From positions 34,107 to 98,106 of the IMG/VR virus record IMGVR_UViG_3300017971_000228: a stretch of 64,000 nt of DNA; one strand, 5' to 3'. Source of the DNA: a virus. The position numbers and the translations under genes are program-made. Below are positions 1 through 64,000 of the stretch, piece by piece (within the stretch, counting starts at the first letter, position 1; each line of letters opens with the position of its first letter). Below the pieces are notes generated by a model. The model was not told the origin of the DNA, ran no database searches, and worked only from the letters and a program-made list of their open reading frames with translations.

Positions 1-3000
1 GATGCCCTGGGGGGTGGTACTGGAACTGCTTTGACGGCCGTACCCTGGAACAGCGATTGGGACGCAGAGGTCCAGTCCGAAGTCAATGATGCCTTGGTAG
101 CGTTGAAGCTGGATCACCTCATCGCTACATCAGAGGCCGATGACCCAGTAAACAACTCGATCATAGCGAAGCTGGCAGCTTCCGGGGGCGACTGGAGTAC
201 CTTTACCGCCAGTCTAAACTCACTGGAAGCCATTACGGACGACGTGGGCGATGTCAACGCTGCTACCGGAATCAGCGCCAGTGACGTGCTGAGTTCCAGC
301 GATCTGGACAAAGCCCTGACAGACATCAACCTGGATCACCTGCTGAAGACGGCGACGGCCGGTTCAGATATGACCACCGAAGTCGCTGACAATACCGTCA
401 TGGCCCGAATCCTGGCCAATGGTGACACTTCGGCCTTCGATCAGGGAACTGACGGACTACAGCTGATTCGAGACAAGCTAACGGACATTGAGACTGATAC
501 CGGGGAAATTGGCGCTGCAGGGGCGGGCCTGACCCAGCTCGGGGGCATGGCAACCTCCATGATGGCAGAAGTGCAGTCTGAAGCGAATGATGCGCTAGTC
601 GCCTTGAAGTTGGATCATCTAGTTGCAGCCGCTGAGAGTGACGATCCGGTAGACAATTCAATCATCGCCAAACTGGCAGCGAGTGGTGGTGATTGGAGCA
701 CGTTCACAGCAAGCCTGAATGCTCTGGAAGCGTTGGCAGATAATCAATCAGACATCGTAACGGATACGGCGGAGATAGGTGCGGCAGGTGCTGGGCTCAC
801 AGCCGTGCCCTGGAACAGTGATTGGGACACGGAAGTTGAGTCAGAAGTCGATGACGCACTGGGCGGTGGAACCGGGACAGCCTTGACGGCGATTCCCTGG
901 AACTCTGACTGGGATACTGAGGTACAGTCCGAAGTGAACGACGCACTGGTAGCCTTGAAGCTAGATCACCTCATCGCCACCTCGGAAGCTGATGACCCGG
1001 CGGACAATTCCATCATCGCCAAGCTCGCAGCCAGTGGGGGTGACTGGAGTACCTTTACCGCTAGCCTGAATTCACTGGAAGCTATCACGGATGACGTGGG
1101 CGACATCAGTGCCGCCCAGAGTATCGCTGCATCTGATGTGCTAAGCTCTAGTGACTTGGACAAGGCACTGACCGACATCAATCTGGATCACCTACTCAAG
1201 ACAGCCACCGCTGGGTCAGATATGACGACTGAGGTGGCAGACAATACGATCATGGCCCGAATCCTGGCGAATGGCGATACATCAGCCTTCGATCAGGGGA
1301 CTGACGGACTGCAACTGATCCGAGACAAGCTAACGGATATCGAGACGGACACCGGGGAGATTGGAGCCGCCGGGGCAGGTCTGACACAACTGGGCGGCAT
1401 GGCAACCTCGATGATGGCAGAAGTGCAAAAAGAGGTTGACGACGCGCTAGTAGCTCAGAAGCTAGATCATCTAGTAAACGTAGCCGACAGCGATGATGCG
1501 GCCGACAATTCACTGATAGCGAAGCTGGCGGCCAGTACGGGCGACTGGAGTGACTTCACGGGAAGCCTCAACTCGCTGGTGGTCATCACGAACAACCAGG
1601 CCAACATTGAGACTGATACCGCAGAAATAGGCGCGGCTGGTGCCGGACTCACGCAACTGGGCGGATTATCAACCTGCATGATGGCTGAAGTTCAAAGCGA
1701 AGTCAACGACGCCCTGGTGGCAGTGAAGCTGGACCACCTCGTCTTCGCAGCGGAAACAGATGATGCGGCCGACAACTCTATCATCGCCAAGCTCGCTGCG
1801 TCAACAGGCGATTGGAGCGACTATACAGCCAGCTTGAATTCGATGGTCATCCAGACCACGAATCAGGCCAATATCGAAGCGGATACTCAGGATCTACAGT
1901 CACAGATCGGAACTGCGGGGGCCGGTCTCACGCAGTTGGGTGGTATGGCTACTTCTATGATGGCGGAAGTCCAGTCAGAAGTCAACGATGCTCTTGTGGC
2001 TCTGAATCTGGACCACCTGCTGGCCACAGCAACGGCTGGCTCGGACATGACGACAGAGGTAGTGGACAATACCATCCTGAGTAGGGTACTGGCCAATGGA
2101 GATACTTCAGCCTTTGACCCGACTACGGACGGGTTGCAGCTCATCAGAGACAAGCTATCAGACATTGAAACGGATACTGGAGAGATAGGTACGGCCGGGG
2201 CGGGGTTGACCCAACTCGGCGGAATGTCCACATCCATGATGGCTGAAGTGCAAAGTGAAGCCAATGATGCTTTGGTTGCCCAGAAGTTGGATCACCTAGT
2301 CGCTGTAGCTGATGGCGATGATCCGGTCAATGATTCTATCATCGCCAAGATCACTGCCAGCACCGGTGACTGGAGTGACTTCAGCGCAAGCACCCAGTCC
2401 CTGGTTGTGCTGGCGACCAACCAGGCAAACATCGAGACCGATACGGCCGAAATAGGTACGGCGGGGGCTGGCCTTACCCAACTGGGCGGACTCTCCACCT
2501 GCGCTATGGCTGAAGTCCAGAAGGAAGTTGATGACGGTCTGGTTGCACAGAAACTGGACCACCTGGTTAACGTAGCTGACTCTGATGATCCTGCCGACAA
2601 TTCCATCATGGCGAAGCTGGCTGCGTCGGGTGGGGACTGGAGTACCTTCAGCCCCAGTTCTGACGCCCTGGAAGCTCTGGCGGACAACCAGTCCGATATC
2701 GTGACGGACACAGCAGAGATAGGCGCAGCCGGGGCAGGGCTGTCAGCGATTCCCTGGAACTCTGACTGGGACACGGAGGTGGAGTCAGAAGTTGACGATG
2801 CGTTGGGCGGGGGTACGGGAACATCACTCACAGCTGTCCCGTGGAATAGCGACTGGGACACGGAAGTCCAGAGCGAGGTCAACGACGCGCTGGTTGCGCT
2901 CAAGCTAGATCACCTGGTAGCAGCATCGGAATCTGACGATCCCGTTGACAACTCCATCCTAGCCAAGCTGGCTGCCAGCGGAGGGGATTGGAGCGCCTTC

Positions 3001-3468
3001 AGTCCCTCAAGCGATGCTCTGGAAGCGGTGACTGACAATATCAACCAGGTCAGCACTGCGACCGGACTCAGTGCTTCAGATGTACTGAGTGCCAGTGATC
3101 TGATAGCGGCGTCGGACATCGCCGACGCAGTCTGGGATGAAACCAGCGCGGGGCATACCGATGCCGGCAAGGCCGGGCTACAGATGTGGACCGACGTCGA
3201 TGCCATCCTATCAGATACGGGAACGGACGGGGTGGTCCTATCTACGGCGACGCAGCAGTCCATTGCCGATGAAACGCTGAAGCGGGATGTGTCCAACGTA
3301 GAGAGCAGTGCTTGTGATCACTCGCTGACGACTATCGTTCTGGCCACACTGGAATCCAGTACGGCGGCCTCGGTCTGGACCATCAAGCAGACGGATGGGT
3401 CCACAACCTACCAGACGAAGACACTGACGCTTGACGGCTCGGCGAGCGCGATCACTGGGGTGTCCTAG
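1..3468 (+). CDS. Repetitive phage structural protein, probably fibre/tail-associated (5' partial)
   Basis: The frame is open from base 1, so the N-terminus lies outside the window; the TTG at 31 is not convincing as a start. The 1155 visible residues are built from about eleven degenerate units. Eight carry a core like DNSIIAKLAASGGDW and three carry the variant ADNTVMARILANGDTSAF. They alternate with spacers such as AEIGAAGAGLTQLGG and PWNSDWDTEVQSEV. A higher-order copy of roughly 283 residues is visible (compare DNA near 31 and 881). The C-terminal ~60 residues (from about 3290) are non-repetitive and look like a small beta domain. Such repeats suit a long trimeric fibre or a head/neck decoration. 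It overlaps the next gene by one base (TAGTG). I do not recognise a named family; the structural role is inferred from repeats and position. Confidence 0.7.
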   Translation, partial: DALGGGTGTALTAVPWNSDWDAEVQSEVNDALVALKLDHLIATSEADDPVNNSIIAKLAASGGDWSTFTASLNSLEAITDDVGDVNAATGISASDVLSSSDLDKALTDINLDHLLKTATAGSDMTTEVADNTVMARILANGDTSAFDQGTDGLQLIRDKLTDIETDTGEIGAAGAGLTQLGGMATSMMAEVQSEANDALVALKLDHLVAAAESDDPVDNSIIAKLAASGGDWSTFTASLNALEALADNQSDIVTDTAEIGAAGAGLTAVPWNSDWDTEVESEVDDALGGGTGTALTAIPWNSDWDTEVQSEVNDALVALKLDHLIATSEADDPADNSIIAKLAASGGDWSTFTASLNSLEAITDDVGDISAAQSIAASDVLSSSDLDKALTDINLDHLLKTATAGSDMTTEVADNTIMARILANGDTSAFDQGTDGLQLIRDKLTDIETDTGEIGAAGAGLTQLGGMATSMMAEVQKEVDDALVAQKLDHLVNVADSDDAADNSLIAKLAASTGDWSDFTGSLNSLVVITNNQANIETDTAEIGAAGAGLTQLGGLSTCMMAEVQSEVNDALVAVKLDHLVFAAETDDAADNSIIAKLAASTGDWSDYTASLNSMVIQTTNQANIEADTQDLQSQIGTAGAGLTQLGGMATSMMAEVQSEVNDALVALNLDHLLATATAGSDMTTEVVDNTILSRVLANGDTSAFDPTTDGLQLIRDKLSDIETDTGEIGTAGAGLTQLGGMSTSMMAEVQSEANDALVAQKLDHLVAVADGDDPVNDSIIAKITASTGDWSDFSASTQSLVVLATNQANIETDTAEIGTAGAGLTQLGGLSTCAMAEVQKEVDDGLVAQKLDHLVNVADSDDPADNSIMAKLAASGGDWSTFSPSSDALEALADNQSDIVTDTAEIGAAGAGLSAIPWNSDWDTEVESEVDDALGGGTGTSLTAVPWNSDWDTEVQSEVNDALVALKLDHLVAASESDDPVDNSILAKLAASGGDWSAFSPSSDALEAVTDNINQVSTATGLSASDVLSASDLIAASDIADAVWDETSAGHTDAGKAGLQMWTDVDAILSDTGTDGVVLSTATQQSIADETLKRDVSNVESSACDHSLTTIVLATLESSTAASVWTIKQTDGSTTYQTKTLTLDGSASAITGVS

Positions 3469-3728
3469 TGGCCAAGACGCGGGACCTTCTGAACTGGGTT
3501 CTGCACTGGCTGTCGGCTGGTGCCGAACCCACGCGGAGGGTATCCGTTGACCTGACTTCTGATGTAGCGCGGAGCTTCGTGGTCATCTGTGACATGGACC
3601 GGACTACAGACTTTACCCACGACATAGCGCGGAGCTTCACGCTCGTCTTTGACGTGGATCGCACGCCGGACTTCACGCACGACGTGGCGCGTAGTTTTAC
3701 AGTGACAACGGACAGGAAAAATGCCTGA
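3468..3728 (+). CDS. Small internally repeated structural-region protein
   Basis: 86 residues from a GTG whose G is the last base of the preceding TAG. After a short N-terminal helix-like segment (LLNWVLHWLSAG), a unit of about 20 residues repeats three times, each with a core like DFTHDIARSFTLVFDVDRT. The repeats suggest beta strands or a small solenoid. It sits between the repetitive protein and the neck genes and overlaps the next start by 8 bases, so it is probably co-translated. No family recognised. Confidence 0.6.
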   Translation: MAKTRDLLNWVLHWLSAGAEPTRRVSVDLTSDVARSFVVICDMDRTTDFTHDIARSFTLVFDVDRTPDFTHDVARSFTVTTDRKNA

Positions 3729-4026
3729 AGTTCACATGAACGATACGGGGGCCTCCATCATCTGCCTCATCCGGGAGGGGACGGCGGCCCTGGACATAGG
3801 ATCTGCTACGGCGATGGCCATTCACTATCAGAAGCCGGATGCTACAACGGGATCCTGGTCGGCGTCGCTGTACACCGACGGTTCGGACGGGAAGATGTTC
3901 TACGAAACGGCGGCCTCTTCGGACCTGTCTGCGTCGGGGTGGTGGAGCATCCAGCCAGCCTTCACGCTGGGCGACTGGACAGGGCGGGCGGAGACCAAGG
4001 AATTCGAGGTGCTGGCGAACATCTAG
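3721..4026 (+). CDS. BppU/Ig-like small phage structural protein
   Basis: 101 residues, ATG start after GACAGGAAAA. The composition is beta-rich. The pattern is that of small BppU-like or Ig-like domains often found beside phage connector genes: IHYQKPDATTGSW near residue 40, GWWSIQPAF near 75, and a closing EFEVLANI. It probably encodes a virion accessory or baseplate domain protein. The family assignment is by impression of motif spacing only. Confidence 0.5.
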   Translation: MPEVHMNDTGASIICLIREGTAALDIGSATAMAIHYQKPDATTGSWSASLYTDGSDGKMFYETAASSDLSASGWWSIQPAFTLGDWTGRAETKEFEVLANI

Positions 4027-4039
4027 GGGGATTATCATT

Positions 4040-4570
4040 ATGGCTTACGGTAGCGCATCGGGGGTCGCAGCCCTCTGCAAGCACCTCACTAACGAAGGCG
4101 ACGGGGCCTTCAACAACGACACGACACCTACTCGTCGGCAGGTGCTGGCCTTCCTGGACGACGGCTCTGCGCTGATGGACGCGGAGATCGCCCAGCATGG
4201 GTTTACTACACCCGTCTCTGCCAGTCTGGTGGTAGCGGTACTGGACCCCATCGCGGAGTACTACGCCGCGGCCATGGCGGAGAGCATCGAAACGGTCTCC
4301 CGTTCTGACTGGCAGGGGACCAGCGAGAGCTCGAAGCCGACGCACTGGATGGACATGCACCGCGACTCCATGGACCGGATCCTGTCGGAACGGGGACGGG
4401 CGCTGGCTATTCTGGGAGCGGGGAGGGGCGTGGACCTGTCGGAGTACCTGCATGCCGGCGGGCTGAGTGAGGATGAGAAGGACACCTGGGAAAGTGACAG
4501 CGACTTCATTCAGCCACGGTTCAAGGTGGGGATGATGGAATACAAGACGGTAGACTGGAGAACGGTGTAG
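4040..4570 (+). CDS. Head-tail connector (adaptor)-like protein
   Basis: 176 residues from the ATG at 4040, preceded by AGGGGG. One copy of the polar motif GATTATCATTA lies directly against this start (4030-4040). The N-terminal ~120 residues are helical (AALCKHLTNEGDG, VLAFLDDGSALMDAEIAQ, AVLDPIAEYYAAAMAE), which resembles head-tail adaptor proteins. The gene precedes an HK97 gp10-like gene and a tail-terminator-like gene, the usual neck order. The longer open frame reaching back to 3839 overlaps the previous gene in another frame and is unlikely to be the true start. Confidence 0.55.
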   Translation: MAYGSASGVAALCKHLTNEGDGAFNNDTTPTRRQVLAFLDDGSALMDAEIAQHGFTTPVSASLVVAVLDPIAEYYAAAMAESIETVSRSDWQGTSESSKPTHWMDMHRDSMDRILSERGRALAILGAGRGVDLSEYLHAGGLSEDEKDTWESDSDFIQPRFKVGMMEYKTVDWRTV

Positions 4571-5073
4571 TGCCGGTCCTTCTGAAGATCTCCACCCAGG
4601 GTTTTGAGGCGACGGCGGGGCGGTTCGCACGGGCGCAGAGCTTCCTGCCGCATAGCTTCCAGCAACGGCTGGGAGAGCTGATGCGCAGCATCCGGGACGT
4701 GGTGCGGGCCGAAGCACCGCCCAATCTGAGCCGATACGTGACGCACCGAACGGAGATGCTATCCCATAGTCCGGCAAGGGCGCTGGGGAAGATCGACCTG
4801 GAGCAACCGCCGAACCCACCCTATCCAGCGGAAATCTGGGACTACATCATCAAGGGGACGAAGCCCCACCCGATTGTACCACGTCGGGCGCGGGCGCTGG
4901 CCTTCTACTGGGAGAAGGTAGGGGCGGACGTAGTACTGCCCCACGTAAATCATCCCGGTACGGACCCCAACGACTTCCCGGCGAGGGCGTGGCGCAGGAT
5001 CGGGAGGGGGCATCTAGAGCGGACGGCGGCGAAGATCGGGCTGGACGTGGTGGGAGTGCTGGGGGGACAATGA
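4570..5073 (+). CDS. HK97 gp10-like neck/tail-completion protein
   Basis: 167 residues, GTG start at 4570 overlapping the previous TAG. The middle and C-terminal part shows the typical gp10-like layout: a GTKPHPIVPRRARALAFYW segment, VNHPGTDPNDFPARAW, then a closing amphipathic helix (LERTAAKIGLDVV). In HK97-like phages this family closes the neck or completes the tail. Neighbours on both sides are connector-like and tail-terminator-like, which supports the call. Confidence 0.75.
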   Translation: MPVLLKISTQGFEATAGRFARAQSFLPHSFQQRLGELMRSIRDVVRAEAPPNLSRYVTHRTEMLSHSPARALGKIDLEQPPNPPYPAEIWDYIIKGTKPHPIVPRRARALAFYWEKVGADVVLPHVNHPGTDPNDFPARAWRRIGRGHLERTAAKIGLDVVGVLGGQ

Positions 5074-5492
5074 GCTGGACGGGGGTACGAAGCGGGGCCT
5101 GTAGCCTGCTGATTGCGACCAGCATCTACGAAGCTGACAATAATACAGGCTGGATTGACCCAGGCGTACTGGACACGACGACATGTCGCTGGGCGGCCAT
5201 CTTCGCACCGGGGCCTATTGAGATCCCGCGTACGACCTTCGGCAGCCATCACGTCACTTGGTCGCTCATCCTGCAGACCTGGATTATCAATGACGGCAAC
5301 TTCGACAACTGGCAGGACGACCACGATACGGTGATCCAGGACACGGTGGATGCGCTGCGGTCGGATGATACGCTGGGGGGGAGCTGTGACAACGCCGTCA
5401 TCAGCCTGGTAGACATCAGCGTAGAGGAACGGGGAAACCGGCGGTACGACGTGTTGAGCTGGCTAATAGAAGCAGAAGAGTACGGACTGTAG
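5070..5492 (+). CDS. Tail terminator-like protein
   Basis: 140 residues starting at ATG 5070, with GGGGGG upstream and a 4-base ATGA overlap with the preceding stop. It combines hydrophobic strands (VTWSLILQTWII) with an acidic loop (NWQDDHDTVIQDTVDALRSDD) and a strand-rich C-terminus ending in YDVLSWLIEAEEYGL. Size and position after a gp10-like gene fit a gpU/tail-terminator role. Direct motif evidence is weak. Confidence 0.5.
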   Translation: MSWTGVRSGACSLLIATSIYEADNNTGWIDPGVLDTTTCRWAAIFAPGPIEIPRTTFGSHHVTWSLILQTWIINDGNFDNWQDDHDTVIQDTVDALRSDDTLGGSCDNAVISLVDISVEERGNRRYDVLSWLIEAEEYGL

Positions 5493-5522
5493 ATGGACTG
5501 AGTCGAAAGGAAGGAGGTGCGG

Positions 5523-6695
5523 TTGCGATTTCTGTTCGTAGTAGCGGACAGCGCCCGCGAATGGAACTGTTCGGAATGGCGGGTGGCAATCCCGATGAGG
5601 GCGATTAACAACACAGAGGGTCACAGCGCAGTGGCGATAAACTGGGAGCAATTCGGGCATTTTGAGAGACCGGATGTCCAAGACGTGGTTATGCCGGCGG
5701 ATCTGGTGATCTACCAGCGGAATCTCTTTTGTGAACCGTACTTCTCAGCCGTCGAGTACTTCCAGGGGCTGGGCAAGCCGTTCATCCTGGACCTGGACGA
5801 CTCCTATCCCATCTTGCCCTGGAGCAACCCAGCCCATGGGTTCTGGATCCAGAACGTCCGGAAGATGGACCCGGAGCCGCTGAAGGGGCTGGAGATCGGG
5901 GTACAGCTGGTGGACGCGGTGTCGAGTCCCAGCAAGATGATCTGCCAGGACTGGGCGCATCTGAACACGCCGATCTGGCTACCCAACTTCGCAGAAGGTG
6001 GATGGTACAAGGACTTGCCGGGCAAGGCGGAAGAACTGAAGGACCGGATTGTCATTGGCTGGGGGGGCAGCATCAGCCACTATGATGGGTTCTGGCTCTC
6101 AGGGGTGCGGCAGGCGCTGGAGAACATCTGCCAACGAAGACCGGAGGTACTGTTCAAGTTCTGCGGGAACGACGGGCGAATCTATCTCCAGCTTCCGGTA
6201 GGTACATCGCAGAAGATGTGGCAGCAGGGGGTGCCGCCCAGCCAGTGGCCCAAGGTCATCTCTACCTTCGACATCGGGCTGGCGCCGCTAGACCTTATCG
6301 GGGGGTATGAATCACGCAAGAGCTGGCTGAAGGGGCTGGAGTACATGCTGGCAAAGGTGCCCTGGATAGGTAGCGATGGGCCATCCTACAGCGACCTGCG
6401 GCATCATGGGCTGATGGTAGGCAACAGCCCGGCAGAGTGGGAAGAGGCACTGGAATACATGATAGACCATCTCGAAGAGGAGAAGGAGAAGGCGGCGGGT
6501 GAACCCTATGAATGGGCGCAGACGCTGACGATGGAGAACAACGTAGGGTTCTACGTTCAACTGGCACAGAAGATGGCGGGGCTAAGGTCGGCGGCAATGG
6601 GGCTGCCGGGGTTAATGCACGTAGGGGCGAAGCGACCGATAAGCGTGAAGGACGTGACACCACTGGAGGATCTGATCTATGTCAAAGCTGCTTGA
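5523..6695 (+). CDS. Glycosyltransferase (GT-B, family 4-like)
   Basis: 390 residues from a TTG at 5523, chosen because a perfect AAGGAGGT lies at 5511-5518; the GTG at 5517 falls inside that SD. The C-terminal half carries GT-B features: IVIGWGGSISHYDG (domain junction), FDIGLAPLDL, and ESRKSWLKGLEYMLAKVPWIGS, the usual acceptor/nucleotide-sugar site of family 4 enzymes. The N-terminal domain has FLFVVADSAREW and ILDLDDSYPILPW. It is an unusual cargo within a tail operon and is followed by a second GT-B protein, so the pair probably glycosylates a virion protein or phage DNA. Substrate unknown. Confidence 0.75.
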   Translation: MRFLFVVADSAREWNCSEWRVAIPMRAINNTEGHSAVAINWEQFGHFERPDVQDVVMPADLVIYQRNLFCEPYFSAVEYFQGLGKPFILDLDDSYPILPWSNPAHGFWIQNVRKMDPEPLKGLEIGVQLVDAVSSPSKMICQDWAHLNTPIWLPNFAEGGWYKDLPGKAEELKDRIVIGWGGSISHYDGFWLSGVRQALENICQRRPEVLFKFCGNDGRIYLQLPVGTSQKMWQQGVPPSQWPKVISTFDIGLAPLDLIGGYESRKSWLKGLEYMLAKVPWIGSDGPSYSDLRHHGLMVGNSPAEWEEALEYMIDHLEEEKEKAAGEPYEWAQTLTMENNVGFYVQLAQKMAGLRSAAMGLPGLMHVGAKRPISVKDVTPLEDLIYVKAA

Positions 6696-6888
6696 CGTTG
6701 AGGGGTTGCTGGACGAACGGGAGCCGCTGCAGCGCGGGGTATACCAGTTCGTGACGACTTGGTATGAACGACTGAAGCTAGAATACGAAGGAGTGAATCT
6801 GGGAGAATGCCTACAATACAACCTGAGCCAACTGTGCAACCATCGGGTGCTGGCGGAGATGGAGAAGGCACGGGCCAAACCGCTGTGA
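6679..6888 (+). CDS. Small hypothetical protein between glycosyltransferases
   Basis: 69 residues, mostly helical, with a C-terminal EMEKARAKPL. It overlaps the end of the upstream glycosyltransferase by 17 bases and the next GTG by 4 bases. That coupling suggests it is translated with the pair and could be an accessory subunit. No family recognised. Confidence 0.5.
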   Translation: MSKLLDVEGLLDEREPLQRGVYQFVTTWYERLKLEYEGVNLGECLQYNLSQLCNHRVLAEMEKARAKPL

Positions 6889-8159
6889 AGCCGGTCATCG
6901 TCCTGAGTGGGGGGCCCGCGGTCGTTCCCCTGGTAGCGAAGTTCGACGGGGACGGGAAGGTGACGGACCCGCTACTGTCGGGGGAGTACGATCTGGCATT
7001 CCTGTACCCGCAGGTAGCAGACCAGTTCAGGGGACGGGGACTGGAGTGCTTCAAGATTGACGACGGGACGACGGGGCAGGACAACAACGACGCTATCAAC
7101 TGGGCAGTTCAGAAGGCGATGCCGCTTCTGGCGTCACTGAAGGGTAGAAAGCAAAGCCGAATACGGGAGTGCTTCCCGCAGGACCAGCGGATTCTCAAAG
7201 TGGTGAGCGGGGGGTTGCTGGACTGGATGCCGGGGTACGTGGTCTCGTCGATGGCGCGGATGCACATGCGCATCACGGTCTGGAAGCGGTTCTGGGATTC
7301 GCATGACGTCCGGCTGGTGGTGACGCACGAGGACGTGGCAGAGGACACGAAGGCCCTGGTGCAGTTTGCCAGGGCGCAGGGAACGCCGACGCTGCACGTG
7401 CCGCACTTCAACCATGGCAGTCTGCCGAGGCCCATGCCGGACCTACATGACTCTATCAACTGTGACTACGCAGCGGTAGCAGGGACCTACATGCGGGGGT
7501 GGCTGGCGGAGAGGGGCATGGACCCGGACCATATCCGCATCACGGGGCATCCTGCCTGGGACCGATACGCGCACATCAACCCGGACCGCTACTGGGCGCG
7601 GGCGATGATGCGGCTGAATCCGGCAAGGAAAGCGGTCTGCTATGCAGCGGACTGGGTGCTCTGGACGACGCTATGCTACCACGAGCATACCCCGCAGGCA
7701 GGGTGGCGGGCGATGCTGGGAGCAGCCAAGGCGCTGACTCAGGAGGGGTGGATACTCATCTGCAAGGCACACCCGGGGGCCAAGGAGACCAACGCGGCAT
7801 GGCACGCTAAGACAGCGGAGGACACAGGCGTGGAATGCGTGGTCACTGACAGGCATCTGGATGTGGTGCTACAGGCTGCGGATGTGTTTGTGAGCAACGG
7901 ATTCTCAAACATCATCGCTGAAGCGGCCATGGCGGGGGTGCCGGGCATCACGCTGGGGCCGGGGTATCTGGATGAACCGGCGGTGCCGGGGGTAGAGTAC
8001 GATGCGGAGGCGCTGTACCTGAAGATCAAGGAGGTCCAGGCGACCAGGGAGGCATGGCAGGAGAAGTTGCTGCCGGCTTTCATGACTCGCTTCGTCGGGC
8101 CGAATGACGGGCAGGCAGCGGATCGCATCGTGGAGTGGTGTCGGGAGTTGGCAGGATAA
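6885..8159 (+). CDS. GT-B fold glycosyl/glycerophosphotransferase-like protein
   Basis: 424 residues if translation starts at GTG 6885 (GTGA overlap with the previous stop); the open frame upstream is a shadow of the 69-residue gene. The sequence begins like a Rossmann strand (KPVIVLSGGPAVVPLV). It then has LHVPHFNHGSL, ITGHPAWDRY, the C-domain GWILICKAHPG, and VVLQAADVFVSNGFSNIIAEAAMAGVPGITLG. These are typical of the superfamily holding CDP-glycerol glycerophosphotransferases, UDP-GlcNAc 2-epimerases and capsule transferases. A strong hairpin follows the gene, so this cargo pair may form its own transcription unit inside the structural operon. Donor and acceptor are unknown. Confidence 0.7.
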   Translation: MKPVIVLSGGPAVVPLVAKFDGDGKVTDPLLSGEYDLAFLYPQVADQFRGRGLECFKIDDGTTGQDNNDAINWAVQKAMPLLASLKGRKQSRIRECFPQDQRILKVVSGGLLDWMPGYVVSSMARMHMRITVWKRFWDSHDVRLVVTHEDVAEDTKALVQFARAQGTPTLHVPHFNHGSLPRPMPDLHDSINCDYAAVAGTYMRGWLAERGMDPDHIRITGHPAWDRYAHINPDRYWARAMMRLNPARKAVCYAADWVLWTTLCYHEHTPQAGWRAMLGAAKALTQEGWILICKAHPGAKETNAAWHAKTAEDTGVECVVTDRHLDVVLQAADVFVSNGFSNIIAEAAMAGVPGITLGPGYLDEPAVPGVEYDAEALYLKIKEVQATREAWQEKLLPAFMTRFVGPNDGQAADRIVEWCRELAG

Positions 8160-8193
8160 GCTGACCTAACGGAATAGTCTAGCGGACTTATCG

Positions 8194-8245
8194 GGCGACC
8201 GCGTCTCTCTGTCCTTGGGGGCAGGGGGTGGTCGCCTTTGTTTTT
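8194..8245 (+). terminator. Terminator after the glycosyltransferase pair
   Basis: A perfect 7-bp stem, GGCGACC (8194-8200) with GGTCGCC (8230-8236), is followed directly by TTTGTTTTT. The 29-base loop is long and contains a G-rich run. Rho-independent termination or strong attenuation ahead of the tail-tube genes is likely, letting major tail proteins be controlled apart from the upstream genes. Confidence 0.65.
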
Positions 8246-8257
8246 GAGGAGGATCCA

Positions 8258-8713
8258 ATGCCGCACGTACACGGCAAGAACGTCGATGTGAAGATACTGG
8301 ACGTGGACGCTGTAGAGCAGAACATCACGTCGGACGGCAACAGCGTCACGCTCACCTGGACAAATGATATCGCTGAACTTAGGGCCTTTGGTGCGGCGGC
8401 ACTGGAGAAGCTGGAAGGTGTCCCGGACTGGGGCTGGGAGTTCGCCGGATACTACCATACCACGGCATCGCAGATAGACGAGATTCTGGGCAACATCGCT
8501 ACCTGCGTGTCCAGTTCTACAGCCGCCTGCATTGCCTTCGGGGGTGCGGGGGCGACGGAAGTGGGGTGTCCCTTCTGGTATGGCAACTGTATTCTGGCAG
8601 AGTATGCAGTCGAAGCACCGTCTGACGGGCCGGTGACGGTAACAGCCACTTTCGCGGGCAGTGGTGCTCTATCGCGGGCAGCCATCGCCGCTGGCGGGTC
8701 CTGGACTCCATAA
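8258..8713 (+). CDS. Major tail (tube) protein, copy A
   Basis: 151 residues from ATG 8258 with the SD GAGGAGGATCC. It opens with MPHVHGKNVDVKIL and ends with a strand-rich GPVTVTATFAGSGALSRAA. It lies directly upstream of a paralogue and of frameshifted tail chaperones, the classic place for the tail tube gene. It differs from copy B by an insert near GAGATEV and a longer C-terminal tail (IAAGGSWTP). Confidence 0.7.
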   Translation: MPHVHGKNVDVKILDVDAVEQNITSDGNSVTLTWTNDIAELRAFGAAALEKLEGVPDWGWEFAGYYHTTASQIDEILGNIATCVSSSTAACIAFGGAGATEVGCPFWYGNCILAEYAVEAPSDGPVTVTATFAGSGALSRAAIAAGGSWTP

Positions 8714-8734
8714 CAGTAGGTAGGAGGACAACAC

Positions 8735-9160
8735 ATGCCACACGTGCATGGTAAGAACGTAGACCTGAAGATCATCACCGTAGACGGCAGTCTCCGCCGG
8801 ATCGAAACCGACGGCAACTCTGTCACGCTGACCTGGACCAACGACATCGCTGAGCTGCGACCTTTCGGGGCAGCGGCCATGGAGAAGCTGGAGGGGGTGC
8901 CTGACTGGAACTGGGAGTTTGCAGGCTACTACCACACGGCAGCCAGCCAGATTGACGAGCATCTGGCCAACATCGCCACCTGCGTGTCCAGCTCTACATC
9001 GGCATCCATCGCCTTTGGCGGAAGCACGGCAGGCTGCCCGATGTGGTACGGCAACTGTATTCTGTCGGAGTATGCCGTGGAAGCGCCAAGTGACGGGCCG
9101 GTGACGGTGACAGCTACTTTTGCGGGAAGCGGGGCGTTGAGCCGAGCTGCAGTAGCCTAG
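8735..9160 (+). CDS. Major tail (tube) protein, copy B
   Basis: 141 residues, about three quarters identical to copy A along most of its length (shared stretches include MPHVHGKNVD, TDGNSVTLTWTNDIAELR and YAVEAPSDGPVTVTATFAGS). It has its own SD (AGGAGGACAAC). Divergence concentrates around residues 15-25 and at the C-terminus. A tandem duplication followed by specialisation, for example two tube subunits or a tube plus a distal variant, is the simplest explanation. Confidence 0.7.
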   Translation: MPHVHGKNVDLKIITVDGSLRRIETDGNSVTLTWTNDIAELRPFGAAAMEKLEGVPDWNWEFAGYYHTAASQIDEHLANIATCVSSSTSASIAFGGSTAGCPMWYGNCILSEYAVEAPSDGPVTVTATFAGSGALSRAAVA

Positions 9161-9172
9161 TGAGGGAGTAGG

Positions 9173-9499
9173 ATGAACATACGGATTGACTGTTCGGTCG
9201 AAGGGCATGAAGGGGAGTATGTGGAGTACAAGCCGCTGCGGCTGAAGGACCGACGGCGGTTCATGGAAAGTGTAGGTGAGGAGAACATCTGGGCAGCCGT
9301 CCGCGACTGTTTGGTACGGTGGAAGCTCACCGACGCGGACGGTGGGGCGGTCGCGGATGTCGCGCCTGATACCACGCTGGACGATCTGGGGGAACTGGAA
9401 GAGCCGATGTACTCCTGGCTCGTCGGTTCCTTCACCGAGTGCATCATCGAGGGGAGGCGACGGGCACAGTCCTCCCCTTTCTCCGAGACGTCGCCCTAG
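9173..9499 (+). CDS. Tail assembly chaperone, gpG-like
   Basis: 108 residues, ATG after GAGGGAGTAGG. The protein is acidic and soluble and sits between tail tube and tape measure, as lambda gpG does. Its last codons contain the slippery heptamer CCCTTTC, through which a fraction of ribosomes would enter the -1 frame and make a longer GT protein. Normal termination is at the TAG ending at 9499. Confidence 0.8.
   Translation: MNIRIDCSVEGHEGEYVEYKPLRLKDRRRFMESVGEENIWAAVRDCLVRWKLTDADGGAVADVAPDTTLDDLGELEEPMYSWLVGSFTECIIEGRRRAQSSPFSETSP
9475..9481 (+). promoter_or_regulatory. Programmed -1 ribosomal frameshift site
   Basis: The heptamer C CCT TTC reads in the gpG frame as X XXY YYZ, the canonical -1 slippery pattern. 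Slipping turns CCT/TTC pairing into CCC/TTT and continues as LRDVALAYRGEG in the downstream frame. It lies 6 codons before the gpG stop. Confidence 0.8.
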
Positions 9500-9819
9500 C
9501 CTATCGGGGCGAAGGGGCCCTACCCTACGAAGTGGAAGTGGTGATGACGGCGAAGGAGTTCGGCGTCACGCCCAGCGAAATTGAAGATGAAGAGGATGCA
9601 CTGCTCCACATTGGGCTGGAAGGGCAAGCGGTGTTGCGGGCGCTGGCCGCCAGAGACGCCTTCCTGGGGTCCAAGGGAAGGGTCCGGTGGACGCCGGCGC
9701 AGGGGCGCATCATCATGCGGGTTGACGAGATACTGAAAGAAGAGGGGGTGGAGAAGGAACGGGAGTTCAAGGAGGACTTCGTTGAGTCGGATCTGGCGGG
9801 GATCAACATAGAGGACTAG
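9481..9819 (+). CDS. Tail assembly chaperone GT extension (via -1 frameshift)
   Basis: 112 residues expected only as a C-terminal extension of gpG, giving a fusion of about 215 residues. The frame is open from 9439, but the ATG there has no good SD and lies inside gpG, so independent initiation is unlikely. The segment is helical and highly charged at the end (ILKEEGVEKEREFKEDFVESD). In lambda-like systems G and GT coat the tape measure protein during tail assembly, and the tape measure gene follows at once. Confidence 0.75.
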   Translation, partial: LRDVALAYRGEGALPYEVEVVMTAKEFGVTPSEIEDEEDALLHIGLEGQAVLRALAARDAFLGSKGRVRWTPAQGRIIMRVDEILKEEGVEKEREFKEDFVESDLAGINIED

Positions 9820-9820
9820 C

Positions 9821-12469
9821 ATGGCGTCACGAAGTGTCATTATCATTGAGGCTCAGGATCTGGCAACCCAGAAGCTGTCATCTGTTGAACGACAGATGGG
9901 GCGAATGGGTGGTGTGCTGGTTGGCATGTCCCAGGAAATCGGCCATCTCAACCTGCGGAACCAACAGAACAATGAAGAGCTAGACCAGACCCCACCCAAG
10001 CTCAACCTGTTCAGCCAGGCCGTGGGAGGGCTAGTCAAGAATCTCGTCTCCCTCGGTTCTGCCTATGCCAGCATCAAGGGACTTCGGATCGTTCACGATT
10101 TGGCACTACAGGGCGCCCAGGCTGAGATGACTGAGGCATCCTTCTCTCGGATGCTGGCCAGCGTGGGGGCCTCACCCGAAGTCCTGAACCGAATGAAGGC
10201 TGCGGCCGGGGGCACCATTCCGGAAATGAAGCTCATGCAGGCGTTGAACACGTCACTGATCGGGGTCAGTGACGAGTTCGGCAACGCCATGGCCAGAGCC
10301 TACCCGCAGCTCATCCAGATGGCACGTGCGGCCAACATTGCTAACCCGGCGCTGGGCACGACCGACTTCATGCTCCAATCACTGGCCATCGGTCTAAAGC
10401 GAAACTCCATCAAGATCATCGACAACCTGGGCATTCAGGTCAAGCTGACCGAGGCGAACCAACGCGCGGCGGAGATGTACGGCAAGTCTACGAAGGCGCT
10501 GACTGAAGAAGAGAAGGCGATGGGGTTGCTGAACCTCACGCTGGAACGGGGGATGCGTCTCGTCGATCAGGTGGGCCTGTCAAACGACAATGCAGTAGTC
10601 AAGCAGCAGGTGCTGACGACGGCCGTGGCGGACACGAAGATCGAACTGGGCAAGTCGATAACAGCCATCCTGAGCTACCAAGGTGTGCTTGCCGGTGCAG
10701 TGACGATTCTCGGGGAATATGCCAGCAGGAGCAATGAGGCCAGAGATGCTGGTGTGTTGTTCCAAACTGCTCTCAATGAAGCAGCGGGGTCTGGAGAAGG
10801 CCTCCATCTTCAGGCTCGCATACTTGAGCTGCGCCTACGCAACCTACAGAACTCCTTCAAGAATGGATACATCACCGCCAACGAATTCAACACCCAACTG
10901 GTGGAAATGGCTACGGCGGCGGGTATCGACACGGAAGCCATCCGTAGACTGGACCCGGCGGTTCAGAGGCTATTGCAGGGTCTTGGAAGCATTGAATTCA
11001 AGGGCTTCACCGGCGGTGCGGAATTGGCAGAAGGTGCCTTCGATACAATAGGGGCAGCGACGGACGCTTTCAACGCAAAGTTGGCTGCACTGCTGGAGAA
11101 CGAACAGGTCACGGGCGACCAGGCACTGAGACTGTCAGCGATTGTCCAGACACTGGCAGACAGCTTCGAGCCGGGTACGGTCAACACGGCTAAACTCGTC
11201 GAGCGAATCGCGGAGTTGACCGGCACGCTGCCGGACCTTCAGGACAATGCAGTAGAAGCCGCAAAGGACATTCTCAAGACCGATAGCGCAATGAGCGCAG
11301 CAGCGAAGGGATTCAGTTCTGCGGCACCAGGGTTTGACGATATCCAGCGTGGCTACCGGGGAATTGCCGCTGAAGCCAAGGCGGCGGCTGAAGAAGCAGA
11401 AAAGGCCACGGCGAAGATCGTCGATCCTATCACTAGCCAAGCGGGCAAGATCGCAGCGGAATATGCCGACATCGTCCCGATGCGAACTTTGCAGGCACGC
11501 TACGCTCGGGTAGAAGAGTGGGCGAAGCAGAACGCCGAACGCCTAGCGGGAATGAGCGAATGGCAGCGGGACGTAGAAGTCCAGACCTTCCTGGACGGGC
11601 TGTTCGCCAAGGAACAGGGGCTGAGGGACAGCCTGGAACGCCAGACCCAACTGCAAGAAGAGGCGGCGCGGGTTCGGGAACAGGCCAACCAGAAGATGCT
11701 GTCGGACATCCAGGGGCTGATGAAGCCGACGGTGGACGAATCCATCTGGAAGGATGCGCTACCCCGAGAAGATACGTGGGATGAATGGGCCAGACGGGCA
11801 GCTACCGTAGCGGCTGAGGGGTGGGGGTCCGAATGGCTAGATGATATGCAGGCTCTGGATCCCGACTTCCAGGCACTGCTCGAAGAGATGGGGGATCCGA
11901 AGGCGGCAGCCGCGGTATGGATCGACCAGTTCTACAAAGGGATGCATCCCGAAGCGGTAGATGTGGACAAAGTCGCCCAGGACTACATCGACATGATCAA
12001 GGCGTCGGAACGGTGGGCTGAGATTGCCAATGTCGTGGCTGACAAGGTACGCGCGGCGGGATATGACCCTTCTGAGGAAGCCATAGCAGCACTGGCTCAG
12101 GGGGACAAGATCACGGCCATGGACCTCATCGAAGAAAACTTCGAGGATAACATCAAGACGACGGGTACGAGCGCCGGCACGGCACTGAGTGAGACCTTCG
12201 GGGAGGAAGTCACCACGCCTTCCTACATCAGCGACATGCTGACGGCGTTGAACGAACAGTTTGACGAACAGCAGGATGAGTGGGATGCGCTGGGGCTGAG
12301 GATGGGGGAAACGCTGAGTACTGGAGTGCTGAAGGCTCTGACTTCCAGCGGGTTCATGGCGGGGCTGGTCAGCCGGCTGGCACCGGAGATTCTACGCTAC
12401 ATCGGCGAAACGGGATGGGGGCGATGCGTGGTGCAGCAGCAACAGGCGGGGGGGAGGCCGGGGCTGTAG
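9821..12469 (+). CDS. Tape measure protein
   Basis: 882 residues, ATG one base after the previous stop. The protein is long and largely helical, with a hydrophobic patch near residues 65-85 (FSQAVGGLVKNLVSLGSAYASI) and many A/E/Q-rich coiled stretches (AAEEAEKATAKIV, QLQEEAARVREQANQ). Position directly after G/GT chaperones and before distal tail genes is diagnostic. The length would predict a tail of very roughly 130 nm by the usual 0.15 nm per residue rule. The C-terminus has no obvious peptidase motif. Confidence 0.85.
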   Translation: MASRSVIIIEAQDLATQKLSSVERQMGRMGGVLVGMSQEIGHLNLRNQQNNEELDQTPPKLNLFSQAVGGLVKNLVSLGSAYASIKGLRIVHDLALQGAQAEMTEASFSRMLASVGASPEVLNRMKAAAGGTIPEMKLMQALNTSLIGVSDEFGNAMARAYPQLIQMARAANIANPALGTTDFMLQSLAIGLKRNSIKIIDNLGIQVKLTEANQRAAEMYGKSTKALTEEEKAMGLLNLTLERGMRLVDQVGLSNDNAVVKQQVLTTAVADTKIELGKSITAILSYQGVLAGAVTILGEYASRSNEARDAGVLFQTALNEAAGSGEGLHLQARILELRLRNLQNSFKNGYITANEFNTQLVEMATAAGIDTEAIRRLDPAVQRLLQGLGSIEFKGFTGGAELAEGAFDTIGAATDAFNAKLAALLENEQVTGDQALRLSAIVQTLADSFEPGTVNTAKLVERIAELTGTLPDLQDNAVEAAKDILKTDSAMSAAAKGFSSAAPGFDDIQRGYRGIAAEAKAAAEEAEKATAKIVDPITSQAGKIAAEYADIVPMRTLQARYARVEEWAKQNAERLAGMSEWQRDVEVQTFLDGLFAKEQGLRDSLERQTQLQEEAARVREQANQKMLSDIQGLMKPTVDESIWKDALPREDTWDEWARRAATVAAEGWGSEWLDDMQALDPDFQALLEEMGDPKAAAAVWIDQFYKGMHPEAVDVDKVAQDYIDMIKASERWAEIANVVADKVRAAGYDPSEEAIAALAQGDKITAMDLIEENFEDNIKTTGTSAGTALSETFGEEVTTPSYISDMLTALNEQFDEQQDEWDALGLRMGETLSTGVLKALTSSGFMAGLVSRLAPEILRYIGETGWGRCVVQQQQAGGRPGL

Positions 12470-12835
12470 ATGGCTAGTGCATGTGCAACCTATCTGGGCA
12501 TCGCGGGGGCTTCAGCCCTGCTGCCCGACCCGGTAGTGTGCAACCGGGAGTTGCTGAGGATCGGCACCTACCGTCGGATGGCGGATTCGACGCTGCGCTA
12601 TGACTACTCCGGCAGTGGCCTGCGCTGGCAGCTGGGGTGGCAGCTACTGGATGGGACGAACAAGGCGACGCTACAGGCGGAAGCAGAACGGACGGCGAGC
12701 ATGCTCTTCAGCCCGCCGACGGCGGGCACCTGCTGGAACGTGCTGGTGATGAATTACGCTGAAGAGGCCGTCCCCATGGCGGGGGGAACGGTGCGCTGGA
12801 ATGCGACCCTCACAGTGGAAACGGTAGACGACTGA
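12470..12835 (+). CDS. Small distal-tail protein
   Basis: 121 residues starting immediately after the tape measure stop and overlapping the next ATG by one base. It is strand-rich (LRWQLGWQLLDG, GGTVRWNATLTVETVDD) with a C-C-rich N-terminus (ACATYLG, DPVVCNREL). In siphoviruses this slot commonly holds the distal tail protein or a small tail-tip component. Family not recognised. Confidence 0.5.
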   Translation: MASACATYLGIAGASALLPDPVVCNRELLRIGTYRRMADSTLRYDYSGSGLRWQLGWQLLDGTNKATLQAEAERTASMLFSPPTAGTCWNVLVMNYAEEAVPMAGGTVRWNATLTVETVDD

Positions 12836-14382
12836 TGGCGCAGAGCATCGCCGGCACGAGTCTGTGCGCCAACGCCATATCACACAACCGCAAGGTGCTA
12901 TGCCAGGTGGACGTGGCCTGGGGGCAGACCTGGGCTACCCTGTCAGCCTCGGACTGGGTAGACGAAAGCGCCCACGTCCTGGCGGTAGACGGCAATATGT
13001 CGCTGGCGGAACCGGGGGTGGGACTCACCCGAACGGGCGCAGCGGACGTCAACACGGCTCGGGTGACGCTGCGGAACTACGACAACCGTTACAGCCCCTG
13101 GAACACGAACAGCGCCATCTATGCCTCCACCTGTGGCGGGCAGCTCTTCATGACGCCTATCTCTGTCTGCGTCGGATTTGACGCCGCCGGCACACCGGAG
13201 ATGCTGCACCAGTTCGCTGGCGTCATCGCGCGACCCACAGAAGAAACCATCTCCAAGACGGCGACATGGGAATGCAAGGACCGAAGCTGGACCTTTCGGT
13301 CCACGAAATATGCCACCAGCGTCTGTACGGACATCACGCCTGACGCCTATCTGGGAGCACTGTGTACCCAGGCCAGCATTGCAGCAGCGGATCGGACCTT
13401 TGATGAGGGATCGCTGAGCTTTCCCTACGCCTGGATGGATGAAGAGAACATCGCCGCAGAGATGCAGGACGTGGCCCAGGCGGATGGGGGGATGCTGTAC
13501 TTCAACAAGTCCGGCAGCCTGATCTATGAGAACATCAATCACTGGCTATCGGATACTGACTGCATTGACACGGCGGGAACCTTCGACTTCACGGTAAGCG
13601 ACTTCCAGGAATTGCAGCCGGAGTTCACGCACAATGAAGTCTACTCAGGTGTCATTGTCGAACAGAACGTGCGAGAGCGGGGGGCCATCCATACCGTCTA
13701 TTCGCGGACGGACCCCATCTACATCGAGCCTGCGGGAACCCAGACCATCAAGTGCCGGCTGAACAAGCCCATATTATCATTGGAGACACCGGAAGAGGAT
13801 ACGGACTATCTGATCATGACGGGGGGCGGGCGCAAGGTGTCGGGGAGCGTAAGCATCACGTCCACTTCCTACGCCCAGCAGGTAGACGTGACCTTTACGA
13901 ACTCTTCCAGCGCCTACGGCATGTATATCACGCGATTCGAGTTGCGGGGGGAGGCGCTGTGGGGTGGCCCCGTGGCGGAGAGCAAGGAAGAATCGACCGG
14001 GGGCTACATCGAGGAAGAGAAGCTGCTGGAACTGAGGGGCAATTCCTACATCCAGCGGCAAGCCCAGGCGGACATGCTGGCCAAGTTCCTGCGGGATCGG
14101 ACGGAACGGCCTCGGGAGATCTACCACCTGTCGGGGGTGCCGGGCATTCCCTGGCTGGAACTGACGGACCGTATCTCCATCACCGAGGCGGACTCGGGTA
14201 TCACGGCCTGCGCCCACATCTTCGGGCTGGGGTGGCGATTCATCGGCGGTGCGGGGGCGCTCTATGAGCAGGACATCACGGCGGTGAACGCTGCGAACCT
14301 ATTCCCCTATGATAGCGCAAGTTACTTTGTGATCGGTTCCTGCGAAATGAGCGGTAGCGACAGTGCAATCCTGGCGTATTAG
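12835..14382 (+). CDS. Tail-tip/baseplate hub-like protein
   Basis: 515 residues, beta-rich. The N-terminal domain includes a motif typical of phage hub/minor tail proteins (NTARVTLRNYDNRYSPWN, residues ~75-92), followed by FAGVIARPTEETISKTATWECKDRSW. Together these resemble the hub domain of tail-tip proteins that bind around the tape measure C-terminus. The C-terminal part (LTDRISITEADSGI, FGLGWRFIGGAG) is also hub-like. Confidence 0.6.
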   Translation: MAQSIAGTSLCANAISHNRKVLCQVDVAWGQTWATLSASDWVDESAHVLAVDGNMSLAEPGVGLTRTGAADVNTARVTLRNYDNRYSPWNTNSAIYASTCGGQLFMTPISVCVGFDAAGTPEMLHQFAGVIARPTEETISKTATWECKDRSWTFRSTKYATSVCTDITPDAYLGALCTQASIAAADRTFDEGSLSFPYAWMDEENIAAEMQDVAQADGGMLYFNKSGSLIYENINHWLSDTDCIDTAGTFDFTVSDFQELQPEFTHNEVYSGVIVEQNVRERGAIHTVYSRTDPIYIEPAGTQTIKCRLNKPILSLETPEEDTDYLIMTGGGRKVSGSVSITSTSYAQQVDVTFTNSSSAYGMYITRFELRGEALWGGPVAESKEESTGGYIEEEKLLELRGNSYIQRQAQADMLAKFLRDRTERPREIYHLSGVPGIPWLELTDRISITEADSGITACAHIFGLGWRFIGGAGALYEQDITAVNAANLFPYDSASYFVIGSCEMSGSDSAILAY

Positions 14383-14393
14383 GGGAGACGGGC

Positions 14394-15821
14394 ATGCTTG
14401 AGTGGGAGGATCCGCCCTCATTCTCGTCATCACAATCCAGCGGCGTTAACGTGGTACTGAGTGCCACGAAGCTGCGGATGTTGAACAAGGACGTGGACTT
14501 CCTGCAGGGCAGGGCCGACGGGCCTCACACCGTCTTTGCGGGGACGTATTGCCAAGCGACGCCCTCATCTAGCGGGACGATCTGGGAAGGGTGGATTCGG
14601 CACAAGAAGGACGCCCTGCGTTACGGTGCTTTCGTTGCGGGTTCTTCTTCGGCCAGCATCCAGATTGAGGGGGATGAGGATGCCTGGGAGACGCTGGCGA
14701 CCTGTGACTTTGGGGAAGCGACGGGGGCCTGGGTGGAGATCGGGGCCAGTACGGACATCTCTTCAGCCTGCATCACCTCGGGGTGCTGGTATCGTATGCG
14801 GGTGGGGTTGAACGGTGCCGGGGGGTCCATCCATCTGGCGATGCTGGAAGAGACCTGCCCGATTCAGGGATGGGTAGCACCACCTACTTTCTCGGCATGT
14901 ACGGAAGATCTGGCTGCCAGTCTGAACACACTCCGCGATGACCTGAATGCGCTGAAGGCCAATAGTGATGCGCCTTTCGGGGCCTTCGGCGGCATGACTA
15001 CGCCCATTGAAGATTCCACCGCTTCGGACGTATGGTACAAGGACGACTCCTACAACAACGCACCGCACTATGACAACTGCTACTTTGGTGGGGGGTTCTA
15101 CTATCCCGCTTGGTCAGCGGGCAGTGCCTTTGTGAAGTATGTCTACAAAGTCGGCTCTGGCAGCCTCTCGGGCAGCATTTACGCTGATGCGGGGGCGGGG
15201 CTGTCAGGCGATGCAGAGGGCACCTTCTCCTGTTCTGAAGGGGATACATACGAAGGGAGGGTGAACATCACCGGCGTAGCGGATACGGCGGGGTGTCTGT
15301 GCCGTCTGAGGATGCGAATTGAGGCAGACCCATCAGCCTGTGGGGCAGATCAGTTCAACCTTCTGTACCTGAGTGTGTACGCTGATGAGACGGATTCCAT
15401 CGCGGGCTGTTCGTTGCGCCACTGGGAAAGCGGGTGTCACATCGACTTCGCCGACCTGAACATGACGGGCAGCCGGATGGATCTGCTGGACGGGGCGGGG
15501 AAGCTGGCCTACTGGCGCAATGCAGCCATCAAGCGGATAGGTATCACGACCCCCAACGAAAATGAGGGATTTCGCATTGGTCTTCACCGGCGACGGGGGT
15601 TCCCTATCCTTCACTACTACAGCAACAGTGGTCATGAGAACCCCCACCTCAAGTTCCCCGATCCATCAGAGAATGACTGGCATACCCAGAAGCTGGACAC
15701 GGTATTGGATACTTGGCACACGATAGATCTGGACCAGGTGCGGGGGTTGTACGAGGGCATGTACTACAATGCTGATGAGGTTGAAGTAGCGCAGGAGTGG
15801 GATGAGGGCCTGAATGCCTAA
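14394..15821 (+). CDS. Minor tail / receptor-binding candidate
   Basis: 475 residues, ATG after GGGGAGACGGGC. It is strongly beta-predicted with many aromatic and cysteine residues, and a short helix-turn (ASLNTLRDDLNALKAN, ~residues 178-193) separates two beta domains. The middle region has Ig/CBM-like spacing. Location after the hub gene makes it a candidate tail-tip accessory or receptor-binding protein; sequence alone does not show binding function. Confidence 0.5.
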   Translation: MLEWEDPPSFSSSQSSGVNVVLSATKLRMLNKDVDFLQGRADGPHTVFAGTYCQATPSSSGTIWEGWIRHKKDALRYGAFVAGSSSASIQIEGDEDAWETLATCDFGEATGAWVEIGASTDISSACITSGCWYRMRVGLNGAGGSIHLAMLEETCPIQGWVAPPTFSACTEDLAASLNTLRDDLNALKANSDAPFGAFGGMTTPIEDSTASDVWYKDDSYNNAPHYDNCYFGGGFYYPAWSAGSAFVKYVYKVGSGSLSGSIYADAGAGLSGDAEGTFSCSEGDTYEGRVNITGVADTAGCLCRLRMRIEADPSACGADQFNLLYLSVYADETDSIAGCSLRHWESGCHIDFADLNMTGSRMDLLDGAGKLAYWRNAAIKRIGITTPNENEGFRIGLHRRRGFPILHYYSNSGHENPHLKFPDPSENDWHTQKLDTVLDTWHTIDLDQVRGLYEGMYYNADEVEVAQEWDEGLNA

Positions 15822-16275
15822 GAAGGACACCACTCGCTGGATTGACCTTCCCTACCTGAGTGAGCGTGATGCGATTGACCTGATCCGTCGTAGTACGGAC
15901 AGTAGCGAGGCTGCAGTAGCGGCCAATTACACGCGGCAGGTGCTGTTCTACGTTCCCGGTGCTGCGGTTACGGGGACCAGTGTATCGGGGGAACCGGTAT
16001 GGCGCGGTGAGGATGGGATACCGCAACGGATTGACGCAAGGGCAAAGGGAACGCCGACAGGGGCGGCACTGCAGTATACCGTCAAGGCGGGGGGAACAAC
16101 CGTCGGAACCGTCACCATTGCGGATGGAGCCACAGCGGGAACGACAAGCACCATGTCGGTGAACTCCATTGATCCCAACACGGCGATTACACTGGACTGC
16201 GATCAGGTAGGGTCTACCACGTCGGGTTCGGACGTGACCGTGACGCTGGAATGTCTGGTGGCGACAGAAAGCTAG
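15814..16275 (+). CDS. Small beta-domain tail accessory protein
   Basis: 153 residues, ATG overlapping the previous gene by 8 bases. The C-terminal 80 residues form a recurrent phage beta domain (TVTIADGATAGTTSTM, ITLDCDQVGSTTSGSDVTVTL). The N-terminus is charged and helical. It probably belongs to the fibre or tip. Family unnamed. Confidence 0.5.
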   Translation: MPKKDTTRWIDLPYLSERDAIDLIRRSTDSSEAAVAANYTRQVLFYVPGAAVTGTSVSGEPVWRGEDGIPQRIDARAKGTPTGAALQYTVKAGGTTVGTVTIADGATAGTTSTMSVNSIDPNTAITLDCDQVGSTTSGSDVTVTLECLVATES

Positions 16276-16284
16276 GTAGAGCGA

Positions 16285-17028
16285 ATGGCAACGACGTGCG
16301 TTATTTCATCATGTACCTATACCTACCTTTCCATCGCTGCAGGATGTCCGGGAGCGGGTTATGGTTCCTATGATGAAGCGTCCTCACCAGCCTTTTTCTC
16401 AGCAGCGAAGCCGACGACATACAAGATCGGTCAGATGGTATATGACAACGGGGCACAGCTTATCTACTACATCAACCGTTCATATCTGAGCTTTGATACG
16501 TCGGTCATTCCAGGAGCAATTCTGGGGGCTTCGCTTTGGCTCACCGGGGCAGCAGATTATGCACTCAGTGGTCCCTACTGTACCGGGACGTGTGGTGAAG
16601 ACTTTGACGTAGAAGTATACCGCTTTGACTTTACACTAGACGCCAATGGTGACCTCGCTCCTGATGATGCCACAGGTTCAGCCAACTGGTATGGTGCCTT
16701 CGGGGATGCTGCCAGCCACGTAGGTACGCTATCATCCACATCTGCTGATTACTGGGAGTACGCTGCATCTTCCCTCTCGAACTTTGGTATGGAAATCCCA
16801 GCTTCCATGATTGACACAGCAGGATGTACGAGATTCACATTGGTTTCATCACGAGATATCAGTGCAACTGATCCTGGCATCTCAGCGAGCGATCTGAATG
16901 CCTATGACTGGTGGTGGGGGGCTGTATGGGCTGCGGGTATGCACCCCACGAGCTATGGGGGAAGTGACGGTTGGCCACGTCTAGCAGTTACCTATGCTGC
17001 AAGTGGAGGCTATGCCTGGATATTCTGA
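16285..17028 (+). CDS. DNRLRE/CBM-like structural protein
   Basis: 247 residues. The segment INRSYLSFDTSVIPGA followed by ILGASLWLTG (residues ~55-85) is the signature pattern of DNRLRE-type beta-sandwich domains, often found in surface and phage tail proteins that bind carbohydrate. The rest is strand-rich and ends in WPRLAVTY. It is probably a fibre or decoration module; the ligand is unknown. Confidence 0.55.
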   Translation: MATTCVISSCTYTYLSIAAGCPGAGYGSYDEASSPAFFSAAKPTTYKIGQMVYDNGAQLIYYINRSYLSFDTSVIPGAILGASLWLTGAADYALSGPYCTGTCGEDFDVEVYRFDFTLDANGDLAPDDATGSANWYGAFGDAASHVGTLSSTSADYWEYAASSLSNFGMEIPASMIDTAGCTRFTLVSSRDISATDPGISASDLNAYDWWWGAVWAAGMHPTSYGGSDGWPRLAVTYAASGGYAWIF

Positions 17029-17040
17029 GAAGGAGACTCT

Positions 17041-18120
17041 ATGGGAGTATGGGGCGATACCCAGATGGCCATGCTGCACGAACTGGGACCCAAGGTGCAA
17101 GACAATGAGATGTCCTGGAACGATGCAGCAGAGATCATCAGCAAGACGGGGGAACGCCGGAGCGCACAGGGATGCAGGAACCGATGGAAGCGAGAGAGAT
17201 TACAGCCTAGAAAAGAACAGACGCCGGAAGCTGTACCGATAGAGTTAACGGATCCCAGCGTAGACTGGGACGAGTGGATCACGCACCTTATCAAACGACA
17301 GGAGATGGTGGAGGAAGCTGACCCCATCTTCACGTACGGCCGGACCCGCATCGACACGGACAAGCCGATCATTTACCAAGCTGTGGGCGACATCCACATG
17401 GGTTCGCGCTACGTGGAGTACAAGGAGTTCCGTGCAACCGTCCACCGGATGCTGGATACGCCCAGGGTCTACTGGGGCATGCACGGTGAGGACGTGGAGG
17501 GGTTCAATACCAGCTTCAAGGACGCTTCAGGTGTCCTGAACCAGCTGGTACAGCCGAAGATCCAGCGGGCTTTGGACCAACGGCTGCTGACGATGCTTCA
17601 CGAGAAGGGACGGCTGCTGTACGGGTGCGCCGGCACGCCCGGACACGGTGTCATCAAGATCATTGGCCAGGACTTAGTACAGGACTTGTACCAGGGACTG
17701 CATGTCTGGTACTTCGTGGGCAAGGCCATCTTCGTCCTGGAGGTGGGGGAGCAGCAATACGTGTTCATGGTGGGGCATCGACTTCCCGGAACCAGCATCT
17801 ATAACCCCAACCACGCCCAGATCCGTGCGCTGCTCTACGACTGTCCGGTAGCGGACTTCATCGTCTCGGGCCACACGCATGCCTATGGCTACCAGGAGTA
17901 TATGCATCACGAGTTGGCCTACCGTGCGGGGGTGATGCCGACCAACCGAACCCATCTCGTGAACGTCGGTACGGCGAAGACGGGGCCGGACCCCTACACC
18001 ATGAGCAATTGGCGGCAAGGGGTGATGGAGTACCCAATGTTTTCGCTTCATCCCACACGCCATGAAATCAAAAGGGTCTATGGATGGGATGACATGGACC
18101 ATTATCTGGGACTGAACTAA
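17041..18120 (+). CDS. Calcineurin-like metallophosphoesterase with N-terminal SANT/HTH-like segment
   Basis: 359 residues, SD GAAGGAG. Metal-binding motifs of the family are visible: GDIH (residues 116-119), the HGED segment near 148-151, GTPGHG near 198-203, and GHTH (277-280). Residues ~10-55 look like a SANT/Myb-type DNA-binding helix set (WNDAAEIISKTGERRSAQGCRNRWKR begins around 26). Phage enzymes of this kind can act on nucleic acids or cyclic nucleotides. Its place between tail fibres and lysis genes is unusual for a replication nuclease, so the substrate is open. Confidence 0.75.
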   Translation: MGVWGDTQMAMLHELGPKVQDNEMSWNDAAEIISKTGERRSAQGCRNRWKRERLQPRKEQTPEAVPIELTDPSVDWDEWITHLIKRQEMVEEADPIFTYGRTRIDTDKPIIYQAVGDIHMGSRYVEYKEFRATVHRMLDTPRVYWGMHGEDVEGFNTSFKDASGVLNQLVQPKIQRALDQRLLTMLHEKGRLLYGCAGTPGHGVIKIIGQDLVQDLYQGLHVWYFVGKAIFVLEVGEQQYVFMVGHRLPGTSIYNPNHAQIRALLYDCPVADFIVSGHTHAYGYQEYMHHELAYRAGVMPTNRTHLVNVGTAKTGPDPYTMSNWRQGVMEYPMFSLHPTRHEIKRVYGWDDMDHYLGLN

Positions 18121-18131
18121 CGGGAGTTCTG

Positions 18132-18419
18132 ATGGCGGATAGACTAGAAGTCGACAGCCAATGGGTTGTCGCAACACTGAATACCATCTGCACCCAGGTC
18201 GCTGTGTTACCAAGCATAGAACAGCACCTGGCCAGACAGAACGACTCGATTGCGAAGATGCAGCAGAGAGCGCAGTTACGGGAAGACAGGTTGCGTGAAC
18301 TGGAGCGACAGGCGCAAGCTAAGACGGCGCGGTGGAAGAGCTACTGCGCCTCTGGCATCAAGATCCTGGAAGCCCTGATCATTGCGTTCCTGCTGACCAA
18401 AGTTCTTGGAATGAGCTAG
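18132..18419 (+). CDS. XhlA-like membrane-anchored lysis accessory
   Basis: 95 residues. A charged coiled-coil (residues ~30-70, with RAQLREDRLRELERQAQAK) precedes a single C-terminal membrane segment (GIKILEALIIAFLLTKVLG). This is the layout of XhlA/holin-associated proteins. It lies directly upstream of endolysin and holin, which supports a lysis role. Confidence 0.6.
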   Translation: MADRLEVDSQWVVATLNTICTQVAVLPSIEQHLARQNDSIAKMQQRAQLREDRLRELERQAQAKTARWKSYCASGIKILEALIIAFLLTKVLGMS

Positions 18420-18442
18420 AGCATAGCAGGAGGGAATAGAAT

Positions 18443-19939
18443 ATGGGAAGCAAGCTGGGGATCCACGTCAACGTTCCGGAAGATGAGAATCGGTACGTTG
18501 AGTTCTGCCGGGTAGCCAAACCTGCGGCTGTTCTACATCTGGACTTGGGCAACACGTCATTTCCAAGGCGAGTGAAGGAAGTTTCGCCCAACACGCTCAT
18601 CATCGGGCGGAAGTGGTTCGCGTCGCAACCGCTAGACAATCCAGAATCCCGAGCGGACCGTGCCGTTGGGGCAATGCTGGATTCAAGCTGTGGGCGTGAA
18701 GGGCTGATAGACGTCTGGGTAGTCTATAACGAGATTGGCCCCCACATCACCCATGACTACATGCGCTTTGACATGCGAGCCATGCAGCGACTTCATGAAG
18801 CCAATCAGAAGGGGGCTGTTGGTAACTGGAGCGTCGGAACCCCCGACATCTATGACTGGTACTCGGGGTGGTTCCACGAGACGCTACGAGTTGCTGATTA
18901 CCTTGCCATTCACGAGTACTGTGCCCCTGCGATGGATAGTCCCAGGGGGCTAGATGCTGCCAATCCAGGTGAGGGGTGGTTTACGTTGCGCTACCGCAAG
19001 ATGATGAGGGCCCTGCGGGAACAGAACCTGGGATTTTCAATCCCGCCACTGCTCATTACAGAGTGCGGCATTGATTCCGGCGCTGCTCATTGGGACCCTG
19101 GAGCGCAAGGGGGGTGGCGTTCCTTCGCTTCGCCGCAGGAGTACCTGCGCCAGCTGAAGTGGTACGATTCCTACTTGCAGGGTGACGACTACGTAGCCGG
19201 AGCCGCCACCATCTTCTGCTGTGGGACGCACGACCCCACCTGGGACAGCTTCGACGTTCAGGGCGAGATGCTGGATCTGCTGCAGAACTACTTGGTGGAA
19301 GAGCAACAGGGCGACGACATTATCATTCCGCATCCCGACTGGCTGATGGACTTGCGCCACATACTCCCCAGGCACGTCACCAAGACCTACAGTCGGCGCA
19401 GCCTGGCCAACGTCACCCAAGTCGTCATCCACCATTCTGCCGTCGCCCCAACCGTGGGGCCCTGGCAGATAGCGGAGTATCACGTCGGTGTCAAGGACTG
19501 GCCTGGGCATGGCTATCATGCTGACATCGCCATGGACGGACGCGTGTGGCAGTGCCAGGATTGGGAGACTTGGTCCTACCATGCTGGCGCCGTCAACCCA
19601 ACGTCCATCGGCATCTGCTTGCTGGGCAACTTCATGGGTGGTAGTGAACCTACGGACGCACAGATCGAGACCGCCCGCAAGCTCATCAGCCACCTGGAAC
19701 AAGTGGTAGGGCATGACCTGGAAGTCGTGGGGCATCGGGAAGTCATGGACAACCGCGATTGCCCTGGCGACTCATTCCTTGGTGGGTGGAAGCAGCGGTT
19801 GTTGGATGGGGTGGAACCTGAGCCCGACTGGGAGGAGATGTACCACGCAGTTCAAGAGCGGTACGAAGCAGAAGTCGCAGAGAGTGGCAGATTATCAACC
19901 TTGTTGGCAGATATCGAAGAGTTGGCGAAAGAGAGGTAG
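18443..19939 (+). CDS. Two-domain endolysin: glycoside-hydrolase-like plus zinc amidase
   Basis: 498 residues. Residues ~1-285 form a TIM-barrel-like hydrolase with two candidate catalytic acids, E97 (VVYNEIGP) and E207 (LLITECGID). Residues ~305-455 are an N-acetylmuramoyl-L-alanine amidase of the PGRP/amidase_2 type: VVIHHSAV (H330), GHGYHADIAMDGRVWQ, HREV (H431) and DCPGDSF (C440) are the expected zinc and catalytic positions. The C-terminal ~45 residues are a charged helix. It would cut peptidoglycan at two bond types during lysis. Followed by a holin. Confidence 0.8.
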   Translation: MGSKLGIHVNVPEDENRYVEFCRVAKPAAVLHLDLGNTSFPRRVKEVSPNTLIIGRKWFASQPLDNPESRADRAVGAMLDSSCGREGLIDVWVVYNEIGPHITHDYMRFDMRAMQRLHEANQKGAVGNWSVGTPDIYDWYSGWFHETLRVADYLAIHEYCAPAMDSPRGLDAANPGEGWFTLRYRKMMRALREQNLGFSIPPLLITECGIDSGAAHWDPGAQGGWRSFASPQEYLRQLKWYDSYLQGDDYVAGAATIFCCGTHDPTWDSFDVQGEMLDLLQNYLVEEQQGDDIIIPHPDWLMDLRHILPRHVTKTYSRRSLANVTQVVIHHSAVAPTVGPWQIAEYHVGVKDWPGHGYHADIAMDGRVWQCQDWETWSYHAGAVNPTSIGICLLGNFMGGSEPTDAQIETARKLISHLEQVVGHDLEVVGHREVMDNRDCPGDSFLGGWKQRLLDGVEPEPDWEEMYHAVQERYEAEVAESGRLSTLLADIEELAKER

Positions 19940-19945
19940 CTTAGA

Positions 19946-20284
19946 ATGGATCTATTGCAGGCGTTCGCACAGGATCCGAGGGTTCGCACACTAGGGGGGC
20001 TGATTGTCCTGGATGTGGTGCTGGGCATTGCGGCCGCCCTCAGAACAGGTGAGTTTGACTGGCAGGAAGTGGGGCGGTTCTACACGTCCATGGTGCTTCC
20101 CATGATCCTGGGGTTCGCAGCGGTGTGGTTCGTGACCCCCTATCTGGTAGCGGACCTTCTCGGGCAGTACAGTGAAGTTCTGGGCCAGGCATTGGTGCTC
20201 TTGGCCTGGGGTACGTTAGTGGCACAGTTGGTGGCTTCTATCTTAGCTCACGTCAAGGAACTATGGGGCGCGGTTCCCGAGTGA
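19946..20284 (+). CDS. Holin
   Basis: 112 residues with three hydrophobic segments (about 17-33, 46-64 and 78-98) and a short charged tail. The segment GLIVLDVVLGIAAALRTGEFDW is typical of phage holins that control timing of endolysin release. It lies 6 bases after the endolysin stop and ends the rightward late operon. Confidence 0.75.
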   Translation: MDLLQAFAQDPRVRTLGGLIVLDVVLGIAAALRTGEFDWQEVGRFYTSMVLPMILGFAAVWFVTPYLVADLLGQYSEVLGQALVLLAWGTLVAQLVASILAHVKELWGAVPE

Positions 20285-20305
20285 GCTAGTTTCTCCCTTC
20301 TTGGC

Positions 20306-20376
20306 GGGAACGCATCGGAAACCCAGGTAAGGGTCAACTCCTTCGCCCGGAGAGTCCTGCTATTCGGTGCGTTCCC
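20306..20376 (+). terminator. Large structured inverted repeat at the convergent junction
   Basis: GGGAACGCA (20306-20314) pairs perfectly with TGCGTTCCC (20368-20376). Inside are two smaller stems, ACCC/GGGT and CTCC/GGAG, giving a three-way-junction fold. The element lies between the holin stop and the 3' end of the minus-strand recombinase, so it can terminate from both sides. It is more elaborate than a simple terminator and could also be a small structured RNA or part of an attachment region. Confidence 0.5.
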
Positions 20377-20431
20377 GTTCCCCTGGACTTTTGGAATCTA
20401 AAAGTATGTCCTATGTGTATGAAGAGATCTT

Positions 20432-20453
20432 GAGCCGTCCTTCGGGGCGGTTC
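20432..20453 (+). terminator. UUCG tetraloop hairpin
   Basis: GAGCCGTCC pairs with GGGCGGTTC across a TTCG tetraloop (two G-T wobbles). It lies 50 bases downstream of the recombinase 3' end in the minus-strand direction. There is no clear T-tract on either side, so terminator function is likely but not certain. Confidence 0.5.
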
Positions 20454-20503
20454 TTGCATCTAGGGGATGGGTACTATGGAGATGACGCATGCAGATGAAT
20501 ACC

Positions 20504-22030
20504 CTACATAGCACCCGCAAGCCAGAGACCGGTAACTTCGTCGTCTTCGATGAGGATGGCGCGTAGGACGCTGGTGAGGTTGGCGCGGAGGGCCTGCCGT
20601 TCCTGGGGGGTGAGATTATCATTCGCCAGCAGGCTGATGTGTTGGGGCAGTTCGTGGATGAGCAGATCGCGCAGCTCGTCACGTTCTCGGACTCGCTGCC
20701 GTTCTGCGTCAATCCTGGCAAGTTCCTGAGTGTTCTTGTCCAAGCGGGCCTTGAGGGCCCTGGCCCGTTCGGTGAAATCGGGAAGGGTGATGACACCGGA
20801 TTCATAGGCTTCCCAGACACGACGCTGGCGCAGTTGGGTGTCATCCCGGTCAGCCAGTAATCGCCGTTCTTCCATCTCCCAGCCCTGGTCATCGGGGGCT
20901 TCCATCTGCCCCAAGAGTTCATCCAGTATGCGGGGGTTTCGGGCCAGCCTGATGAAGTAGTCCACCACCTTCTGGTGAATGACGTGGGTTCGCATGGAAT
21001 GGATACGCCAGTCTCGGGTAACGCTTCGACACCGATAGTACCGTCCGCCCCATTCTCGCTGATTGCCGGTGAAGAACCTATCATGGTGGACGCAGTAGAG
21101 TAGTTGGCTAAGTAAGAACGGTGCATTGCGGGAACGGGGGTGGTCCCCATCACGGCGACGCTGTTCGGCCTGTACTCTGTCCCACATGGATGGATCATAC
21201 AGTCCCTCAAAGGTGGCTTCGGCCAGTATGCAGTCTTCCCAGGGGAAGACGACGGCCGTCCGTTTTCCATTCCGCCTGATGTAGCGCCGCCGGCCGTAGG
21301 CTACCATCCCATAGTAGGCGGGCTGGTTCAGGATCCGATTGATGAGATCCTTGCCCCACTTTCCGCCTCGGGACGTGGCCAGACCGAGGCTGTTAGCTTC
21401 TTCGATGATCCACTTCTTGGTGACGCCACGAAGGAAGCTGTCTATCACGAAGCGGACGGTACGTTCGGCCTCGGGATCGACGAATTGGACGCGGGGCTTG
21501 CCCGAACCGTCCGACACGTAGGCGAACCCGAAGGGCAATCGAGATGGGGGAGAGCCGCGGCGCACCCTGGCCTTCATGCCCATCTCCCGACGCTGCTTGA
21601 GACGCAGGACTTCAGCCTCGGAGTAGCCAGACTCAATAGCCTCTCCCCAGACGTCCGCCTCCGTCCGTTCGTCGGTATTCGAGGGGGGCATGGTACGGGA
21701 GTATACCCTGACACCGTGATCCTGCAAATAGTCGGCGACGGCCCGATTGAGGCGGCGAGTACGGGCCAGTCTATCGCGGGACTTGACGATGATCCACTGG
21801 ATGTTGCCTGACGTGGCATGTTCCTGCAACGTGCGGTAGGCGGCGAGGTTCTTGACAGCATCGGCCATGCGATGATAGGATCGGGATTCGCCGGGGACGG
21901 TGATGTCCGCCACCAGTTCCCAGTCCAACGCTTCAGCCAGCGCATGGTTCAACCGATGCTGGTCATTGAGGGATTCCTTCTCAGCCTGGGGTTTGGAGGA
22001 TACGGCAGCCCAGGAGATGGCTCGGGTCAT
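20504..22030 (-). CDS. Large serine recombinase (integrase)
   Basis: 508 residues. The catalytic domain starts WAAVSSKPQAEKESLNDQ with the likely nucleophile S11; the DRLAR motif supplies R87 and R90. A recombinase domain follows (FLRGVTKKWIIEEANSLGL, INRILNQPAYYG), then a zinc-ribbon (LLYCVHHDRF...YYRCRS) and a C-terminal coiled-coil region. This is the layout of phage integrases that join attP and attB. Oddity: the arginine two residues before the catalytic serine in resolvases (Y-x-R-V-S) is alanine here. The gene overlaps its upstream neighbour by 4 bases and points toward the holin. Confidence 0.9.
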   Translation of the reverse strand: MTRAISWAAVSSKPQAEKESLNDQHRLNHALAEALDWELVADITVPGESRSYHRMADAVKNLAAYRTLQEHATSGNIQWIIVKSRDRLARTRRLNRAVADYLQDHGVRVYSRTMPPSNTDERTEADVWGEAIESGYSEAEVLRLKQRREMGMKARVRRGSPPSRLPFGFAYVSDGSGKPRVQFVDPEAERTVRFVIDSFLRGVTKKWIIEEANSLGLATSRGGKWGKDLINRILNQPAYYGMVAYGRRRYIRRNGKRTAVVFPWEDCILAEATFEGLYDPSMWDRVQAEQRRRDGDHPRSRNAPFLLSQLLYCVHHDRFFTGNQREWGGRYYRCRSVTRDWRIHSMRTHVIHQKVVDYFIRLARNPRILDELLGQMEAPDDQGWEMEERRLLADRDDTQLRQRRVWEAYESGVITLPDFTERARALKARLDKNTQELARIDAERQRVRERDELRDLLIHELPQHISLLANDNLTPQERQALRANLTSVLRAILIEDDEVTGLWLAGAM

Positions 22031-22473
22031 GTTTCCGATTCTGGCAGGGCTTCTCGTATGTTGATGCCGTATAGCAGCATGGCCAAGCCCACAAAGGCCG
22101 CGCCGTAGGTAATGGTGCGTTCAATTCCCCAGGCGATCTGCAAGTAGACTACACTACAGAGCATGACTGCCACGCCGATGCCGCCCACGATCCTGCCGGT
22201 CAGCGAGACGGGGCCCTTCGGCTTGTTACGCTGAGTAGAGAACGTGGGGGTGACTTCGCTCTGACAGTAGGGGCACTTGGTGGCTGCGGGGTCCACGGTC
22301 TTCTTGCAGTAGGGACAGGGGTTGCCAGCTTCACCGACACAAAGTGCTATGATGAGGGCCAGGGGGCCCAGCAGGGCGCCGACGATGAACCACGCCAGGG
22401 CGCTACGTCGTTTGTTGCCGGCGACTATGGAGCACACAAAAGCGGAACCTAGCCAGATCAGCAGCCATGCCAT
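22027..22473 (-). CDS. Zinc-ribbon membrane protein
   Basis: 148 residues from the ATG at 22473, chosen for GAAGGGAG seven bases upstream. Two N-terminal membrane segments (WLLIWLGSAFVCSIVAG, ALAWFIVGALLGPLALIIALCVG) are followed by a zinc ribbon with two CPYC knuckles, then two more membrane segments. The stop overlaps the recombinase ATG, so the two are translationally coupled. In a prophage immunity operon such a protein could act in superinfection exclusion; that is a guess from position. Confidence 0.65.
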   Translation of the reverse strand: MAWLLIWLGSAFVCSIVAGNKRRSALAWFIVGALLGPLALIIALCVGEAGNPCPYCKKTVDPAATKCPYCQSEVTPTFSTQRNKPKGPVSLTGRIVGGIGVAVMLCSVVYLQIAWGIERTITYGAAFVGLAMLLYGINIREALPESET

Positions 22474-22496
22474 CGCCCATCTCCCTTCAGCGATTA

Positions 22497-22718
22497 TCAT
22501 TCCAGCCGTCGGATATTTCCTAGCTGATCAATCTCGAACCAGATGCGTATGGGAACATTTAGCCAGTGTGCAAGGAAGAGTTGGGAGGGTGGTGTCAAAC
22601 GCTTCACAAACCAACCGAAGAGGTATTCGTTGATGCCGTTGGGGAGGTGCCTACTCGGCCTTGCAGGTACGCCCATCACAATACGCAGTACAGGCTTCGT
22701 GGCATCCAGGTGGGCCAC
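22497..22718 (-). CDS. Doubtful small gene in the immunity operon
   Basis: 73 residues if read from GTG 22718. The C-terminal part (NEYLFGWFVKRLTPPSQLFLAHWL, then IRIWFEIDQLGNIRRLE) has the look of a real protein, and the operon is otherwise contiguous. No SD precedes any candidate start and it overlaps the next ORF by 68 bases. Confidence 0.3.
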   Translation of the reverse strand: MAHLDATKPVLRIVMGVPARPSRHLPNGINEYLFGWFVKRLTPPSQLFLAHWLNVPIRIWFEIDQLGNIRRLE

Positions 22719-22860
22719 AACATGAAGAACACTGCACCATGATTCTCCCGAGAAGTTGCTGCTGGCACGGTCTCAGCGACCGGATAATCTTCACAAATAA
22801 GTCCTCTAACTCATCATGCGGGAATGCGTGTGGGTGAGTGCGGGTGTCTGGTCGCGGCAT
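22651..22860 (-). CDS. Small cysteine-rich protein
   Basis: 69 residues with eight cysteines packed into the C-terminal 27 residues (MVQCSSCCGPPGCHEACTAY and following), suggesting metal binding. A moderate SD (AGGATG) is present. It lies between the repressor and the zinc-ribbon membrane gene on the same strand. Function unknown. Confidence 0.4.
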   Translation of the reverse strand: MPRPDTRTHPHAFPHDELEDLFVKIIRSLRPCQQQLLGRIMVQCSSCCGPPGCHEACTAYCDGRTCKAE

Positions 22861-22934
22861 TGGGTAGACATCCTATTGAGTTCTGTGCTGACTTTGGACG
22901 CCAGCGTAATGTGTCGGAGGTCGCTATCGTGGCC

Positions 22935-23357
22935 TCACTCCTCTAGGTCTTGACCCTGTGTGGTCGGTGGCCCTTCGTCATCTCCGATGATGCGTGGGTG
23001 TCGGGTACGCTGCTGGTGCTGCTGCAGGAATTGCACCATGTTCAGGATCGTGCGTTGTTCATCTTCTGGGAACTTACGAAAGTCATCCAGCAATTGCCAT
23101 TCGAGTTCGGTTCGGGGGGTGGAGGTTTGGTCGGCAAGCCAGTGCTGATCACTGAGACCGAGGAGATAGTCGGTAGTAGTATTCAGAGCTTCTGCAATCT
23201 TGCCCAGAGTTATTGCTGAAGCATTGGGCCGTTCGCCACTGAGCATGCGATAGATATGACCAACGCTTACACCCGAGCGATAGGACACCTGCCCCGGTGT
23301 AAAGTCCAGTGCCTCCATGCGTTCTCTGATTCTGTCGGTACGGATTCGTTCTGCCAT
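22935..23357 (-). CDS. CI-like XRE-family repressor
   Basis: 140 residues starting at 23357. An N-terminal HTH_3 domain covers residues ~5-60 (RIRERMEALDFTPGQVSYRSG, VGHIYRMLSGER, ALNTTTDYLLGLSD). The C-terminal part is a helical, acidic dimerisation-like tail; no LexA/S24 peptidase domain is visible, so induction would not be by standard RecA-triggered self-cleavage. The longer frame upstream would cross the promoter. The -10 box sits directly before the ATG, so the mRNA is probably leaderless, as for lambda cI from PRM. Confidence 0.85.
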   Translation of the reverse strand: MAERIRTDRIRERMEALDFTPGQVSYRSGVSVGHIYRMLSGERPNASAITLGKIAEALNTTTDYLLGLSDQHWLADQTSTPRTELEWQLLDDFRKFPEDEQRTILNMVQFLQQHQQRTRHPRIIGDDEGPPTTQGQDLEE

Positions 23358-23363
23358 GCGCCT

Positions 23364-23369
23364 ATTATA
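23364..23369 (-). promoter_or_regulatory. Leftward repressor promoter (-10 box)
   Basis: Read on the minus strand the sequence is TGCTATAAT, an extended -10 with a perfect TATAAT. No good -35 is present at 17 bases. Only 6 bases separate it from the repressor ATG, so transcription should begin at or next to the start codon. The weak -35 and extended -10 suggest activation or weak basal activity. Confidence 0.65.
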
Positions 23370-23386
23370 GCATATTCCGAAGGCAA

Positions 23387-23438
23387 TTTGACCGTTTGGC
23401 GAAAGTCGTGGCAAATTGGATTTGACAAGTGGCCAAAA
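23387..23438. promoter_or_regulatory. Candidate repressor operators
   Basis: Three related sites lie between the divergent promoters: TTTGACCGTTTGGCGAAA (23387-23404), GTGGCAAATTGG (23408-23419) and TTTGACAAGTGGCCAAAA (23421-23438). They share TGGC followed by AAA, and two share TTTGAC. The last overlaps the rightward -35 box. Three sites between cI- and cro-like genes match lambda-type OR architecture. Confidence 0.5.
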
Positions 23439-23450
23439 GTATGCTATAAT
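23422..23450 (+). promoter_or_regulatory. Rightward early promoter, perfect sigma-70 consensus
   Basis: TTGACA (23422-23427), a 17-base spacer and TATAAT (23445-23450), all perfect matches. It drives the Cro-like gene and probably the early operon. The -35 lies inside a candidate operator, so the repressor should block it. Confidence 0.9.
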
Positions 23451-23482
23451 AGTAGCCAGGTGACAACAACGGAGGGAGGATA

Positions 23483-23719
23483 GTGAACAAGCTATTGGAG
23501 GCACTGGAGCAGAAGCGCGGAGATACGTCGATAGTGGAGTTTGCTGAAGGACTCGGTATGCACTTCAGTTCATACTACCGACTTCTCAGGGGTGAGCGCG
23601 GGATAGGTGCGGATCTGGAACGACGGATCATGCGCCGGTATCCCGAACTCACCCTTGTTTTTTTGCAGCAATTTTCGCCAAGTGAGCACCAAGAAGTGCC
23701 AACTGAGCACCAGGAATAG
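23483..23719 (+). CDS. Cro-like HTH regulator
   Basis: 78 residues from GTG 23483 with a strong SD (GGAGGGAGG). The small HTH domain is visible as FAEGLGMHFSSYYRLLRGER, and the tail ends in a short SEHQEVPTEHQE repeat. It is the first gene behind the consensus rightward promoter and is divergent from the CI-like gene, so Cro function is the natural inference. Confidence 0.7.
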   Translation: MNKLLEALEQKRGDTSIVEFAEGLGMHFSSYYRLLRGERGIGADLERRIMRRYPELTLVFLQQFSPSEHQEVPTEHQE

Positions 23720-23823
23720 CGTCTAGCAGGCCGTAGGATCAATTCTAAGCATCGGTGGGCGTGTTTCAGGGCGATTAGGACTTCCGATACCTCAAACAGC
23801 TAGAGAGCGTCTAGGGGGCTTAG

Positions 23824-24231
23824 ATGGTTACGATGACAGAAAAGATCAGCCAAGAGTTCGCAGGTAGGACACGGCAAGACGGCCCCGAGTTCCGCCCCAC
23901 GTTCTCCAGGACCAACGGAAGTCTGATCTTCCAGTCACCCCGACGCGGCATCCTCAAGGGGTGGCTCGGGTGGGTGAAGATCCACCTGCCCATGTTCGCT
24001 TACGATCTGGAACGCCAATGGTGGGAAGCACCCCTGGGCGAAACGTCCTACGCCAAGGCAGTCTGGGCGGCGCATCGCCTACACGGCAAGGTGAATTGGA
24101 GTGAGGGGATTCGGGAGTGGGCTGAGTCTCAGGGGCTAGAGACAGACGAATGGCGGGTCACCAAGCAGGAACGAGATGATGCGCTTCCCGCTTATGTGGA
24201 TCGACCAAGCCGAATGAGTATGTTCAAATGA
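23824..24231 (+). CDS. Hypothetical early protein
   Basis: 135 residues. Tryptophan-rich (WLGWVKIHLPMF, ERQWWEAPLG, EGIREWAESQG) with a basic C-terminus. It starts the early gene series after a 104-base gap that shows only a repeated GCGTCTAG and no clear promoter. The stop overlaps the next ATG. No family recognised. Confidence 0.55.
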   Translation: MVTMTEKISQEFAGRTRQDGPEFRPTFSRTNGSLIFQSPRRGILKGWLGWVKIHLPMFAYDLERQWWEAPLGETSYAKAVWAAHRLHGKVNWSEGIREWAESQGLETDEWRVTKQERDDALPAYVDRPSRMSMFK

Positions 24232-24431
24232 CGATCCGAAGATACCCCGATCCCGAACGATATCCCTACAACTGTACTCTCTGTAAGTTCTACGTGCCGA
24301 CAGGCAAGCGGATGTGGGCCTGTGGGCATCTGAGGGGCTACGCGGGGTGCAAGGGGCAGAATGAATGGATAGCAAAGTCGGTCGAAGAGCGTCGTACCAC
24401 CAAGGCGCCCAGATTTGCGAAGGAGGAATGA
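24228..24431 (+). CDS. Small four-cysteine (zinc-type) protein
   Basis: 67 residues. CTLCKFYVP followed by WACGHLRGYAGCKG gives four cysteines and a histidine arranged like a small zinc finger. ATGA overlaps couple it to both neighbours. Confidence 0.5.
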   Translation: MTIRRYPDPERYPYNCTLCKFYVPTGKRMWACGHLRGYAGCKGQNEWIAKSVEERRTTKAPRFAKEE

Positions 24432-24514
24432 TGGCAGATCCGATGGCGATAGCGTGGGGCATCTTTGCGGTAGTAGCGATCGTGCTGGCCTTTGCGCCAA
24501 GGAAGACCCAGTGA
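24428..24514 (+). CDS. 28-residue single-pass membrane peptide
   Basis: SD AGGAGG is immediately upstream and the ATG overlaps the preceding stop. The sequence is a single hydrophobic helix (IAWGIFAVVAIVLAFAP) with a basic tail. One of about fifteen such membrane micropeptides in the window. Confidence 0.5.
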   Translation: MMADPMAIAWGIFAVVAIVLAFAPRKTQ

Positions 24515-24720
24515 TCCCCGAAGACGCGATTATCATTCGATACGGAGAAGTCCCCAGCATGAAGGCATCCCAGCGGTTTGCCAGCATGCTGAAGGGGATC
24601 ATCGAGATAGGGAGGCAACATGAACGCATACATGCCATTGTTCCTGCTGGTGCTGGCCGTGCCGCTGGCGATGCTGATGGACTTGGCGCAGCGGATACTC
24701 GGGTGAGGGAGGCCGCGTGA
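24511..24720 (+). CDS. Small hypothetical protein with polar motif in its start region
   Basis: 69 residues from GTG 24511, which overlaps the previous stop (GTGA); its own stop overlaps the next GTG. The N-terminus encodes AIIIRYGEVPSMKASQRF across a copy of GATTATCATTC. The C-terminal third overlaps a membrane peptide in another frame and looks less protein-like, so the end of this gene is uncertain. Confidence 0.4.
   Translation: MIPEDAIIIRYGEVPSMKASQRFASMLKGIIEIGRQHERIHAIVPAGAGRAAGDADGLGAADTRVREAA
24620..24706 (+). CDS. 28-residue membrane peptide (overlapping frame)
   Basis: ATG with SD GGGAGG. It encodes MNAYMPLFLLVLAVPLAMLM followed by a short polar tail, a clear membrane helix. It lies wholly inside the neighbouring frame, so at most one of the two C-terminal readings may matter. 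Confidence 0.4.
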   Translation: MNAYMPLFLLVLAVPLAMLMDLAQRILG

Positions 24721-24989
24721 AGTTCTACCCCGATGCTGACTACTACTGTGGGGCTTGCGAAGCGGTCCGGTCCGGATGGGAGGACCCCCGACTGTGGGAC
24801 ATGCGATCCTACGGCGGGGGGCTGTATGTCATGGCCAACTGCCCGCACTGTCATAGTTCTAGGCTGATTGTAGAGCTGGAACGCAGACAGATGCTGGCCA
24901 GGAGTTTGGAAGGAGACCCCGATGAAAGTCATCGCCATCAACGCCTACACGCAGGACTATCCCCGAATCATCTTTTGTCGTCCGCATAG
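24717..24989 (+). CDS. Zinc-ribbon-like small protein
   Basis: 90 residues from GTG 24717 (SD GGGAGG). CGACEAV near the N-terminus and CPHCHSS near residue 42 form a four-cysteine ribbon. The C-terminal ~20 residues overlap the next gene and may be unstructured. Confidence 0.5.
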   Translation: MKFYPDADYYCGACEAVRSGWEDPRLWDMRSYGGGLYVMANCPHCHSSRLIVELERRQMLARSLEGDPDESHRHQRLHAGLSPNHLLSSA

Positions 24990-25104
24990 AAATCGCTGCT
25001 ACGTTCTTACCCAGAAGCGGGCGCAGACGCTGATCCCGATTATCAATGACAGTGGCTCACGCCGCATTCATCATGATGGGTGGGCGTGGGTAAGGGGGGC
25101 GTGA
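24922..25104 (+). CDS. Small hypothetical protein
   Basis: 60 residues with a good SD (GGAAGGAG) inside the previous gene. Basic (RPHRNRCYVLTQKRAQ). Its TGA overlaps the next ATG. A copy of GATTATCAATG lies in its coding frame at 25038. No family recognised. Confidence 0.5.
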   Translation: MKVIAINAYTQDYPRIIFCRPHRNRCYVLTQKRAQTLIPIINDSGSRRIHHDGWAWVRGA

Positions 25105-25469
25105 TGGATATTGTGAACGAATATCTACAGGAAACTCGGAAGAGCATGGAGGGCTTGCCCCGCGGGCTTCGGGAGATGCTGGATATTAGGCCCAAGATCA
25201 TCTGTGCTGATGGGTTTACCGTGTCAGTGCAAGCAAGCCTAACGCACTACTGTAGCCCTAGAGACAACTATGGGCCCTACAGTGAAGTAGAGCTGGGGTT
25301 CCCGTCGCAGGAAGAACCCGACATCATGGATTGGGCTGAAGATCCCGATGCTCCTACAGGCACAGTCTACGGGTATGTTCCCGTGACTGTAGTCGCAGCA
25401 GTCATTGACAAGCATGGTGGGATTGATCGCAATGCGACGCTGCGTGGTGGTGCGAAGGGGGGCACGTGA
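25104..25469 (+). CDS. Hypothetical early protein
   Basis: 121 residues starting at ATG 25104 after AAGGGGGGCG. Mixed alpha/beta, with a conserved-looking stretch VELGFPSQEEPDIMDW and GTVYGYVPVTVVAAVIDKHGG. The last feature resembles a small beta domain common in phage proteins. Function unknown. Confidence 0.5.
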   Translation: MDIVNEYLQETRKSMEGLPRGLREMLDIRPKIICADGFTVSVQASLTHYCSPRDNYGPYSEVELGFPSQEEPDIMDWAEDPDAPTGTVYGYVPVTVVAAVIDKHGGIDRNATLRGGAKGGT

Positions 25470-25470
25470 G

Positions 25471-25575
25471 ATGTTCCGCTACTGTGAGCACTGCAAGGCA
25501 ATGACCGTCCACCACCAGAAGCATGGTGAATGGGTATGTGGGAAGTGCGGTGAGAAGTACGGAAGGAGTGAATGA
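25471..25575 (+). CDS. 34-residue zinc-ribbon peptide
   Basis: ATG directly after the previous stop. MFRYCEHCKAM and WVCGKCGEKY give a complete CxxC...CxxC ribbon in only 34 residues. The stop overlaps the start of the Rad52-like gene, suggesting coupled translation. Confidence 0.55.
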   Translation: MFRYCEHCKAMTVHHQKHGEWVCGKCGEKYGRSE

Positions 25576-26306
25576 TGAACCAGGAACAGCTAGAACGCCT
25601 GAAGTCTCCGTTCCCAGCTGAGGAAGTCCAGTGGCGGGCAGGTGCCACCAACAAGGATGATACCAAGGCTCTGGCCCTGGCCTACATTGACGCTCGTGCG
25701 GTAATGGAGCGACTGGATGAAGTAGTAGGGCCCATGAACTGGACCGACACCTATGATGAGTGGAAGGGTGGTGCAGTCAAGGCTGGCATCGGCATCCGCA
25801 ATGAAGAGGGCTGGGTGTGGAAGTACGACGGGGCGGATGATTCGGACTTTGAAGCTACGAAGGGTGGGTTCTCTGATGCCTTCAAGCGTGCGGCCGTCAA
25901 GTGGGGCATCGGACGCTATCTCTACCAGCTTCCAGCAGTTTGGGTTCCGTGCCAGAAGTACGGCAAGACCGTCAGATTATCAACCACACCAGCACTGCCC
26001 AAGTGGGCCCTGCCCGACGGCGATACTTCATCCCCAAGATCCGAACCACAACCAGAACCTACCGAGGAACCAACAGCTGAAGAACCCACGACTGGGAAAC
26101 CAAAGCCCTGGGTGGTCAACAATAGTACCCGTGGGCGCTTCTGGGGATGGGCCAAGAAGGCTGGCTTGTCCCACGATGACGTTCACACCGCCCTTGGCAT
26201 AGACAGCCTCATGGACTGCGATCTGGACTATGGCGAGGCCCAGAAGGAAGCCCTACGCTGGCGGGACCAGCAGAAGCAAGCGGAACCCGAAGCTCTACCA
26301 CTCTAA
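25572..26306 (+). CDS. Rad52/DdrA-like single-strand annealing protein
   Basis: 244 residues; SD GGAAGGAG. Residues ~1-135 carry the Rad52-family fold, including AYIDARAVMERLDEVVGPMNW and the signature GGFSDAFKRAAVKWGIGRYLY (about 98-118). A P/E/T-rich linker (about 145-180) joins a small C-terminal helical domain. The protein would anneal complementary single strands during phage recombination. No partner exonuclease is adjacent. Confidence 0.85.
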   Translation: MMNQEQLERLKSPFPAEEVQWRAGATNKDDTKALALAYIDARAVMERLDEVVGPMNWTDTYDEWKGGAVKAGIGIRNEEGWVWKYDGADDSDFEATKGGFSDAFKRAAVKWGIGRYLYQLPAVWVPCQKYGKTVRLSTTPALPKWALPDGDTSSPRSEPQPEPTEEPTAEEPTTGKPKPWVVNNSTRGRFWGWAKKAGLSHDDVHTALGIDSLMDCDLDYGEAQKEALRWRDQQKQAEPEALPL

Positions 26307-26324
26307 GTTCTGTGGGAGGATGCC

Positions 26325-26528
26325 ATGAAGCATTTCGTTGATGGGAACATGCTCTGCATAGTCAAGGATGACTTCGAGAATCTTCAGGAAAGCAATGCGG
26401 TGTTCCTGCCCCTCAAGTCAGAATCTGCCCAGACAATCATCAATCGTGGTTTCAAGGCTCTGCCCATTGGGGATCTGATGGGTATTTACATGGAACTACA
26501 AGGCGCTACGCCAGTAAGATTGAAGTAG
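26325..26528 (+). CDS. Small hypothetical protein
   Basis: 67 residues, SD GGGAGG. Alpha/beta pattern with VKDDFENLQESNAVFLPL. It follows the annealing protein and precedes a structured non-coding block. No family recognised. Confidence 0.5.
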   Translation: MKHFVDGNMLCIVKDDFENLQESNAVFLPLKSESAQTIINRGFKALPIGDLMGIYMELQGATPVRLK

Positions 26529-26758
26529 TCGTGAATGCCGGCACGGAGGCTTAATGATGCTCGCTCTCTCTAGGGAAACACCGTCCGGCCCGTCTAGCCG
26601 GATACCGTGCAACGGAGAGGGGATCGCTGCTAGGGATCAGTCCGACGATCCACGTTAGGCTAGGTGGGGATAGGCCACCCCTATCCCCACCGCAATCAGA
26701 GGCAAGGGGGTAGGGGAAGTTGAGGCCCCTGCCCCCACAATCAAAGGAGGCCAACATC
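26529..26758 (+). ncRNA. Structured non-coding block with tandem GC-rich hairpins
   Basis: About 230 bases without a credible gene in a region where genes otherwise overlap. It holds TCCGGC/GCCGGA (near 26585-26605), GGATCG/CGATCC (near 26618-26650), a perfect 12-bp stem GGTGGGGATAGG (26663-26674) with CCTATCCCCACC (26680-26691), and an 11-bp stem GGGGGTAGGGG (26706-26716) with CCCCTGCCCCC (26726-26736). The last two are each followed by similar CAATCA-AGG tails. No T-tract follows, so they are not ordinary terminators. A regulatory RNA, an attenuator or an origin are all possible. Confidence 0.55.
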
Positions 26759-27133
26759 ATGATCGACCTCCATACTGAACAGAGACGATACACTCAAAGC
26801 AGTCTGTGGGACGGGTTGACGGAACGAGGCAACCTCACCCACACAGCCATCCGACACATCGAGAACGCCCAATCGGAGTTATGGGGCGCCTGCGAAGTCT
26901 TCCTCGAACGACGCAAGGTTACCGAAGCCCGACACGCATTATCAATCCAGTTAGCAACCCTAGAAGCCAGAGAAGCGAAGCTGGTGACCAGGGGCGAGAA
27001 CCTACTGCGACGATGCATGCTGGTGATGGGGGATCTGAGGCACATGCGACGAGTATGTTCTTCAGCGGAGTACCAGCAACGCGCAGACGACTGGCGCGAC
27101 GGCCATCTTTACCAGGCATGTCCAAGCAACTAG
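26759..27133 (+). CDS. Helical hypothetical protein
   Basis: 124 residues from ATG 26759, SD AAAGGAGG placed right after the second strong hairpin. Nearly all helical and charged (ALSIQLATLEAREAKLVTRG). It may be controlled by the folded leader. No family recognised. Confidence 0.55.
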   Translation: MIDLHTEQRRYTQSSLWDGLTERGNLTHTAIRHIENAQSELWGACEVFLERRKVTEARHALSIQLATLEAREAKLVTRGENLLRRCMLVMGDLRHMRRVCSSAEYQQRADDWRDGHLYQACPSN

Positions 27134-27366
27134 AGGAGGTGATCCGACTCTCTCTCCCCGGTGACACCCGCTTCCCACTTCTAGGCCCCATCTGGGAAGT
27201 ACAGGATGACGGGGAGTACGTCCAAGTCGAGGGGGCCCGATGGCATAGAGAGGGGGACAGGATCATAGCAGACTACACACGTGAAGAACTTGAGTTGCTG
27301 TACGGGATGCTGGAGTACTCAGAGAACGGTGACACGAACGGGAACGGTTGGTGGTGGCTAGAGTAG
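27118..27366 (+). CDS. Small hypothetical protein
   Basis: 82 residues from ATG 27118, overlapping the previous gene by 16 bases. An acidic alpha/beta protein with WEVQDDGEYVQVEGARWHRE, ending in a Trp-rich tail. The longer open frame upstream is a shadow of the previous gene. Confidence 0.5.
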   Translation: MSKQLEEVIRLSLPGDTRFPLLGPIWEVQDDGEYVQVEGARWHREGDRIIADYTREELELLYGMLEYSENGDTNGNGWWWLE

Positions 27367-27379
27367 AACGGAGGAATGA

Positions 27380-28303
27380 ATGAAGATCGCACTTAACAAT
27401 ATCAAGCCATCGCCTCACCCAATACGCACATCATGGGATGAGGACAAGCTGAATGAGCTGGCACAGTCCATCAGGGAGCAGGGGCTGATCGTGCCGGTGA
27501 AGGTGAGACCAGTGAACGGGTCGTATGAGCTGGTGTACGGCCATAGACGGACAGAGGCAGCACGTCGGGCAGGGCTAGCGGAGCTTGAGTGTGTGGTGGA
27601 GGGATTGGATGATACCGATACGCTCATTCAGGCATTGATTGAGAATGTGCAGCGAGAAGATCTGTCAGCAGTAGAGAAAGCCAAGGGTCTGCATAGACTC
27701 ATAGAGCAGACGGGATGGAGTCGCAATGAAGTGGCTAGGCGTGGGATCATGGACCTCAGCTTTGTCTCTCGATTGCTGTCTTTGCTGGAAGAGCCGGCAC
27801 CGATATTGGCTAAGCTATCACCCATTGTCCAGGGCAATGACTTTCACATCACGGAAAAGCATATCAGGCAACCACGGGAGGTTGGCCTTTCCCCAAATGA
27901 GCGCATCAGCGTGATTGATAAGGCTGAGCGAGAAGAACTCACATCGACTGAGACCCGTCAAGTCGCAGAGTCGTATTCTGCTGCCGAGGATGACGCTGAG
28001 CGCGAAGCCATCCTCAGCACTGACTACCACGATCCCGCCTTCCAGCAACTGGTAAGGGCTAAGGCTACGGTCAAGCGCCGCCAACAACGAAAGGAGCAGA
28101 AAGAACGACAAGACAACCCACGCGAGGTCAAGGAGTACATCGAAGCGGTTCAGACGTTTAGTGCCGCTGTCCAGCTAGCTATCAAGGTCGCTGACTTCGG
28201 CAAGTTCTCACCAGAGGCAGGCCAGTTCCTGAAGGGCTGGCACAACAGTGTCCGCAATGGACTAGACAGACTAGAACAGGTATGGGAGGAAAAGAATGCC
28301 TAA
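27380..28303 (+). CDS. ParB/Spo0J-like DNA-binding protein
   Basis: 307 residues with the SD GGAGGAATGA. The ParB N-terminal CTPase domain is clear: QGLIVPVKVRPV, GHRRTEAARRAG (54-65) and ENVQREDLSAVEKAKG (88-103). A KorB/ParB HTH follows (GWSRNEVARRGIMDLSFVSRL starts near 111). The C-terminus is charged and coiled. No ParA lies beside it. It could be a partition protein for a plasmid-like prophage or a replication/transcription regulator. It is the only obvious encoded candidate to bind dispersed sites. Confidence 0.85.
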   Translation: MKIALNNIKPSPHPIRTSWDEDKLNELAQSIREQGLIVPVKVRPVNGSYELVYGHRRTEAARRAGLAELECVVEGLDDTDTLIQALIENVQREDLSAVEKAKGLHRLIEQTGWSRNEVARRGIMDLSFVSRLLSLLEEPAPILAKLSPIVQGNDFHITEKHIRQPREVGLSPNERISVIDKAEREELTSTETRQVAESYSAAEDDAEREAILSTDYHDPAFQQLVRAKATVKRRQQRKEQKERQDNPREVKEYIEAVQTFSAAVQLAIKVADFGKFSPEAGQFLKGWHNSVRNGLDRLEQVWEEKNA

Positions 28304-28799
28304 GTTCAAGAGTGAAGAGTCACGGCAGGCGTTCTGCGAGCAGTATGCCGCCGTCAAGGAATGGAGAACCGATGTGGTGTGTGACCTGATTCGCAAGGTC
28401 ATGCCCACGGGAAGCGAGAAGGCGATTCCCAAGAATGGGGTGGCCAGGGTCGCCGTTGACTACTATGAGAAGCATGCTGACGAGATCCGAGATGGTGACG
28501 CCATGTTTGATGCGCACAAGGACTCGTTCATCTGCATACGGTACATCCTCAATCACTGGTCTGACGTGACAGGGCGGCTGTCCGACATGGGGGTCACGGT
28601 CTGCTACTGCCATAAGGGGCAGTTCATCTCCGGCAAAAGGGCAGACATCGAAGCTGTGTTTACCCACAGGGACACCATCATTCGCAAGACAACTGAGAGG
28701 CGCAACTTGCTGGCTGAGAACGCCAACCGCAAGCGGTATATCGCTCTTCCGATGCTGACCCTAGACCTCTATCTGCCAGCGGTCTCTGTAGCTGCATAG
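28296..28799 (+). CDS. Hypothetical protein
   Basis: 167 residues, overlapping ParB by 8 bases, so probably co-translated with it. Mixed helical, with a short cysteine-containing strand region (GVTVCYCHKGQFISGKRAD). The C-terminus is hydrophobic (LPMLTLDLYLPAVSVAA). No family recognised. Confidence 0.55.
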   Translation: MPKFKSEESRQAFCEQYAAVKEWRTDVVCDLIRKVMPTGSEKAIPKNGVARVAVDYYEKHADEIRDGDAMFDAHKDSFICIRYILNHWSDVTGRLSDMGVTVCYCHKGQFISGKRADIEAVFTHRDTIIRKTTERRNLLAENANRKRYIALPMLTLDLYLPAVSVAA

Positions 28800-28825
28800 A
28801 TCATTGGGAACAGGAAACCTATACA

Positions 28826-28854
28826 CATTATCAAAGCCTGGGGGCTGCCCCAGG
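28826..28854 (+). promoter_or_regulatory. Hairpin with adjacent polar motif ahead of primase
   Basis: CCTGGGG (28837-28843) pairs perfectly with CCCCAGG (28848-28854) over a GCTG loop. One base upstream ends a copy of the polar motif, CATTATCAAAG (28826-28836). The 86-base gap before primase holds nothing else that I recognise. Confidence 0.45.
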
Positions 28855-28885
28855 TTGGACTCATACATAGAACGAGGGACACGTC

Positions 28886-29827
28886 ATGGAAGACGCAGCC
28901 AGAATCAAGGAAGCGGTGGATTGTCGGGATTGGGTAGCAGCGACGTTAGGCGAACCAGAGTACAAGAACGGTGATCACTGGAAGTGGACATGTCCGTTTC
29001 ATGGCGATACCGATCCGTCCCTTGCGGTGTACCAAAATGGATTCTACTGCTTCGGGTGTGATGCCAAGGGTGACGTGATTGACTGGGTGATGGAGTTCCA
29101 GAACCTGGACTTCAAGGCGGCAACGCAGGTGATAGAGTCCGGCATACTGACTTCGGGATCATACCGCGCCCAGGCCCAAGTCCACCAACGTATTGCCAAG
29201 GCCAAGAAGCAGCGAATCCGAGTGCTGGCAGCGGAAGTCAAGTGGCATGAAGAGTACGCTGATGCCCTACTGAAGCACGCTGAAGCGTTGGAGTACCTAG
29301 AACAGCGGGGCGTGGACTACACGATGGCGGAACACTTCGGGCTAGGCTATCGAGAATCGCCCTGGGGCCCAGCGATAAGCATACCCTGGAAGGTGGGCGG
29401 TGAGTTACGGGGCATCCAGTACCGAATGATCCACGGGGACGGCCACATGCGCTATCGGTGGGAGAACCGCATGGAATCCAACCCGACGATTTTCAATGCC
29501 GACACCATCCATTCGGGTAGCAAGCCACTGTGGATCACGGAAGGCGCCCTCAAGAGTGTCATTCTCGTGAAGCATGGCCTGGACTCATGTGCGATTATCA
29601 ATAAGCAGGGCTGGAAGGCGGGCTGGGCCCCGCACTTCCACCAGCGCCAAGTCTATGTGGCCCTAGATCCCGATGCCCGAGATGAAGCGCAGAAGATCGC
29701 GTCCGACATAGGATCCAACGCGAAGGTGGTACAGCTGCCAAGGAAGCCGGATGACTTGTTGGTGGAAGATGGGTGGAAGGTAGAGAACTTGTTGGCGTGG
29801 GCGAGGAGTGGGAGGGTCGCTGAGTAG
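28886..29827 (+). CDS. DNA primase, CHC2 zinc finger plus Toprim
   Basis: 313 residues. The zinc-binding domain is complete: C36-P-F-H39 and C55-F-G-C58. The Toprim domain follows, with the catalytic glutamate E219 (WITEGALKS) and the D261-P-D263 pair (VALDPDARD). It lays RNA primers for lagging-strand synthesis and would act with the DnaB-like helicase encoded 1.5 kb downstream. Shorter than bacterial DnaG and lacking a helicase-binding C-domain. Confidence 0.9.
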   Translation: MEDAARIKEAVDCRDWVAATLGEPEYKNGDHWKWTCPFHGDTDPSLAVYQNGFYCFGCDAKGDVIDWVMEFQNLDFKAATQVIESGILTSGSYRAQAQVHQRIAKAKKQRIRVLAAEVKWHEEYADALLKHAEALEYLEQRGVDYTMAEHFGLGYRESPWGPAISIPWKVGGELRGIQYRMIHGDGHMRYRWENRMESNPTIFNADTIHSGSKPLWITEGALKSVILVKHGLDSCAIINKQGWKAGWAPHFHQRQVYVALDPDARDEAQKIASDIGSNAKVVQLPRKPDDLLVEDGWKVENLLAWARSGRVAE

Positions 29828-30499
29828 ATGGCATATATCCAGAGCAAGCGGCACTTCATCAACTATCTGAACAAGGCGCTGCGAAACTCTGATGAAGTCA
29901 TTGATGAGACACAGTTGCTTCCAGGAGCATTCTATCTTGAGCAAGTCTATGATCGGGGACTAGCTGACGAGTATACGTGGGCACTCAAATGTGATGGAAT
30001 TGGACTACTTCAGGAAGACAAGCTTTGGGCATGGCTAAGTGAACCACCAAAGCGACCTTTGTTCCAGGCGGGGCATGTGTTTAGGCATCGTGTTAGTGAG
30101 GAATTCGAAGCAAGAGTCTGGAAGCTCCAAGACACCAGCGGCGTGTATGGATTCTGGCGCGACGATGAAACTCCACTCTATGTTGGACGGAGTGTTAGGA
30201 ATCTTGGGTCTCGAATGGGACAGAGTTTCGAAGAACGATTCACAAACTATGATCGCCCTGTCTACCTCAGATATATAGAGACACCAAATGGGTCTGATGC
30301 CTGTATCCTTGAGATGTATTTCATCAGCAAGCTGAAGCCACTGCTTAACCGTAGGGGAAACTATGATGACGCAGGATGTAGTTTTGTCATAGGCGATATC
30401 CCTGAATGGTCAGAGCGCGTGTTGTGCAGCAAGGTAATCCGAGATGGTGAGAATGGCGACCAAGAGACTGGGCAAGAAGCTATACCAGACGACGCCTGA
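29828..30499 (+). CDS. GIY-YIG nuclease domain protein
   Basis: 223 residues. The GIY-YIG core is in the second half: GVY (105-107), LYVGRS (117-122) with the catalytic Arg nearby, and the metal-binding glutamate E162 (CILEMYFISKLKPLLNR). The N-terminal ~100 residues are a separate domain with no recognised family. It lies inside the replication operon and overlaps the next gene by about 50 bases. It could be a homing endonuclease or a replication/repair nuclease. Confidence 0.7.
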   Translation: MAYIQSKRHFINYLNKALRNSDEVIDETQLLPGAFYLEQVYDRGLADEYTWALKCDGIGLLQEDKLWAWLSEPPKRPLFQAGHVFRHRVSEEFEARVWKLQDTSGVYGFWRDDETPLYVGRSVRNLGSRMGQSFEERFTNYDRPVYLRYIETPNGSDACILEMYFISKLKPLLNRRGNYDDAGCSFVIGDIPEWSERVLCSKVIRDGENGDQETGQEAIPDDA

Positions 30500-31325
30500 T
30501 GGGGGCATACGATTCATCAGTGATAGGCCCTGGAACGTGGATGTTCCGAACTATGTCTACGATCTCTGGATGCCCGTTCTTGGGATATGCGCTGTCGGTG
30601 TCTATAGCGTGTACTGCCGACTTGGGCGCGAAGGCGTGGTAAAGGCCATTACGCAGCAACGGATTGCCAGAGCCTGTCGGATAGGAACCTCACGACTACA
30701 AAGAATCAATGCCGCCCTGGAAAAGTGCGGCTTTGTTAGCATCCGCGTACCACAAGGACAAGAGCGGACCAAACACTACACCACGGAGATTACTATTCAC
30801 GAAGCACCGAGAACAGTCAAGCCAGAGTTTATTCGGGAGTGGAGTTCGCTGGAAAACTACGAACCTCTGTCTACTTGGTTGGTGGCAGAAATGCCAATCG
30901 GCGCTGATGAGAGCGAGTCCGTAAATCCCAAATGGGATTATGAGGCGATCCCAAATGGGAATGCCGAAGTTGTACCCTTGGATGTTGAACCCTTGAATAC
31001 TACACAAGAGACGGCTACGCCGTCCTGGACTCCCCCCACCACTTTTCAGGGTTGGCGCGACCTACTGAATCACTACCGAGACCGCAAGAACAGACAGTAC
31101 GCTGTGCTGGCAAAGATGCACGACACGCTGTATCCGAACCATGAACCAGTCAACATTGGGCGTGTAGGCAATCTGGCCAAGAAGATCAGTGTGGGGCGTC
31201 TAGCACAACTGTTGTGGGAGACGAGTACACGGCCACCAAGTGGTCGGGTGTTGGACTATATCCAGGCCACGGGTGGCAAGAGAACCGATGACTCAGATTC
31301 CGCTGGACGTATCACTGTAGGCTGA
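30453..31325 (+). CDS. HTH replication initiator / helicase-loader-like protein
   Basis: 290 residues from ATG 30453 (GGTGAG just upstream); ATG 30444 is the alternative. Residues ~20-110 form a winged helix of the type found in phage initiators and DnaD/DnaT-like loaders (PVLGICAVGVYSVYCRLG, TQQRIARACRIGTSRLQRI). A short alanine/proline linker leads to a C-terminal helical domain (FQGWRDLLNHYRDRKNRQY). Position between primase and helicase fits an origin-binding or loading role. Confidence 0.65.
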   Translation: MATKRLGKKLYQTTPDGGIRFISDRPWNVDVPNYVYDLWMPVLGICAVGVYSVYCRLGREGVVKAITQQRIARACRIGTSRLQRINAALEKCGFVSIRVPQGQERTKHYTTEITIHEAPRTVKPEFIREWSSLENYEPLSTWLVAEMPIGADESESVNPKWDYEAIPNGNAEVVPLDVEPLNTTQETATPSWTPPTTFQGWRDLLNHYRDRKNRQYAVLAKMHDTLYPNHEPVNIGRVGNLAKKISVGRLAQLLWETSTRPPSGRVLDYIQATGGKRTDDSDSAGRITVG

Positions 31326-31332
31326 AGGGGGT

Positions 31333-32352
31333 ATGATGGCAGAGACCAAAAGCACCTATCAGGTTGAGACGGGCGAGAGTGCTGAGGATCAAATGATCCG
31401 AGACATCATCTTCTCGCCGGCAGAAGCGGCAACTGCCTTCATTGACTATGCAGGCCAGTTGCAGGAAGCACCAAAGGTGACGTGGGGTGTCAAGGCCATA
31501 GATGAGAAGATCATCCCATTGCATCCTGGTGATTTAGTGAGCTTGATAGGTCGCCCTGGCTCAGCCAAGACATCACTCTTGATCTACATGGCACGGCGTG
31601 AGGCCATGCGCATTTACAAGGCTGGCGAAGAAGGGTCGTGTGTCATCTATGTGACATGGGAGCAGTCGGTTCCTGAATTGGAGGCGATGATTGAGGCTGA
31701 TGATGAGACGAAACTTGATGATATTGCCTGGGGGCGGGCCGACATCAATCGGCTAGTTACGAAAGTCCAGTATCGAGCGAGTTTGCCAATCTGGATTATT
31801 GGACTTGGGTTGGGATCGGCTGGATTAGGTCGCACAGAGATGACGCCAGAGATTGTCTTCCGCGCTATTGACAAGCTCGCCTCGGGTGAGATCTATGGAC
31901 CCGATATGAAGATCAAACCAACGCTGATGTGCTTCGACTACGTACAGTTGATCCCGCCAGATTCGACGGGCAGTTACCAAAAGTGGGAGCGAGTCTATGA
32001 AGCCGTCAACCAGTGCAAACGGCTAGCTGTCAGGGTGGGATGTCCGGTGTTGGTCGCTGCGCAAGCAGGGCGGGAAGTAGACAACTTCAAGGAGAAGATC
32101 CCGCAGCTCGGCTCGGGGCAGATGAGTAGTGCCATAGAGCAGGCATCGGACAAGGTGGTTGGTCTCTGTCGGCCGTGGACGTATGGGGGCTGGGAGATTG
32201 TGGACACAGCGGATGGGCGAGAGTTCAAGGTGACTGACAAGCTGCTATTGATGCGGATTGTAAAGCAGCGCATGGCAGCGCCAGGGTTCACATTCCACCT
32301 GATGTTCGATCCCGCCACGTTCCGACTGGGTGAAGCGCAACCGAACTTCTGA
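31333..32352 (+). CDS. DnaB-like replicative helicase (RecA-fold ATPase)
   Basis: 339 residues. Walker A is GRPGSAKTS (73-81), Walker B is MCFDYVQL (around 199-206), and a glutamine-containing switch (VLVAAQAGRE) follows near 237-246. The N-terminal domain is only ~45 residues, shorter than in DnaB, as in many phage helicases. It would unwind DNA at the fork together with the upstream primase and initiator. Confidence 0.8.
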   Translation: MMAETKSTYQVETGESAEDQMIRDIIFSPAEAATAFIDYAGQLQEAPKVTWGVKAIDEKIIPLHPGDLVSLIGRPGSAKTSLLIYMARREAMRIYKAGEEGSCVIYVTWEQSVPELEAMIEADDETKLDDIAWGRADINRLVTKVQYRASLPIWIIGLGLGSAGLGRTEMTPEIVFRAIDKLASGEIYGPDMKIKPTLMCFDYVQLIPPDSTGSYQKWERVYEAVNQCKRLAVRVGCPVLVAAQAGREVDNFKEKIPQLGSGQMSSAIEQASDKVVGLCRPWTYGGWEIVDTADGREFKVTDKLLLMRIVKQRMAAPGFTFHLMFDPATFRLGEAQPNF

Positions 32353-32361
32353 GGACTTAGC

Positions 32362-32436
32362 ATGATTATCATTCTGGGCATCATGGCGTTCGTAGTGGCG
32401 TGTGTTGTGATCGTAGAGTATTGGAGGGGGCGATGA
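32362..32436 (+). CDS. 24-residue membrane micropeptide
   Basis: MIIILGIMAFVVACVVIVEY and a WRGR tail: one membrane helix with a positive end. Codons 2-4 are the polar motif GATTATCATTC. Its TGA overlaps the next ATG. Confidence 0.5.
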   Translation: MIIILGIMAFVVACVVIVEYWRGR

Positions 32437-32552
32437 CTCAGAAGTATCTCGTTATCTCGTTACGGTGTCTGGTTCCGCTCATGTTGTTAGGGGTGGTGAT
32501 GCTGGCGATATGGTGGTACTTCGCTAGTGAACTGGAATCGCCGCGTGCGTGA
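32433..32552 (+). CDS. 39-residue membrane micropeptide
   Basis: SD GGAGGGGG lies in the previous peptide. A single hydrophobic helix (LVPLMLLGVVMLAIWWYF) ends in a short polar tail. Coupled by ATGA to the upstream peptide. Confidence 0.5.
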   Translation: MTQKYLVISLRCLVPLMLLGVVMLAIWWYFASELESPRA

Positions 32553-32602
32553 TTGGTGCTGAAGAGATGGAAGCAGATGGGTTCTGGGAGGGCAGGCGAT
32601 GA
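32549..32602 (+). CDS. 17-residue linking ORF
   Basis: A GTG overlapping the previous TGA opens a 17-codon frame ending in FWEGRR, whose last codons (GGGAGGGCAGGCG) are the SD of the next gene. It follows the same pattern as other tiny SD-carrying ORFs here. Whether the peptide matters is unknown. Confidence 0.3.
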   Translation: MIGAEEMEADGFWEGRR

Positions 32603-32889
32603 ATGAGTGGATATGTCCCTACTGTGGGTACCGACGGTCTGGTGAAGTGTGTAAGGGTTGCGGGTATCTGCGTACCGAAGAAGACCGAAGCCGAGATGAG
32701 TGGAATGCGATACTCCATCATCTCCAGTGCATGGCCGACTTGCCTTCATGCCAGGATGTTGCCGACTATCTGGATCAGGAACGGACGGTGCTGGAAGAAC
32801 AGGTTTCTGGTGCCAAGAAGCTGATGGCTATTGTGTTTGGGGTAATCGCTTCAGTTTTCTATGTGGTTGTAGAGCAGGGATTGTGGTGA
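32599..32889 (+). CDS. Zinc-ribbon protein with C-terminal membrane segment
   Basis: 96 residues: an N-terminal ribbon (ICPYCGYRRSGEVCKGCGY), a charged middle helix, and a C-terminal membrane segment (LMAIVFGVIASVFYVVVEQ). Function unknown. Confidence 0.55.
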   Translation: MNEWICPYCGYRRSGEVCKGCGYLRTEEDRSRDEWNAILHHLQCMADLPSCQDVADYLDQERTVLEEQVSGAKKLMAIVFGVIASVFYVVVEQGLW

Positions 32890-33029
32890 ATGTGAAGTGG
32901 TGTTTCATTGTGTTGGGCGCGTTGGGATTCGTGCTACTGGACGTTTCGCCAATGGCCTTGCTGGTGATGCTGGTAGTGGGGGAGATAGGGGTAGCGATCT
33001 ACGCAAGGGAGAGGTGGGCTAGTGGGTGA
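32886..33029 (+). CDS. 47-residue membrane peptide
   Basis: GTG overlapping the previous stop. Two hydrophobic stretches (WCFIVLGALGFVLLDV, MALLVMLVVGEIGVAIY) form a probable hairpin in the membrane. Overlaps the methyltransferase start by 8 bases. Confidence 0.5.
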   Translation: MNVKWCFIVLGALGFVLLDVSPMALLVMLVVGEIGVAIYARERWASG

Positions 33030-33732
33030 TCTGGGGCCGTTTGAGCTTGATACCATCGTAGTGGGTGACTGTCTGGACGTGATGCGACAGATGCCAGGGG
33101 GGTGTATAGATTTGGTATTCGCTGATCCCCCCTACGGGATGGGGAAGGGTGGCTGGGATGTTTTGGCGGATGAATGGATTCCAGAGAGTGCGCGGATTCT
33201 GCGCTCAGGTGGGACGCTATACATGACGAGCATGGGTGATGCAACGCTCCATCTAGTACCGCACCTAGATAGGTGCTTGCGTCGTCTCAGTTGGGTCGTC
33301 TGGCAGAGGGTCATCTATCATTCCCGCAAGGACAGATGGCCAAATCGACACGAGGACTTGCTTCACTATACCAGTGGCAGCCCCTGGACTTTCAATGCCC
33401 ATGCCGTCCAGGTTCCTACGACATCACAAGCGATGAAGCGTAGGGGCATTGCTACAAAGGTGCCCGCATCGGTCTGGTACTTTCCAGAGTTCAACTTGAC
33501 GTGTCCTGAGCGAGTTGGGCATCCAACACAGAAACCCGAAGCTCTCTTGAAGCGAGTGATGCTGGCCAGCAGCAATGAGGGTGAATTGGTTTTCGACCCA
33601 TTCATGGGGTCTGGAACTACAGCAGTGGTTGCACGCAAGTTGGGTCGCCACTACTTCGGCTGTGACATCAATCCCGAGTATGTGGCGATGGCGAATGAAC
33701 GTCTATCCAGGGTTCAACTGGCATTGTTCTAG
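33022..33732 (+). CDS. DNA methyltransferase, beta class (M1)
   Basis: 236 residues from GTG. Motif IV is ADPPYG (34-39) and the SAM motif I is FDPFMGSGTT toward the C-terminus, the circularly permuted order of beta-class N4-cytosine/N6-adenine enzymes. The gene starts with GDLGPFELDTIVVGDCLDV, nearly the same as the enzyme at 36843 and related to that at 39517. No restriction endonuclease is visible, so protection of phage DNA is likely. Target site unknown. Confidence 0.85.
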   Translation: MGDLGPFELDTIVVGDCLDVMRQMPGGCIDLVFADPPYGMGKGGWDVLADEWIPESARILRSGGTLYMTSMGDATLHLVPHLDRCLRRLSWVVWQRVIYHSRKDRWPNRHEDLLHYTSGSPWTFNAHAVQVPTTSQAMKRRGIATKVPASVWYFPEFNLTCPERVGHPTQKPEALLKRVMLASSNEGELVFDPFMGSGTTAVVARKLGRHYFGCDINPEYVAMANERLSRVQLALF

Positions 33733-33753
33733 TGATTATCAAGGAGTCATACC

Positions 33754-33921
33754 ATGAACTACGTCGTAACCATCCAGCAGCAGGTATCAGTTCAAGCGAA
33801 GGACAGCGAATCAGCTAAAGAGATCGCGGAGAAGTCACCACCTTTCCGATGGATGTTTGGGCGGGAAGGGATTCTCAAGACGTTGCCGGTGGTGAAGGTG
33901 GTGGGCGTCGAGGAGGAGTAG
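33754..33921 (+). CDS. 55-residue hypothetical protein
   Basis: ATG at 33754, SD AAGGAG. The polar motif (GATTATCAAGG, 33734-33744) contains the SD itself. Two strands and one helix can be predicted (YVVTIQQQVSVQAKDSESAKEIAEK). Function unknown. Confidence 0.5.
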   Translation: MNYVVTIQQQVSVQAKDSESAKEIAEKSPPFRWMFGREGILKTLPVVKVVGVEEE

Positions 33922-33923
33922 AA

Positions 33924-34157
33924 GTGATTACGCTGGAGATGTCGGAAGAGACGGCTACGGTTCTGGCCTATTGCATCGGTACGGCGTTGAGCCTGCATGT
34001 GGGCGCAGCCATAGACTATCTGGCGGCTGGAGGGGTAACGTCGGAGGGATTGGACAGTCTCTGTCGGGTGTATGAAGAGATCGTGGAGTGTGTGACGGGC
34101 TGTAGCGTCTATCCGAGTGGTGAGGACGTGGCTGACTGGCTAGGAGGCCAGGGATGA
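33924..34157 (+). CDS. Small protein, paralogue 1
   Basis: 77 residues from GTG 33924 with SD GGAGGAG. It begins ITLEMSEETATVLAYCIG and ends VADWLGGQG. The next gene has the same layout (LELTEAEASLICCGLAHL, ending VQEWLEGQDD), so the two are tandem paralogues. Function unknown. Confidence 0.55.
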   Translation: MITLEMSEETATVLAYCIGTALSLHVGAAIDYLAAGGVTSEGLDSLCRVYEEIVECVTGCSVYPSGEDVADWLGGQG

Positions 34158-34384
34158 GAACCGACGCCTACATCGCGCTGGAGCTGACGGAAGCAGAAGC
34201 ATCTCTGATATGCTGTGGGCTGGCGCACCTTGCTGTTGGGAGTCGCCAGGATCCGATGGTGGCGATGATCGTGGCGAAGGAGAAGCAGACTATGCTAGAC
34301 ATCATGCACAGGATACGCCAGCAGATGGAAGCGTTCCCGTCAACGGAAGACGTACAAGAATGGCTGGAGGGGCAAGATGACTAG
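34154..34384 (+). CDS. Small protein, paralogue 2
   Basis: 76 residues, overlapping its paralogue by 4 bases. A helical protein with the shared ends described for the previous gene. Tandem duplication with divergence. Function unknown. Confidence 0.55.
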   Translation: MRTDAYIALELTEAEASLICCGLAHLAVGSRQDPMVAMIVAKEKQTMLDIMHRIRQQMEAFPSTEDVQEWLEGQDD

Positions 34385-34736
34385 AGAAGAACTGGACGCC
34401 ATACGGGCGAGGGTGGAAGCGGCGACGAAGGGGCCCTGGGAGATCCATCGGTATCAAGAGGGCCACGACTTGGTGCAAGCGGATACCTACGTCTGCAGCT
34501 CGACGGGTGTGGAGCCGTGGTGGCCGGAGTTCAGGTACAACCATGGGCATACGGGCGTAGTGTGGGTCTTGCAGAGCCGGATGTACCGGCCGGCAGATGG
34601 GTATGCGCCGTGGTCGCAGCGGGATCGGGAGTTCGTGGCGCATGCCAGGACGGACATTCCCAAGCTGTTGGATGAAGTGGAGCGGTTGCGGGTGAAGGCG
34701 GGTGAAACAGTCGAATTGTTGGAAGGACTAGCATAG
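34377..34736 (+). CDS. Ead/Ea22-like phage protein
   Basis: 119 residues. The ends TREELDAIRARVEAATKGPWE and REFVAHARTDIPKLLDEVERL are characteristic of a small protein common in actinobacterial and other phages, annotated as Ea22/Ead-like. Biochemical role unknown. Confidence 0.6.
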   Translation: MTREELDAIRARVEAATKGPWEIHRYQEGHDLVQADTYVCSSTGVEPWWPEFRYNHGHTGVVWVLQSRMYRPADGYAPWSQRDREFVAHARTDIPKLLDEVERLRVKAGETVELLEGLA

Positions 34737-34746
34737 AAAGGGGGGA

Positions 34747-34863
34747 ATGATAGTGGCTGAATGGACGACTGGGGCTTATATCTTCTACGGGGTCATGACG
34801 TTGATGTTGGTAGTCTATGCCTATGATACTTGGCGTCGGTATGGCAGAAGAGGTAGAGGTTGA
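34747..34863 (+). CDS. 38-residue membrane peptide
   Basis: ATG after AAAGGGGGGA. One membrane helix (AYIFYGVMTLMLVVYAY) and an arginine/glycine tail (RRYGRRGRG). Too short for most gene callers. Confidence 0.5.
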   Translation: MIVAEWTTGAYIFYGVMTLMLVVYAYDTWRRYGRRGRG

Positions 34864-34870
34864 TTGATGC

Positions 34871-34888
34871 ATGCGAAAGGAGACATGA
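34871..34888 (+). CDS. Five-codon leader ORF MRKET
   Basis: ATG CGA AAG GAG ACA TGA. The AAGGAG codons are the SD for the transporter, whose ATG (34885) overlaps this stop. The same 12-mer ATGCGAAAGGAG recurs at 43577 and 53560. It may act only as a ribosome-loading cassette. Confidence 0.4.
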   Translation: MRKET

Positions 34889-35397
34889 TGGGAACAGTGT
34901 TGGTTAGTGTTTACTTGGTGGCAATCATAGCGGCGAACCTACTGACGGCATGGTTGGGTCCGTGGGTAACGCCCATCAACGGGTTTGTGTTCATCGGTCT
35001 GGACATCACGACACGCGATGCTCTACATGATGCGTGGAACAGGAAGGGTCTGTGGTGGAAGATGGGCCTGTTGATAGCGTCAGGTTCATTCATCTCCTGG
35101 ATCCTGAATCGCAACGCCGGGCAGATCGCAGTCGCATCCTTTATAGCCTTTGCCGTGAGCGGGTTGGTTGATGGTCTGGTCTACCATGCTTTCAGACGGT
35201 CATCGCGCTTTGAGCGGGTGAACTGGAGCAATCTTGCCAGCGCAGCTTCGGATTCAGTACTGTTTCCGTCACTGGCTTTTGGCTGGCCACCCAGCATGGA
35301 GATCGTTTACGGTCAGGCGACAGCGAAGGTGGCAGGTGGACTATTCTGGTCGCTACTGATGGTGAGATTTGGTCGTGATGTTACTTACGCCGAGTAG
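34885..35397 (+). CDS. VUT/QueT-like precursor transporter
   Basis: 170 residues with five or six hydrophobic segments. The segment FIGLDITTRDALHDAWN followed by two membrane helices is characteristic of the VUT family (YhhQ/QueT), which imports 7-deazaguanine precursors such as preQ0. The next gene looks like a DpdA-type transglycosylase, which uses such bases, so a salvage role for DNA modification is a strong contextual inference. No queC/D/E or folE gene is present in the window. Confidence 0.65.
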   Translation: MMGTVLVSVYLVAIIAANLLTAWLGPWVTPINGFVFIGLDITTRDALHDAWNRKGLWWKMGLLIASGSFISWILNRNAGQIAVASFIAFAVSGLVDGLVYHAFRRSSRFERVNWSNLASAASDSVLFPSLAFGWPPSMEIVYGQATAKVAGGLFWSLLMVRFGRDVTYAE

Positions 35398-36019
35398 TGC
35401 TGAAGTATGGCGAGGGGCGATCGTGGATCATCCTCGGCTAGTAGGAATTCTGGACAGTCCCGGGACACTTCATAGGTTCGTAAGAGACAGCGGGTGTCGC
35501 TGGGCTGGCGACAACGGAGCGTATAGCAAGAAGGGTTTTGCATCGAAACCTTACAGAAGGATGTTGGAAGTAATGGCAGATTGGCAACCACAGTGCCTTT
35601 TCATCGTTGCCCCCGATTCAGTGGGTGATGCTGAAGCAACTCTGAAACGGTTCCGTAAGTGGGAGCCAGAGCTGCATGCTGGAGGTTGGCCCGTAGCCTT
35701 TGTGTCGCAGGATGGACTCGCGCCAGAGGTGATTCCGTGGGACAGCTTTGAGTGTTTCTTTGTGGGTGGGACGGATGATTGGAAGTTGACGGTTCCGAGT
35801 GTGGCGCTGATGGCTGAAGCGAAGAGGCGTGGGAAGTGGTTGCACGTCGGAAGGGTGAACTCCCGTCCTCGTGTTCTCTTCTGCCATCATGTGGGAGCAG
35901 ATAGCTTTGATGGAACGCATTATGGATTTGAGCCAGATCGAGCAGCGAGGTGGGTAGTTCCGATGCTGCGATGGTTGGACAAGCAACCGACACTGGAGGG
36001 ACTAGAAGATGTCGCATAG
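35378..36019 (+). CDS. DpdA-like (TGT-related) DNA base-exchange enzyme
   Basis: 213 residues from ATG 35378, overlapping the transporter by 20 bases. Phage DpdA-type motifs are visible in order: GDNGAY, FIVAPDSVGD, VAFVSQDGL, FFVGGTDDWKL, and LHVGRVNSRPRVLFCHHVG followed by SFDGT. The family is related to tRNA-guanine transglycosylase and swaps guanine for a 7-deazaguanine in DNA. Assignment by motif memory, supported by the transporter next door. Confidence 0.6.
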   Translation: MLLTPSSAEVWRGAIVDHPRLVGILDSPGTLHRFVRDSGCRWAGDNGAYSKKGFASKPYRRMLEVMADWQPQCLFIVAPDSVGDAEATLKRFRKWEPELHAGGWPVAFVSQDGLAPEVIPWDSFECFFVGGTDDWKLTVPSVALMAEAKRRGKWLHVGRVNSRPRVLFCHHVGADSFDGTHYGFEPDRAARWVVPMLRWLDKQPTLEGLEDVA

Positions 36020-36028
36020 GAGGGTTGG

Positions 36029-36850
36029 GTGACGGATCTTTTGGTGCACCAAAACTCTGGGCGCCAACTCTACGCCACCAGCATCTGCCAAAACACTCCC
36101 GAGCACGTCCAGATTATCATTCACCAGCTGATAGACGGGCCTATGCCGGACATCGAAGAAGTGTCCTCCACCATCGGGGAACTGCTTAGGGCGGATGCTG
36201 ACATCAAGTGGGGTGTAGGGGACTTGCTGGTAGCGTTGCATCGTCGGGCTGGCGGTAGCAGGGATGACTGGGTGCAATACGTCAAGCAGGTCGCGTCCAT
36301 GATTCCCAACGTCGGCTATCACACACTCTGGACGTACTACGCTACGGCACTGATGTTCCCGGAAGAGAAGCGGATCGAGGACAAGGCGTTTAGCTGGCAT
36401 GTAGAGCTCATGCACCTTGCTGGCCACCAGTTGCCAAGGTCTGGGTGGTCCCAGGAAGAGCACGAAGCGGAACGCATAGAGAAGGTGGCGGAATTGCTGG
36501 AGACGGCGGCCGAAGAGGACTGGTCGCTGTCGAGGGTAAGGCAGGAACGGTTGGAGAGCCCGAGGGATGGGCTGGAGTTCACGGTTCCGATACCCGGATG
36601 GGTGGATGTAGTGGACTCGGAGACAGGTGAAGCTGAGCAGTTCTTAGTCTTTGGCAAGGATGCGCCAGTGAAAGCCGCGAAGTATGTCCTGGGGTGCCTA
36701 CGGATACAGTCGGGAAGGCATGAACCTATTGAGATAAGGGAGAGTCATGGTTGTCTGTGGAGTGACGGTAACGTTGTGGCATATCTTGGGACTGGCAAGC
36801 TGGCCCAGCGGGCGTGGCAGAAGGTGAAGGGGAAGGTGGTGGGTGGGTAA
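36029..36850 (+). CDS. Hypothetical protein of the modification region
   Basis: 273 residues from GTG after GGAGGGTTGG. The N-terminal two-thirds are helical (LLVALHRRAGGSRDDWVQYVK, KVAELLETAAEEDWSLSRVRQ); the C-terminal ~90 residues are strand-rich. The pattern recalls helical phage DNA-binding proteins but I do not recognise it. A GATTATCATTC copy lies in its frame at 36112. Confidence 0.5.
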   Translation: MTDLLVHQNSGRQLYATSICQNTPEHVQIIIHQLIDGPMPDIEEVSSTIGELLRADADIKWGVGDLLVALHRRAGGSRDDWVQYVKQVASMIPNVGYHTLWTYYATALMFPEEKRIEDKAFSWHVELMHLAGHQLPRSGWSQEEHEAERIEKVAELLETAAEEDWSLSRVRQERLESPRDGLEFTVPIPGWVDVVDSETGEAEQFLVFGKDAPVKAAKYVLGCLRIQSGRHEPIEIRESHGCLWSDGNVVAYLGTGKLAQRAWQKVKGKVVGG

Positions 36851-38012
36851 CCTGGGGCCATTCGAGCTAGATACCATCGTCGTGGGCGATTGTCTGGATG
36901 TGATGAAGCAGATGCCGGACAACTGTATTGACACCATTATCACCGATCCACCATACGGATTGGAGTTCCTGGACACTGATTGGGACAGCGGAGTGCCTGG
37001 GGTAGCTCACTGGCGGGTCGCTCTTCGAGTTGTCAAACCAGGAGCAATTCTTATGGCCTTCGGAGGAACTCGGGCTCACCACCGTTTGATGTGTGCCATC
37101 GAGGATGCAGGGTGGGAGATCAGAGACTGTATGATGTGGCTTTACGCTCAAGGCACCCCAAAAAGCCACAATATCAGTAAGGCGATAGACAAGGTGGCGC
37201 ATAACGGTGCGGGTGCCGCCACGTCTTGGGTCGGATGGGGGACTGCACTGAAACCTGCTTGGGAACCCATCATAGTAGCGATGAAGCCGAGAGAGGGGAC
37301 GTATGCGAACAATGCATTGAAGTGGGGTGTAGCGGGGCTGTGGATCGATGGGGGCAGGGTTGGTGGGGCTGATGGTCGTTGGCCACCAAACTTACTGCTG
37401 ACCCATGACGAAGAATGTGAAACGGCCATGGGCAGCAGCTCAGAGACTGTTACCTATTCGAGGTGTTGTCCTGGATGTCCAGTTCGCATACTGAGTGAAC
37501 AGAGCGGAGAGAGGCCGAGCGCTGGGTACTATCGTGATCCGGCAGGGGATTGTCAACCACGAAGAGGGGCGAAGGATATGTTCGGTCATCGCTATCGAAA
37601 GGATGCACGAAGAAGGACGGCGCGATATAGCGGAGATACTGGGACCGCCGCTCGGTTCTTCTACCAGCCTAAATCATCATTCTTAGAACGGGAAGAGGGT
37701 CTTATCGGCAAGTTGCCCTGTGTGGTTTGTGGGGGGCTAGACACAAAGACTCACGTTGGTTCGGAAGGCAGAGAAATCAACTGTCATAGAAACAACCATC
37801 CTACGGTAAAGCCTCTAGCGTTGATGGAGTACCTGTGCTGTCTCACAAGAACACCATCAGGGGGTATAGTAGCTGATCCCTTTGCTGGTAGTGGATCAAC
37901 GTTGCTGGCAGCAAAGAAGACGGGGCGCAGCTATTTCGGTTGTGATAACAATTCTAGGTACGTTAGGATCGCCAAGGCGCGCTTGTCTGCTGTGCAATTG
38001 GCCCTACTGTGA
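36843..38012 (+). CDS. DNA methyltransferase, beta class (M2)
   Basis: 389 residues from GTG. Motif IV is TDPPYG (34-39), then FLDTDWDSG; motif I is ADPFAGSGST near the end. A long middle insert has cysteine knuckles (CCPGCP, CVVCGG), and the conserved IDGGRVGG, GRWPPNLLL and GTAARFF segments are shared with the methyltransferase at 46413. The N-terminus is near-identical to that of M1. Modified base and site unknown. Confidence 0.85.
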   Translation: MGNLGPFELDTIVVGDCLDVMKQMPDNCIDTIITDPPYGLEFLDTDWDSGVPGVAHWRVALRVVKPGAILMAFGGTRAHHRLMCAIEDAGWEIRDCMMWLYAQGTPKSHNISKAIDKVAHNGAGAATSWVGWGTALKPAWEPIIVAMKPREGTYANNALKWGVAGLWIDGGRVGGADGRWPPNLLLTHDEECETAMGSSSETVTYSRCCPGCPVRILSEQSGERPSAGYYRDPAGDCQPRRGAKDMFGHRYRKDARRRTARYSGDTGTAARFFYQPKSSFLEREEGLIGKLPCVVCGGLDTKTHVGSEGREINCHRNNHPTVKPLALMEYLCCLTRTPSGGIVADPFAGSGSTLLAAKKTGRSYFGCDNNSRYVRIAKARLSAVQLALL

Positions 38013-38028
38013 AAGGATAGATAGCAGA

Positions 38029-38244
38029 ATGATTCAGCCGATTCATTTGTCCTGGTTACTGAGCGCCACTTCAGGTGTGATGCTCTGGCTGATGGGTAAC
38101 AAGAGCAAGTGGGGGCCACGGTTAGGACTGGTGAACCAAGTACTCTGGATCTTCTATGCTGTGTGGTTGCGTCAGTGGGGGCTGCTTCCTGGTGTCATCG
38201 TTTACACGCTGATTCATGCTCGGAACGTGATGCGATGGCGATGA
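38029..38244 (+). CDS. 71-residue membrane protein
   Basis: ATG 38029 after GAAAGGATAG. Three hydrophobic segments (HLSWLLSATSGVMLWLMG, GLVNQVLWIFYAVWL, LLPGVIVYTLIHARNV). Similar small three-helix proteins occur in phages, with unknown function. Overlaps the radical SAM start by 10 bases. Confidence 0.6.
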   Translation: MIQPIHLSWLLSATSGVMLWLMGNKSKWGPRLGLVNQVLWIFYAVWLRQWGLLPGVIVYTLIHARNVMRWR

Positions 38245-39050
38245 TAAGAGTGTTCCCGCGTCGAACGTCGTTGACGCCAAGTGATCCCTATGCTTTTATT
38301 GGTGATCCTCCCCTGTGGCGGCCAGAGGCAGATGAAGTGCATGTCTCGGTTGCTTTTACCTGGGACATTGAAGAGGGACAGCGGCTGAGGGGTGCCTGGG
38401 CAAACCACTATGAGATTGTCAAGATCGGTGGACCCGCTTTCGGTGGGAATGGCGACTTCATTCCTGGACGCTACGTCAAGCCCGGAGTGACGTTCACGAC
38501 TAGGGGTTGTCCGAACCACTGTCCTTGGTGTCTGGTGCCAGAGCGCGAAGGGGAGCTTAAGCTGCTGGACATCAAGCCTGGGTGGATCATACAGGACAAC
38601 AACCTATTAGCAGCACCGCGCAAGCACAAGGAGGAAGTACTGGCGATGCTAAAGGCCCAGAATCGTGCAGTTTCGTTTTCTGGGGGCTTAGACGCACGAT
38701 TGCTCGATTCATGGTTCGCAGATGAACTGCGGTCACTGAAGATTGGGCAGGTCTTTCTAGCAGCGGATACCGTGGGGCGATTGCAGTCAGTTGAGAAGGC
38801 CATTGACAGATTATCATTCCTGAACAAGTGGCAGATCCGAGTGTACACCATGATCGGATATGGTAGAGAGACTATGGCGGATACTGAGGCGCGGATGGAA
38901 GCAGTCTGGCAGATGGGCGGAACGCCTTTTGCCCAACTCTATCAGCCGCCCGACCAGTACCTGAACTATTCGCGTGAGTGGAAGGCACTGATGAGAACGT
39001 GGAGTCGTCCGGCGGCGATGGTGGCTAAGCATGGAGGATGGCATTCATGA
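38235..39050 (+). CDS. Radical SAM protein
   Basis: 271 residues from ATG 38235. The iron-sulfur motif is C-P-N-H-C-P-W-C in FTTRGCPNHCPWCLVPEREG, a canonical CX3CX2C. Barrel strands follow (AVSFSGGLDARLL, QVFLAADTVG, WQIRVYTMIGYG). It is not QueE, whose cysteine loop and flanks differ. Given the surrounding methyltransferases and deazaguanine-type genes, it may modify a nucleobase or a protein; the substrate is unknown. Confidence 0.8.
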   Translation: MAMIRVFPRRTSLTPSDPYAFIGDPPLWRPEADEVHVSVAFTWDIEEGQRLRGAWANHYEIVKIGGPAFGGNGDFIPGRYVKPGVTFTTRGCPNHCPWCLVPEREGELKLLDIKPGWIIQDNNLLAAPRKHKEEVLAMLKAQNRAVSFSGGLDARLLDSWFADELRSLKIGQVFLAADTVGRLQSVEKAIDRLSFLNKWQIRVYTMIGYGRETMADTEARMEAVWQMGGTPFAQLYQPPDQYLNYSREWKALMRTWSRPAAMVAKHGGWHS

Positions 39051-39529
39051 AGATTCTATCCGTAGACCTAGCCGCTCGCGCCTCCGGCTTCGCACTCTTC
39101 GACAACGGTGAACTCATCTCCCACGGTACGATTATCATTCCCAAGCTGGACTCGCACCACCAGTGGATGTGGGATCTGTACGAGGACTTCTGCGATAGCT
39201 TGCCCTGGGACGATGTGGAGCACGTGGTGGTGGAGTTCGACCAGAACATCGCGGCCTATTCCAAGATGAATGTCAAGAGCAAGCGGCGGATGTACTCGGC
39301 GATGGACGTGCTGATCCTGGCGAAGCATGCCATGTCGGATGCGGAACTGCATGAAGTCAAGCCTCGATCCTGGCAGAAGGCGATGCTGAGCGGATTCCCC
39401 GGCAGCACCAAGGACGCATCGGTAGCGGTGGCGCGGTCCATCTGGCCCTCGGAAGCGTGGACGGAGCATGATGCGGACGCGGCGTTGATGGGGGAGTGGT
39501 GGAGGAAGGATCGTCAGTGGGAGAGCTAG
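39047..39529 (+). CDS. RuvC-like Holliday junction resolvase
   Basis: 160 residues from ATG 39047, nine bases after GGAGG; ATG 39038 is the alternative. RNase H-fold acids are in place: D7 (ILSVDLAARASGFALF), E63 (HVVVEFDQN) and the H141/D144 region (TEHDADAALMGEWW). It would resolve branched DNA before packaging or in recombination with the annealing protein. Overlaps the next methyltransferase by 13 bases. Confidence 0.8.
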   Translation: MKILSVDLAARASGFALFDNGELISHGTIIIPKLDSHHQWMWDLYEDFCDSLPWDDVEHVVVEFDQNIAAYSKMNVKSKRRMYSAMDVLILAKHAMSDAELHEVKPRSWQKAMLSGFPGSTKDASVAVARSIWPSEAWTEHDADAALMGEWWRKDRQWES

Positions 39530-42500
39530 GGCCCTATGAACCCGACACCATAGTCCATGGCCATGTGCTGGAAGTGCTAAGACAGCTGCCGGACGAGAGT
39601 ATTCATTGCTGTATCACCTCACCTCCCTACTGGGGCCTACGCGCATACGGCACCCAGCTCCAGGTCTGGGGAGGGGATAGCGAGTGTCGGCATGTGTGGG
39701 GATTAGAGCAAGCGAACATCTGTCAGACCGCCGGTCTGACAGATAAGCAGATGACCAACAGGGGGAGCTATCATGGTGGAGGCACCAATAGTTTCTGTTC
39801 CCTCTGTGGTGCATGGCGTGGGGAGCTAGGACTTGAACCGTCGCCTGAACAGTTTGTTCAACACTTGGTGGAGATATTCAGGGAAGTGCGGCGGGTGTTG
39901 AGACAGGATGGGACGCTGTGGCTGAACCTCGGCCAGTCATACTGGGGTGGCAAAGGACAAAGCAATTATGCGTTCCAAGAACGGCGAGAGAGTCCATCCA
40001 TTGAAGGTAAACAGCACAACATAACCAGCATGGGGGAAACGCGACCGTCGGATGGTAGTCACGCTGTGTTCAAGCCTAAAGACCTCGTCCCCATCCCCTG
40101 GATGGTAGCGATGGCTCTTCAGCAAGATGGCTGGTGGTTGCGGTCATCCATCATCTGGTGTCTTGCTGGTGAGACTCCTCTACTATGTCGGGTTGACGGT
40201 CGGATCTGGCACGGCACCATTGAGGAGTTGCAGCGCCGATGGGCAGAGTGGCAGACAGTTGAAATGCCCACGATGGGCAAGGGCTACTCCAGGCACTGGG
40301 TCAAGGTTCGTTCTGTGGTGCAGACTGGAGTGCGTGAGGTGAAGCGCATAACTCTCACCAACGGTGCAGAGGTGCTGGCTACCGGCGACCACAAGTTTCC
40401 GGTCAGAAAGAGCACTCTGGCGGGGAGGACATTGAAGTGGATGAATGCGCCTGTCTCAGTACCAGTTAGCGATCTGAGTCCTGGAATGTACCTGTACCAG
40501 AACACACAAATTGAGTCTGGTCTCCCAGAAGGAACAGTACAGGACTACAAGAATGGATACTGGGTTGGCTTCTACTTAGCAGAAGGATATCGAGTAAGTA
40601 CGAATTATGAAACTCTCAGGTTGGCCTGCGGAACACAGGACCGAGAGATTATCAATCGGCTGATATCCTGGGGGATCCCCTTGACTGTAATTGAGAGAGA
40701 GGGGGAGCGACTAACTATCAACCTGCGCATAAGACATGGCGGGGCGGCGTGGAGGGATGTTATCCTATCTCATATAACAGGCCGAAGTGCTGCTACCAAG
40801 AAGCTTAAGCAGGACGTCTTCAACCGCAGTCTCTTATTCTTAGAAGGACTGTTGTATGGCTTTCTGGACGGGGATGGAACTTGGGATGAAGCGGGGCGTC
40901 GGTGGCGCGTCGGGATGACCGCTAAGAACAAGACCCTAGTGAATCAATTCGAGGCCATTTGCCGAATCCTGGGACTAGAGTTTCGGCGTGAGAGGATCAA
41001 GGATGTGGGGGCGTTTGGCAAGGTACATAAGGCGGTCAGATTCAACATCATCAATCTCGCAGCCAACTACCGAGGTAAGGGCAAGATCGTTGTAGAAGAT
41101 ACGGTTACTAGGAGAATCCGCAGCATTGATCCAGCAGGAAGTAGATCTGTTTACGACCTAGAACTAGAGCCGTTGTACGGTGGCGAAAGAGCGAATCAGT
41201 GGGTGCCATCTAGTGGTGAGACTTCGGATGCGAGGAAGGTTCCCTACAATCATCTCTACTTCCTTGGCAATGGCATCTGGACTCATAACTGCAAAGGATC
41301 ATCTTTCGCTACCCATCAAGCCGAGTGTCCTCACTGCAACCACAAGTTCGAGACACAGTACAGCGGATCATGTATGCCTGAGTCGGTGAAAGATCGCCCC
41401 ACTCAGAGCTACGAATACGTCTTCTTGCTGGCGAAGGACAAACGGTATTTCTATGACCAGGAAGCGGTAAGGGAACCGCACTCCCGCGACTGGTCGCGGG
41501 AGTCATGGGCACAGCAGGTCAACTATGGCACCAAGACACAGAGTTCGCTGGGGCAGCTACATGGGGGGAACAAGACAATAGCGGAGACATACAATCCTTC
41601 TGGCCGCAACTTGAGATCGGTTTGGACCATCAACCCCCATCCTTTCAATGACTGGATACAAACCGTCCGTCTGGTCCGTGTGGGACTGGATGGCGTTTCC
41701 GATGGCATGATGCACATAACGTCTCCAAGTTGTCCAGTTCATGGTTGTTTGGGTCGTCCAGATGATGGACGTGGAGAAGATGGTCAGAGCCACATATCAC
41801 GCACTGATGGTTGTCCCGACCCAGAGCCTGAGTCCTTGCTTGCTTATAGTTCCACACGTCCCTTGCTGCCGAAGCCGGGTTGTAGTTCGGGTTCGCAGGT
41901 CCACCAGTGTTCTCATGCTGCCATTGGCCATAGCAATCAAAACCACAGAACGGACCGCGCTCGGTTGACCAGTCCTTCATGTAGGCTTTGCGCTCAAAGC
42001 TCTTGCCGCATTGGCGACAAACAAGAGTTACTCGTTTGCGCTGTGCTTCATGAGAACATGCCCGACTGCAATACTTGGCCGGATGAGATGGGCGCTCGTT
42101 TACTGGATCGAATCCCTTACCACATTGTTGACAAGTCTTCATACTTGCCTCCTTCCTGTACTTGTGGATTCTATCACAAAGTTACCAAGGAGTCAAGTCA
42201 TTTCGCAACCTATCCCCCCGAACTCATCACCCCCATGATCCTTGCTGGCACTTCAGCCCGTGGGGTTTGTCCTAAGTGTGGGAGTCCGTGGGAGAGGGTG
42301 GTGAAGGGGACAGGCAATATGGTGCAACAACACTGGGCTCCTGGTACACAAGAAAAGATAGACACTGCCCAGGGTAAACACGGCAATAGCAGCGTATTCA
42401 ACACAGGGTACATCGAACAGCGGACTACTACTGGCTGGCAACCCACCTGTTCATGCGGCCACGAAGATACCGTGCCGGCTATCGTCTTGGACCCCTTCAT

Positions 42501-42627
42501 GGGCAGCGGTACGACAGCGATGGTCGCCCTGGAGAATCGTCGTCAGTTCCTGGGTATTGAACTGAATCCAGAGTATGTAGCGATGGCAGAGAACCGCATA
42601 GCGGCGGTGCAGCCGAGGATGCTATGA
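39517..42627 (+). CDS. DNA methyltransferase (M3) carrying an intein and an antisense HNH insertion
   Basis: 1036-residue precursor from GTG 39517. Exteins: GELGPYEPDTIV (as in M1 and M2), SPPYWG motif IV (~37-42), a conserved SSIIW segment, MPESVKDRPTQSYEYVFLLAK, RSVWTINPHPF, SHFATYPPELITPMILAGT, a zinc knuckle (CPKCG...CSCG) and motif I LDPFMGSGTT. Residues 215-591 are an intein placed right after SSIIW. A second block of ~180 residues between NPHPFND and SSHFATYP lies antisense to an HNH gene and reads open. Whether enzyme containing that block is active is unknown. It starts within the resolvase gene. Confidence 0.85.
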   Translation: MGELGPYEPDTIVHGHVLEVLRQLPDESIHCCITSPPYWGLRAYGTQLQVWGGDSECRHVWGLEQANICQTAGLTDKQMTNRGSYHGGGTNSFCSLCGAWRGELGLEPSPEQFVQHLVEIFREVRRVLRQDGTLWLNLGQSYWGGKGQSNYAFQERRESPSIEGKQHNITSMGETRPSDGSHAVFKPKDLVPIPWMVAMALQQDGWWLRSSIIWCLAGETPLLCRVDGRIWHGTIEELQRRWAEWQTVEMPTMGKGYSRHWVKVRSVVQTGVREVKRITLTNGAEVLATGDHKFPVRKSTLAGRTLKWMNAPVSVPVSDLSPGMYLYQNTQIESGLPEGTVQDYKNGYWVGFYLAEGYRVSTNYETLRLACGTQDREIINRLISWGIPLTVIEREGERLTINLRIRHGGAAWRDVILSHITGRSAATKKLKQDVFNRSLLFLEGLLYGFLDGDGTWDEAGRRWRVGMTAKNKTLVNQFEAICRILGLEFRRERIKDVGAFGKVHKAVRFNIINLAANYRGKGKIVVEDTVTRRIRSIDPAGSRSVYDLELEPLYGGERANQWVPSSGETSDARKVPYNHLYFLGNGIWTHNCKGSSFATHQAECPHCNHKFETQYSGSCMPESVKDRPTQSYEYVFLLAKDKRYFYDQEAVREPHSRDWSRESWAQQVNYGTKTQSSLGQLHGGNKTIAETYNPSGRNLRSVWTINPHPFNDWIQTVRLVRVGLDGVSDGMMHITSPSCPVHGCLGRPDDGRGEDGQSHISRTDGCPDPEPESLLAYSSTRPLLPKPGCSSGSQVHQCSHAAIGHSNQNHRTDRARLTSPSCRLCAQSSCRIGDKQELLVCAVLHENMPDCNTWPDEMGARLLDRIPYHIVDKSSYLPPSCTCGFYHKVTKESSHFATYPPELITPMILAGTSARGVCPKCGSPWERVVKGTGNMVQQHWAPGTQEKIDTAQGKHGNSSVFNTGYIEQRTTTGWQPTCSCGHEDTVPAIVLDPFMGSGTTAMVALENRRQFLGIELNPEYVAMAENRIAAVQPRML
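40159..41289 (+). mobile_element. Intein with LAGLIDADG endonuclease in methyltransferase M3
   Basis: 377 residues. Block A is CLAGETPLLC (Cys1), block B contains ATGDHKFPV. LAGLIDADG-like helices are GYWVGFYLAEGY and LEGLLYGFLDGDG. Block G ends FLGNGIWTHN and the +1 residue of the C-extein is Cys. All residues for self-splicing (C1, His-Asn end, Cys+1) are present. The insertion point is the conserved IIW segment beside the active site, a typical intein target. Confidence 0.9.
41645..42142 (-). CDS. HNH homing endonuclease, antisense inside methyltransferase M3
   Basis: 165 residues read on the minus strand. Two N-terminal zinc knuckles (CQQCGKGF, CRQCGKSF) are followed by NUMOD-like PANPNYNPASAARDVWNYK and an HNH core (CVICGSDHLLHVHHLDDPNN then LETLCASCHRKRH). 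A perfect SD (AGGAAGGAGG) and its own promoter lie upstream. The gene fills nearly all of a block missing from related methyltransferases. It looks like a freestanding homing gene inserted antisense. Confidence 0.85.
   Translation of the reverse strand: MKTCQQCGKGFDPVNERPSHPAKYCSRACSHEAQRKRVTLVCRQCGKSFERKAYMKDWSTERGPFCGFDCYGQWQHENTGGPANPNYNPASAARDVWNYKQARTQALGRDNHQCVICGSDHLLHVHHLDDPNNHELDNLETLCASCHRKRHPVPHGPDGRFVSSH
42168..42196 (-). promoter_or_regulatory. Promoter of the antisense HNH gene
   Basis: Minus-strand TTGACT (42191-42196), a 17-base spacer and TAGAAT (42168-42173), each one mismatch from consensus. The start codon is 26 bases farther on. It lies inside the methyltransferase gene, so the mobile gene carries its own expression signal. 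Confidence 0.75.
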
Positions 42628-42755
42628 GATGGCAGCGACGTGACAAGAAGCTACGCCGGCGACGAAGCCGGATTATCAAACATGGCAAGGCGTTCGGTGA
42701 GATGGTAGCCAACGCCATACGCAAACGCAGAGACAAGACTCGGAGGAAGAAGTGA
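42624..42755 (+). CDS. 43-residue highly basic protein
   Basis: ATGA overlap with the methyltransferase stop. About half the residues are Arg or Lys (MRWQRRDKKLRRRRSRIIKH and a C-terminal RKRRDKTRRKK). It would bind nucleic acid. A GATTATCAAAC copy encodes part of it. Confidence 0.5.
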   Translation: MRWQRRDKKLRRRRSRIIKHGKAFGEMVANAIRKRRDKTRRKK

Positions 42756-42988
42756 GACTCACGGTGTTTACGACGAATATGTGCCATGCCTGTCACGAGG
42801 CGATGGACTATCTGAGAGGACGCAATTATCAGTTTGCGGAGGTGGATATACGGAGCGCAGAAAGCATGTTACGGGTGCGCACAGGAGGGAAGAGGCCAAC
42901 AGCACCGACACTGTACGATTCAGATTCGGGAAGGCTAGTGGTGGGGTTCCAGCCTGATATGTATGACAGATTCCTGGACGGGAGATAG
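42752..42988 (+). CDS. Glutaredoxin/NrdH-like protein
   Basis: 78 residues from GTG. Thioredoxin-fold start RLTVFTTNMCHACHEAMDYL with a CxxC redox pair (CHAC) and the TAPTL cis-proline segment. Phage NrdH-like proteins reduce ribonucleotide reductase; no RNR gene is in the window. Confidence 0.75.
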   Translation: MRLTVFTTNMCHACHEAMDYLRGRNYQFAEVDIRSAESMLRVRTGGKRPTAPTLYDSDSGRLVVGFQPDMYDRFLDGR

Positions 42989-42990
42989 GC

Positions 42991-43641
42991 ATGCTGGCGA
43001 ACGAACGAGTGTATGAAGCGGTGGTGAATGCCGGGCGATGGGTGGATTCAGCTGAGATAGCCGATTTAGTAGGGGCCACGCGCGGGACCGCCCAGGCGCA
43101 CCTTACGAAGCTGGCCAGTCGGGGGAAGATCGTCAGGCACAAGGATGAGGTTGTCGGGGGCAACAAGTGGCAGTGGATGTATGTGTATGAGAACGGTAAG
43201 GACATCTGGAAGCTGCCCGGGGCCCCGCAGTGGACTTCAGTAAGGGAATCGGTCTATCAGACGCTATACGCTTCCGATCGGGAGATGACAACGAATGAGA
43301 TAGCCAAGTCTATGGGGAAGGGCAAGTCGTCCGTCCGGATGAGTCTGATACGGTTGCATATTCAAGGGCGAGTCAGGAAGCGGATGGAAGAACGGGTCGT
43401 CAGCGGTAGGCGGCGACAAGTGTTGGTCTGGGAAGCGGTGGAACCGAAGCCAGAAGAAGTACGGATAGATTATCATTCTCCATTGGATGACTGGTGGGCT
43501 GAAGGACAGGGAAGTGTCCGAGACGCGATAGAGCGCAACTGGGGCCGGTGGTGCGGGGTAGTAGGAGCGGGAAGCTATGCGAAAGGAGACTCGGATGCAG
43601 CGAAAGGAGGCGCGTCGAATGGTCCGGCTGGGGGCCTATGA
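42991..43641 (+). CDS. Double winged-helix regulator
   Basis: 216 residues with two related winged-helix domains, ~1-50 (VDSAEIADLVGATRGTAQAH) and ~85-140 (MTTNEIAKSMGKGKSSVRMSL). It is probably a DNA-binding transcription factor. The C-terminus is Gly/Ala-rich, overlaps the zinc-ribbon gene and may be disordered. Confidence 0.65.
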   Translation: MLANERVYEAVVNAGRWVDSAEIADLVGATRGTAQAHLTKLASRGKIVRHKDEVVGGNKWQWMYVYENGKDIWKLPGAPQWTSVRESVYQTLYASDREMTTNEIAKSMGKGKSSVRMSLIRLHIQGRVRKRMEERVVSGRRRQVLVWEAVEPKPEEVRIDYHSPLDDWWAEGQGSVRDAIERNWGRWCGVVGAGSYAKGDSDAAKGGASNGPAGGL

Positions 43642-43756
43642 GTGCGAGTACTGTGGGGTTCGCAGTCATGGTTGGCAGTTGGACGGGGTGTTTGGGGGCA
43701 GGGTGTGGGCACGGTGTCCACGGTGTGGGGCGGAACAGGTGGTGGGGAGAGTATGA
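43577..43756 (+). CDS. 59-residue zinc-ribbon protein with MRKE leader sequence
   Basis: Starts ATGCGAAAGGAG, the 12-mer that elsewhere forms a five-codon leader ORF; here the frame runs on. CEYCGV and CPRCGAE form the ribbon. The TGA overlaps the ligase ATG. An internal ATG (codon 7) preceded by AAGGAG could be the functional start. Confidence 0.55.
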   Translation: MRKETRMQRKEARRMVRLGAYECEYCGVRSHGWQLDGVFGGRVWARCPRCGAEQVVGRV

Positions 43757-44649
43757 TGATTCACAGCTACCCCAAAGTCTACAATCTGGGCCACGCTGCG
43801 ATAGCAGACCTACTCCTGGATGATGTGCTGGTCGAAGAGAAGGTGGATGGTAGCCAGTTCTCCTTTGGCCTCTTTGATGGTGAATTCCAGTGTCGGAGCA
43901 AGGGCAAGTCGCAGAATCCAGGTGAAACGGACAAGATGTTTGAGGTGGCGGTTGAACAGGCCATGTCCAGGGTGAATCTGCTGGCTCCCGATTGGACCTA
44001 TCGTGCGGAGTTCCTGAGTAAGCCGAAGCACAACACGCTGGCCTATGATCGTGTGCCTGACGGAAATTTCATACTGTTCGACGTGGATACTGGCGACCAG
44101 AGCTACATTGAGTGGGAACAGAAGGTCTCAGAGGCCGAACGGTTAGGCTTGGATGTTGTACCACGGCTGCTGGAGGGCAAGCTAGAGTCCTTTGATCAGT
44201 TCGAAGCCCTGATGGATACGCTGAGTGTCTTGGGTGGTTCCAAGGTCGAAGGCGTGGTTATCAAGAACTATCATCGGTTCGGGCGAGACGGAAAGTGTCT
44301 GATGGGGAAGTTCGTAAGTGAGAAGTTCAAGGAGGTGCATGGCAAGGACTGGAAGGTACGCAACCCTGGAGGCAAGGACATCAAGCAGTTGTTGGGTGCG
44401 AAGCTCCATAGCGAAGCGAGGTGGCACAAGGCCATCCAGCACTTGCGTGAAAACGGCGAACTGACGGATTCACCCAAGGACATTGGGCCGCTGATGAAGG
44501 AGGTGTCTAGAGACGTGATCGAAGAGTGCGGGGACCAGATTCGGGATGCGCTGTTCAAGTGGGCGTGGAAGGACATATCCCGATCTGTGACACGGGGACT
44601 GCCCGAGTGGTATAAGGAACTACTGGCAAAGGCGCAATTTGGTGAGTGA
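43753..44649 (+). CDS. RNA ligase (Rnl2-like nucleotidyltransferase)
   Basis: 298 residues from ATG 43753 with GGGGAGAG upstream. Nucleotidyltransferase motifs: K30-x-D-G-S (EEKVDGSQFSFG), AEFLSKPKHNTLAY, FILFDVD, EGVVIKNY (K171) and LMGKFVSEKFKE (K186). Phage enzymes of this type repair tRNA or RNA nicks made by host defences. No polynucleotide kinase partner is visible. Confidence 0.85.
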   Translation: MMIHSYPKVYNLGHAAIADLLLDDVLVEEKVDGSQFSFGLFDGEFQCRSKGKSQNPGETDKMFEVAVEQAMSRVNLLAPDWTYRAEFLSKPKHNTLAYDRVPDGNFILFDVDTGDQSYIEWEQKVSEAERLGLDVVPRLLEGKLESFDQFEALMDTLSVLGGSKVEGVVIKNYHRFGRDGKCLMGKFVSEKFKEVHGKDWKVRNPGGKDIKQLLGAKLHSEARWHKAIQHLRENGELTDSPKDIGPLMKEVSRDVIEECGDQIRDALFKWAWKDISRSVTRGLPEWYKELLAKAQFGE

Positions 44650-44674
44650 ACAAGACAAGAAAGGAGCGAATGAG

Positions 44675-45058
44675 ATGTACCAGAAGGTGATCATAGCGGG
44701 GAATCTCGGAGGCGAAGTCGATCTAAGGTACACCCCACAAGGTACGCCGGTCTGCAACTTCTCCGTAGCCACCAACGAGAGTTGGACTTCGGACGGGGAG
44801 CAGCAGGAACGCACCACCTGGTTCCGGGTAACGTGCTGGCGCCGGTTGGCAGAGATCTGCGGCCAGTATCTATCCAAGGGCCGGCAGGTACTGGTGGAGG
44901 GGCGCATGAACCCTGATCCTGATACCGGCGGTCCGCGGATCTGGACGGGCAACGACGGCGAACCAAGAGCATCCTACGAGGTCACGGCCATGACGGTGAA
45001 GTTCCTGGGGGGACGGGACAGCGCACAGGAAGCGGATGAATCCGAGATTCCGTTCTAG
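44675..45058 (+). CDS. ssb: Single-stranded DNA-binding protein
   Basis: 127 residues from ATG 44675 (SD AAAGGAGC). OB-fold hallmarks: VIIAGNLGGEVDLRYTPQGT, CNFSVATNESW, TTWFRVTCWRRLAEIC and GRQVLVEGRM. The C-terminus ends DESEIPF, the acidic tip that recruits replication and repair partners. Confidence 0.9.
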   Translation: MYQKVIIAGNLGGEVDLRYTPQGTPVCNFSVATNESWTSDGEQQERTTWFRVTCWRRLAEICGQYLSKGRQVLVEGRMNPDPDTGGPRIWTGNDGEPRASYEVTAMTVKFLGGRDSAQEADESEIPF

Positions 45059-45075
45059 GGCAAGGGGAGGGAGCG

Positions 45076-45354
45076 ATGGAAACGAACGGGAAGTTGGAAG
45101 CGGCAGTAGAACACGTAACGGGGAAGATGTCGTGGCAGCAGGTGGTCCAGCGACAACCTTACACGTGTGTGGTGACGGAATATATCGGGGCGTTGGACGG
45201 GAAGATGAAGGTGTATACAGGGCGTGGATTTTCAAAGTGCCAGCATCCTGATGTGTATAACGCGGATGAAGGCAAGGCGCGGGCGTGGGACAAGGCTAGG
45301 GCTGACATCGCCCGTCAGTTGGTAGCGGATGGGTGGGAGCCGGAAGGAGCATAG
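45076..45354 (+). CDS. Hypothetical protein downstream of SSB
   Basis: 92 residues, SD GGAGGGAGC. An N-terminal helix, then strands (YTCVVTEYIGALDGKMKVYTG) and a C-terminal helix (KARADIARQLVADGW). No family recognised. Confidence 0.5.
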   Translation: METNGKLEAAVEHVTGKMSWQQVVQRQPYTCVVTEYIGALDGKMKVYTGRGFSKCQHPDVYNADEGKARAWDKARADIARQLVADGWEPEGA

Positions 45355-45357
45355 GTC

Positions 45358-45702
45358 ATGGGCAGGTATATCGTCAAGTTGGGAGAGTTTTATCTGGAGT
45401 GGTCCACTATCACGGACAGTCCCGTGACCTTTGGCATGATGGAGAAGGAGTTTCGTGAGTACTATAAGGCAGAATACGGAAGAGCTGGTCTTCGAGGGCT
45501 AGATACCCGATTAACGCGGACCAAGGCGTATGGCACAAGTTCGTGGGATCCAAAGATGACCGCGTCCCGACTCTTCCGAGGCAACCGAGCTGGCCCGGAT
45601 GGGGGCGAGTTGACTAAAGACGAGGTATATCGGGCATACTGCCGACATGAATCTATCAGAGATGGATGGGTCGTGCCGATAGCAGGGGGATCTAGTGCCT
45701 AG
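45358..45702 (+). CDS. Hypothetical protein
   Basis: 114 residues beginning MGRYIVKLGEFYLEWSTITD, which looks like a strand pair, followed by helices. Overlaps the next GTG by 8 bases. No family recognised. Confidence 0.5.
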   Translation: MGRYIVKLGEFYLEWSTITDSPVTFGMMEKEFREYYKAEYGRAGLRGLDTRLTRTKAYGTSSWDPKMTASRLFRGNRAGPDGGELTKDEVYRAYCRHESIRDGWVVPIAGGSSA

Positions 45703-46237
45703 CAGCATCGAGACGGAACGGCCCATCGCCCAGCCCAGCGTGAGTGCAAACGTCCTCGTTCCCTTTCTGCAGGCAATCATCCTGTCGGTGTCTTCATCGG
45801 TGCCGGCGACGTGGCTGCTGATAGAAGCGGAAGTGGTAAAGGGGTGGTGGCCTGCCTGGGCGGTCGTGGCGGGGCTGTTCTTCGGGATCGCCTTCATGCG
45901 TCGATCCAACGCGGCTGAAGAGACGCTTTGGGTGGTCGAGAGGGTACTCGGTGTGGATCTGGATGGTGACAAGCAGGTCGGTGAACCGATTATCATTCAG
46001 GGTACTTCGCCCATCCAGCGCAAGCGAGCGGACTTCATGACGTTCCTTCGGGCCATTCAAGCGACGGGTGACACGTCCCGCGAGCGGTTCGAGAGTAGCC
46101 TTGGCAGGGCCAGGTACGAAGAGTTCCGAGATGTGCTACTCCGTGCTGGCCTTGCTGAGTGGCGATCTGATGACAACCATCGTCTGGGCTGGGACTGGAT
46201 CGGGAATGCCGAAGAAGTGATCCGGCAGTTGACATAA
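45695..46237 (+). CDS. Two-helix membrane protein with cytoplasmic helical domain
   Basis: 180 residues from GTG (SD AGGGGG). Two membrane segments (FLQAIILSVSSSVPATWLLI, WWPAWAVVAGLFFGIAFM) are followed by a ~100-residue soluble helical part. A GATTATCATTC copy encodes PIIIQ at 45988. Function unknown. Confidence 0.55.
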   Translation: MPSSIETERPIAQPSVSANVLVPFLQAIILSVSSSVPATWLLIEAEVVKGWWPAWAVVAGLFFGIAFMRRSNAAEETLWVVERVLGVDLDGDKQVGEPIIIQGTSPIQRKRADFMTFLRAIQATGDTSRERFESSLGRARYEEFRDVLLRAGLAEWRSDDNHRLGWDWIGNAEEVIRQLT

Positions 46238-46305
46238 GCCGTGGGTAGTTGGTTGGGTTGACGGTATGCCAAGGGATTTCCAAGAGGGAAGGTGAGTAGG
46301 GGGGT

Positions 46306-46416
46306 ATGATACGACGCATCGGTTGGGGCTGGTTCCTAGCGCATTGTACGGTAGCAGTGCTGATGTGGGCGCTGATGATTAGCGGGGTGATGTATTGGGT
46401 AGAGCGGATACTGTGA
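46306..46416 (+). CDS. 36-residue membrane peptide
   Basis: ATG after AGGGGGGT. Basic N-terminus (MIRRIGWGWF) and one membrane helix (AVLMWALMISGVMYWV). The stop overlaps the methyltransferase GTG. The 68 bases before it hold no recognised signal. Confidence 0.5.
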   Translation: MIRRIGWGWFLAHCTVAVLMWALMISGVMYWVERIL

Positions 46417-47966
46417 GTTGGAAGGTGGAGTGTGCGGACGTATTGGACTGGGCGGAGCGGTACGATGGAAAGAAGTTCCACGCCCTCTTGTGTGATCCAC
46501 CTTATGAGCTTGGTTTCATGGGCAAGGATTGGGATCGGAGCGGGATAGCCTTCAACCCTGACACCTGGGCGGCTCTAGCAGAGCACTTGTATCCAGGGGC
46601 GTTTGGGATGGCGTTCGCCAGCAGTCGGGGCTGGCATAGGCTTGCGGTGGCGATAGAGGACGCGGGGCTTAGGATACACCCATCCATTTTCATGCTCGGA
46701 TGGAGTTATGGGAGCGGATTCCCCAAAGCGACCAACATATCGGGTTGGATTGACAAGAGTGCTGGACATCCACCAAGGGGACATCGGATAGCGGTAGCAT
46801 CTCGTTATCATCCCGATGGCACATTTGAACCCAATGGGGAGAATCTTCCCCCACATGAGTATAAGGAACCAATGGCAAGAGTCTGGCAGTCTCACCGTTA
46901 CGGATTGCAGGCGATGAAACCCGCCCTTGAGCCCATCATCGTCTTCCAAAAACCCTACCCCAAAGGCAAGAAGACGTGGGAGAGCATCGTGGAGACTGGA
47001 GCGGGGGCTTTGAATATAGACGGGGGGCGGATAGCGACTGATGAGAATTGGTCTTATCCGAACGGTCCAGGAGGCTGCAAGTCTAGCCAATTTCATTATC
47101 AAGGTCGAGCTACAAAACCAGCAGAGAGTCATTCTCAGGGCCGCTGGCCACCCAATTTCTGCCTCATTCATTCCCCAGAGTGCGAGCGGGTTGGGGAGAA
47201 GAAGATTGAGAGCAAGAGCAGGGCGACGGCTGGGGGTAGGCGTAAGGGTGGACAAGCCTACGGTGACTATAAGGGGTATGAGAATCCACCAGAGATCGGT
47301 TACGCCGACTCCGACGGCCTCGAAACCATCTCCGACTGGCGGTGTGTTCCTGAGTGTCCAGTGTATCGTCTTGGACTCCAAAGTGGGGAGAGGGCTGGGC
47401 CGTGGGGGAAGGAAAGTGAAAGTACTCGGGATACGAGCTGGTTCAGTGGAAGGACTGACAGCTATGGCAAACTCTATCGTGATACCGGTACTGCCGCCCG
47501 TTTCTTTCATCAATCCGACTGGAGCTATGAGATCGCTGAACGTCTAGCGATGACGGATCCGGTGAGGTACTGTGCGAAGGCGGGAAGGAAGGAGAGAGAT
47601 GCGGGGTTGGATGAATGGGAAGCCAAGATGCCAGGACCAGAAACATTGACGGCTGGAATTGAACGCAAGAACGCTAAGCGGCGGCCTGAGCGTAGGTCCA
47701 AGAACCCTATGCGCAACCCTCATCCTACTGTCAAACCCATCTCTCTAGCCAAATGGCTGGCTACGCTACTTCTACCGCCAGTCGAATACGCTCCCCGACG
47801 GATTCTCATTCCTTTTCTTGGAAGTGGCAGTGAAGCGATAGGTGCTGGCCTGGTAGGTTGGGAGTTTATCCTAGGTATTGAGATGGGCGCCGACACGGTA
47901 GAGATTGCTGAAGCGCGGTTGCGTCACTGGCTAGACAAGCCACGACAAGCGGAGATGGACTTGTGA
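46413..47966 (+). CDS. DNA methyltransferase, beta class (M4)
   Basis: 517 residues from GTG 46413. Motif IV CDPPYELGFMGKDWD (~28-42), then WGSGFPKATNISG-type and ALEPIIVFQKPY segments, IDGGRI, GRWPPNFCLIH, GTAARFFHQ, and the SAM-binding FLGSGSEAIGA near the C-terminus. It shares the middle segments with M2 but not its N-terminus. It is large for the family because of variable inserts. Confidence 0.85.
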   Translation: MSWKVECADVLDWAERYDGKKFHALLCDPPYELGFMGKDWDRSGIAFNPDTWAALAEHLYPGAFGMAFASSRGWHRLAVAIEDAGLRIHPSIFMLGWSYGSGFPKATNISGWIDKSAGHPPRGHRIAVASRYHPDGTFEPNGENLPPHEYKEPMARVWQSHRYGLQAMKPALEPIIVFQKPYPKGKKTWESIVETGAGALNIDGGRIATDENWSYPNGPGGCKSSQFHYQGRATKPAESHSQGRWPPNFCLIHSPECERVGEKKIESKSRATAGGRRKGGQAYGDYKGYENPPEIGYADSDGLETISDWRCVPECPVYRLGLQSGERAGPWGKESESTRDTSWFSGRTDSYGKLYRDTGTAARFFHQSDWSYEIAERLAMTDPVRYCAKAGRKERDAGLDEWEAKMPGPETLTAGIERKNAKRRPERRSKNPMRNPHPTVKPISLAKWLATLLLPPVEYAPRRILIPFLGSGSEAIGAGLVGWEFILGIEMGADTVEIAEARLRHWLDKPRQAEMDL

Positions 47967-48364
47967 TGATCCTGGATCCCCAAGAGATGGACGTGAAGCT
48001 GAACAGTAAGAAGCAGGTAGGTGAGTGGCAGCACACGCTTCGCAAACATCTCTACCAAGTTCGGGGTGGGTGCTGCGACAAGTGTGGTAGGCTTTTGTCC
48101 CTGCATGCCTTCAGGGGATTGCCAAACGCAGTTGAAACCCACGAAGCTATAGCTTCGAAGGCAGATGTGAGGGGGTGGAGGTTGCCACGGAAGGCATGGA
48201 TCTTCACAGAAGTAAACACGCTAGTTCTATGTCCTACCTGTCACAGACCACAACCGCCGACTAGGCAGTGGTCATGGGACTATATGTGTGAACGCTACGG
48301 AGTCGAGGCGATGGAACGATGGTACTACGGGCTTCCCTGGAAGGTGAAGCCAAGGAGGTTCTGA
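47966..48364 (+). CDS. HNH-type zinc protein
   Basis: 132 residues. C-x2-C (CDKCGRLLSLHAF), a candidate catalytic H (VETHEAI) and NTLVLCPTCH give an HNH-like arrangement. Phage proteins of this layout are often annotated HNH nucleases; catalytic activity is not certain. Confidence 0.6.
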   Translation: MILDPQEMDVKLNSKKQVGEWQHTLRKHLYQVRGGCCDKCGRLLSLHAFRGLPNAVETHEAIASKADVRGWRLPRKAWIFTEVNTLVLCPTCHRPQPPTRQWSWDYMCERYGVEAMERWYYGLPWKVKPRRF

Positions 48365-48444
48365 TGATAGAGTGGATTCTGGTGGTGGTTCTGTATGAGC
48401 TGATGCTGATAGTGCGGGATCTGGGGGAGGTGTGGGAATCATGA
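48364..48444 (+). CDS. 26-residue membrane peptide
   Basis: MIEWILVVVLYELMLIV and a short acidic tail. The ATG overlaps the previous stop and its own TGA overlaps the next ATG. The SD (CAAGGAGG) is in the previous gene. Confidence 0.5.
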   Translation: MIEWILVVVLYELMLIVRDLGEVWES

Positions 48445-48590
48445 TCGCGTGGTGGGTGCTGATTCCGGCAGGGGTGGTGTGTTTCGTAGGTGGTTTGATA
48501 TTGGGCTATCTGTCCACGCTGAGGGCGTGTGAGGATCTGGGGCGGATGCAGGACTGGGTGAATGAGGTGGCGAGGAGGAGTGGGATATGA
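48441..48590 (+). CDS. 49-residue membrane peptide
   Basis: SD GGGGGAGG. One membrane helix (VLIPAGVVCFVGGLILGYL) followed by an amphipathic helix. ATGA-coupled on both sides. Confidence 0.5.
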   Translation: MIAWWVLIPAGVVCFVGGLILGYLSTLRACEDLGRMQDWVNEVARRSGI

Positions 48591-49240
48591 CAGTGAGGGT
48601 AGAAGTACTAAAGGTAACTGACTTAGTGCCGGACCCTGAGAACGCCAACGTAGGAACGGCGCGGGGTCTAGGGATGATTGAGGAGTCAGTGGCAGAGAAC
48701 GGGGCAGGCCGATCATTACTTGCCAGTGCGGACGGGGTACTCTTGGCAGGGAACAAGACCCAGCAGGCATTGGTGAACCGTGGTGTGGAGGAAGTGATCG
48801 CAGTCCACACGGACGGGATGAGGGCGGTAGTAGTAGTAAGAGATGACGTGGAGTCTGGCACAGATAGAGCGAAGCGGTTGGCCTTGGCAGACAACCGAGC
48901 AAATGAAGTGGGTCTTGAATGGGACCCGCAAGTGCTAGCAGGGCTAGATATTGATCTTGATGAGTACTTTTCACCCTATGAGCAGGCTCAGATCGGGCTA
49001 GACGTAGAAGTGCCGGACTTTGACCCGATGGATGAATGGAAGGGGATGCCGGAGTTTGAGAATGAGGATGTCTTCGGTGCAGTGTTAAGTCTGAAGGTGC
49101 ATTTTGCATCAGAGAATGATGTGCAGCGATTCAGTGAGTTGGTGGGACAAGATGTGACAATGCAGTCCAAGTACATCTGGTTCCCGAAGCAAGAAAGGAT
49201 GGATCTCAAGTCTTACAGAGTGATTGATGATGAATCCTGA
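48587..49240 (+). CDS. ParB-like nuclease/kinase-fold domain protein
   Basis: 217 residues; SD GAGGAG. The N-terminal ParB-like domain shows DLVPDPENANVGT, SVAENGAGRSLLAS, GVLLAGNKTQQALVNRG and RLALADNRANEVGLEWD. There is no ParB HTH and the C-terminal half is unlike ParB. Such stand-alone domains are common near phage methyltransferases, and some relatives are DNA or small-molecule kinases. It overlaps the glycosyltransferase-like gene, suggesting joint action on DNA bases. Confidence 0.7.
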   Translation: MTVRVEVLKVTDLVPDPENANVGTARGLGMIEESVAENGAGRSLLASADGVLLAGNKTQQALVNRGVEEVIAVHTDGMRAVVVVRDDVESGTDRAKRLALADNRANEVGLEWDPQVLAGLDIDLDEYFSPYEQAQIGLDVEVPDFDPMDEWKGMPEFENEDVFGAVLSLKVHFASENDVQRFSELVGQDVTMQSKYIWFPKQERMDLKSYRVIDDES

Positions 49241-50060
49241 GTTTCCGATCTTCATTCCATCGAAGGGACGATACAGGACACCGTATACGATTCGGGCACT
49301 GCAGCGTATCGGTGTGCCGTTCACGGTTGTAGTGGAGGCTCAGGAGCAGGAGCACTATGAGCGCATTGTTACTGCTGACCAGATGTTAATCCTACCACAT
49401 AGTAACAAGGGCCTGACAGTAACGCGGAACTGGATCTGGGACTATGTTGAGCAGGAGCTGGGCATGCCGTACTTCTGGACAATGGATGACAATATCAGAG
49501 ACTTCTATCGGCTGAACCGGAACATCAAGGCACGAGTCACATCTGGAACATTCCTGAAGGTAATGGAGGACTTCGCACAGAGGTATGAAAACCTAGCCAT
49601 CTGTGGTATGGCATACGAGTTGATGACTCCGAGAAAGAAGAAACAGCCGCCATTCATACTGAATACTCGTGTATATTCCAATATGCTGATTCGTACGGAC
49701 ATTCCATTCCGCAACGTGACTTTCTACAATGATGATACCGATCTCTGCCTGCGAGTGCTCAAGGCAGGGTGGTGCACAGTGGAGTTCTGTGCATTTCTTG
49801 CAGACAAAATTGCTACGATGCAAGTCAAGGGTGGCATGACAGATTACTATCAGCAAACGAATAGACGTAGGGAATTCGCAGAGGAGCTGCAGAGAGCACA
49901 CCCAGATCTGGTGAAAGTTGTTTGGAAGTGGAATCGCTGGCATCACCAAGTAGACTATCGCCCATTCAAGGCCAATCGTCTGAAAAAGAAACCGGGGCTA
50001 GAGGTTCCTAAAGATGTTGACAACTATGGCATGAAGCTAGTACATCGAGGCAAGGAATGA
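49227..50060 (+). CDS. TAGT/GREB1-like glycosyltransferase
   Basis: 277 residues from ATG 49227. The GT-A-like core reads FPIFIPSKGRYRTP, VPFTVVVEAQEQEHY, KGLTVTRNWIWDYV and FWTMDDNIRDFYRLN, a pattern known for TET/JBP-associated glycosyltransferases that add sugars to hydroxymethylated bases in phage DNA. A second acid pair lies in YNDDTDLCLRVL. No TET/JBP oxygenase is seen in the window. Confidence 0.7.
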   Translation: MMNPEFPIFIPSKGRYRTPYTIRALQRIGVPFTVVVEAQEQEHYERIVTADQMLILPHSNKGLTVTRNWIWDYVEQELGMPYFWTMDDNIRDFYRLNRNIKARVTSGTFLKVMEDFAQRYENLAICGMAYELMTPRKKKQPPFILNTRVYSNMLIRTDIPFRNVTFYNDDTDLCLRVLKAGWCTVEFCAFLADKIATMQVKGGMTDYYQQTNRRREFAEELQRAHPDLVKVVWKWNRWHHQVDYRPFKANRLKKKPGLEVPKDVDNYGMKLVHRGKE

Positions 50061-50075
50061 TGGTGAGGATGGAGT

Positions 50076-50738
50076 ATGCCTAGTGAGAAGTGGGAGCCGC
50101 GTCAGGTTCCGATGAAGGACGATCCAAAGCTGAAGCCCTGGGACCGCCAGTTCGATGAAGAGGGGGTCCAGGAACGGCCGCTGTGGTACGGCCGATTCGA
50201 GACCTATCGTCTCTTGGGACCGGAGCGTAGTCTAACGGCAGCCTACCAGGCATGGCAAAAGGAGAAGGGCCGAAAGGTCACGAATCGGGTATCGCAGTCC
50301 TGGCGGCGAGCGATGAAGCTCTGGAACTGGCAGGAACGGGCTGAGGCGTGGGATGCCTACCAACTGCAGAAGGATGCGGACGCTTACGAGGAAGAGTTGG
50401 ACAAGATGCGTGAACGTCACGTCCAGGAAGCGTTGGCCATGCAGCGGGTGGGAGCGGAGAAGCTACGCCAGATCCTCCAGTCAGACAACCCGGGCGCGGC
50501 ATTGAACGCGGCGGAGGCTCGGAAGTTCATCGACACCGGTGTAGCGTTGGAGCGACAAGCACGGGGGGTGGAGGACGGCAAAGATGCCCCGGACACGGTC
50601 AACGTGGTGACGGTGAGACTGGAGCTGCCGGAGAAGGGTAGTGGGTGGGAGGTGATAGACGGTGTTACAGGTGAGATTGAGGGGACAGCCGGGTCGCCCA
50701 AACTACTCGGCAGTACTACACGGAAAGGAGGTGACTAA
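50076..50738 (+). CDS. Terminase small subunit
   Basis: 220 residues. An N-terminal HTH-like region (RSLTAAYQAWQKEKGRKVTN, SQSWRRAMKLWNWQERAEAW) is followed by a long helical oligomerisation region and an acidic tail. It ends one base before the large subunit. Role: recognise the packaging site and load the motor. Confidence 0.75.
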   Translation: MPSEKWEPRQVPMKDDPKLKPWDRQFDEEGVQERPLWYGRFETYRLLGPERSLTAAYQAWQKEKGRKVTNRVSQSWRRAMKLWNWQERAEAWDAYQLQKDADAYEEELDKMRERHVQEALAMQRVGAEKLRQILQSDNPGAALNAAEARKFIDTGVALERQARGVEDGKDAPDTVNVVTVRLELPEKGSGWEVIDGVTGEIEGTAGSPKLLGSTTRKGGD

Positions 50739-52193
50739 ATGCCTTCGGCGGAGCCTGAGTTGAATCTCAAAGCGCAACCCGGTCGGCAGCAACGCTTCTT
50801 GAGCTGCCCGGTGGACATCGCCATCTATGGTGGCTCCGCCGGCGGCGGCAAAACGCACGCCTTACTTCTAGAGCCTACCTACCACTACAAAGTCCCTGGC
50901 TTCTCGGCGGTATTCTTTAGGCGGACGTACCCTCAGATCACCATGCCGGGTGGCCTGTGGGACGAGTCGATGAAGATCTACAACGCCCTGGGTGGACGGC
51001 CACGCAAGGGGGAGCTGGATTGGCGCTTCCCTTCGGGAGCGTCCATCACCTTCCGTCACATGGAGCACGAAGACGACAAGTACAAGTACCAAGGGGCCCA
51101 GATCTGCCTGGAGTGCTGGGATCAGTTGGAAGAGATGAGCGAAGGCCAGTTCTTCTACCTGCTATCCCGTAACCGTTCAGTATGCGGGGTGAAGCCGTAC
51201 ATTCGAGCCACGTGCAACCCCGATCCTGATTCATTCCTGGCCGACTTCATCTCCTGGTGGATCGCTGATGACGGCTACGCCGATCTGAGTCGTGAGGGGA
51301 AGATCCGGTGGTTCGTGCGGGTGGGAGATGACATCGCCTGGGGCGACTCCCGTGCCGAGCTCATCTCCAAGTACCCACCTCCAGACTACGAACCGAAGTC
51401 AGTTACTTTTATCCCGGCCACTATCTTCGACAACCCGGCGCTCCTGCAGGCGAACCCCAGCTATCTGGCCAACCTGATGTCCCTTCCGCCAGTGGAGAGA
51501 GAACGTCTGTTAGGAGATGTCAAGCGTGGCGGCAACTGGAAGATCCGCCCAACAGCAGGAACCTTGTTCAACCGCGCCTGGTTCGGCATCGTAGACACCA
51601 TCCCAGCGGGGGGAGTGGACTGCCGCTACTGGGACTTCGCCGCTACGGAAAAAGAGGTGGGGGGCCATGACCCAGACTTCACGGCCTCCGTTCGCATGCG
51701 CTACCTGGACGGCATCTTCTACATCCTGGACTGTACCGCCGACCGCATAGGACAAGTGGCCGCAGACAAGATGATGTGCAACCTGGCTCAACAAGACGCC
51801 CAGGACTGCCAGGACGTTGGCGCACGCTACACCATCCGCTGGGAGCAAGAACCGGGCGCCTCCGGCAAACGTGAAGGCCAACGCCTCGCCGCCATGCTGG
51901 CCGGCTACGACGCTCGCCCCGTCGCATCCCGTGAAGACAAACTCATCCGCGCCCACGGTCTCTCAGCTCAAGCGTCCGTAGGTAACGTCAAACTACGCCG
52001 GGGCCGCTGGAACGAATCATGGCTCACCCACATGCACAACCAACCCCAGACTCCTAAGAAGGACATTATGGACGCCAGCTCAGGCGCCTTCAATGCCCTC
52101 ACCCTCTACGCCCGAAGCCAACCGGATCTCAACCAGTCGTACATGGGCTCACGCTGGGGAGCACGCAAGACTTCATGGAGTAAGTGGAGATAG
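50739..52193 (+). CDS. terL: Terminase large subunit
   Basis: 484 residues with a perfect SD (AAAGGAGGTGA). Walker A GGSAGGGKT (31-39), an acidic Walker B-type segment (LECWDQLEEM, ~124-133), coupling motif near RATCNPDP (~156-163), and an RNase H-like nuclease start YWDFAATE (D299). The enzyme drives ATP-dependent DNA packaging and cuts concatemers. The TAG stop is followed by a long open frame in the same register. Confidence 0.95.
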   Translation: MPSAEPELNLKAQPGRQQRFLSCPVDIAIYGGSAGGGKTHALLLEPTYHYKVPGFSAVFFRRTYPQITMPGGLWDESMKIYNALGGRPRKGELDWRFPSGASITFRHMEHEDDKYKYQGAQICLECWDQLEEMSEGQFFYLLSRNRSVCGVKPYIRATCNPDPDSFLADFISWWIADDGYADLSREGKIRWFVRVGDDIAWGDSRAELISKYPPPDYEPKSVTFIPATIFDNPALLQANPSYLANLMSLPPVERERLLGDVKRGGNWKIRPTAGTLFNRAWFGIVDTIPAGGVDCRYWDFAATEKEVGGHDPDFTASVRMRYLDGIFYILDCTADRIGQVAADKMMCNLAQQDAQDCQDVGARYTIRWEQEPGASGKREGQRLAAMLAGYDARPVASREDKLIRAHGLSAQASVGNVKLRRGRWNESWLTHMHNQPQTPKKDIMDASSGAFNALTLYARSQPDLNQSYMGSRWGARKTSWSKWR

Positions 52194-52208
52194 GAGGGGG
52201 GTACTCCC

Positions 52209-52775
52209 ATCGCAAACCACGGCGGCCGTGCGCACGAAGAAATAGTCAGCCTCATCCGCTACGCAGTCGGCAGCGTCCTGCTTGACGAAGGGCTGATCCT
52301 GGGCGTGATCGGAGACGACTGGCTCATGGCATTCATGCTCGGGACGCTAGGGCAAGGGCTAGGTTCACGTGGTTCAAACTACCCGGACCTACTCTTCACC
52401 TTCAAGCAGGGCCCACCGCTCCTACTCGAAGTGGGTGGCTACGATCCAGGCAAGTGGCCCGAAGAACTGCCAGTAGTTCACGTCGCAAAGAACCACCGGG
52501 TGTCTCTCGTCAACTGGACGGGTAGGCAAGAAGAATTCACCGCGCTGACCCTCATCCGGACAACCGTACACCATCACTTCTACCACGAACGAGTCAAACA
52601 GTGGGCGGTAGAAGACGAGGAACTGATGGAACGGCTGCTCTACGTGCAGGAAAAGGGCGGCGATGAGCCACCAGAAGAACCGAAACGACCAAGCCGAGGC
52701 AGAAAAGATGAACAACTGCTCGTAAAAGCGGCAGGGGGGTGGGCAGTCTGGAACCGAAATCGGCGGAATTGGTAG
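52209..52775 (+). CDS. Post-terminase protein with no standard start (ATC or readthrough)
   Basis: The frame continues in register from the codon after the terL TAG to 52775. Protein-like sequence (HGGRAHEEIVSLIRYAVGSV) begins at 52218, well before the first standard start codon (GTG 52305, no SD). A GGAGG run at 52193-52197 precedes ATC 52209. Either ATC is used, or ribosomes read through the amber codon, or translation begins at 52305 and drops a conserved-looking helix. The body has EVGGYDPGKWPEELPVVHVAK and a charged C-terminal helix. Family not recognised. Confidence 0.55.
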   Translation: MANHGGRAHEEIVSLIRYAVGSVLLDEGLILGVIGDDWLMAFMLGTLGQGLGSRGSNYPDLLFTFKQGPPLLLEVGGYDPGKWPEELPVVHVAKNHRVSLVNWTGRQEEFTALTLIRTTVHHHFYHERVKQWAVEDEELMERLLYVQEKGGDEPPEEPKRPSRGRKDEQLLVKAAGGWAVWNRNRRNW

Positions 52776-53411
52776 GCGAAATGAACGACGCAGGGGGCGG
52801 GAAATGCGGAACGGGTCAGTGGGACTTGCGGAAACGCCAACCGACGGGCACGCGCCGACGCGCCCACAAAACTGCGGGGCGACAGCGGCTCCGATCATCG
52901 TGCCGTTGGCGTGGTTCAAATCAAGCGGCGGGGTGCCCCCTCGGGATTCGCGGATGGGTTGGTATAATGTACCTTATACCAACCTAGTTCTTCCCAATTG
53001 GCGTAGTTTCTGTATAGATGGGGCGTGCAAAGTGGGAACATTCACTCAGAAGTACCCAGGGCGGTACTCCATGAGAGAACAAGGGTGCGTGAGAAATTGG
53101 CCGGGGGGAGGGGGTTCCGGAACCCTGGTAGGGTTACCGAAAGCGATCTGGAGAAGAGCTGACGCACAAAATGATGAGTTCGGGGACCTCAACGCGGCTG
53201 CGCACGGTGGATTTCAGCGTCCAAGTTCACGCGAAAAGTGTCAGAATCACCAGAATTTCCAGAAATGGCGGATCGGCCCTGCGCCAGCCTCTCCCACAAT
53301 TTTCCCTACTCCCAACCCATCTATACCCCTATGGGAACGGGGGGCTTTGACGATCCCTACGCTTTCGGCCCTTGAGTGGAATGGCCAGTTTTTTTGTAGA
53401 GGGGGTTACGG
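52776..53411. other. Non-coding stretch after terminase region
   Basis: About 635 bases with no gene I can support; long open frames here have atypical composition. It holds a perfect inverted repeat at 52957-52984, the palindrome GGGTTCCGGAACCC at 53112-53125, a G-rich run (53101-53114), and a T7 run at 53389-53395 after a weak GGCC/GGCC stem. Proximity to terminase makes a packaging (cos/pac) site or a late regulatory region possible. Confidence 0.5.
52957..52984. promoter_or_regulatory. Perfect 11-bp inverted repeat overlapping an extended -10
   Basis: GGTTGGTATAA and TTATACCAACC flank a six-base TGTACC centre. The left arm includes TGGTATAAT, an extended -10 promoter element (TATAAT 52963-52968), with no good -35. 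The arrangement suits an operator that shuts a promoter, or a recombination/processing site. Confidence 0.55.
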
Positions 53412-53498
53412 ATGCTTGAACGGGTAGCGGCGTTGGTGTGTTTGGTAGGCTGCTTCGTGATGATAGGGGTAGTGACGTGGATGGAAAGGAGGAGGTGA
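53412..53498 (+). CDS. 28-residue membrane peptide
   Basis: ATG after AGAGGGGGTTACG. One membrane helix (VAALVCLVGCFVMIGVVTW) with a basic MERRR tail. First of three small membrane genes before the junction-repeat array. Confidence 0.5.
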   Translation: MLERVAALVCLVGCFVMIGVVTWMERRR

Positions 53499-53559
53499 TA
53501 GTCTGTGACACGAAACCTGCTGTGGTGGGTGTGTTTCGTGTGGTGAAGATGATTGGCGC

Positions 53560-53577
53560 ATGCGAAAGGAGGCGTGA
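53560..53577 (+). CDS. Five-codon leader ORF MRKEA
   Basis: ATG CGA AAG GAG GCG TGA, second clean copy of the ATGCGAAAGGAG cassette. Its AAGGAGG is the SD of the next gene, whose ATG shares one base with this stop. Confidence 0.4.
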   Translation: MRKEA

Positions 53578-53747
53578 TGTTTCTAAACTGGCTGAGAAGT
53601 ACTACGGGGACTCCGATTGTATGGATAGTTCTAGGATGGGTAAGTTATGAGCTTTGGGCCGCAAAGGGCTGGCCGATGTGGGCGTGGATACTGTTTGTCG
53701 TAGGTGTAGGCACCGCTGATGCGGTACTAGAGGCGATGCTAAGGTGA
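53577..53747 (+). CDS. 56-residue membrane protein
   Basis: Two hydrophobic segments (TPIVWIVLGWVSYELW, WPMWAWILFVVGVGTADAV). SD AAAGGAGGC is inside the MRKEA leader. Function unknown. Confidence 0.55.
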   Translation: MFLNWLRSTTGTPIVWIVLGWVSYELWAAKGWPMWAWILFVVGVGTADAVLEAMLR

Positions 53748-53869
53748 TCGGCTACATAGCCCTCGGCTTTGTCCTTGGCGTGGCGGCATCGTGTGCGGCG
53801 TACTGGTGGATCTACGAGCACCAGGACCGAGTGTGCGATGCCATTGAGGCGGCACATCGAGAGTGGTAG
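53744..53869 (+). CDS. 41-residue membrane peptide
   Basis: GTG overlapping the previous TGA. One membrane helix (IGYIALGFVLGVAASCAAYWW) followed by a polar helix. Function unknown. Confidence 0.5.
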   Translation: MIGYIALGFVLGVAASCAAYWWIYEHQDRVCDAIEAAHREW

Positions 53870-53881
53870 GGGGAGGGGGCG

Positions 53882-54097
53882 ATGGTGGCGAATGAGAGTA
53901 TAGCCCTTAGGAATCTCGCCGTTGACGGTGGCGAGATAGGCGTAGAGGCACATATTGATGAGCAAGTGATAGCTCTCAATATCGATGCTGTGGACAGGGC
54001 ATGGGTTCGGTTGACCAAGGTGGAGGCGCAGGGGCTTGTCAACAGGCTAGAGGAGGCTATTGCAATACTGGGGTGGAGGGAGGCCGACGATGAGTGA
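53882..54097 (+). CDS. Small hypothetical protein ending in EADDE
   Basis: 71 residues, strong SD GGGGGAGGGGG. Strand-rich start, helical end (VEAQGLVNRLEEAIAIL). The last codons and stop form the repeated GGAGGCCGACGATGAG junction with the next gene. Confidence 0.55.
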   Translation: MVANESIALRNLAVDGGEIGVEAHIDEQVIALNIDAVDRAWVRLTKVEAQGLVNRLEEAIAILGWREADDE

Positions 54098-54627
54098 GAC
54101 TATCTGTCCACGATGCCAGGGCAAGGGGATTGTGATAGCAGAGATGGACAGCAAGGACCTGCCCGATGGGCTGGTATGGCAGTACATTTGCCCTGATTGT
54201 GACAGCTACGATAGGCTGAAGAAGGACGTGGTAACACTGTTGAAGGAGGCCGACGATGAGCACTAGCTATTACAGGCTGAAATCGCCAGTAACTTGCTTG
54301 AGGCTAAAAAAGGGCCCGAGGCACGACTATCTTTCCATCTGGGTGAATCACGCTCTTGTAGGACAGCTTACCCTTGCCAACAGGGAAACCCAATCGTTCC
54401 TACAGATACTGGCGGAGTGGAACGAGCCGCCCATGAGAACACACTGGGGAGGGTCAGGCAGGGGAGCAGTTGTTACCATCAACGATCCAAACCTATCTGA
54501 CGAGGATCTTCTCATCAGCGAGTACGGACAACTACTGACAGTGGCGCAGATCAAAGAACGAGATGGAGCAAAGCGTAAGGATGGGATGCCCACCGAGATG
54601 TTCGGGTATGAGGAGGCCGACGATGAG
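54079..54627 (+). repeat. Junction repeat family GGAGGCCGACGATGAG (3 copies)
   Basis: Identical 16-mers at 54079-54094, 54245-54260 and 54612-54627. Each holds the SD (GGAGG) and the ATG of the next gene while encoding the C-terminal EADDE of the previous one. Three identical boundaries between unrelated small genes point to cassette-style recombination or copying. Confidence 0.75.
54090..54266 (+). CDS. 58-residue zinc-ribbon protein
   Basis: Starts at ATG 54090. ICPRCQGKG and ICPDCDSY form a DnaJ-like four-cysteine ribbon. Ends EADDEH within the second junction repeat. Confidence 0.6.
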   Translation: MSETICPRCQGKGIVIAEMDSKDLPDGLVWQYICPDCDSYDRLKKDVVTLLKEADDEH

Positions 54628-54630
54628 TGA
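54256..54630 (+). CDS. Hypothetical small-gene-array protein
   Basis: 124 residues with strands (YLSIWVNHALVGQLTLANRE) and an acidic helical C-terminus ending EEADDE. No family recognised. Bounded on both sides by the 16-mer junction repeat. Confidence 0.55.
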   Translation: MSTSYYRLKSPVTCLRLKKGPRHDYLSIWVNHALVGQLTLANRETQSFLQILAEWNEPPMRTHWGGSGRGAVVTINDPNLSDEDLLISEYGQLLTVAQIKERDGAKRKDGMPTEMFGYEEADDE

Positions 54631-54829
54631 AGGACTCCCCAGGAAAGTAGCTATCGAGTATGAACTGCTTTTCTGGCATCGAATGTGGGTCTACCGATGT
54701 TGTTGGTGCGATCGACTGTTCACGATTCTAGCTGTGTTCGAGGATGAACATGGCGAGCCGAAGGCGTGGTCGGGACAGGCTGGTGATGACATGCACTGTC
54801 CATTCTGTGGAGGGGAGCAAAACGCATGA
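54623..54829 (+). CDS. 68-residue zinc-ribbon protein
   Basis: ATG 54623. Begins MSEGLPRK, a shortened form of the GLPLPGRE leader sequence. CCWCDRL and CPFCGGE form a ribbon. ATGA overlap with the next gene. Confidence 0.55.
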   Translation: MSEGLPRKVAIEYELLFWHRMWVYRCCWCDRLFTILAVFEDEHGEPKAWSGQAGDDMHCPFCGGEQNA

Positions 54830-55071
54830 AAGCTAATGATGCAGGACTCCCCGTGCCTGGAAGAGCTAACATGGTTCTTCAAGCCATCAAGAGAAGGGAG
54901 TATGCTATTGCAAGGGAGATATGTGACGACACTGGCATACCACGTTCTACAGTGAACCGCTATCTCTTGTGGCTGTATAAGAAAGGCTTGGTGCGCAGAT
55001 CGCTTATCGAAGACCAGACTTTCTTTGGAACATACTTATACGCAGCACTGGAGTACAACAATGAACCTTGA
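54826..55071 (+). CDS. Winged-helix DNA-binding protein with fused GLPVPGR leader
   Basis: 81 residues. After MKANDAGLPVPGRAN comes a compact winged helix (EYAIAREICDDTGIPRSTVN, LLWLYKKGLVRRS). An in-frame ATG at codon 16, preceded by GGAAGAG, could initiate the domain without the leader. Probable local regulator of the small-gene array. Confidence 0.6.
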   Translation: MKANDAGLPVPGRANMVLQAIKRREYAIAREICDDTGIPRSTVNRYLLWLYKKGLVRRSLIEDQTFFGTYLYAALEYNNEP

Positions 55072-55111
55072 CACCAATGGACTTCCTCTGCCTGGGAGGG
55101 ACGATGCCTAG
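55061..55111 (+). CDS. Leader peptide MNLDTNGLPLPGRDDA
   Basis: A 16-codon ORF whose ATG overlaps the previous gene and whose end overlaps the next start (ATG 55104). It carries the SD GGGAGGG for that gene. Translation of it would open the predicted CTTCC/GGGAG hairpin. Confidence 0.5.
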   Translation: MNLDTNGLPLPGRDDA

Positions 55112-55412
55112 CTATTACAAGTTCAAGTGTGAAGCATGTGGATTCACTGGCATACGCTATCGAAACGTCAAGAAGTGTCCATCTTGTGATGAGCATGAAT
55201 TATTCAGATTTGAACCACGGCCTGGGCCAGAAACATCGGCAGTCTTGGATGTGCTTTGCCAGATGTTTGACGAGATGGAGTTGACACCAGACGAAGTAGA
55301 CGCAGAGTTGAGACGAGTGGGCTATGATCCTGATGAAGTAGCTGAGAGATTCCGCAAGATTGTGGAGCCGCTACTAGAGCAGAAAGAGAGGGAGATCAAT
55401 GCTAGAGAATGA
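55104..55412 (+). CDS. Zinc-ribbon protein with helical tail
   Basis: 102 residues from ATG 55104. FmdB-like ribbon (YYKFKCEACGFTGIRYR, KKCPSCDEHEL), then a long acidic helical region. The open frame upstream to 55068 overlaps the leader and lacks its own SD. Confidence 0.6.
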   Translation: MPSYYKFKCEACGFTGIRYRNVKKCPSCDEHELFRFEPRPGPETSAVLDVLCQMFDEMELTPDEVDAELRRVGYDPDEVAERFRKIVEPLLEQKEREINARE

Positions 55413-55701
55413 AGGAATGATGGCTGATAGAAGCTGGTGCAGCAAGGATGGGTGGCAGCATATCCATCCTGACGTGGAGTGGGATTACCTGCGGATGGAG
55501 ACCCTGCGTAAAGAACTGAAGCCGATACTGGACAGCTATATCCACTGGGAGCTTTCGGATGGAGGGGAATGGTCTTCGGGGGATTGGGAGCATTATGGGC
55601 AATTGGTCTGTGAAGTACGTCTGGTATTGACTACGTTTCAAGATCAGTTGATGCAACGACTTGTCCATGCATTCCTTGGAGCTAACGATGAACCTCAATG
55701 A
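55399..55701 (+). CDS. Hypothetical small-gene-array protein
   Basis: 100 residues, ATG 55399 five bases after GAGAGGGAG. Helical, Trp-rich N-terminus (SWCSKDGWQHIHPDVEWDYL). Overlaps both neighbours. No family recognised. Confidence 0.5.
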   Translation: MLENEGMMADRSWCSKDGWQHIHPDVEWDYLRMETLRKELKPILDSYIHWELSDGGEWSSGDWEHYGQLVCEVRLVLTTFQDQLMQRLVHAFLGANDEPQ

Positions 55702-55924
55702 CGCCAAAGGACTCCCTCTGCCTGGGCGCAGATGGGAACTACTGATTTTCCTGGATCGCCACCTTTGGCACTGGCATGTCAACAGGGCCGTAGGCAAGTA
55801 CAAGCCCTTCCTCTGGGAGACGTGGCTAGGCCCATTCTGTTTTCGGGTATGGCGTGATCCACGATCCGTGTCTAGCGTGAGCAAGGCGGTTAGGGTACTG
55901 GGGAGGATCAATGCAATTCAATAA
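55688..55924 (+). CDS. Hypothetical protein with fused GLPLPGR leader
   Basis: 78 residues from ATG 55688; begins MNLNDAKGLPLPGRRWELL. The rest is aromatic and basic (FLDRHLWHWHVNRAVGKYKP). Here the leader is part of the protein, not a separate ORF. Confidence 0.55.
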   Translation: MNLNDAKGLPLPGRRWELLIFLDRHLWHWHVNRAVGKYKPFLWETWLGPFCFRVWRDPRSVSSVSKAVRVLGRINAIQ

Positions 55925-56147
55925 CCAAGGACTCCCTCTGCCTGTCTTGTTGCCTTGGGCATTGCCCCCTGTCGATTGCATGGCTGTAAATGTAGGTGGA
56001 TTAGTCCTGTTGCCCTGGGAAGATGAAAGAGCAGAAACGATGGTCTTTGTTGAGCCGTATCCTCCTTGGGACAGACATGAGTTTGTTCGGCACGAGTACC
56101 GCTGCATTGGGGATGTGTGCAACTGGGTATGGAGGAGGATTGCATGA
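55911..56147 (+). CDS. Hypothetical protein with fused GLPLP leader
   Basis: 78 residues, SD GGGGAGG. Begins MQFNNQGLPLPVLLPW; this copy has lost the GGGAGG half of the repeat. The C-terminus is Trp- and Cys-containing (EYRCIGDVCNWVWRRIA). Confidence 0.55.
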   Translation: MQFNNQGLPLPVLLPWALPPVDCMAVNVGGLVLLPWEDERAETMVFVEPYPPWDRHEFVRHEYRCIGDVCNWVWRRIA

Positions 56148-56185
56148 AGACCGAAGGACTCCCTCTGCCTGGGAGGGAGCTATGA
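56144..56185 (+). CDS. Leader peptide MKTEGLPLPGREL
   Basis: A 13-residue ORF with ATGA overlaps at both ends. It is the cleanest leader copy; CTCCC/GGGAG hairpin plus GGGAGGGAG SD are intact. Confidence 0.55.
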   Translation: MKTEGLPLPGREL

Positions 56186-56394
56186 CAGCAATCGTAGCAA
56201 TATCCAACAAAGGGGTGCTTCATCGAGTGGTATCAGGCAAGTTTGATCCAACATGGAATTGCGATGTCAGGGTTGCTTGTGGAGCTATCTCAGATTGGTG
56301 CTACATGGGCATGAGAGATGTTGAGACGTTGAGTGGGCCAAGGTGTAAGCGGTGCTTTGGGGAGGAGGTGGAAGAAGATGAAACCCAACCCTAG
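56182..56394 (+). CDS. Hypothetical small-gene-array protein
   Basis: 70 residues from ATG 56182. AIVAISNKGVLHRVVSG start and a C-terminal C/C pair (GPRCKRCFGEEVEED). Its SD lies only in the leader peptide codons. No family recognised. Confidence 0.55.
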   Translation: MTAIVAISNKGVLHRVVSGKFDPTWNCDVRVACGAISDWCYMGMRDVETLSGPRCKRCFGEEVEEDETQP

Positions 56395-56425
56395 CGAACT
56401 CCCTCTGCCTGGGAGGGGGCTATGA
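56378..56425 (+). CDS. Leader peptide MKPNPSELPLPGRGL
   Basis: A 15-residue ORF with its ATG inside the previous gene's last codons and a TGA overlapping the next ATG. Hairpin and SD intact. Confidence 0.55.
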   Translation: MKPNPSELPLPGRGL

Positions 56426-56634
56426 CGCATAAGCGTAGGTGGAGAGTAAGGATTGATCCCAAGAGACCACACCAGTCCAAGATATGGTTCGATGACATAC
56501 CGCTGGCAGGCACATACTGTGTCCGCATAGAGTCTCGTGACAACTATTCATGGGCAACCTTCTGTGTGCCTGGAAGATACCGCAACGTGGACTGGCTGAC
56601 AGAGGAGGAAAGCGATGAACTTGCGGCTGAATAG
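56422..56634 (+). CDS. Small hypothetical protein
   Basis: 70 residues, strand-rich and basic at the N-terminus (THKRRWRVRIDPKRPHQSKI). May be a small nucleic-acid-binding beta protein. No family recognised. Confidence 0.5.
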   Translation: MTHKRRWRVRIDPKRPHQSKIWFDDIPLAGTYCVRIESRDNYSWATFCVPGRYRNVDWLTEEESDELAAE

Positions 56635-57121
56635 TAACGGCTTACCCGAACCTGGGAGGGAGCTGGATGAATACATGGCGACGAAAGTAATGGGATGCCG
56701 TTCGGTTTGGGTACGCTGTAAGATAGGGGGTACTACACTGATAGGGGGTTGGTATCTCACTGAAGAAGACTGTAAGGCTGCTATCACTGAAAAGCTGCGT
56801 GAGGAACTCTACTATGCTAGAAAACTCTGGGTGCGCAATGGAGCACACTGGAAATGGGCTGATGAATGGACGCCCTCCACCACCCACGCCTTCTTCCAGG
56901 TGATGGAGGTGGATAGTGACTGGCGATGGAGATTCACAGAGCATACGCGATGCTTGTTTGCATACCTATTCCGAGACGAACAGCATCAGGTGGCCTTTGA
57001 GATATACCCTGACGAGCCAACGAGCAAGCCGATATGGGCGCTTGTGAACTGGGCCGACTACCCCTCCCGAGAAGAAGCCTACGCCCATGCAGTCTGTTTG
57101 TGTGGGTTCCAAGGGAAGTGA
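56615..57121 (+). CDS. Hypothetical protein with fused GLPEPGREL leader
   Basis: 168 residues beginning MNLRLNSNGLPEPGRELDEY; an in-frame ATG at codon 21 could start the body. It contains a helix-rich middle (CKAAITEKLREELYYARKLW) and ends with a Cys pair (AVCLCGFQGK). The last member of the leader family. Confidence 0.5.
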   Translation: MNLRLNSNGLPEPGRELDEYMATKVMGCRSVWVRCKIGGTTLIGGWYLTEEDCKAAITEKLREELYYARKLWVRNGAHWKWADEWTPSTTHAFFQVMEVDSDWRWRFTEHTRCLFAYLFRDEQHQVAFEIYPDEPTSKPIWALVNWADYPSREEAYAHAVCLCGFQGK

Positions 57122-57131
57122 GGCAGTCTAG

Positions 57132-57410
57132 CTGACACGCTGGAACCGCAAGACCGTCCGCGAATACGCCCCCTACACCCGATGGGATTGGACCGATCCG
57201 ATGCATGATGCGTTGGACTGCTTATCGGGTTCTTCCTGTGAACTGTTCAAGATGGCGTACTGGCAGGGCTGGCCCAGGGAGCAGATCGGGGTGTATTGCC
57301 AGCGTTGGGACAAGAAGAGGACATTGACTGCCGGCCAGGTAACTACTCGACTCAACGATATCTGCGAGGAGGTGGCTTGTCTGATGAACCAACACGAGCA
57401 GAGGAGGTGA
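57132..57410 (+). CDS. Sigma-region-4-like protein 1 with probable CTG start
   Basis: 92 residues if CTG 57132 is the start; a TAG ends at 57131 and GAGG lies 9-13 bases upstream. The N-terminus TRWNRKTVREYAPYTRWDWTDPMHDAL matches the next gene's RWTADTVRDYAVYPKYDASDPMHAV, so the protein must begin here and not at ATG 57201. The C-terminal half is HTH-like (QGWPREQIGVYCQRWDKK). Probable transcription regulator. Confidence 0.55.
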   Translation: MTRWNRKTVREYAPYTRWDWTDPMHDALDCLSGSSCELFKMAYWQGWPREQIGVYCQRWDKKRTLTAGQVTTRLNDICEEVACLMNQHEQRR

Positions 57411-57412
57411 GG

Positions 57413-57655
57413 ATGGGGCAGAGGTGGACGGCTGATACGGTAAGGGACTACGCAGTCTATCCGAAGTACGACGCATCCGATCCGATGCACGCTGTAGTGC
57501 AGGCGCTGCCAGATGTGGACCGCACGCTGTTCATCGACAGCTATTGGGAGGGCAAGACGCGCAGGGAAGTGGGCGAGGAGTGGGGCGTGACGGGCTGCAC
57601 CATCTCCGTTCACCTGACGCGCATACTGGGCAACATCGCCTCCTGCTTGAGTTAG
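57413..57655 (+). CDS. Sigma-region-4-like protein 2
   Basis: 80 residues from ATG 57413 with SD GGAGGTGAGG. The HTH reads DSYWEGKTRREVGEEWGVTG followed by ISVHLTRILGNI, like sigma region 4 or ArpU-type late regulators. Tandem paralogue of the previous gene. A good candidate activator of late or packaging genes. Confidence 0.6.
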   Translation: MGQRWTADTVRDYAVYPKYDASDPMHAVVQALPDVDRTLFIDSYWEGKTRREVGEEWGVTGCTISVHLTRILGNIASCLS

Positions 57656-57692
57656 GTTAACGGTTGTTACGAATCTAATCTGGCAAGGGGGT

Positions 57693-57868
57693 GGGGCTAT
57701 AATTAAGGTGAGGCATATTATCATTCATGCTCAGCCCCTGCACAACCTACCACTGAGGGATGGAGGGGCCACGGTAGGGACTGCTGGGTGGCAGGAGGTA
57801 GGCTCTGGTTCGTAGCACTGGGCCGGGGCGTGGGGAACCCCAGGGGCCAACTCACGCCAAGGAGGAAG
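57693..57868 (+). promoter_or_regulatory. Folded leader with TATAAT and a looped polar motif
   Basis: GGGGCT (57693-57698) pairs with AGCCCC (57733-57738), enclosing TATAAT (57698-57703) and an inner stem TGAG-CAT/ATG-CTCA (57709-57733). The inner loop is exactly ATTATCATTC. A further hairpin GGCGTG/CACGCC lies at 57827-57858, just before the SD AGGAGGAAGG. No good -35 is seen. Probably a promoter and structured leader for the sugar operon. Confidence 0.5.
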
Positions 57869-57869
57869 G

Positions 57870-58013
57870 ATGCCGGATTGGGTTTGTGAAGTAGCGTTGT
57901 GGGTGACGCATCTGCCCTGGACGCCGATGGACATTACGTCGCCGATCAAACACGTGGGGTTGTATGTGGCAGTAACCTTGGCCTGGGCGCTGGTATTGGG
58001 GCTGAAGGCATGA
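57870..58013 (+). CDS. 47-residue membrane peptide
   Basis: ATG after GGAGGAAGG. Two hydrophobic stretches (VCEVALWVTHLPW, GLYVAVTLAWALVLGL). ATGA-coupled to the next gene. Confidence 0.5.
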   Translation: MPDWVCEVALWVTHLPWTPMDITSPIKHVGLYVAVTLAWALVLGLKA

Positions 58014-58225
58014 AGTGTCCCATCTGTGAGAAGGAAGTTGGCCAGACCATCATCGGACATCTGACCGTTACCCACGGCATGAACCCCGTGCAGATGCTGG
58101 CGACGCTGTTCTGGCAAGTGGATAGGTTGGAGCGGTTACTGGATGAGCTGGCGGAGGCCGTGAAACAGGAGGTAGGCTTGCTGGCAAAGCTGGAAGAGCG
58201 TGTTGCTGAGGAGGAAATCGAATGA
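58010..58225 (+). CDS. C2H2-type zinc-finger protein with coiled tail
   Basis: 71 residues. CPICEKEVGQTIIGHLTVTHG is a plausible CCHH finger of the MucR/Ros-like or C2H2 type; a charged helix follows. Ends in the SD of the oxidase gene. Possible local regulator. Confidence 0.55.
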   Translation: MKCPICEKEVGQTIIGHLTVTHGMNPVQMLATLFWQVDRLERLLDELAEAVKQEVGLLAKLEERVAEEEIE

Positions 58226-59286
58226 TCGCCGGTTCTATGCCCCCCTACGTCTTCGGCTCTGGTGCCATCCAGTCGCTGCCTAGGTTGCTAGCGAAGCGGC
58301 GGCCTGGGTGGGTGCTGTGGCTGGTAGATCACTACTTTCGCGGGCTGAGAGAAATCTGCCTGCATGGTTCGAATATCTCAGACCAGCGGTTCTGTGTGGA
58401 TACCACCTTTGAGCCGACGGTGGAATCCGTGGATCGTATAGCTGAGGTCGTGCGAGACATAGGTGATGCGCCTACTGCCATCGTCGCCATTGGCGGCGGT
58501 TCCACCATGGACACCGCCAAGGCAGTCTCCGTGCTCCTCACCAATCCCGGCAAGGCAGCGGATTATCAAGGCTGGGATCTGGTGAAGGAACCCGCGGTCT
58601 ACAAGATCGGCGTTCCTACCATCTCGGGGACCGGCAGCGAGTCATCCTCTACGGCTGTCCTTACCAACCACGCCAAGGGGCTGAAGCTGGGGATCAATTC
58701 GCCGTACTCACGATTCGATCAGGTGGTGCTGGACCCGGACCTGACGAAGACGGTGCCGCACGAGCAGCGGTTCTACACGGCGATGGACACGTGGTTTCAC
58801 TGCAATGAGTACCTGTATGGACATGAGCACAACCGACTGACAAGTGAGTTAGCAGAATCAGCGGCAGGGCTAGTATCAGAAGTTTTTGTACCATACTGGT
58901 TGGACCCGCCAGCGGACGACGATGCAAGAGAAATGCTGATGGTAGCATCCTATCTAGGCGGTGCTGCTGCTGGATGCACAGGGCTAGTTCATCCATTCTC
59001 GGCGGGCCTGAGCATGGTACTGGGGCTGAGGCACGGGTTGGCGAATTGCGTGGCGGTACGGGGGTTGCAGGATCTAGCGCCGATGTATCACTGGTTCATG
59101 GACTACTTGGAAGATAGCCACATCGAGCTTCCCACTGGCCTCTGCGCCGACCTGACCGATGACCAGATGGAACAACTCTATCAATCCACCATCGTCCACG
59201 AGAAGCCCTTGCGGAATGCGCTGGGGGATGGGTGGCGGGACGTGCTGACACGGGAGAAGGTGCTAGAGATCTTCGGGAGGATGTGA
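58222..59286 (+). CDS. Iron-type alcohol dehydrogenase, KdnB-like (Kdo 8-oxidase)
   Basis: 354 residues, SD GAGGAGG. GGGSTMDTAKAVS (~94-106) is the NAD-binding motif; GTISGTGSESS-type segment and the histidines of the metal site (HPFSAGL, LRHGLANC) follow. It resembles KdnB, which oxidises C8 of Kdo before amination, and a DegT-family aminotransferase follows two genes later, as in the KdnA/KdnB pair of Shewanella. Specific substrate is inferred from that pairing. Confidence 0.65.
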   Translation: MIAGSMPPYVFGSGAIQSLPRLLAKRRPGWVLWLVDHYFRGLREICLHGSNISDQRFCVDTTFEPTVESVDRIAEVVRDIGDAPTAIVAIGGGSTMDTAKAVSVLLTNPGKAADYQGWDLVKEPAVYKIGVPTISGTGSESSSTAVLTNHAKGLKLGINSPYSRFDQVVLDPDLTKTVPHEQRFYTAMDTWFHCNEYLYGHEHNRLTSELAESAAGLVSEVFVPYWLDPPADDDAREMLMVASYLGGAAAGCTGLVHPFSAGLSMVLGLRHGLANCVAVRGLQDLAPMYHWFMDYLEDSHIELPTGLCADLTDDQMEQLYQSTIVHEKPLRNALGDGWRDVLTREKVLEIFGRM

Positions 59287-59588
59287 TGGCAGAATCAGAT
59301 GAACTGAAGGAGCTCAAGGGTCAGATCACTTCGCTCAAGGGGCGACTGACTAGGCTCGAGAGAGACAGGGACGAGCTAAAGGAGCGCCAGGACCGCGCCC
59401 TGCTCATCGAGGGCATCATCACGCCCGACATGGAGCGGTCGGAGACCGTCGTCACCTTCATGCGCAAGGTGGTGCTGATGGGGCTGCTGACCAAGGACGA
59501 GGCGCGGGCGCTGTTCCGGCGGGTGGTGCGGCCGGACGGGTATCTCTTGAGCAGGTTCGACGCGGTGGTGCTGGACAGGAGGGAGTGA
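59286..59588 (+). CDS. Coiled-coil hypothetical protein
   Basis: 100 residues from ATG 59286 (SD GGGAGGATG). Residues ~3-40 are a heptad-like coiled coil (LKGQITSLKGRLTRLERDRD), followed by a helical domain. ATGA-coupled to the aminotransferase; possibly an accessory. No family recognised. Confidence 0.5.
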   Translation: MAESDELKELKGQITSLKGRLTRLERDRDELKERQDRALLIEGIITPDMERSETVVTFMRKVVLMGLLTKDEARALFRRVVRPDGYLLSRFDAVVLDRRE

Positions 59589-60784
59589 TGGATTGGAAGA
59601 TCCCCTTCTCCGGTCGCCAGCACGAGTACACCCTTGACGAGATGGTGGTAGTCCTGAAAGCCATGATGGGCGCCAACCCACTTACCCAGGGCGGCTACCG
59701 AGACGAGTTCGAGGCGGCCTTCGCAGACTACCTGGGCGTGAGTGGGGGGTGCTTCGCGGTGAGCAACGCTACGTGTGCTCTGGAGCTGGCGGCGCAGCTC
59801 TGCCAGTTTGAGGAGGGCGACGAGGTCATCATCCCGGCGCACACATTCACGTCCACGGCCTACCCGTTTATCAAGCACGGCGCCAAGGTGGTGTGGGCTG
59901 ATATTGATCCAGAGACGCATGTGGTGACGCGCCACACAGTCCAGCGTTGTGTGACAGAGCGGACACGAGCGGTGGTTGTTGTGCATCTCTATGGCTATGT
60001 AGCTGATACGGGTACGGTTTCAGAGGCCCTGTATCTCAAGCATGGATTCGTGATAGAGGATGCTGCGCAAGCACTTGGAACACGCTTTGAGGCTGGTAGT
60101 GGGCAGTATCACTATGAGTGGCATCCTGGCGCCTATGGACACATGGGTGTGTTCTCTTTACACTCTCACAAGAACATCACAACGCTGGGCGAGGGTGGTG
60201 TTCTGTTTGTAAATGACTGGATGGACGAGGACCTGGTCCCCATGCTCCGACACAACGGCCACAAGCCCTATCCCGAGCGTGAGGACTACTGGGTGCCGGC
60301 CATGGGCGACGTGGACCTGCCAGAGCTGAACGGCAAGCCACTGATGCCGCACAACTTCTGTCTGGGCGAGGTGGAGTGTGCTTTGGGGACGAAGCTGTTG
60401 GAGAGGATAGATAGTATCAATGCCGAGAAGCGACGAAGGGCACTGTGGTTCATTGATGAGCTCTCAGGATATGAACAGCTTTCATTTCACCGAGTTGATT
60501 CTGAACGACACAACTACCACTTGTTGGTTGCACGCTATGAAGGAACTACAGAAGATCGTAATTCTCTCATACGGAGTCTCGCGCGAGATCATGGGGTTCA
60601 ATGTGTCGTCCAGTACATGCCCCTGTACCGCTATCCCTTCTACCAGAAGCTAGGGCTGGGTGAAGCGGACTGTCCGGTGACGGATCAGTGGTACGATCAC
60701 ATGGTGAGCTTCCCGTTCCAGCATTCGCTGACGGATGGGGAGCTGGAGTACGAGGTGGAATGTGTGAAGGAGGTACTGGGATGA
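59585..60784 (+). CDS. DegT/DnrJ/EryC1 aminotransferase, KdnA-like
   Basis: 399 residues. PLP-binding lysine K195 in SLHSHKNITTLGEGG; D158 (IEDAAQALG) contacts the pyridine nitrogen; GDEVIIPAHTFTSTAYP is typical of the family. These enzymes aminate keto-sugars. With the KdnB-like oxidase it would make an 8-amino-Kdo-type sugar, or another amino sugar. Confidence 0.75.
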   Translation: MMDWKIPFSGRQHEYTLDEMVVVLKAMMGANPLTQGGYRDEFEAAFADYLGVSGGCFAVSNATCALELAAQLCQFEEGDEVIIPAHTFTSTAYPFIKHGAKVVWADIDPETHVVTRHTVQRCVTERTRAVVVVHLYGYVADTGTVSEALYLKHGFVIEDAAQALGTRFEAGSGQYHYEWHPGAYGHMGVFSLHSHKNITTLGEGGVLFVNDWMDEDLVPMLRHNGHKPYPEREDYWVPAMGDVDLPELNGKPLMPHNFCLGEVECALGTKLLERIDSINAEKRRRALWFIDELSGYEQLSFHRVDSERHNYHLLVARYEGTTEDRNSLIRSLARDHGVQCVVQYMPLYRYPFYQKLGLGEADCPVTDQWYDHMVSFPFQHSLTDGELEYEVECVKEVLG

Positions 60785-61110
60785 AGTTTTCTATCAGCCG
60801 AACGTCTGGTGGGGATCCTCCATGTGGGGAAGCTGTCAAAGAACACTACCAGATGATGCAGCATCGGCTAGTTGCGTGGCTAGAAGAGCATCCGAGGCAG
60901 CACAAAAACTGGCAGCAGCATGGTTCTGATCACCAGGTCAAGAATGGGATAGCAACGCGGATGATTCCGTGGGAGCGGTGGGTGGTTGAGATTGAATCAC
61001 TTGAGGATCTGCTTGCTCACATTGACAAATGGGAGTCGGAGACCATCGTGTACGGCAAGAAGAGCGATGGATTGCCAAGCATAGAGATTTATGACGACTA
61101 TCGAGAGTAG
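60781..61110 (+). CDS. Hypothetical protein
   Basis: 109 residues, ATG 60781 with SD GAAGGAGG. Alpha/beta, with EHPRQHKNWQQHGSD, EIESLEDLLAHIDKW and a C-terminal strand. Overlaps the next gene by 20 bases. No family recognised. Confidence 0.5.
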   Translation: MKFSISRTSGGDPPCGEAVKEHYQMMQHRLVAWLEEHPRQHKNWQQHGSDHQVKNGIATRMIPWERWVVEIESLEDLLAHIDKWESETIVYGKKSDGLPSIEIYDDYRE

Positions 61111-61408
61111 GCTTCATTTAGCCTCCGCGCCCCAACACTCCACCGAACGCATAGACGTCAATGTCCTCATCGGCGACGTGTCGGAGCGCGACAAGTTCCT
61201 ATTCTTTGAGCCTTTCCAGGACGATGACGTGTGGCTGGAACTGCCGGCAGGCGAACTCTTGTGGGCGGACTTGTTGGCGCATCTGGGGGTGTTCAGTTCC
61301 AAGAGCCAGGCACGGAAAGCGGGGTGGGATAGGATGGTGGAATCAGGGTTCAGCGACGTGACGGTGGGGAAGCTGAAGCACAGGGTGGTGGTATTCAAGG
61401 AGGAGTGA
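61091..61408 (+). CDS. Hypothetical protein of the sugar operon
   Basis: 105 residues. A segment like LLAHLGVFSSKSQARKAGWD near residue 63 resembles the S4-like motif that binds RNA or marks small regulatory proteins, and it ends VTVGKLKHRVVVFKEE. Suggests a small nucleic-acid-binding role. Low certainty. Confidence 0.5.
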   Translation: MTTIESRLHLASAPQHSTERIDVNVLIGDVSERDKFLFFEPFQDDDVWLELPAGELLWADLLAHLGVFSSKSQARKAGWDRMVESGFSDVTVGKLKHRVVVFKEE

Positions 61409-61728
61409 TGAGGCTGAAAGAACGTGTTCAGGTTCTGGAGGACAAGCAGCAGGATATGGAGAAGAGGCTAGTAGAAGCAAGGATTCTAACTGAGCCCTGG
61501 GACTGGTCTGCATGGCCTTGGGAAACAATGGACTCTGGCAGCGTACTCATTCGCAAGAGAAGTCATGCTATTCGCCTGGTAGATCTTGTAGAGAAGATAG
61601 AGAAGTTGGAACAAAAAGTGGATCTGCTGGCAGCTGAAGGATGTCATCTTGAGTTCAGATGGGTTAGGGACAAGGTTGAGAAGGCCCATCATGAATTGGT
61701 GCCCTTGGGGGATGCTGAGTGCGAATAG
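61408..61728 (+). CDS. Coiled-coil hypothetical protein
   Basis: 106 residues from ATG 61408 (AGGAGTG, ATGA overlap). Coiled N-terminus (RLKERVQVLEDKQQDMEKRL) and a second coil (LVDLVEKIEKLEQKVDLLA). No family recognised. Confidence 0.5.
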   Translation: MRLKERVQVLEDKQQDMEKRLVEARILTEPWDWSAWPWETMDSGSVLIRKRSHAIRLVDLVEKIEKLEQKVDLLAAEGCHLEFRWVRDKVEKAHHELVPLGDAECE

Positions 61729-61782
61729 TCATCCGAGTCATCGGGTAGTAGTGCTGAATATGACCGGGGAAGAGAGGAGATT

Positions 61783-61980
61783 TTGCAGTTACCAGTAGCA
61801 GGTTGGACAGATGAAGGTCTGCGGTCCTGCCCTTTCTGTGGGGGCAGGGTAATGCTGTCATTCTATGACGGCAGTATTCACTGTGATACATGCGGCAAAC
61901 GCCAAGAATCCAGCCGAAGCGAATATGAAGCAAGGTGTAAATGGAACACACGCGCATGCGAATCATCATCCGAGTCATAG
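61783..61980 (+). CDS. Lar-like restriction alleviation protein
   Basis: 65 residues from TTG 61783 with SD AGAGGAG. The layout LRSCPFCGGRVML, a strand, IHCDTCGKR, then SRSEYEARCKWNTRA matches the small Lar/restriction-alleviation zinc-ribbon family found in phages. Role inferred: help phage DNA escape host restriction. Confidence 0.65.
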   Translation: MQLPVAGWTDEGLRSCPFCGGRVMLSFYDGSIHCDTCGKRQESSRSEYEARCKWNTRACESSSES

Positions 61981-62948
61981 CTTCCCAAGAACATGGACTG
62001 GGCCACGTCTATCGGGCGATGACGCTGGCGGAGGAGTTTGAGCGGCTGGGGCATGAGGTGCGGTTCGCTTGCGGCAATGACGCTCTAGGTCTGGTAGAGC
62101 AGATAGTTGGGGTACGGTATGGGGTGGATGCTGGTCACTCTTCCGACTACGCACTCTTTGCATGGCCCACACTCGTTATCAATGACATCTTGGACACTAG
62201 CGAAGAGTATGTAGAAGCCCTCAAGGATGCGGGGCGCAAAGTCATCAACTTCGAAGACCTTGGCCCAGGTGCGGACCACGCCGACCTCGTCATCAATGCT
62301 CTCTTCCAGACGCCTCAACGCGAAGGTGACCACTATCTGTGGGGGATAGACTACTTCTTTCTGCGTGATGAGTTCGTTCAAGCACAACCGTCGCCCTGGA
62401 ACAACCAGGTGGACAACGTACTGGTGTCCTACGGTGGCACGGATCCTACGGATCTCACCTGGAAGACGGTGAATGCCATCGCGCCCTACTGTCGGGAGCA
62501 CAAGATCACCATGTACATCGTCGTGGGACCAGGCTATACGGTGGAGCGCGAGGCCGCGGTGTTGAAACTGCTGTGGGACTGGGGCGTGGAGCGGGTGTTC
62601 TTCGTGCGGGAGACGGGGGTGATGGCGCAGATCATGAGCCGGTGCCAGCTGGCGTTCTGCTCCAACGGGCGGACGGTGTATGAGCTGGCGCACATGCACG
62701 TGCCGGCCTTTGTGATAGCTCATCATGAACGGGAAAACACGCACGATTTTGCCACTAGGGAGAATGGGTTCGCCAACATGGGTGTCTATCGGGAAGGGTT
62801 GATGTACGAAATGCGAAGGTTCGGGGAGTGGGCTGCTGAAGCTGCTGATGTCAGACGCGAGTGCTGGGAAGCCATGCAGCGGTTCGATCTGAGTGGGAAC
62901 AAGGAGAGAGTGGCGAGGAGGATACTGGAGGCATGTAATGAGCGGTAG
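61941..62948 (+). CDS. PseG/SpsG-like sugar-nucleotide hydrolase
   Basis: 335 residues from ATG 61941 (AAGGTG upstream). GT-B fold: GLGHVYRAMTLAEEFERLGH (~20-39), LVSYGGTDPTDLT, AFCSNGRTVYELAHMHVPAFV. The GGTDP and NGRTVYEL motifs are typical of PseG/SpsG proteins that release or transfer sugars in nonulosonic acid pathways. The neighbouring SpsF-like gene strengthens the call. Confidence 0.75.
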   Translation: MEHTRMRIIIRVIASQEHGLGHVYRAMTLAEEFERLGHEVRFACGNDALGLVEQIVGVRYGVDAGHSSDYALFAWPTLVINDILDTSEEYVEALKDAGRKVINFEDLGPGADHADLVINALFQTPQREGDHYLWGIDYFFLRDEFVQAQPSPWNNQVDNVLVSYGGTDPTDLTWKTVNAIAPYCREHKITMYIVVGPGYTVEREAAVLKLLWDWGVERVFFVRETGVMAQIMSRCQLAFCSNGRTVYELAHMHVPAFVIAHHERENTHDFATRENGFANMGVYREGLMYEMRRFGEWAAEAADVRRECWEAMQRFDLSGNKERVARRILEACNER

Positions 62949-63201
62949 CTTGAGTATATACGGAATGCGGGAAGTGAACCGTGAGTTAGTAAAGCTCTTG
63001 AATGACTACCAAGAGCGCCCCGATACTTCACCCCAGGCACATGATTGGGCAATGGAGCTGGCTGAAGAAATATCGAGTCAAGTAGACTTCATTCGTGACA
63101 AGCCATCAATTGCGACAGAGATCAATGAGTGGTGTTACGATATCCGGGTCGCAGACATACCAGACACCATAGACATCATTAGGGTAGAATATAGCTGGTG
63201 A
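62938..63201 (+). CDS. Hypothetical protein
   Basis: 87 residues, ATG with GGAGG six bases upstream. Helical and acidic (REVNRELVKLLNDYQERPDT, WAMELAEEISSQVDF). No family recognised. Confidence 0.5.
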   Translation: MSGSLSIYGMREVNRELVKLLNDYQERPDTSPQAHDWAMELAEEISSQVDFIRDKPSIATEINEWCYDIRVADIPDTIDIIRVEYSW

Positions 63202-63215
63202 TTGGAGGTGTGCGA

Positions 63216-63359
63216 ATGAGTCTGGGAGAAGCAGCGATTCTCAGTGGGATATGGCTTCTGATAAGGCTTCATCATGGCTGGCCATGGTGGGCTGGCCTCA
63301 TCGGCTTTACGCTAACGCTTCTGACAGTTCATTTGATAGGGGCATGGTTCAATGTCTGA
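63216..63359 (+). CDS. 47-residue membrane peptide
   Basis: SD TTGGAGGTG. Two hydrophobic segments (AAILSGIWLLIRL, WWAGLIGFTLTLLTVHLIG). Overlaps the next start by 8 bases. Confidence 0.5.
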   Translation: MSLGEAAILSGIWLLIRLHHGWPWWAGLIGFTLTLLTVHLIGAWFNV

Positions 63360-64000
63360 TAAAGTCGTCGCCGTCGTTCAAGCTCGCATGGGCAGCACGC
63401 GCCTTCCTAACAAGGCTATGCTGTGGCTCAACGGCTATCCGGTGATTGAGTGGGTCATTCGGCGACTCAGGCGATGCGAAAGACTGGATGACATCATAGT
63501 TGCTATCCCGCACGCTGGCATCAGTCGTGAGAATAGCGTGCTAGGTGAGTACGTGGCGAGGCGTGGGGTAGAAGCGACGGGGACAATCAACGAGAACAAT
63601 GTACTCAATCGGATTCTGGTAGCGGCCGAGGTCAAACAGGCAGATTATGTAGTTCGGGTGTGCGGCGACTGCCCATTTGTATCGCCTAGCGTAGTGGATG
63701 ATCTCGTGGAACGTTTCATGGAGATTGAAGTGGACTATATGTACAACCATATCCCACGCAGCAATCTCTATCCTGATGGACTGGGGGCTGAGATAGTATC
63801 CTTTGAGACGCTTGAATTGCTGCACCAGCGCGCGAAGGGATCGGAGCAGATTGAGCATGCTTTCAACCACATCTAAAACAACCTAGGCATGTACCGCATG
63901 AGTACATTCAACCCACCAGACCCATGCCTACACCATCCTGAGCTCAAGCTCGATCTCGACACCTACGAAGATTATCAAAGACTGCTGGCCAGCGGGGTGG
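63352..64000 (+). pseudogene. SpsF-like cytidylyltransferase interrupted by an in-frame TAA (3' partial)
   Basis: Starts DKVVAVVQARMGSTRLPNKA, the nucleotide-binding loop of SpsF/CMP-sugar synthetases; continues RVCGDCPFVSPSVVD. A TAA at 63874-63876 stops it at 174 residues, right where the family continues (EHAFNHI). The same frame then reads NNLGMYRMSTFNPPDP and LDLDTYEDYQRLL, which is the expected C-terminal part, and runs off the window. So this is a nonsense mutation, a sequence error or a readthrough case. Restart at ATG 63891 is possible. Confidence 0.65.

Follow-up and report, generated by a model that had tools for sequence, protein, structure and literature searches.

Why should the same short coding repeat stand at the start of one small phage gene after another, and is it as RNA, as peptide or as DNA at the gene boundaries that it has been kept? 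This question is raised by an array of small, overlapping genes on the plus strand, which lies between the large terminase gene and a group of sugar-metabolism-like genes. The window analysed here, a stretch of 64,000 nucleotides, comprises bases 34107-98106 of a virus record of 98106 bases that encodes a serine recombinase, a repressor-like protein, a ParB-like protein, primase and DnaB-like replication proteins, DNA methylases and a large terminase.

The repeated start module

The original prediction, made from the letters of the window, described seven copies of a ~28-base repeat at gene starts, of which four were fused in frame to the gene and three were complete ORFs. Direct reading of the sequence confirmed the number, the position and both kinds of copies, and added a shortened copy at 54623 (Table 1, copies c0 to c7); the common core is shorter than had been proposed, at about 21 nt. 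The module consists of a methionine, 3-7 mostly polar residues and the peptide GLPLPGR, and it occupies seven of eight consecutive start codons between 54826 and 56668. Each of the seven copies shares its reading frame with an ATG that lies 12-24 nt further upstream and is itself preceded by an SD-like sequence of the GGAG type, and the linker between ATG and repeat differs in length by whole codons only.

Table 1 Repeat copies, leader ORFs, predicted hairpins and neighbouring genes in the array (window positions).
Feature	Position	Strand	Peptide	Description
Junction repeat A, copy 1	54079..54094	+		GGAGGCCGACGATGAG; end of one gene (...EADDE, stop) and start of the next
Junction repeat A, copy 2	54245..54260	+		Identical to GGAGGCCGACGATGAG
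Junction repeat A, copy 3	54612..54627	+		Identical to GGAGGCCGACGATGAG; adjoins c0
c0	54623..54829	+	MSE-GLP-RK (start)	Gene of a 68-aa Cys-rich protein, Zn_ribbon match sub-threshold; shortened eighth repeat copy, adjoining junction repeat A
c1	54826..55071	+	MKANDA-GLPVPGR	Fused copy: MKANDAGLPVPGR and winged HTH protein, 81 aa
c2	55061..55111	+	MNLDTN-GLPLPGRDDA (stop)	Leader ORF MNLDTNGLPLPGRDDA (stop), 16 codons; 8-nt overlap with the next ATG (55104)
c2 predicted hairpin	55082..55102	+		CTTCCTC/GAGGGAC, 6/7 pairs; contains the next gene's SD
Gene behind leader c2	55104..55412	+		102 aa; zinc-ribbon-like N-terminus, Pfam matches below cut-off
Cassette-free gene	55399..55701	+		100 aa; sole exception among the eight consecutive starts
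c3	55688..55924	+	MNLNDAK-GLPLPGR	Fused copy: MNLNDAKGLPLPGR and 64 residues without database match
c4	55911..56147	+	MQFNNQ-GLPLPV	Fused copy: MQFNNQGLPLPV..., 78 aa, without database match; GR lost
c5	56144..56185	+	MKTE-GLPLPGREL (stop)	Leader ORF MKTEGLPLPGREL (stop), 13 codons; ATGA overlap with the next gene
c5 predicted hairpin	56159..56179	+		CTCCCTC/GAGGGAG, 7/7 pairs; -15.3 kcal/mol local fold; contains the next gene's SD
Gene behind leader c5	56182..56394	+		70 aa, without match
c6	56378..56425	+	MKPNPS-ELPLPGRGL (stop)	Leader ORF MKPNPSELPLPGRGL (stop), 15 codons; ATGA overlap with the next gene
c6 predicted hairpin	56399..56419	+		CTCCCTC/GAGGGGG, 7/7 pairs, one G-U; contains the next gene's SD
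Gene behind leader c6	56422..56634	+		70 aa, without match
c7	56615..57121	+	MNLRLNSN-GLPEPGREL	Fused copy: MNLRLNSNGLPEPGREL..., 168 aa, without match; G, L and P codons of GLP swapped for synonyms

When both strands of the window were searched with the 18-base core GGACTCCCTCTGCCTGGG, allowing up to three mismatches, six forward matches, all within the cluster, and no reverse matches were found, compared with 0.05 in Markov shuffles. No further N-terminal copies were seen in the whole 98-kb record, that is, in the window and the other 34 kb. A screen for five-residue N-terminal words common to at least three SD-preceded ATG ORFs, extended to about 2.05 Mb of other loci (a mixture of phage and bacterial pieces rather than a random survey), returned only this cluster. 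The repeat is thus far beyond chance.

A second repeat, GGAGGCCGACGATGAG, occurs in three identical copies just upstream of the cluster, each of which ends a gene in EADDE (EADDEH once) and starts the next one (MS), and the two repeats come together at the start of the gene at 54623. This junction repeat and the mostly regular 220-240-base spacing in the array suggest that the junctions were copied as the array grew.

Peptide conservation and leader architecture

Compared with c5 as the reference, the other six copies showed 15 nucleotide differences over 40 compared codons, and 37 of the 40 residues were identical. Placing the same changes at random retained 31.0 +/- 1.6 residues (P = 2e-4 for kappa 1 and 3e-4 for kappa 4, which favours transitions), and the fused copies c1, c3 and c7 alone gave P = 5e-5 (kappa 1) or 4e-4 (kappa 4); with 15 differences, a single reference and copies treated as independent descendants, these P values are indicative. 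Synonymous variation among the copies includes AGG, AGA and CGC for Arg and CTC, CTT and TTA for Leu. This residue-retention test is the main, indicative evidence that the N-terminal extension of the fused copies is held at the peptide level. The peptide was seen at N-termini only, and in c1 the HTH_IclR match starts at residue 13, where the tag ends, leaving the tag outside the domain. Judged from sequence, the likeliest reason for keeping the peptide in the fused proteins would be a role as a docking or targeting tag.

In the leader copies c2, c5 and c6, the short ORF has its own SD, with GGAG/GGAGGAGG-type sequences upstream of its ATG, and the SD of the next gene (GGAGG) lies inside the leader's GGG-AGG-GA codons, 4-5 nt before the next ATG. 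The predicted overlap of the leader stop with the next ATG is exact at c5 and c6 (4 nt, ATGA) and looser at c2 (8 nt). From this arrangement we infer a translated start element, in which an SD-like sequence and an ATG are followed by a short polar linker and GLPLPGR and which may have been copied along with the gene junctions during growth of the tandem array of small genes. Ribosomes recruited by the leader's own SD would finish translation on or beside the downstream start codon and reinitiate at the next ATG, aided by the internal SD, and the leader would both deliver ribosomes and melt the local hairpin over this second SD. Rather than being a feature preserved by selection, the hairpin would mostly result from Leu-Pro codons (CTN CCN) lying opposite the SD-encoded Gly-Arg(-Glu). 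Experiments in E. coli and Haloferax have measured termination-reinitiation at overlapping gene pairs, where an SD usually assists (PMC6728339), and the delivery of ribosomes by short ORFs is a proposed role of coupling according to a recent review (PMC12548453).

We prefer, at roughly an even chance of its being right, a duplicated and translated start module whose leader form couples the next gene by termination-reinitiation and whose conservation chiefly concerns the peptide rather than an RNA switch. Several points stand against this reading. The leaders are near-identical in DNA, and recent copying alone could explain their conservation; free peptides of 13-16 aa tag nothing, so that a single protein-level function fails to cover all copies; and the match between stem and leader (3/3 versus 0/4) is as a selected hairpin predicts, though the 3' arm of the stem is also the SD. 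A further proposal, which we put forward as doubtful, is that one peptide has two uses in one array, as N-terminal tag on unrelated small proteins and as free fore-cistron, with the tag encoding the next ribosome-binding site; the array would then amount to a bicistronic expression system that is both natural and modular. Overall, the module would best be described as a new form of short-leader translational coupling that has, in addition, a conserved and unexplained peptide.

The predicted hairpin and other explanations

At the heart of the element, the original prediction had placed a hairpin in which CTCCC pairs with GGGAG, the SD of the following gene. This pairing was found in the leaders, where the CTCCCTC/GAGGGAG stem forms 6/7 pairs in c2 and 7/7 in both c5 and c6 and a stable hairpin over the downstream SD is predicted in all three, but not in the four fused copies (c1 2/7, c3 3/7, c4 2/7 and c7 4/7 pairs), for which no such hairpin is predicted. 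With -15.3 and -14.3 kcal/mol, the c5 and c6 junctions rank among the most stable local folds in a set of 56 phage starts (mean -5.9, sd 3.2) picked by a simple rule rather than by annotation; the c2 junction fold is less unusual in this set. When the GLPLP codons were replaced by all synonyms, unweighted and with the SD kept, 11% of the variants of c5, 63% of those of c6 and 65% of those of c2 folded at least as well, and because synonymous variants often do so, the hairpin would largely follow from the peptide together with the SD. Mean SD accessibility at the leader junctions was 0.40-0.47 (the c2 value being computed 2 nt off), compared with 0.51 +/- 0.18 phage-wide. A covariance-model search of positions 52000-58500 with Rfam 15 gave no match at E up to 0.1, and promoter and terminator scans gave no signal above shuffles. 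Among the paralogous copies, the peptide is kept and the stem bases vary nearly to the extent that had been named as speaking against the hairpin, with synonymous changes in c1, c3 and c7 that break the pairing (AGG to CGC or AGA, CTC to TTA). Of the modular switch predicted to be common to unrelated small genes and opened by leader translation, there remains a modular start element on gene bodies without detectable similarity, with the next SD of each leader lying within a predicted hairpin and its opening or feeding by the leader plausible; the hairpin as the core feature is not supported, as four of the seven copies are without the stem and its stability is not clearly beyond that of synonymous codon choices.

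We consider it unlikely that the hairpin is a selected switch which silences the next gene until the leader is translated, with the fused copies as its decayed derivatives. Such a switch would agree with the next SD lying in all three leader hairpins, with the extreme c5 and c6 junction folds, with the loss of the stem in four of four fused copies and with leader differences that mostly retain pairs via G-U (T-G in c2 and in c6), yet the fused copies keep the peptide and not the stem, the leader stems are not clearly stronger than their synonymous alternatives, the accessibility of the SD at leader junctions is inside the phage-wide range, and three near-identical leaders give almost no covariation. 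If it were instead the DNA that is selected, the repeats could be recombination linkers, conserved boundary sequences whose homology allows small genes to be duplicated, lost or exchanged, with translation being incidental. Two distinct junction repeats in one array, their meeting at c0, the mostly regular spacing and the GC content of the array (51.6%, below the 56.4% of the window) are in line with this, as is a pairwise comparison of the gene bodies, c0 and the c2-downstream protein left out, that gave no strong pair indicative of ancient paralogy. Linkers selected as DNA should, however, keep DNA identity, whereas the fused copies change their DNA and keep the peptide, and linker lengths change only by whole codons, which leaves us to regard this explanation as quite unlikely. 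Finally, GLPLPGR could be a targeting, docking or degradation signal on several phage proteins, the three leaders being relics left when small indels severed the tag from its gene. The peptide-level constraint in the fused copies, the restriction to N-termini and the position outside the HTH domain of c1 point in this direction, but relic leaders should decay, and these are closest to the consensus and have a well-placed SD and stop/start overlaps; moreover, there were no matches to known families, and frameshifting that would rejoin tag and gene is unlikely, with c2 needing +1 and c5 and c6 needing -1. We hold this last explanation to be decidedly improbable. Programmed frameshifting was rejected, because the leaders would not all have to shift the same way and a slippery heptamer was not seen in c5.

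Known systems, relatives and genome context

The coupled start module that we prefer resembles an engineered bicistronic design with a fore-cistron (Mutalik et al. 2013, described in PMC6302717), in which a leader carries an internal SD and an overlapping stop. Both have a short first ORF with its own SD, a second SD inside it and a stop overlapping the next start, and leader translation is thought to open the structure around SD2. The phage module differs in being natural, in standing at several genes of one phage and in having the same peptide also fused to proteins, and its coupling is one that we infer. If the leaders act as proposed, they would be a natural, repeated counterpart of this synthetic design, which was built to free expression from the influence of gene context, and would illustrate a way for a phage to extend an array by small genes that come with a start already in place. 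The fused copies pose the separate question of why unrelated small phage proteins retain the same N-terminal peptide. With natural ATGA gene pairs (PMC6728339), c5 and c6 have in common the 4-nt ATGA overlap and an SD that lies within the 3' end of the preceding ORF, but in the phage this ORF is a repeated peptide module of 13-16 codons and not a full gene. E. coli iraD (PMC5574718) also has a short ORF upstream that is translationally coupled to the downstream gene, where the corresponding coupling in the phage is a proposed one; iraD is a single gene under CsrA control, whereas the phage peptide recurs at several genes.

The start-associated sequences (SAS) of cluster K mycobacteriophages, which had been suggested as the nearest analogue, turned out to be a loose one, akin in the repeated placement at starts and in the SD core. 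SAS are 13-bp repeats just upstream of start codons, mostly in gaps of >50 bp and over half the genome, and the authors describing ESAS found little support for mRNA hairpins (PMC3203893). Like the SAS/ESAS of cluster K (PMC3203893) and of cluster EF Microbacterium phages (PMC7302621), the repeat studied here is a short start-site repeat with an SD core on a subset of genes of different families; unlike them, it is part of coding sequence, adjoins or overlaps the gene before it and occurs only within about 2 kb. It lies downstream of its own start and differs in sequence from the 13-bp GGGATAGGAGCCC-type repeat found upstream of starts, and in place of the 17-bp imperfect inverted repeats that, in ESAS only, lie upstream of the SAS it has only a 7-pair stem inside the coding repeat.

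None of the searches turned up a relative that has the module; they may leave out records very near the studied genome, and absence from them is no proof of uniqueness. Degenerate peptide patterns gave no locus with more than one N-terminal copy plus an SD in viral and genome contigs, and none of 24 large-terminase relatives (34-57% identity) carries the cassette in the stretches examined; a weak lookalike in one terminase relative (L130) was explained by another reading frame. No relatives of the c1, c3 and c7 genes were found in searches for these, and the four relatives of the 124-aa gene at 54256 (L150-L153) are all without the cassette. A tblastn search of phage records with a composite tag sequence, a weak search given the short query, found none. 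An exact 18-mer scan of viral contigs returned one match, N-terminal in another phage, where about one is expected by chance as estimated from collection size; the unrelated protein concerned (L003, 149-607, minus strand) starts with MSIFNKYSKLHGLPLPGQ, is probably a chance match and has no second copy in its 45-kb record.

Neither a portal nor a capsid gene was recognised beside the large terminase in window positions 50739-58000. In one terminase relative (L126), a 549-aa ORF that is probably the portal follows soon after the terminase and is without a match in the studied record. Genes resembling NeuB, DegT aminotransferases, a cytidylyltransferase and Fe-ADH are located at both ends of the record (L004, record positions 1-17200, and window positions 58222-60784). 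This leaves two options: the phage genome is circularly permuted and has a large glycan cluster, or the record includes host sequence. A DNA methylase of 1043 aa (window 39496-42627) has a weak match to an intein splicing domain, below the Pfam cut-off, which suggests that it may contain an intein. The small neighbouring genes at 57128-57410 and 57414-57655 have an SDPMHA-like stretch in common, seen by eye and as a short DNA repeat, and look like tandem duplicates.
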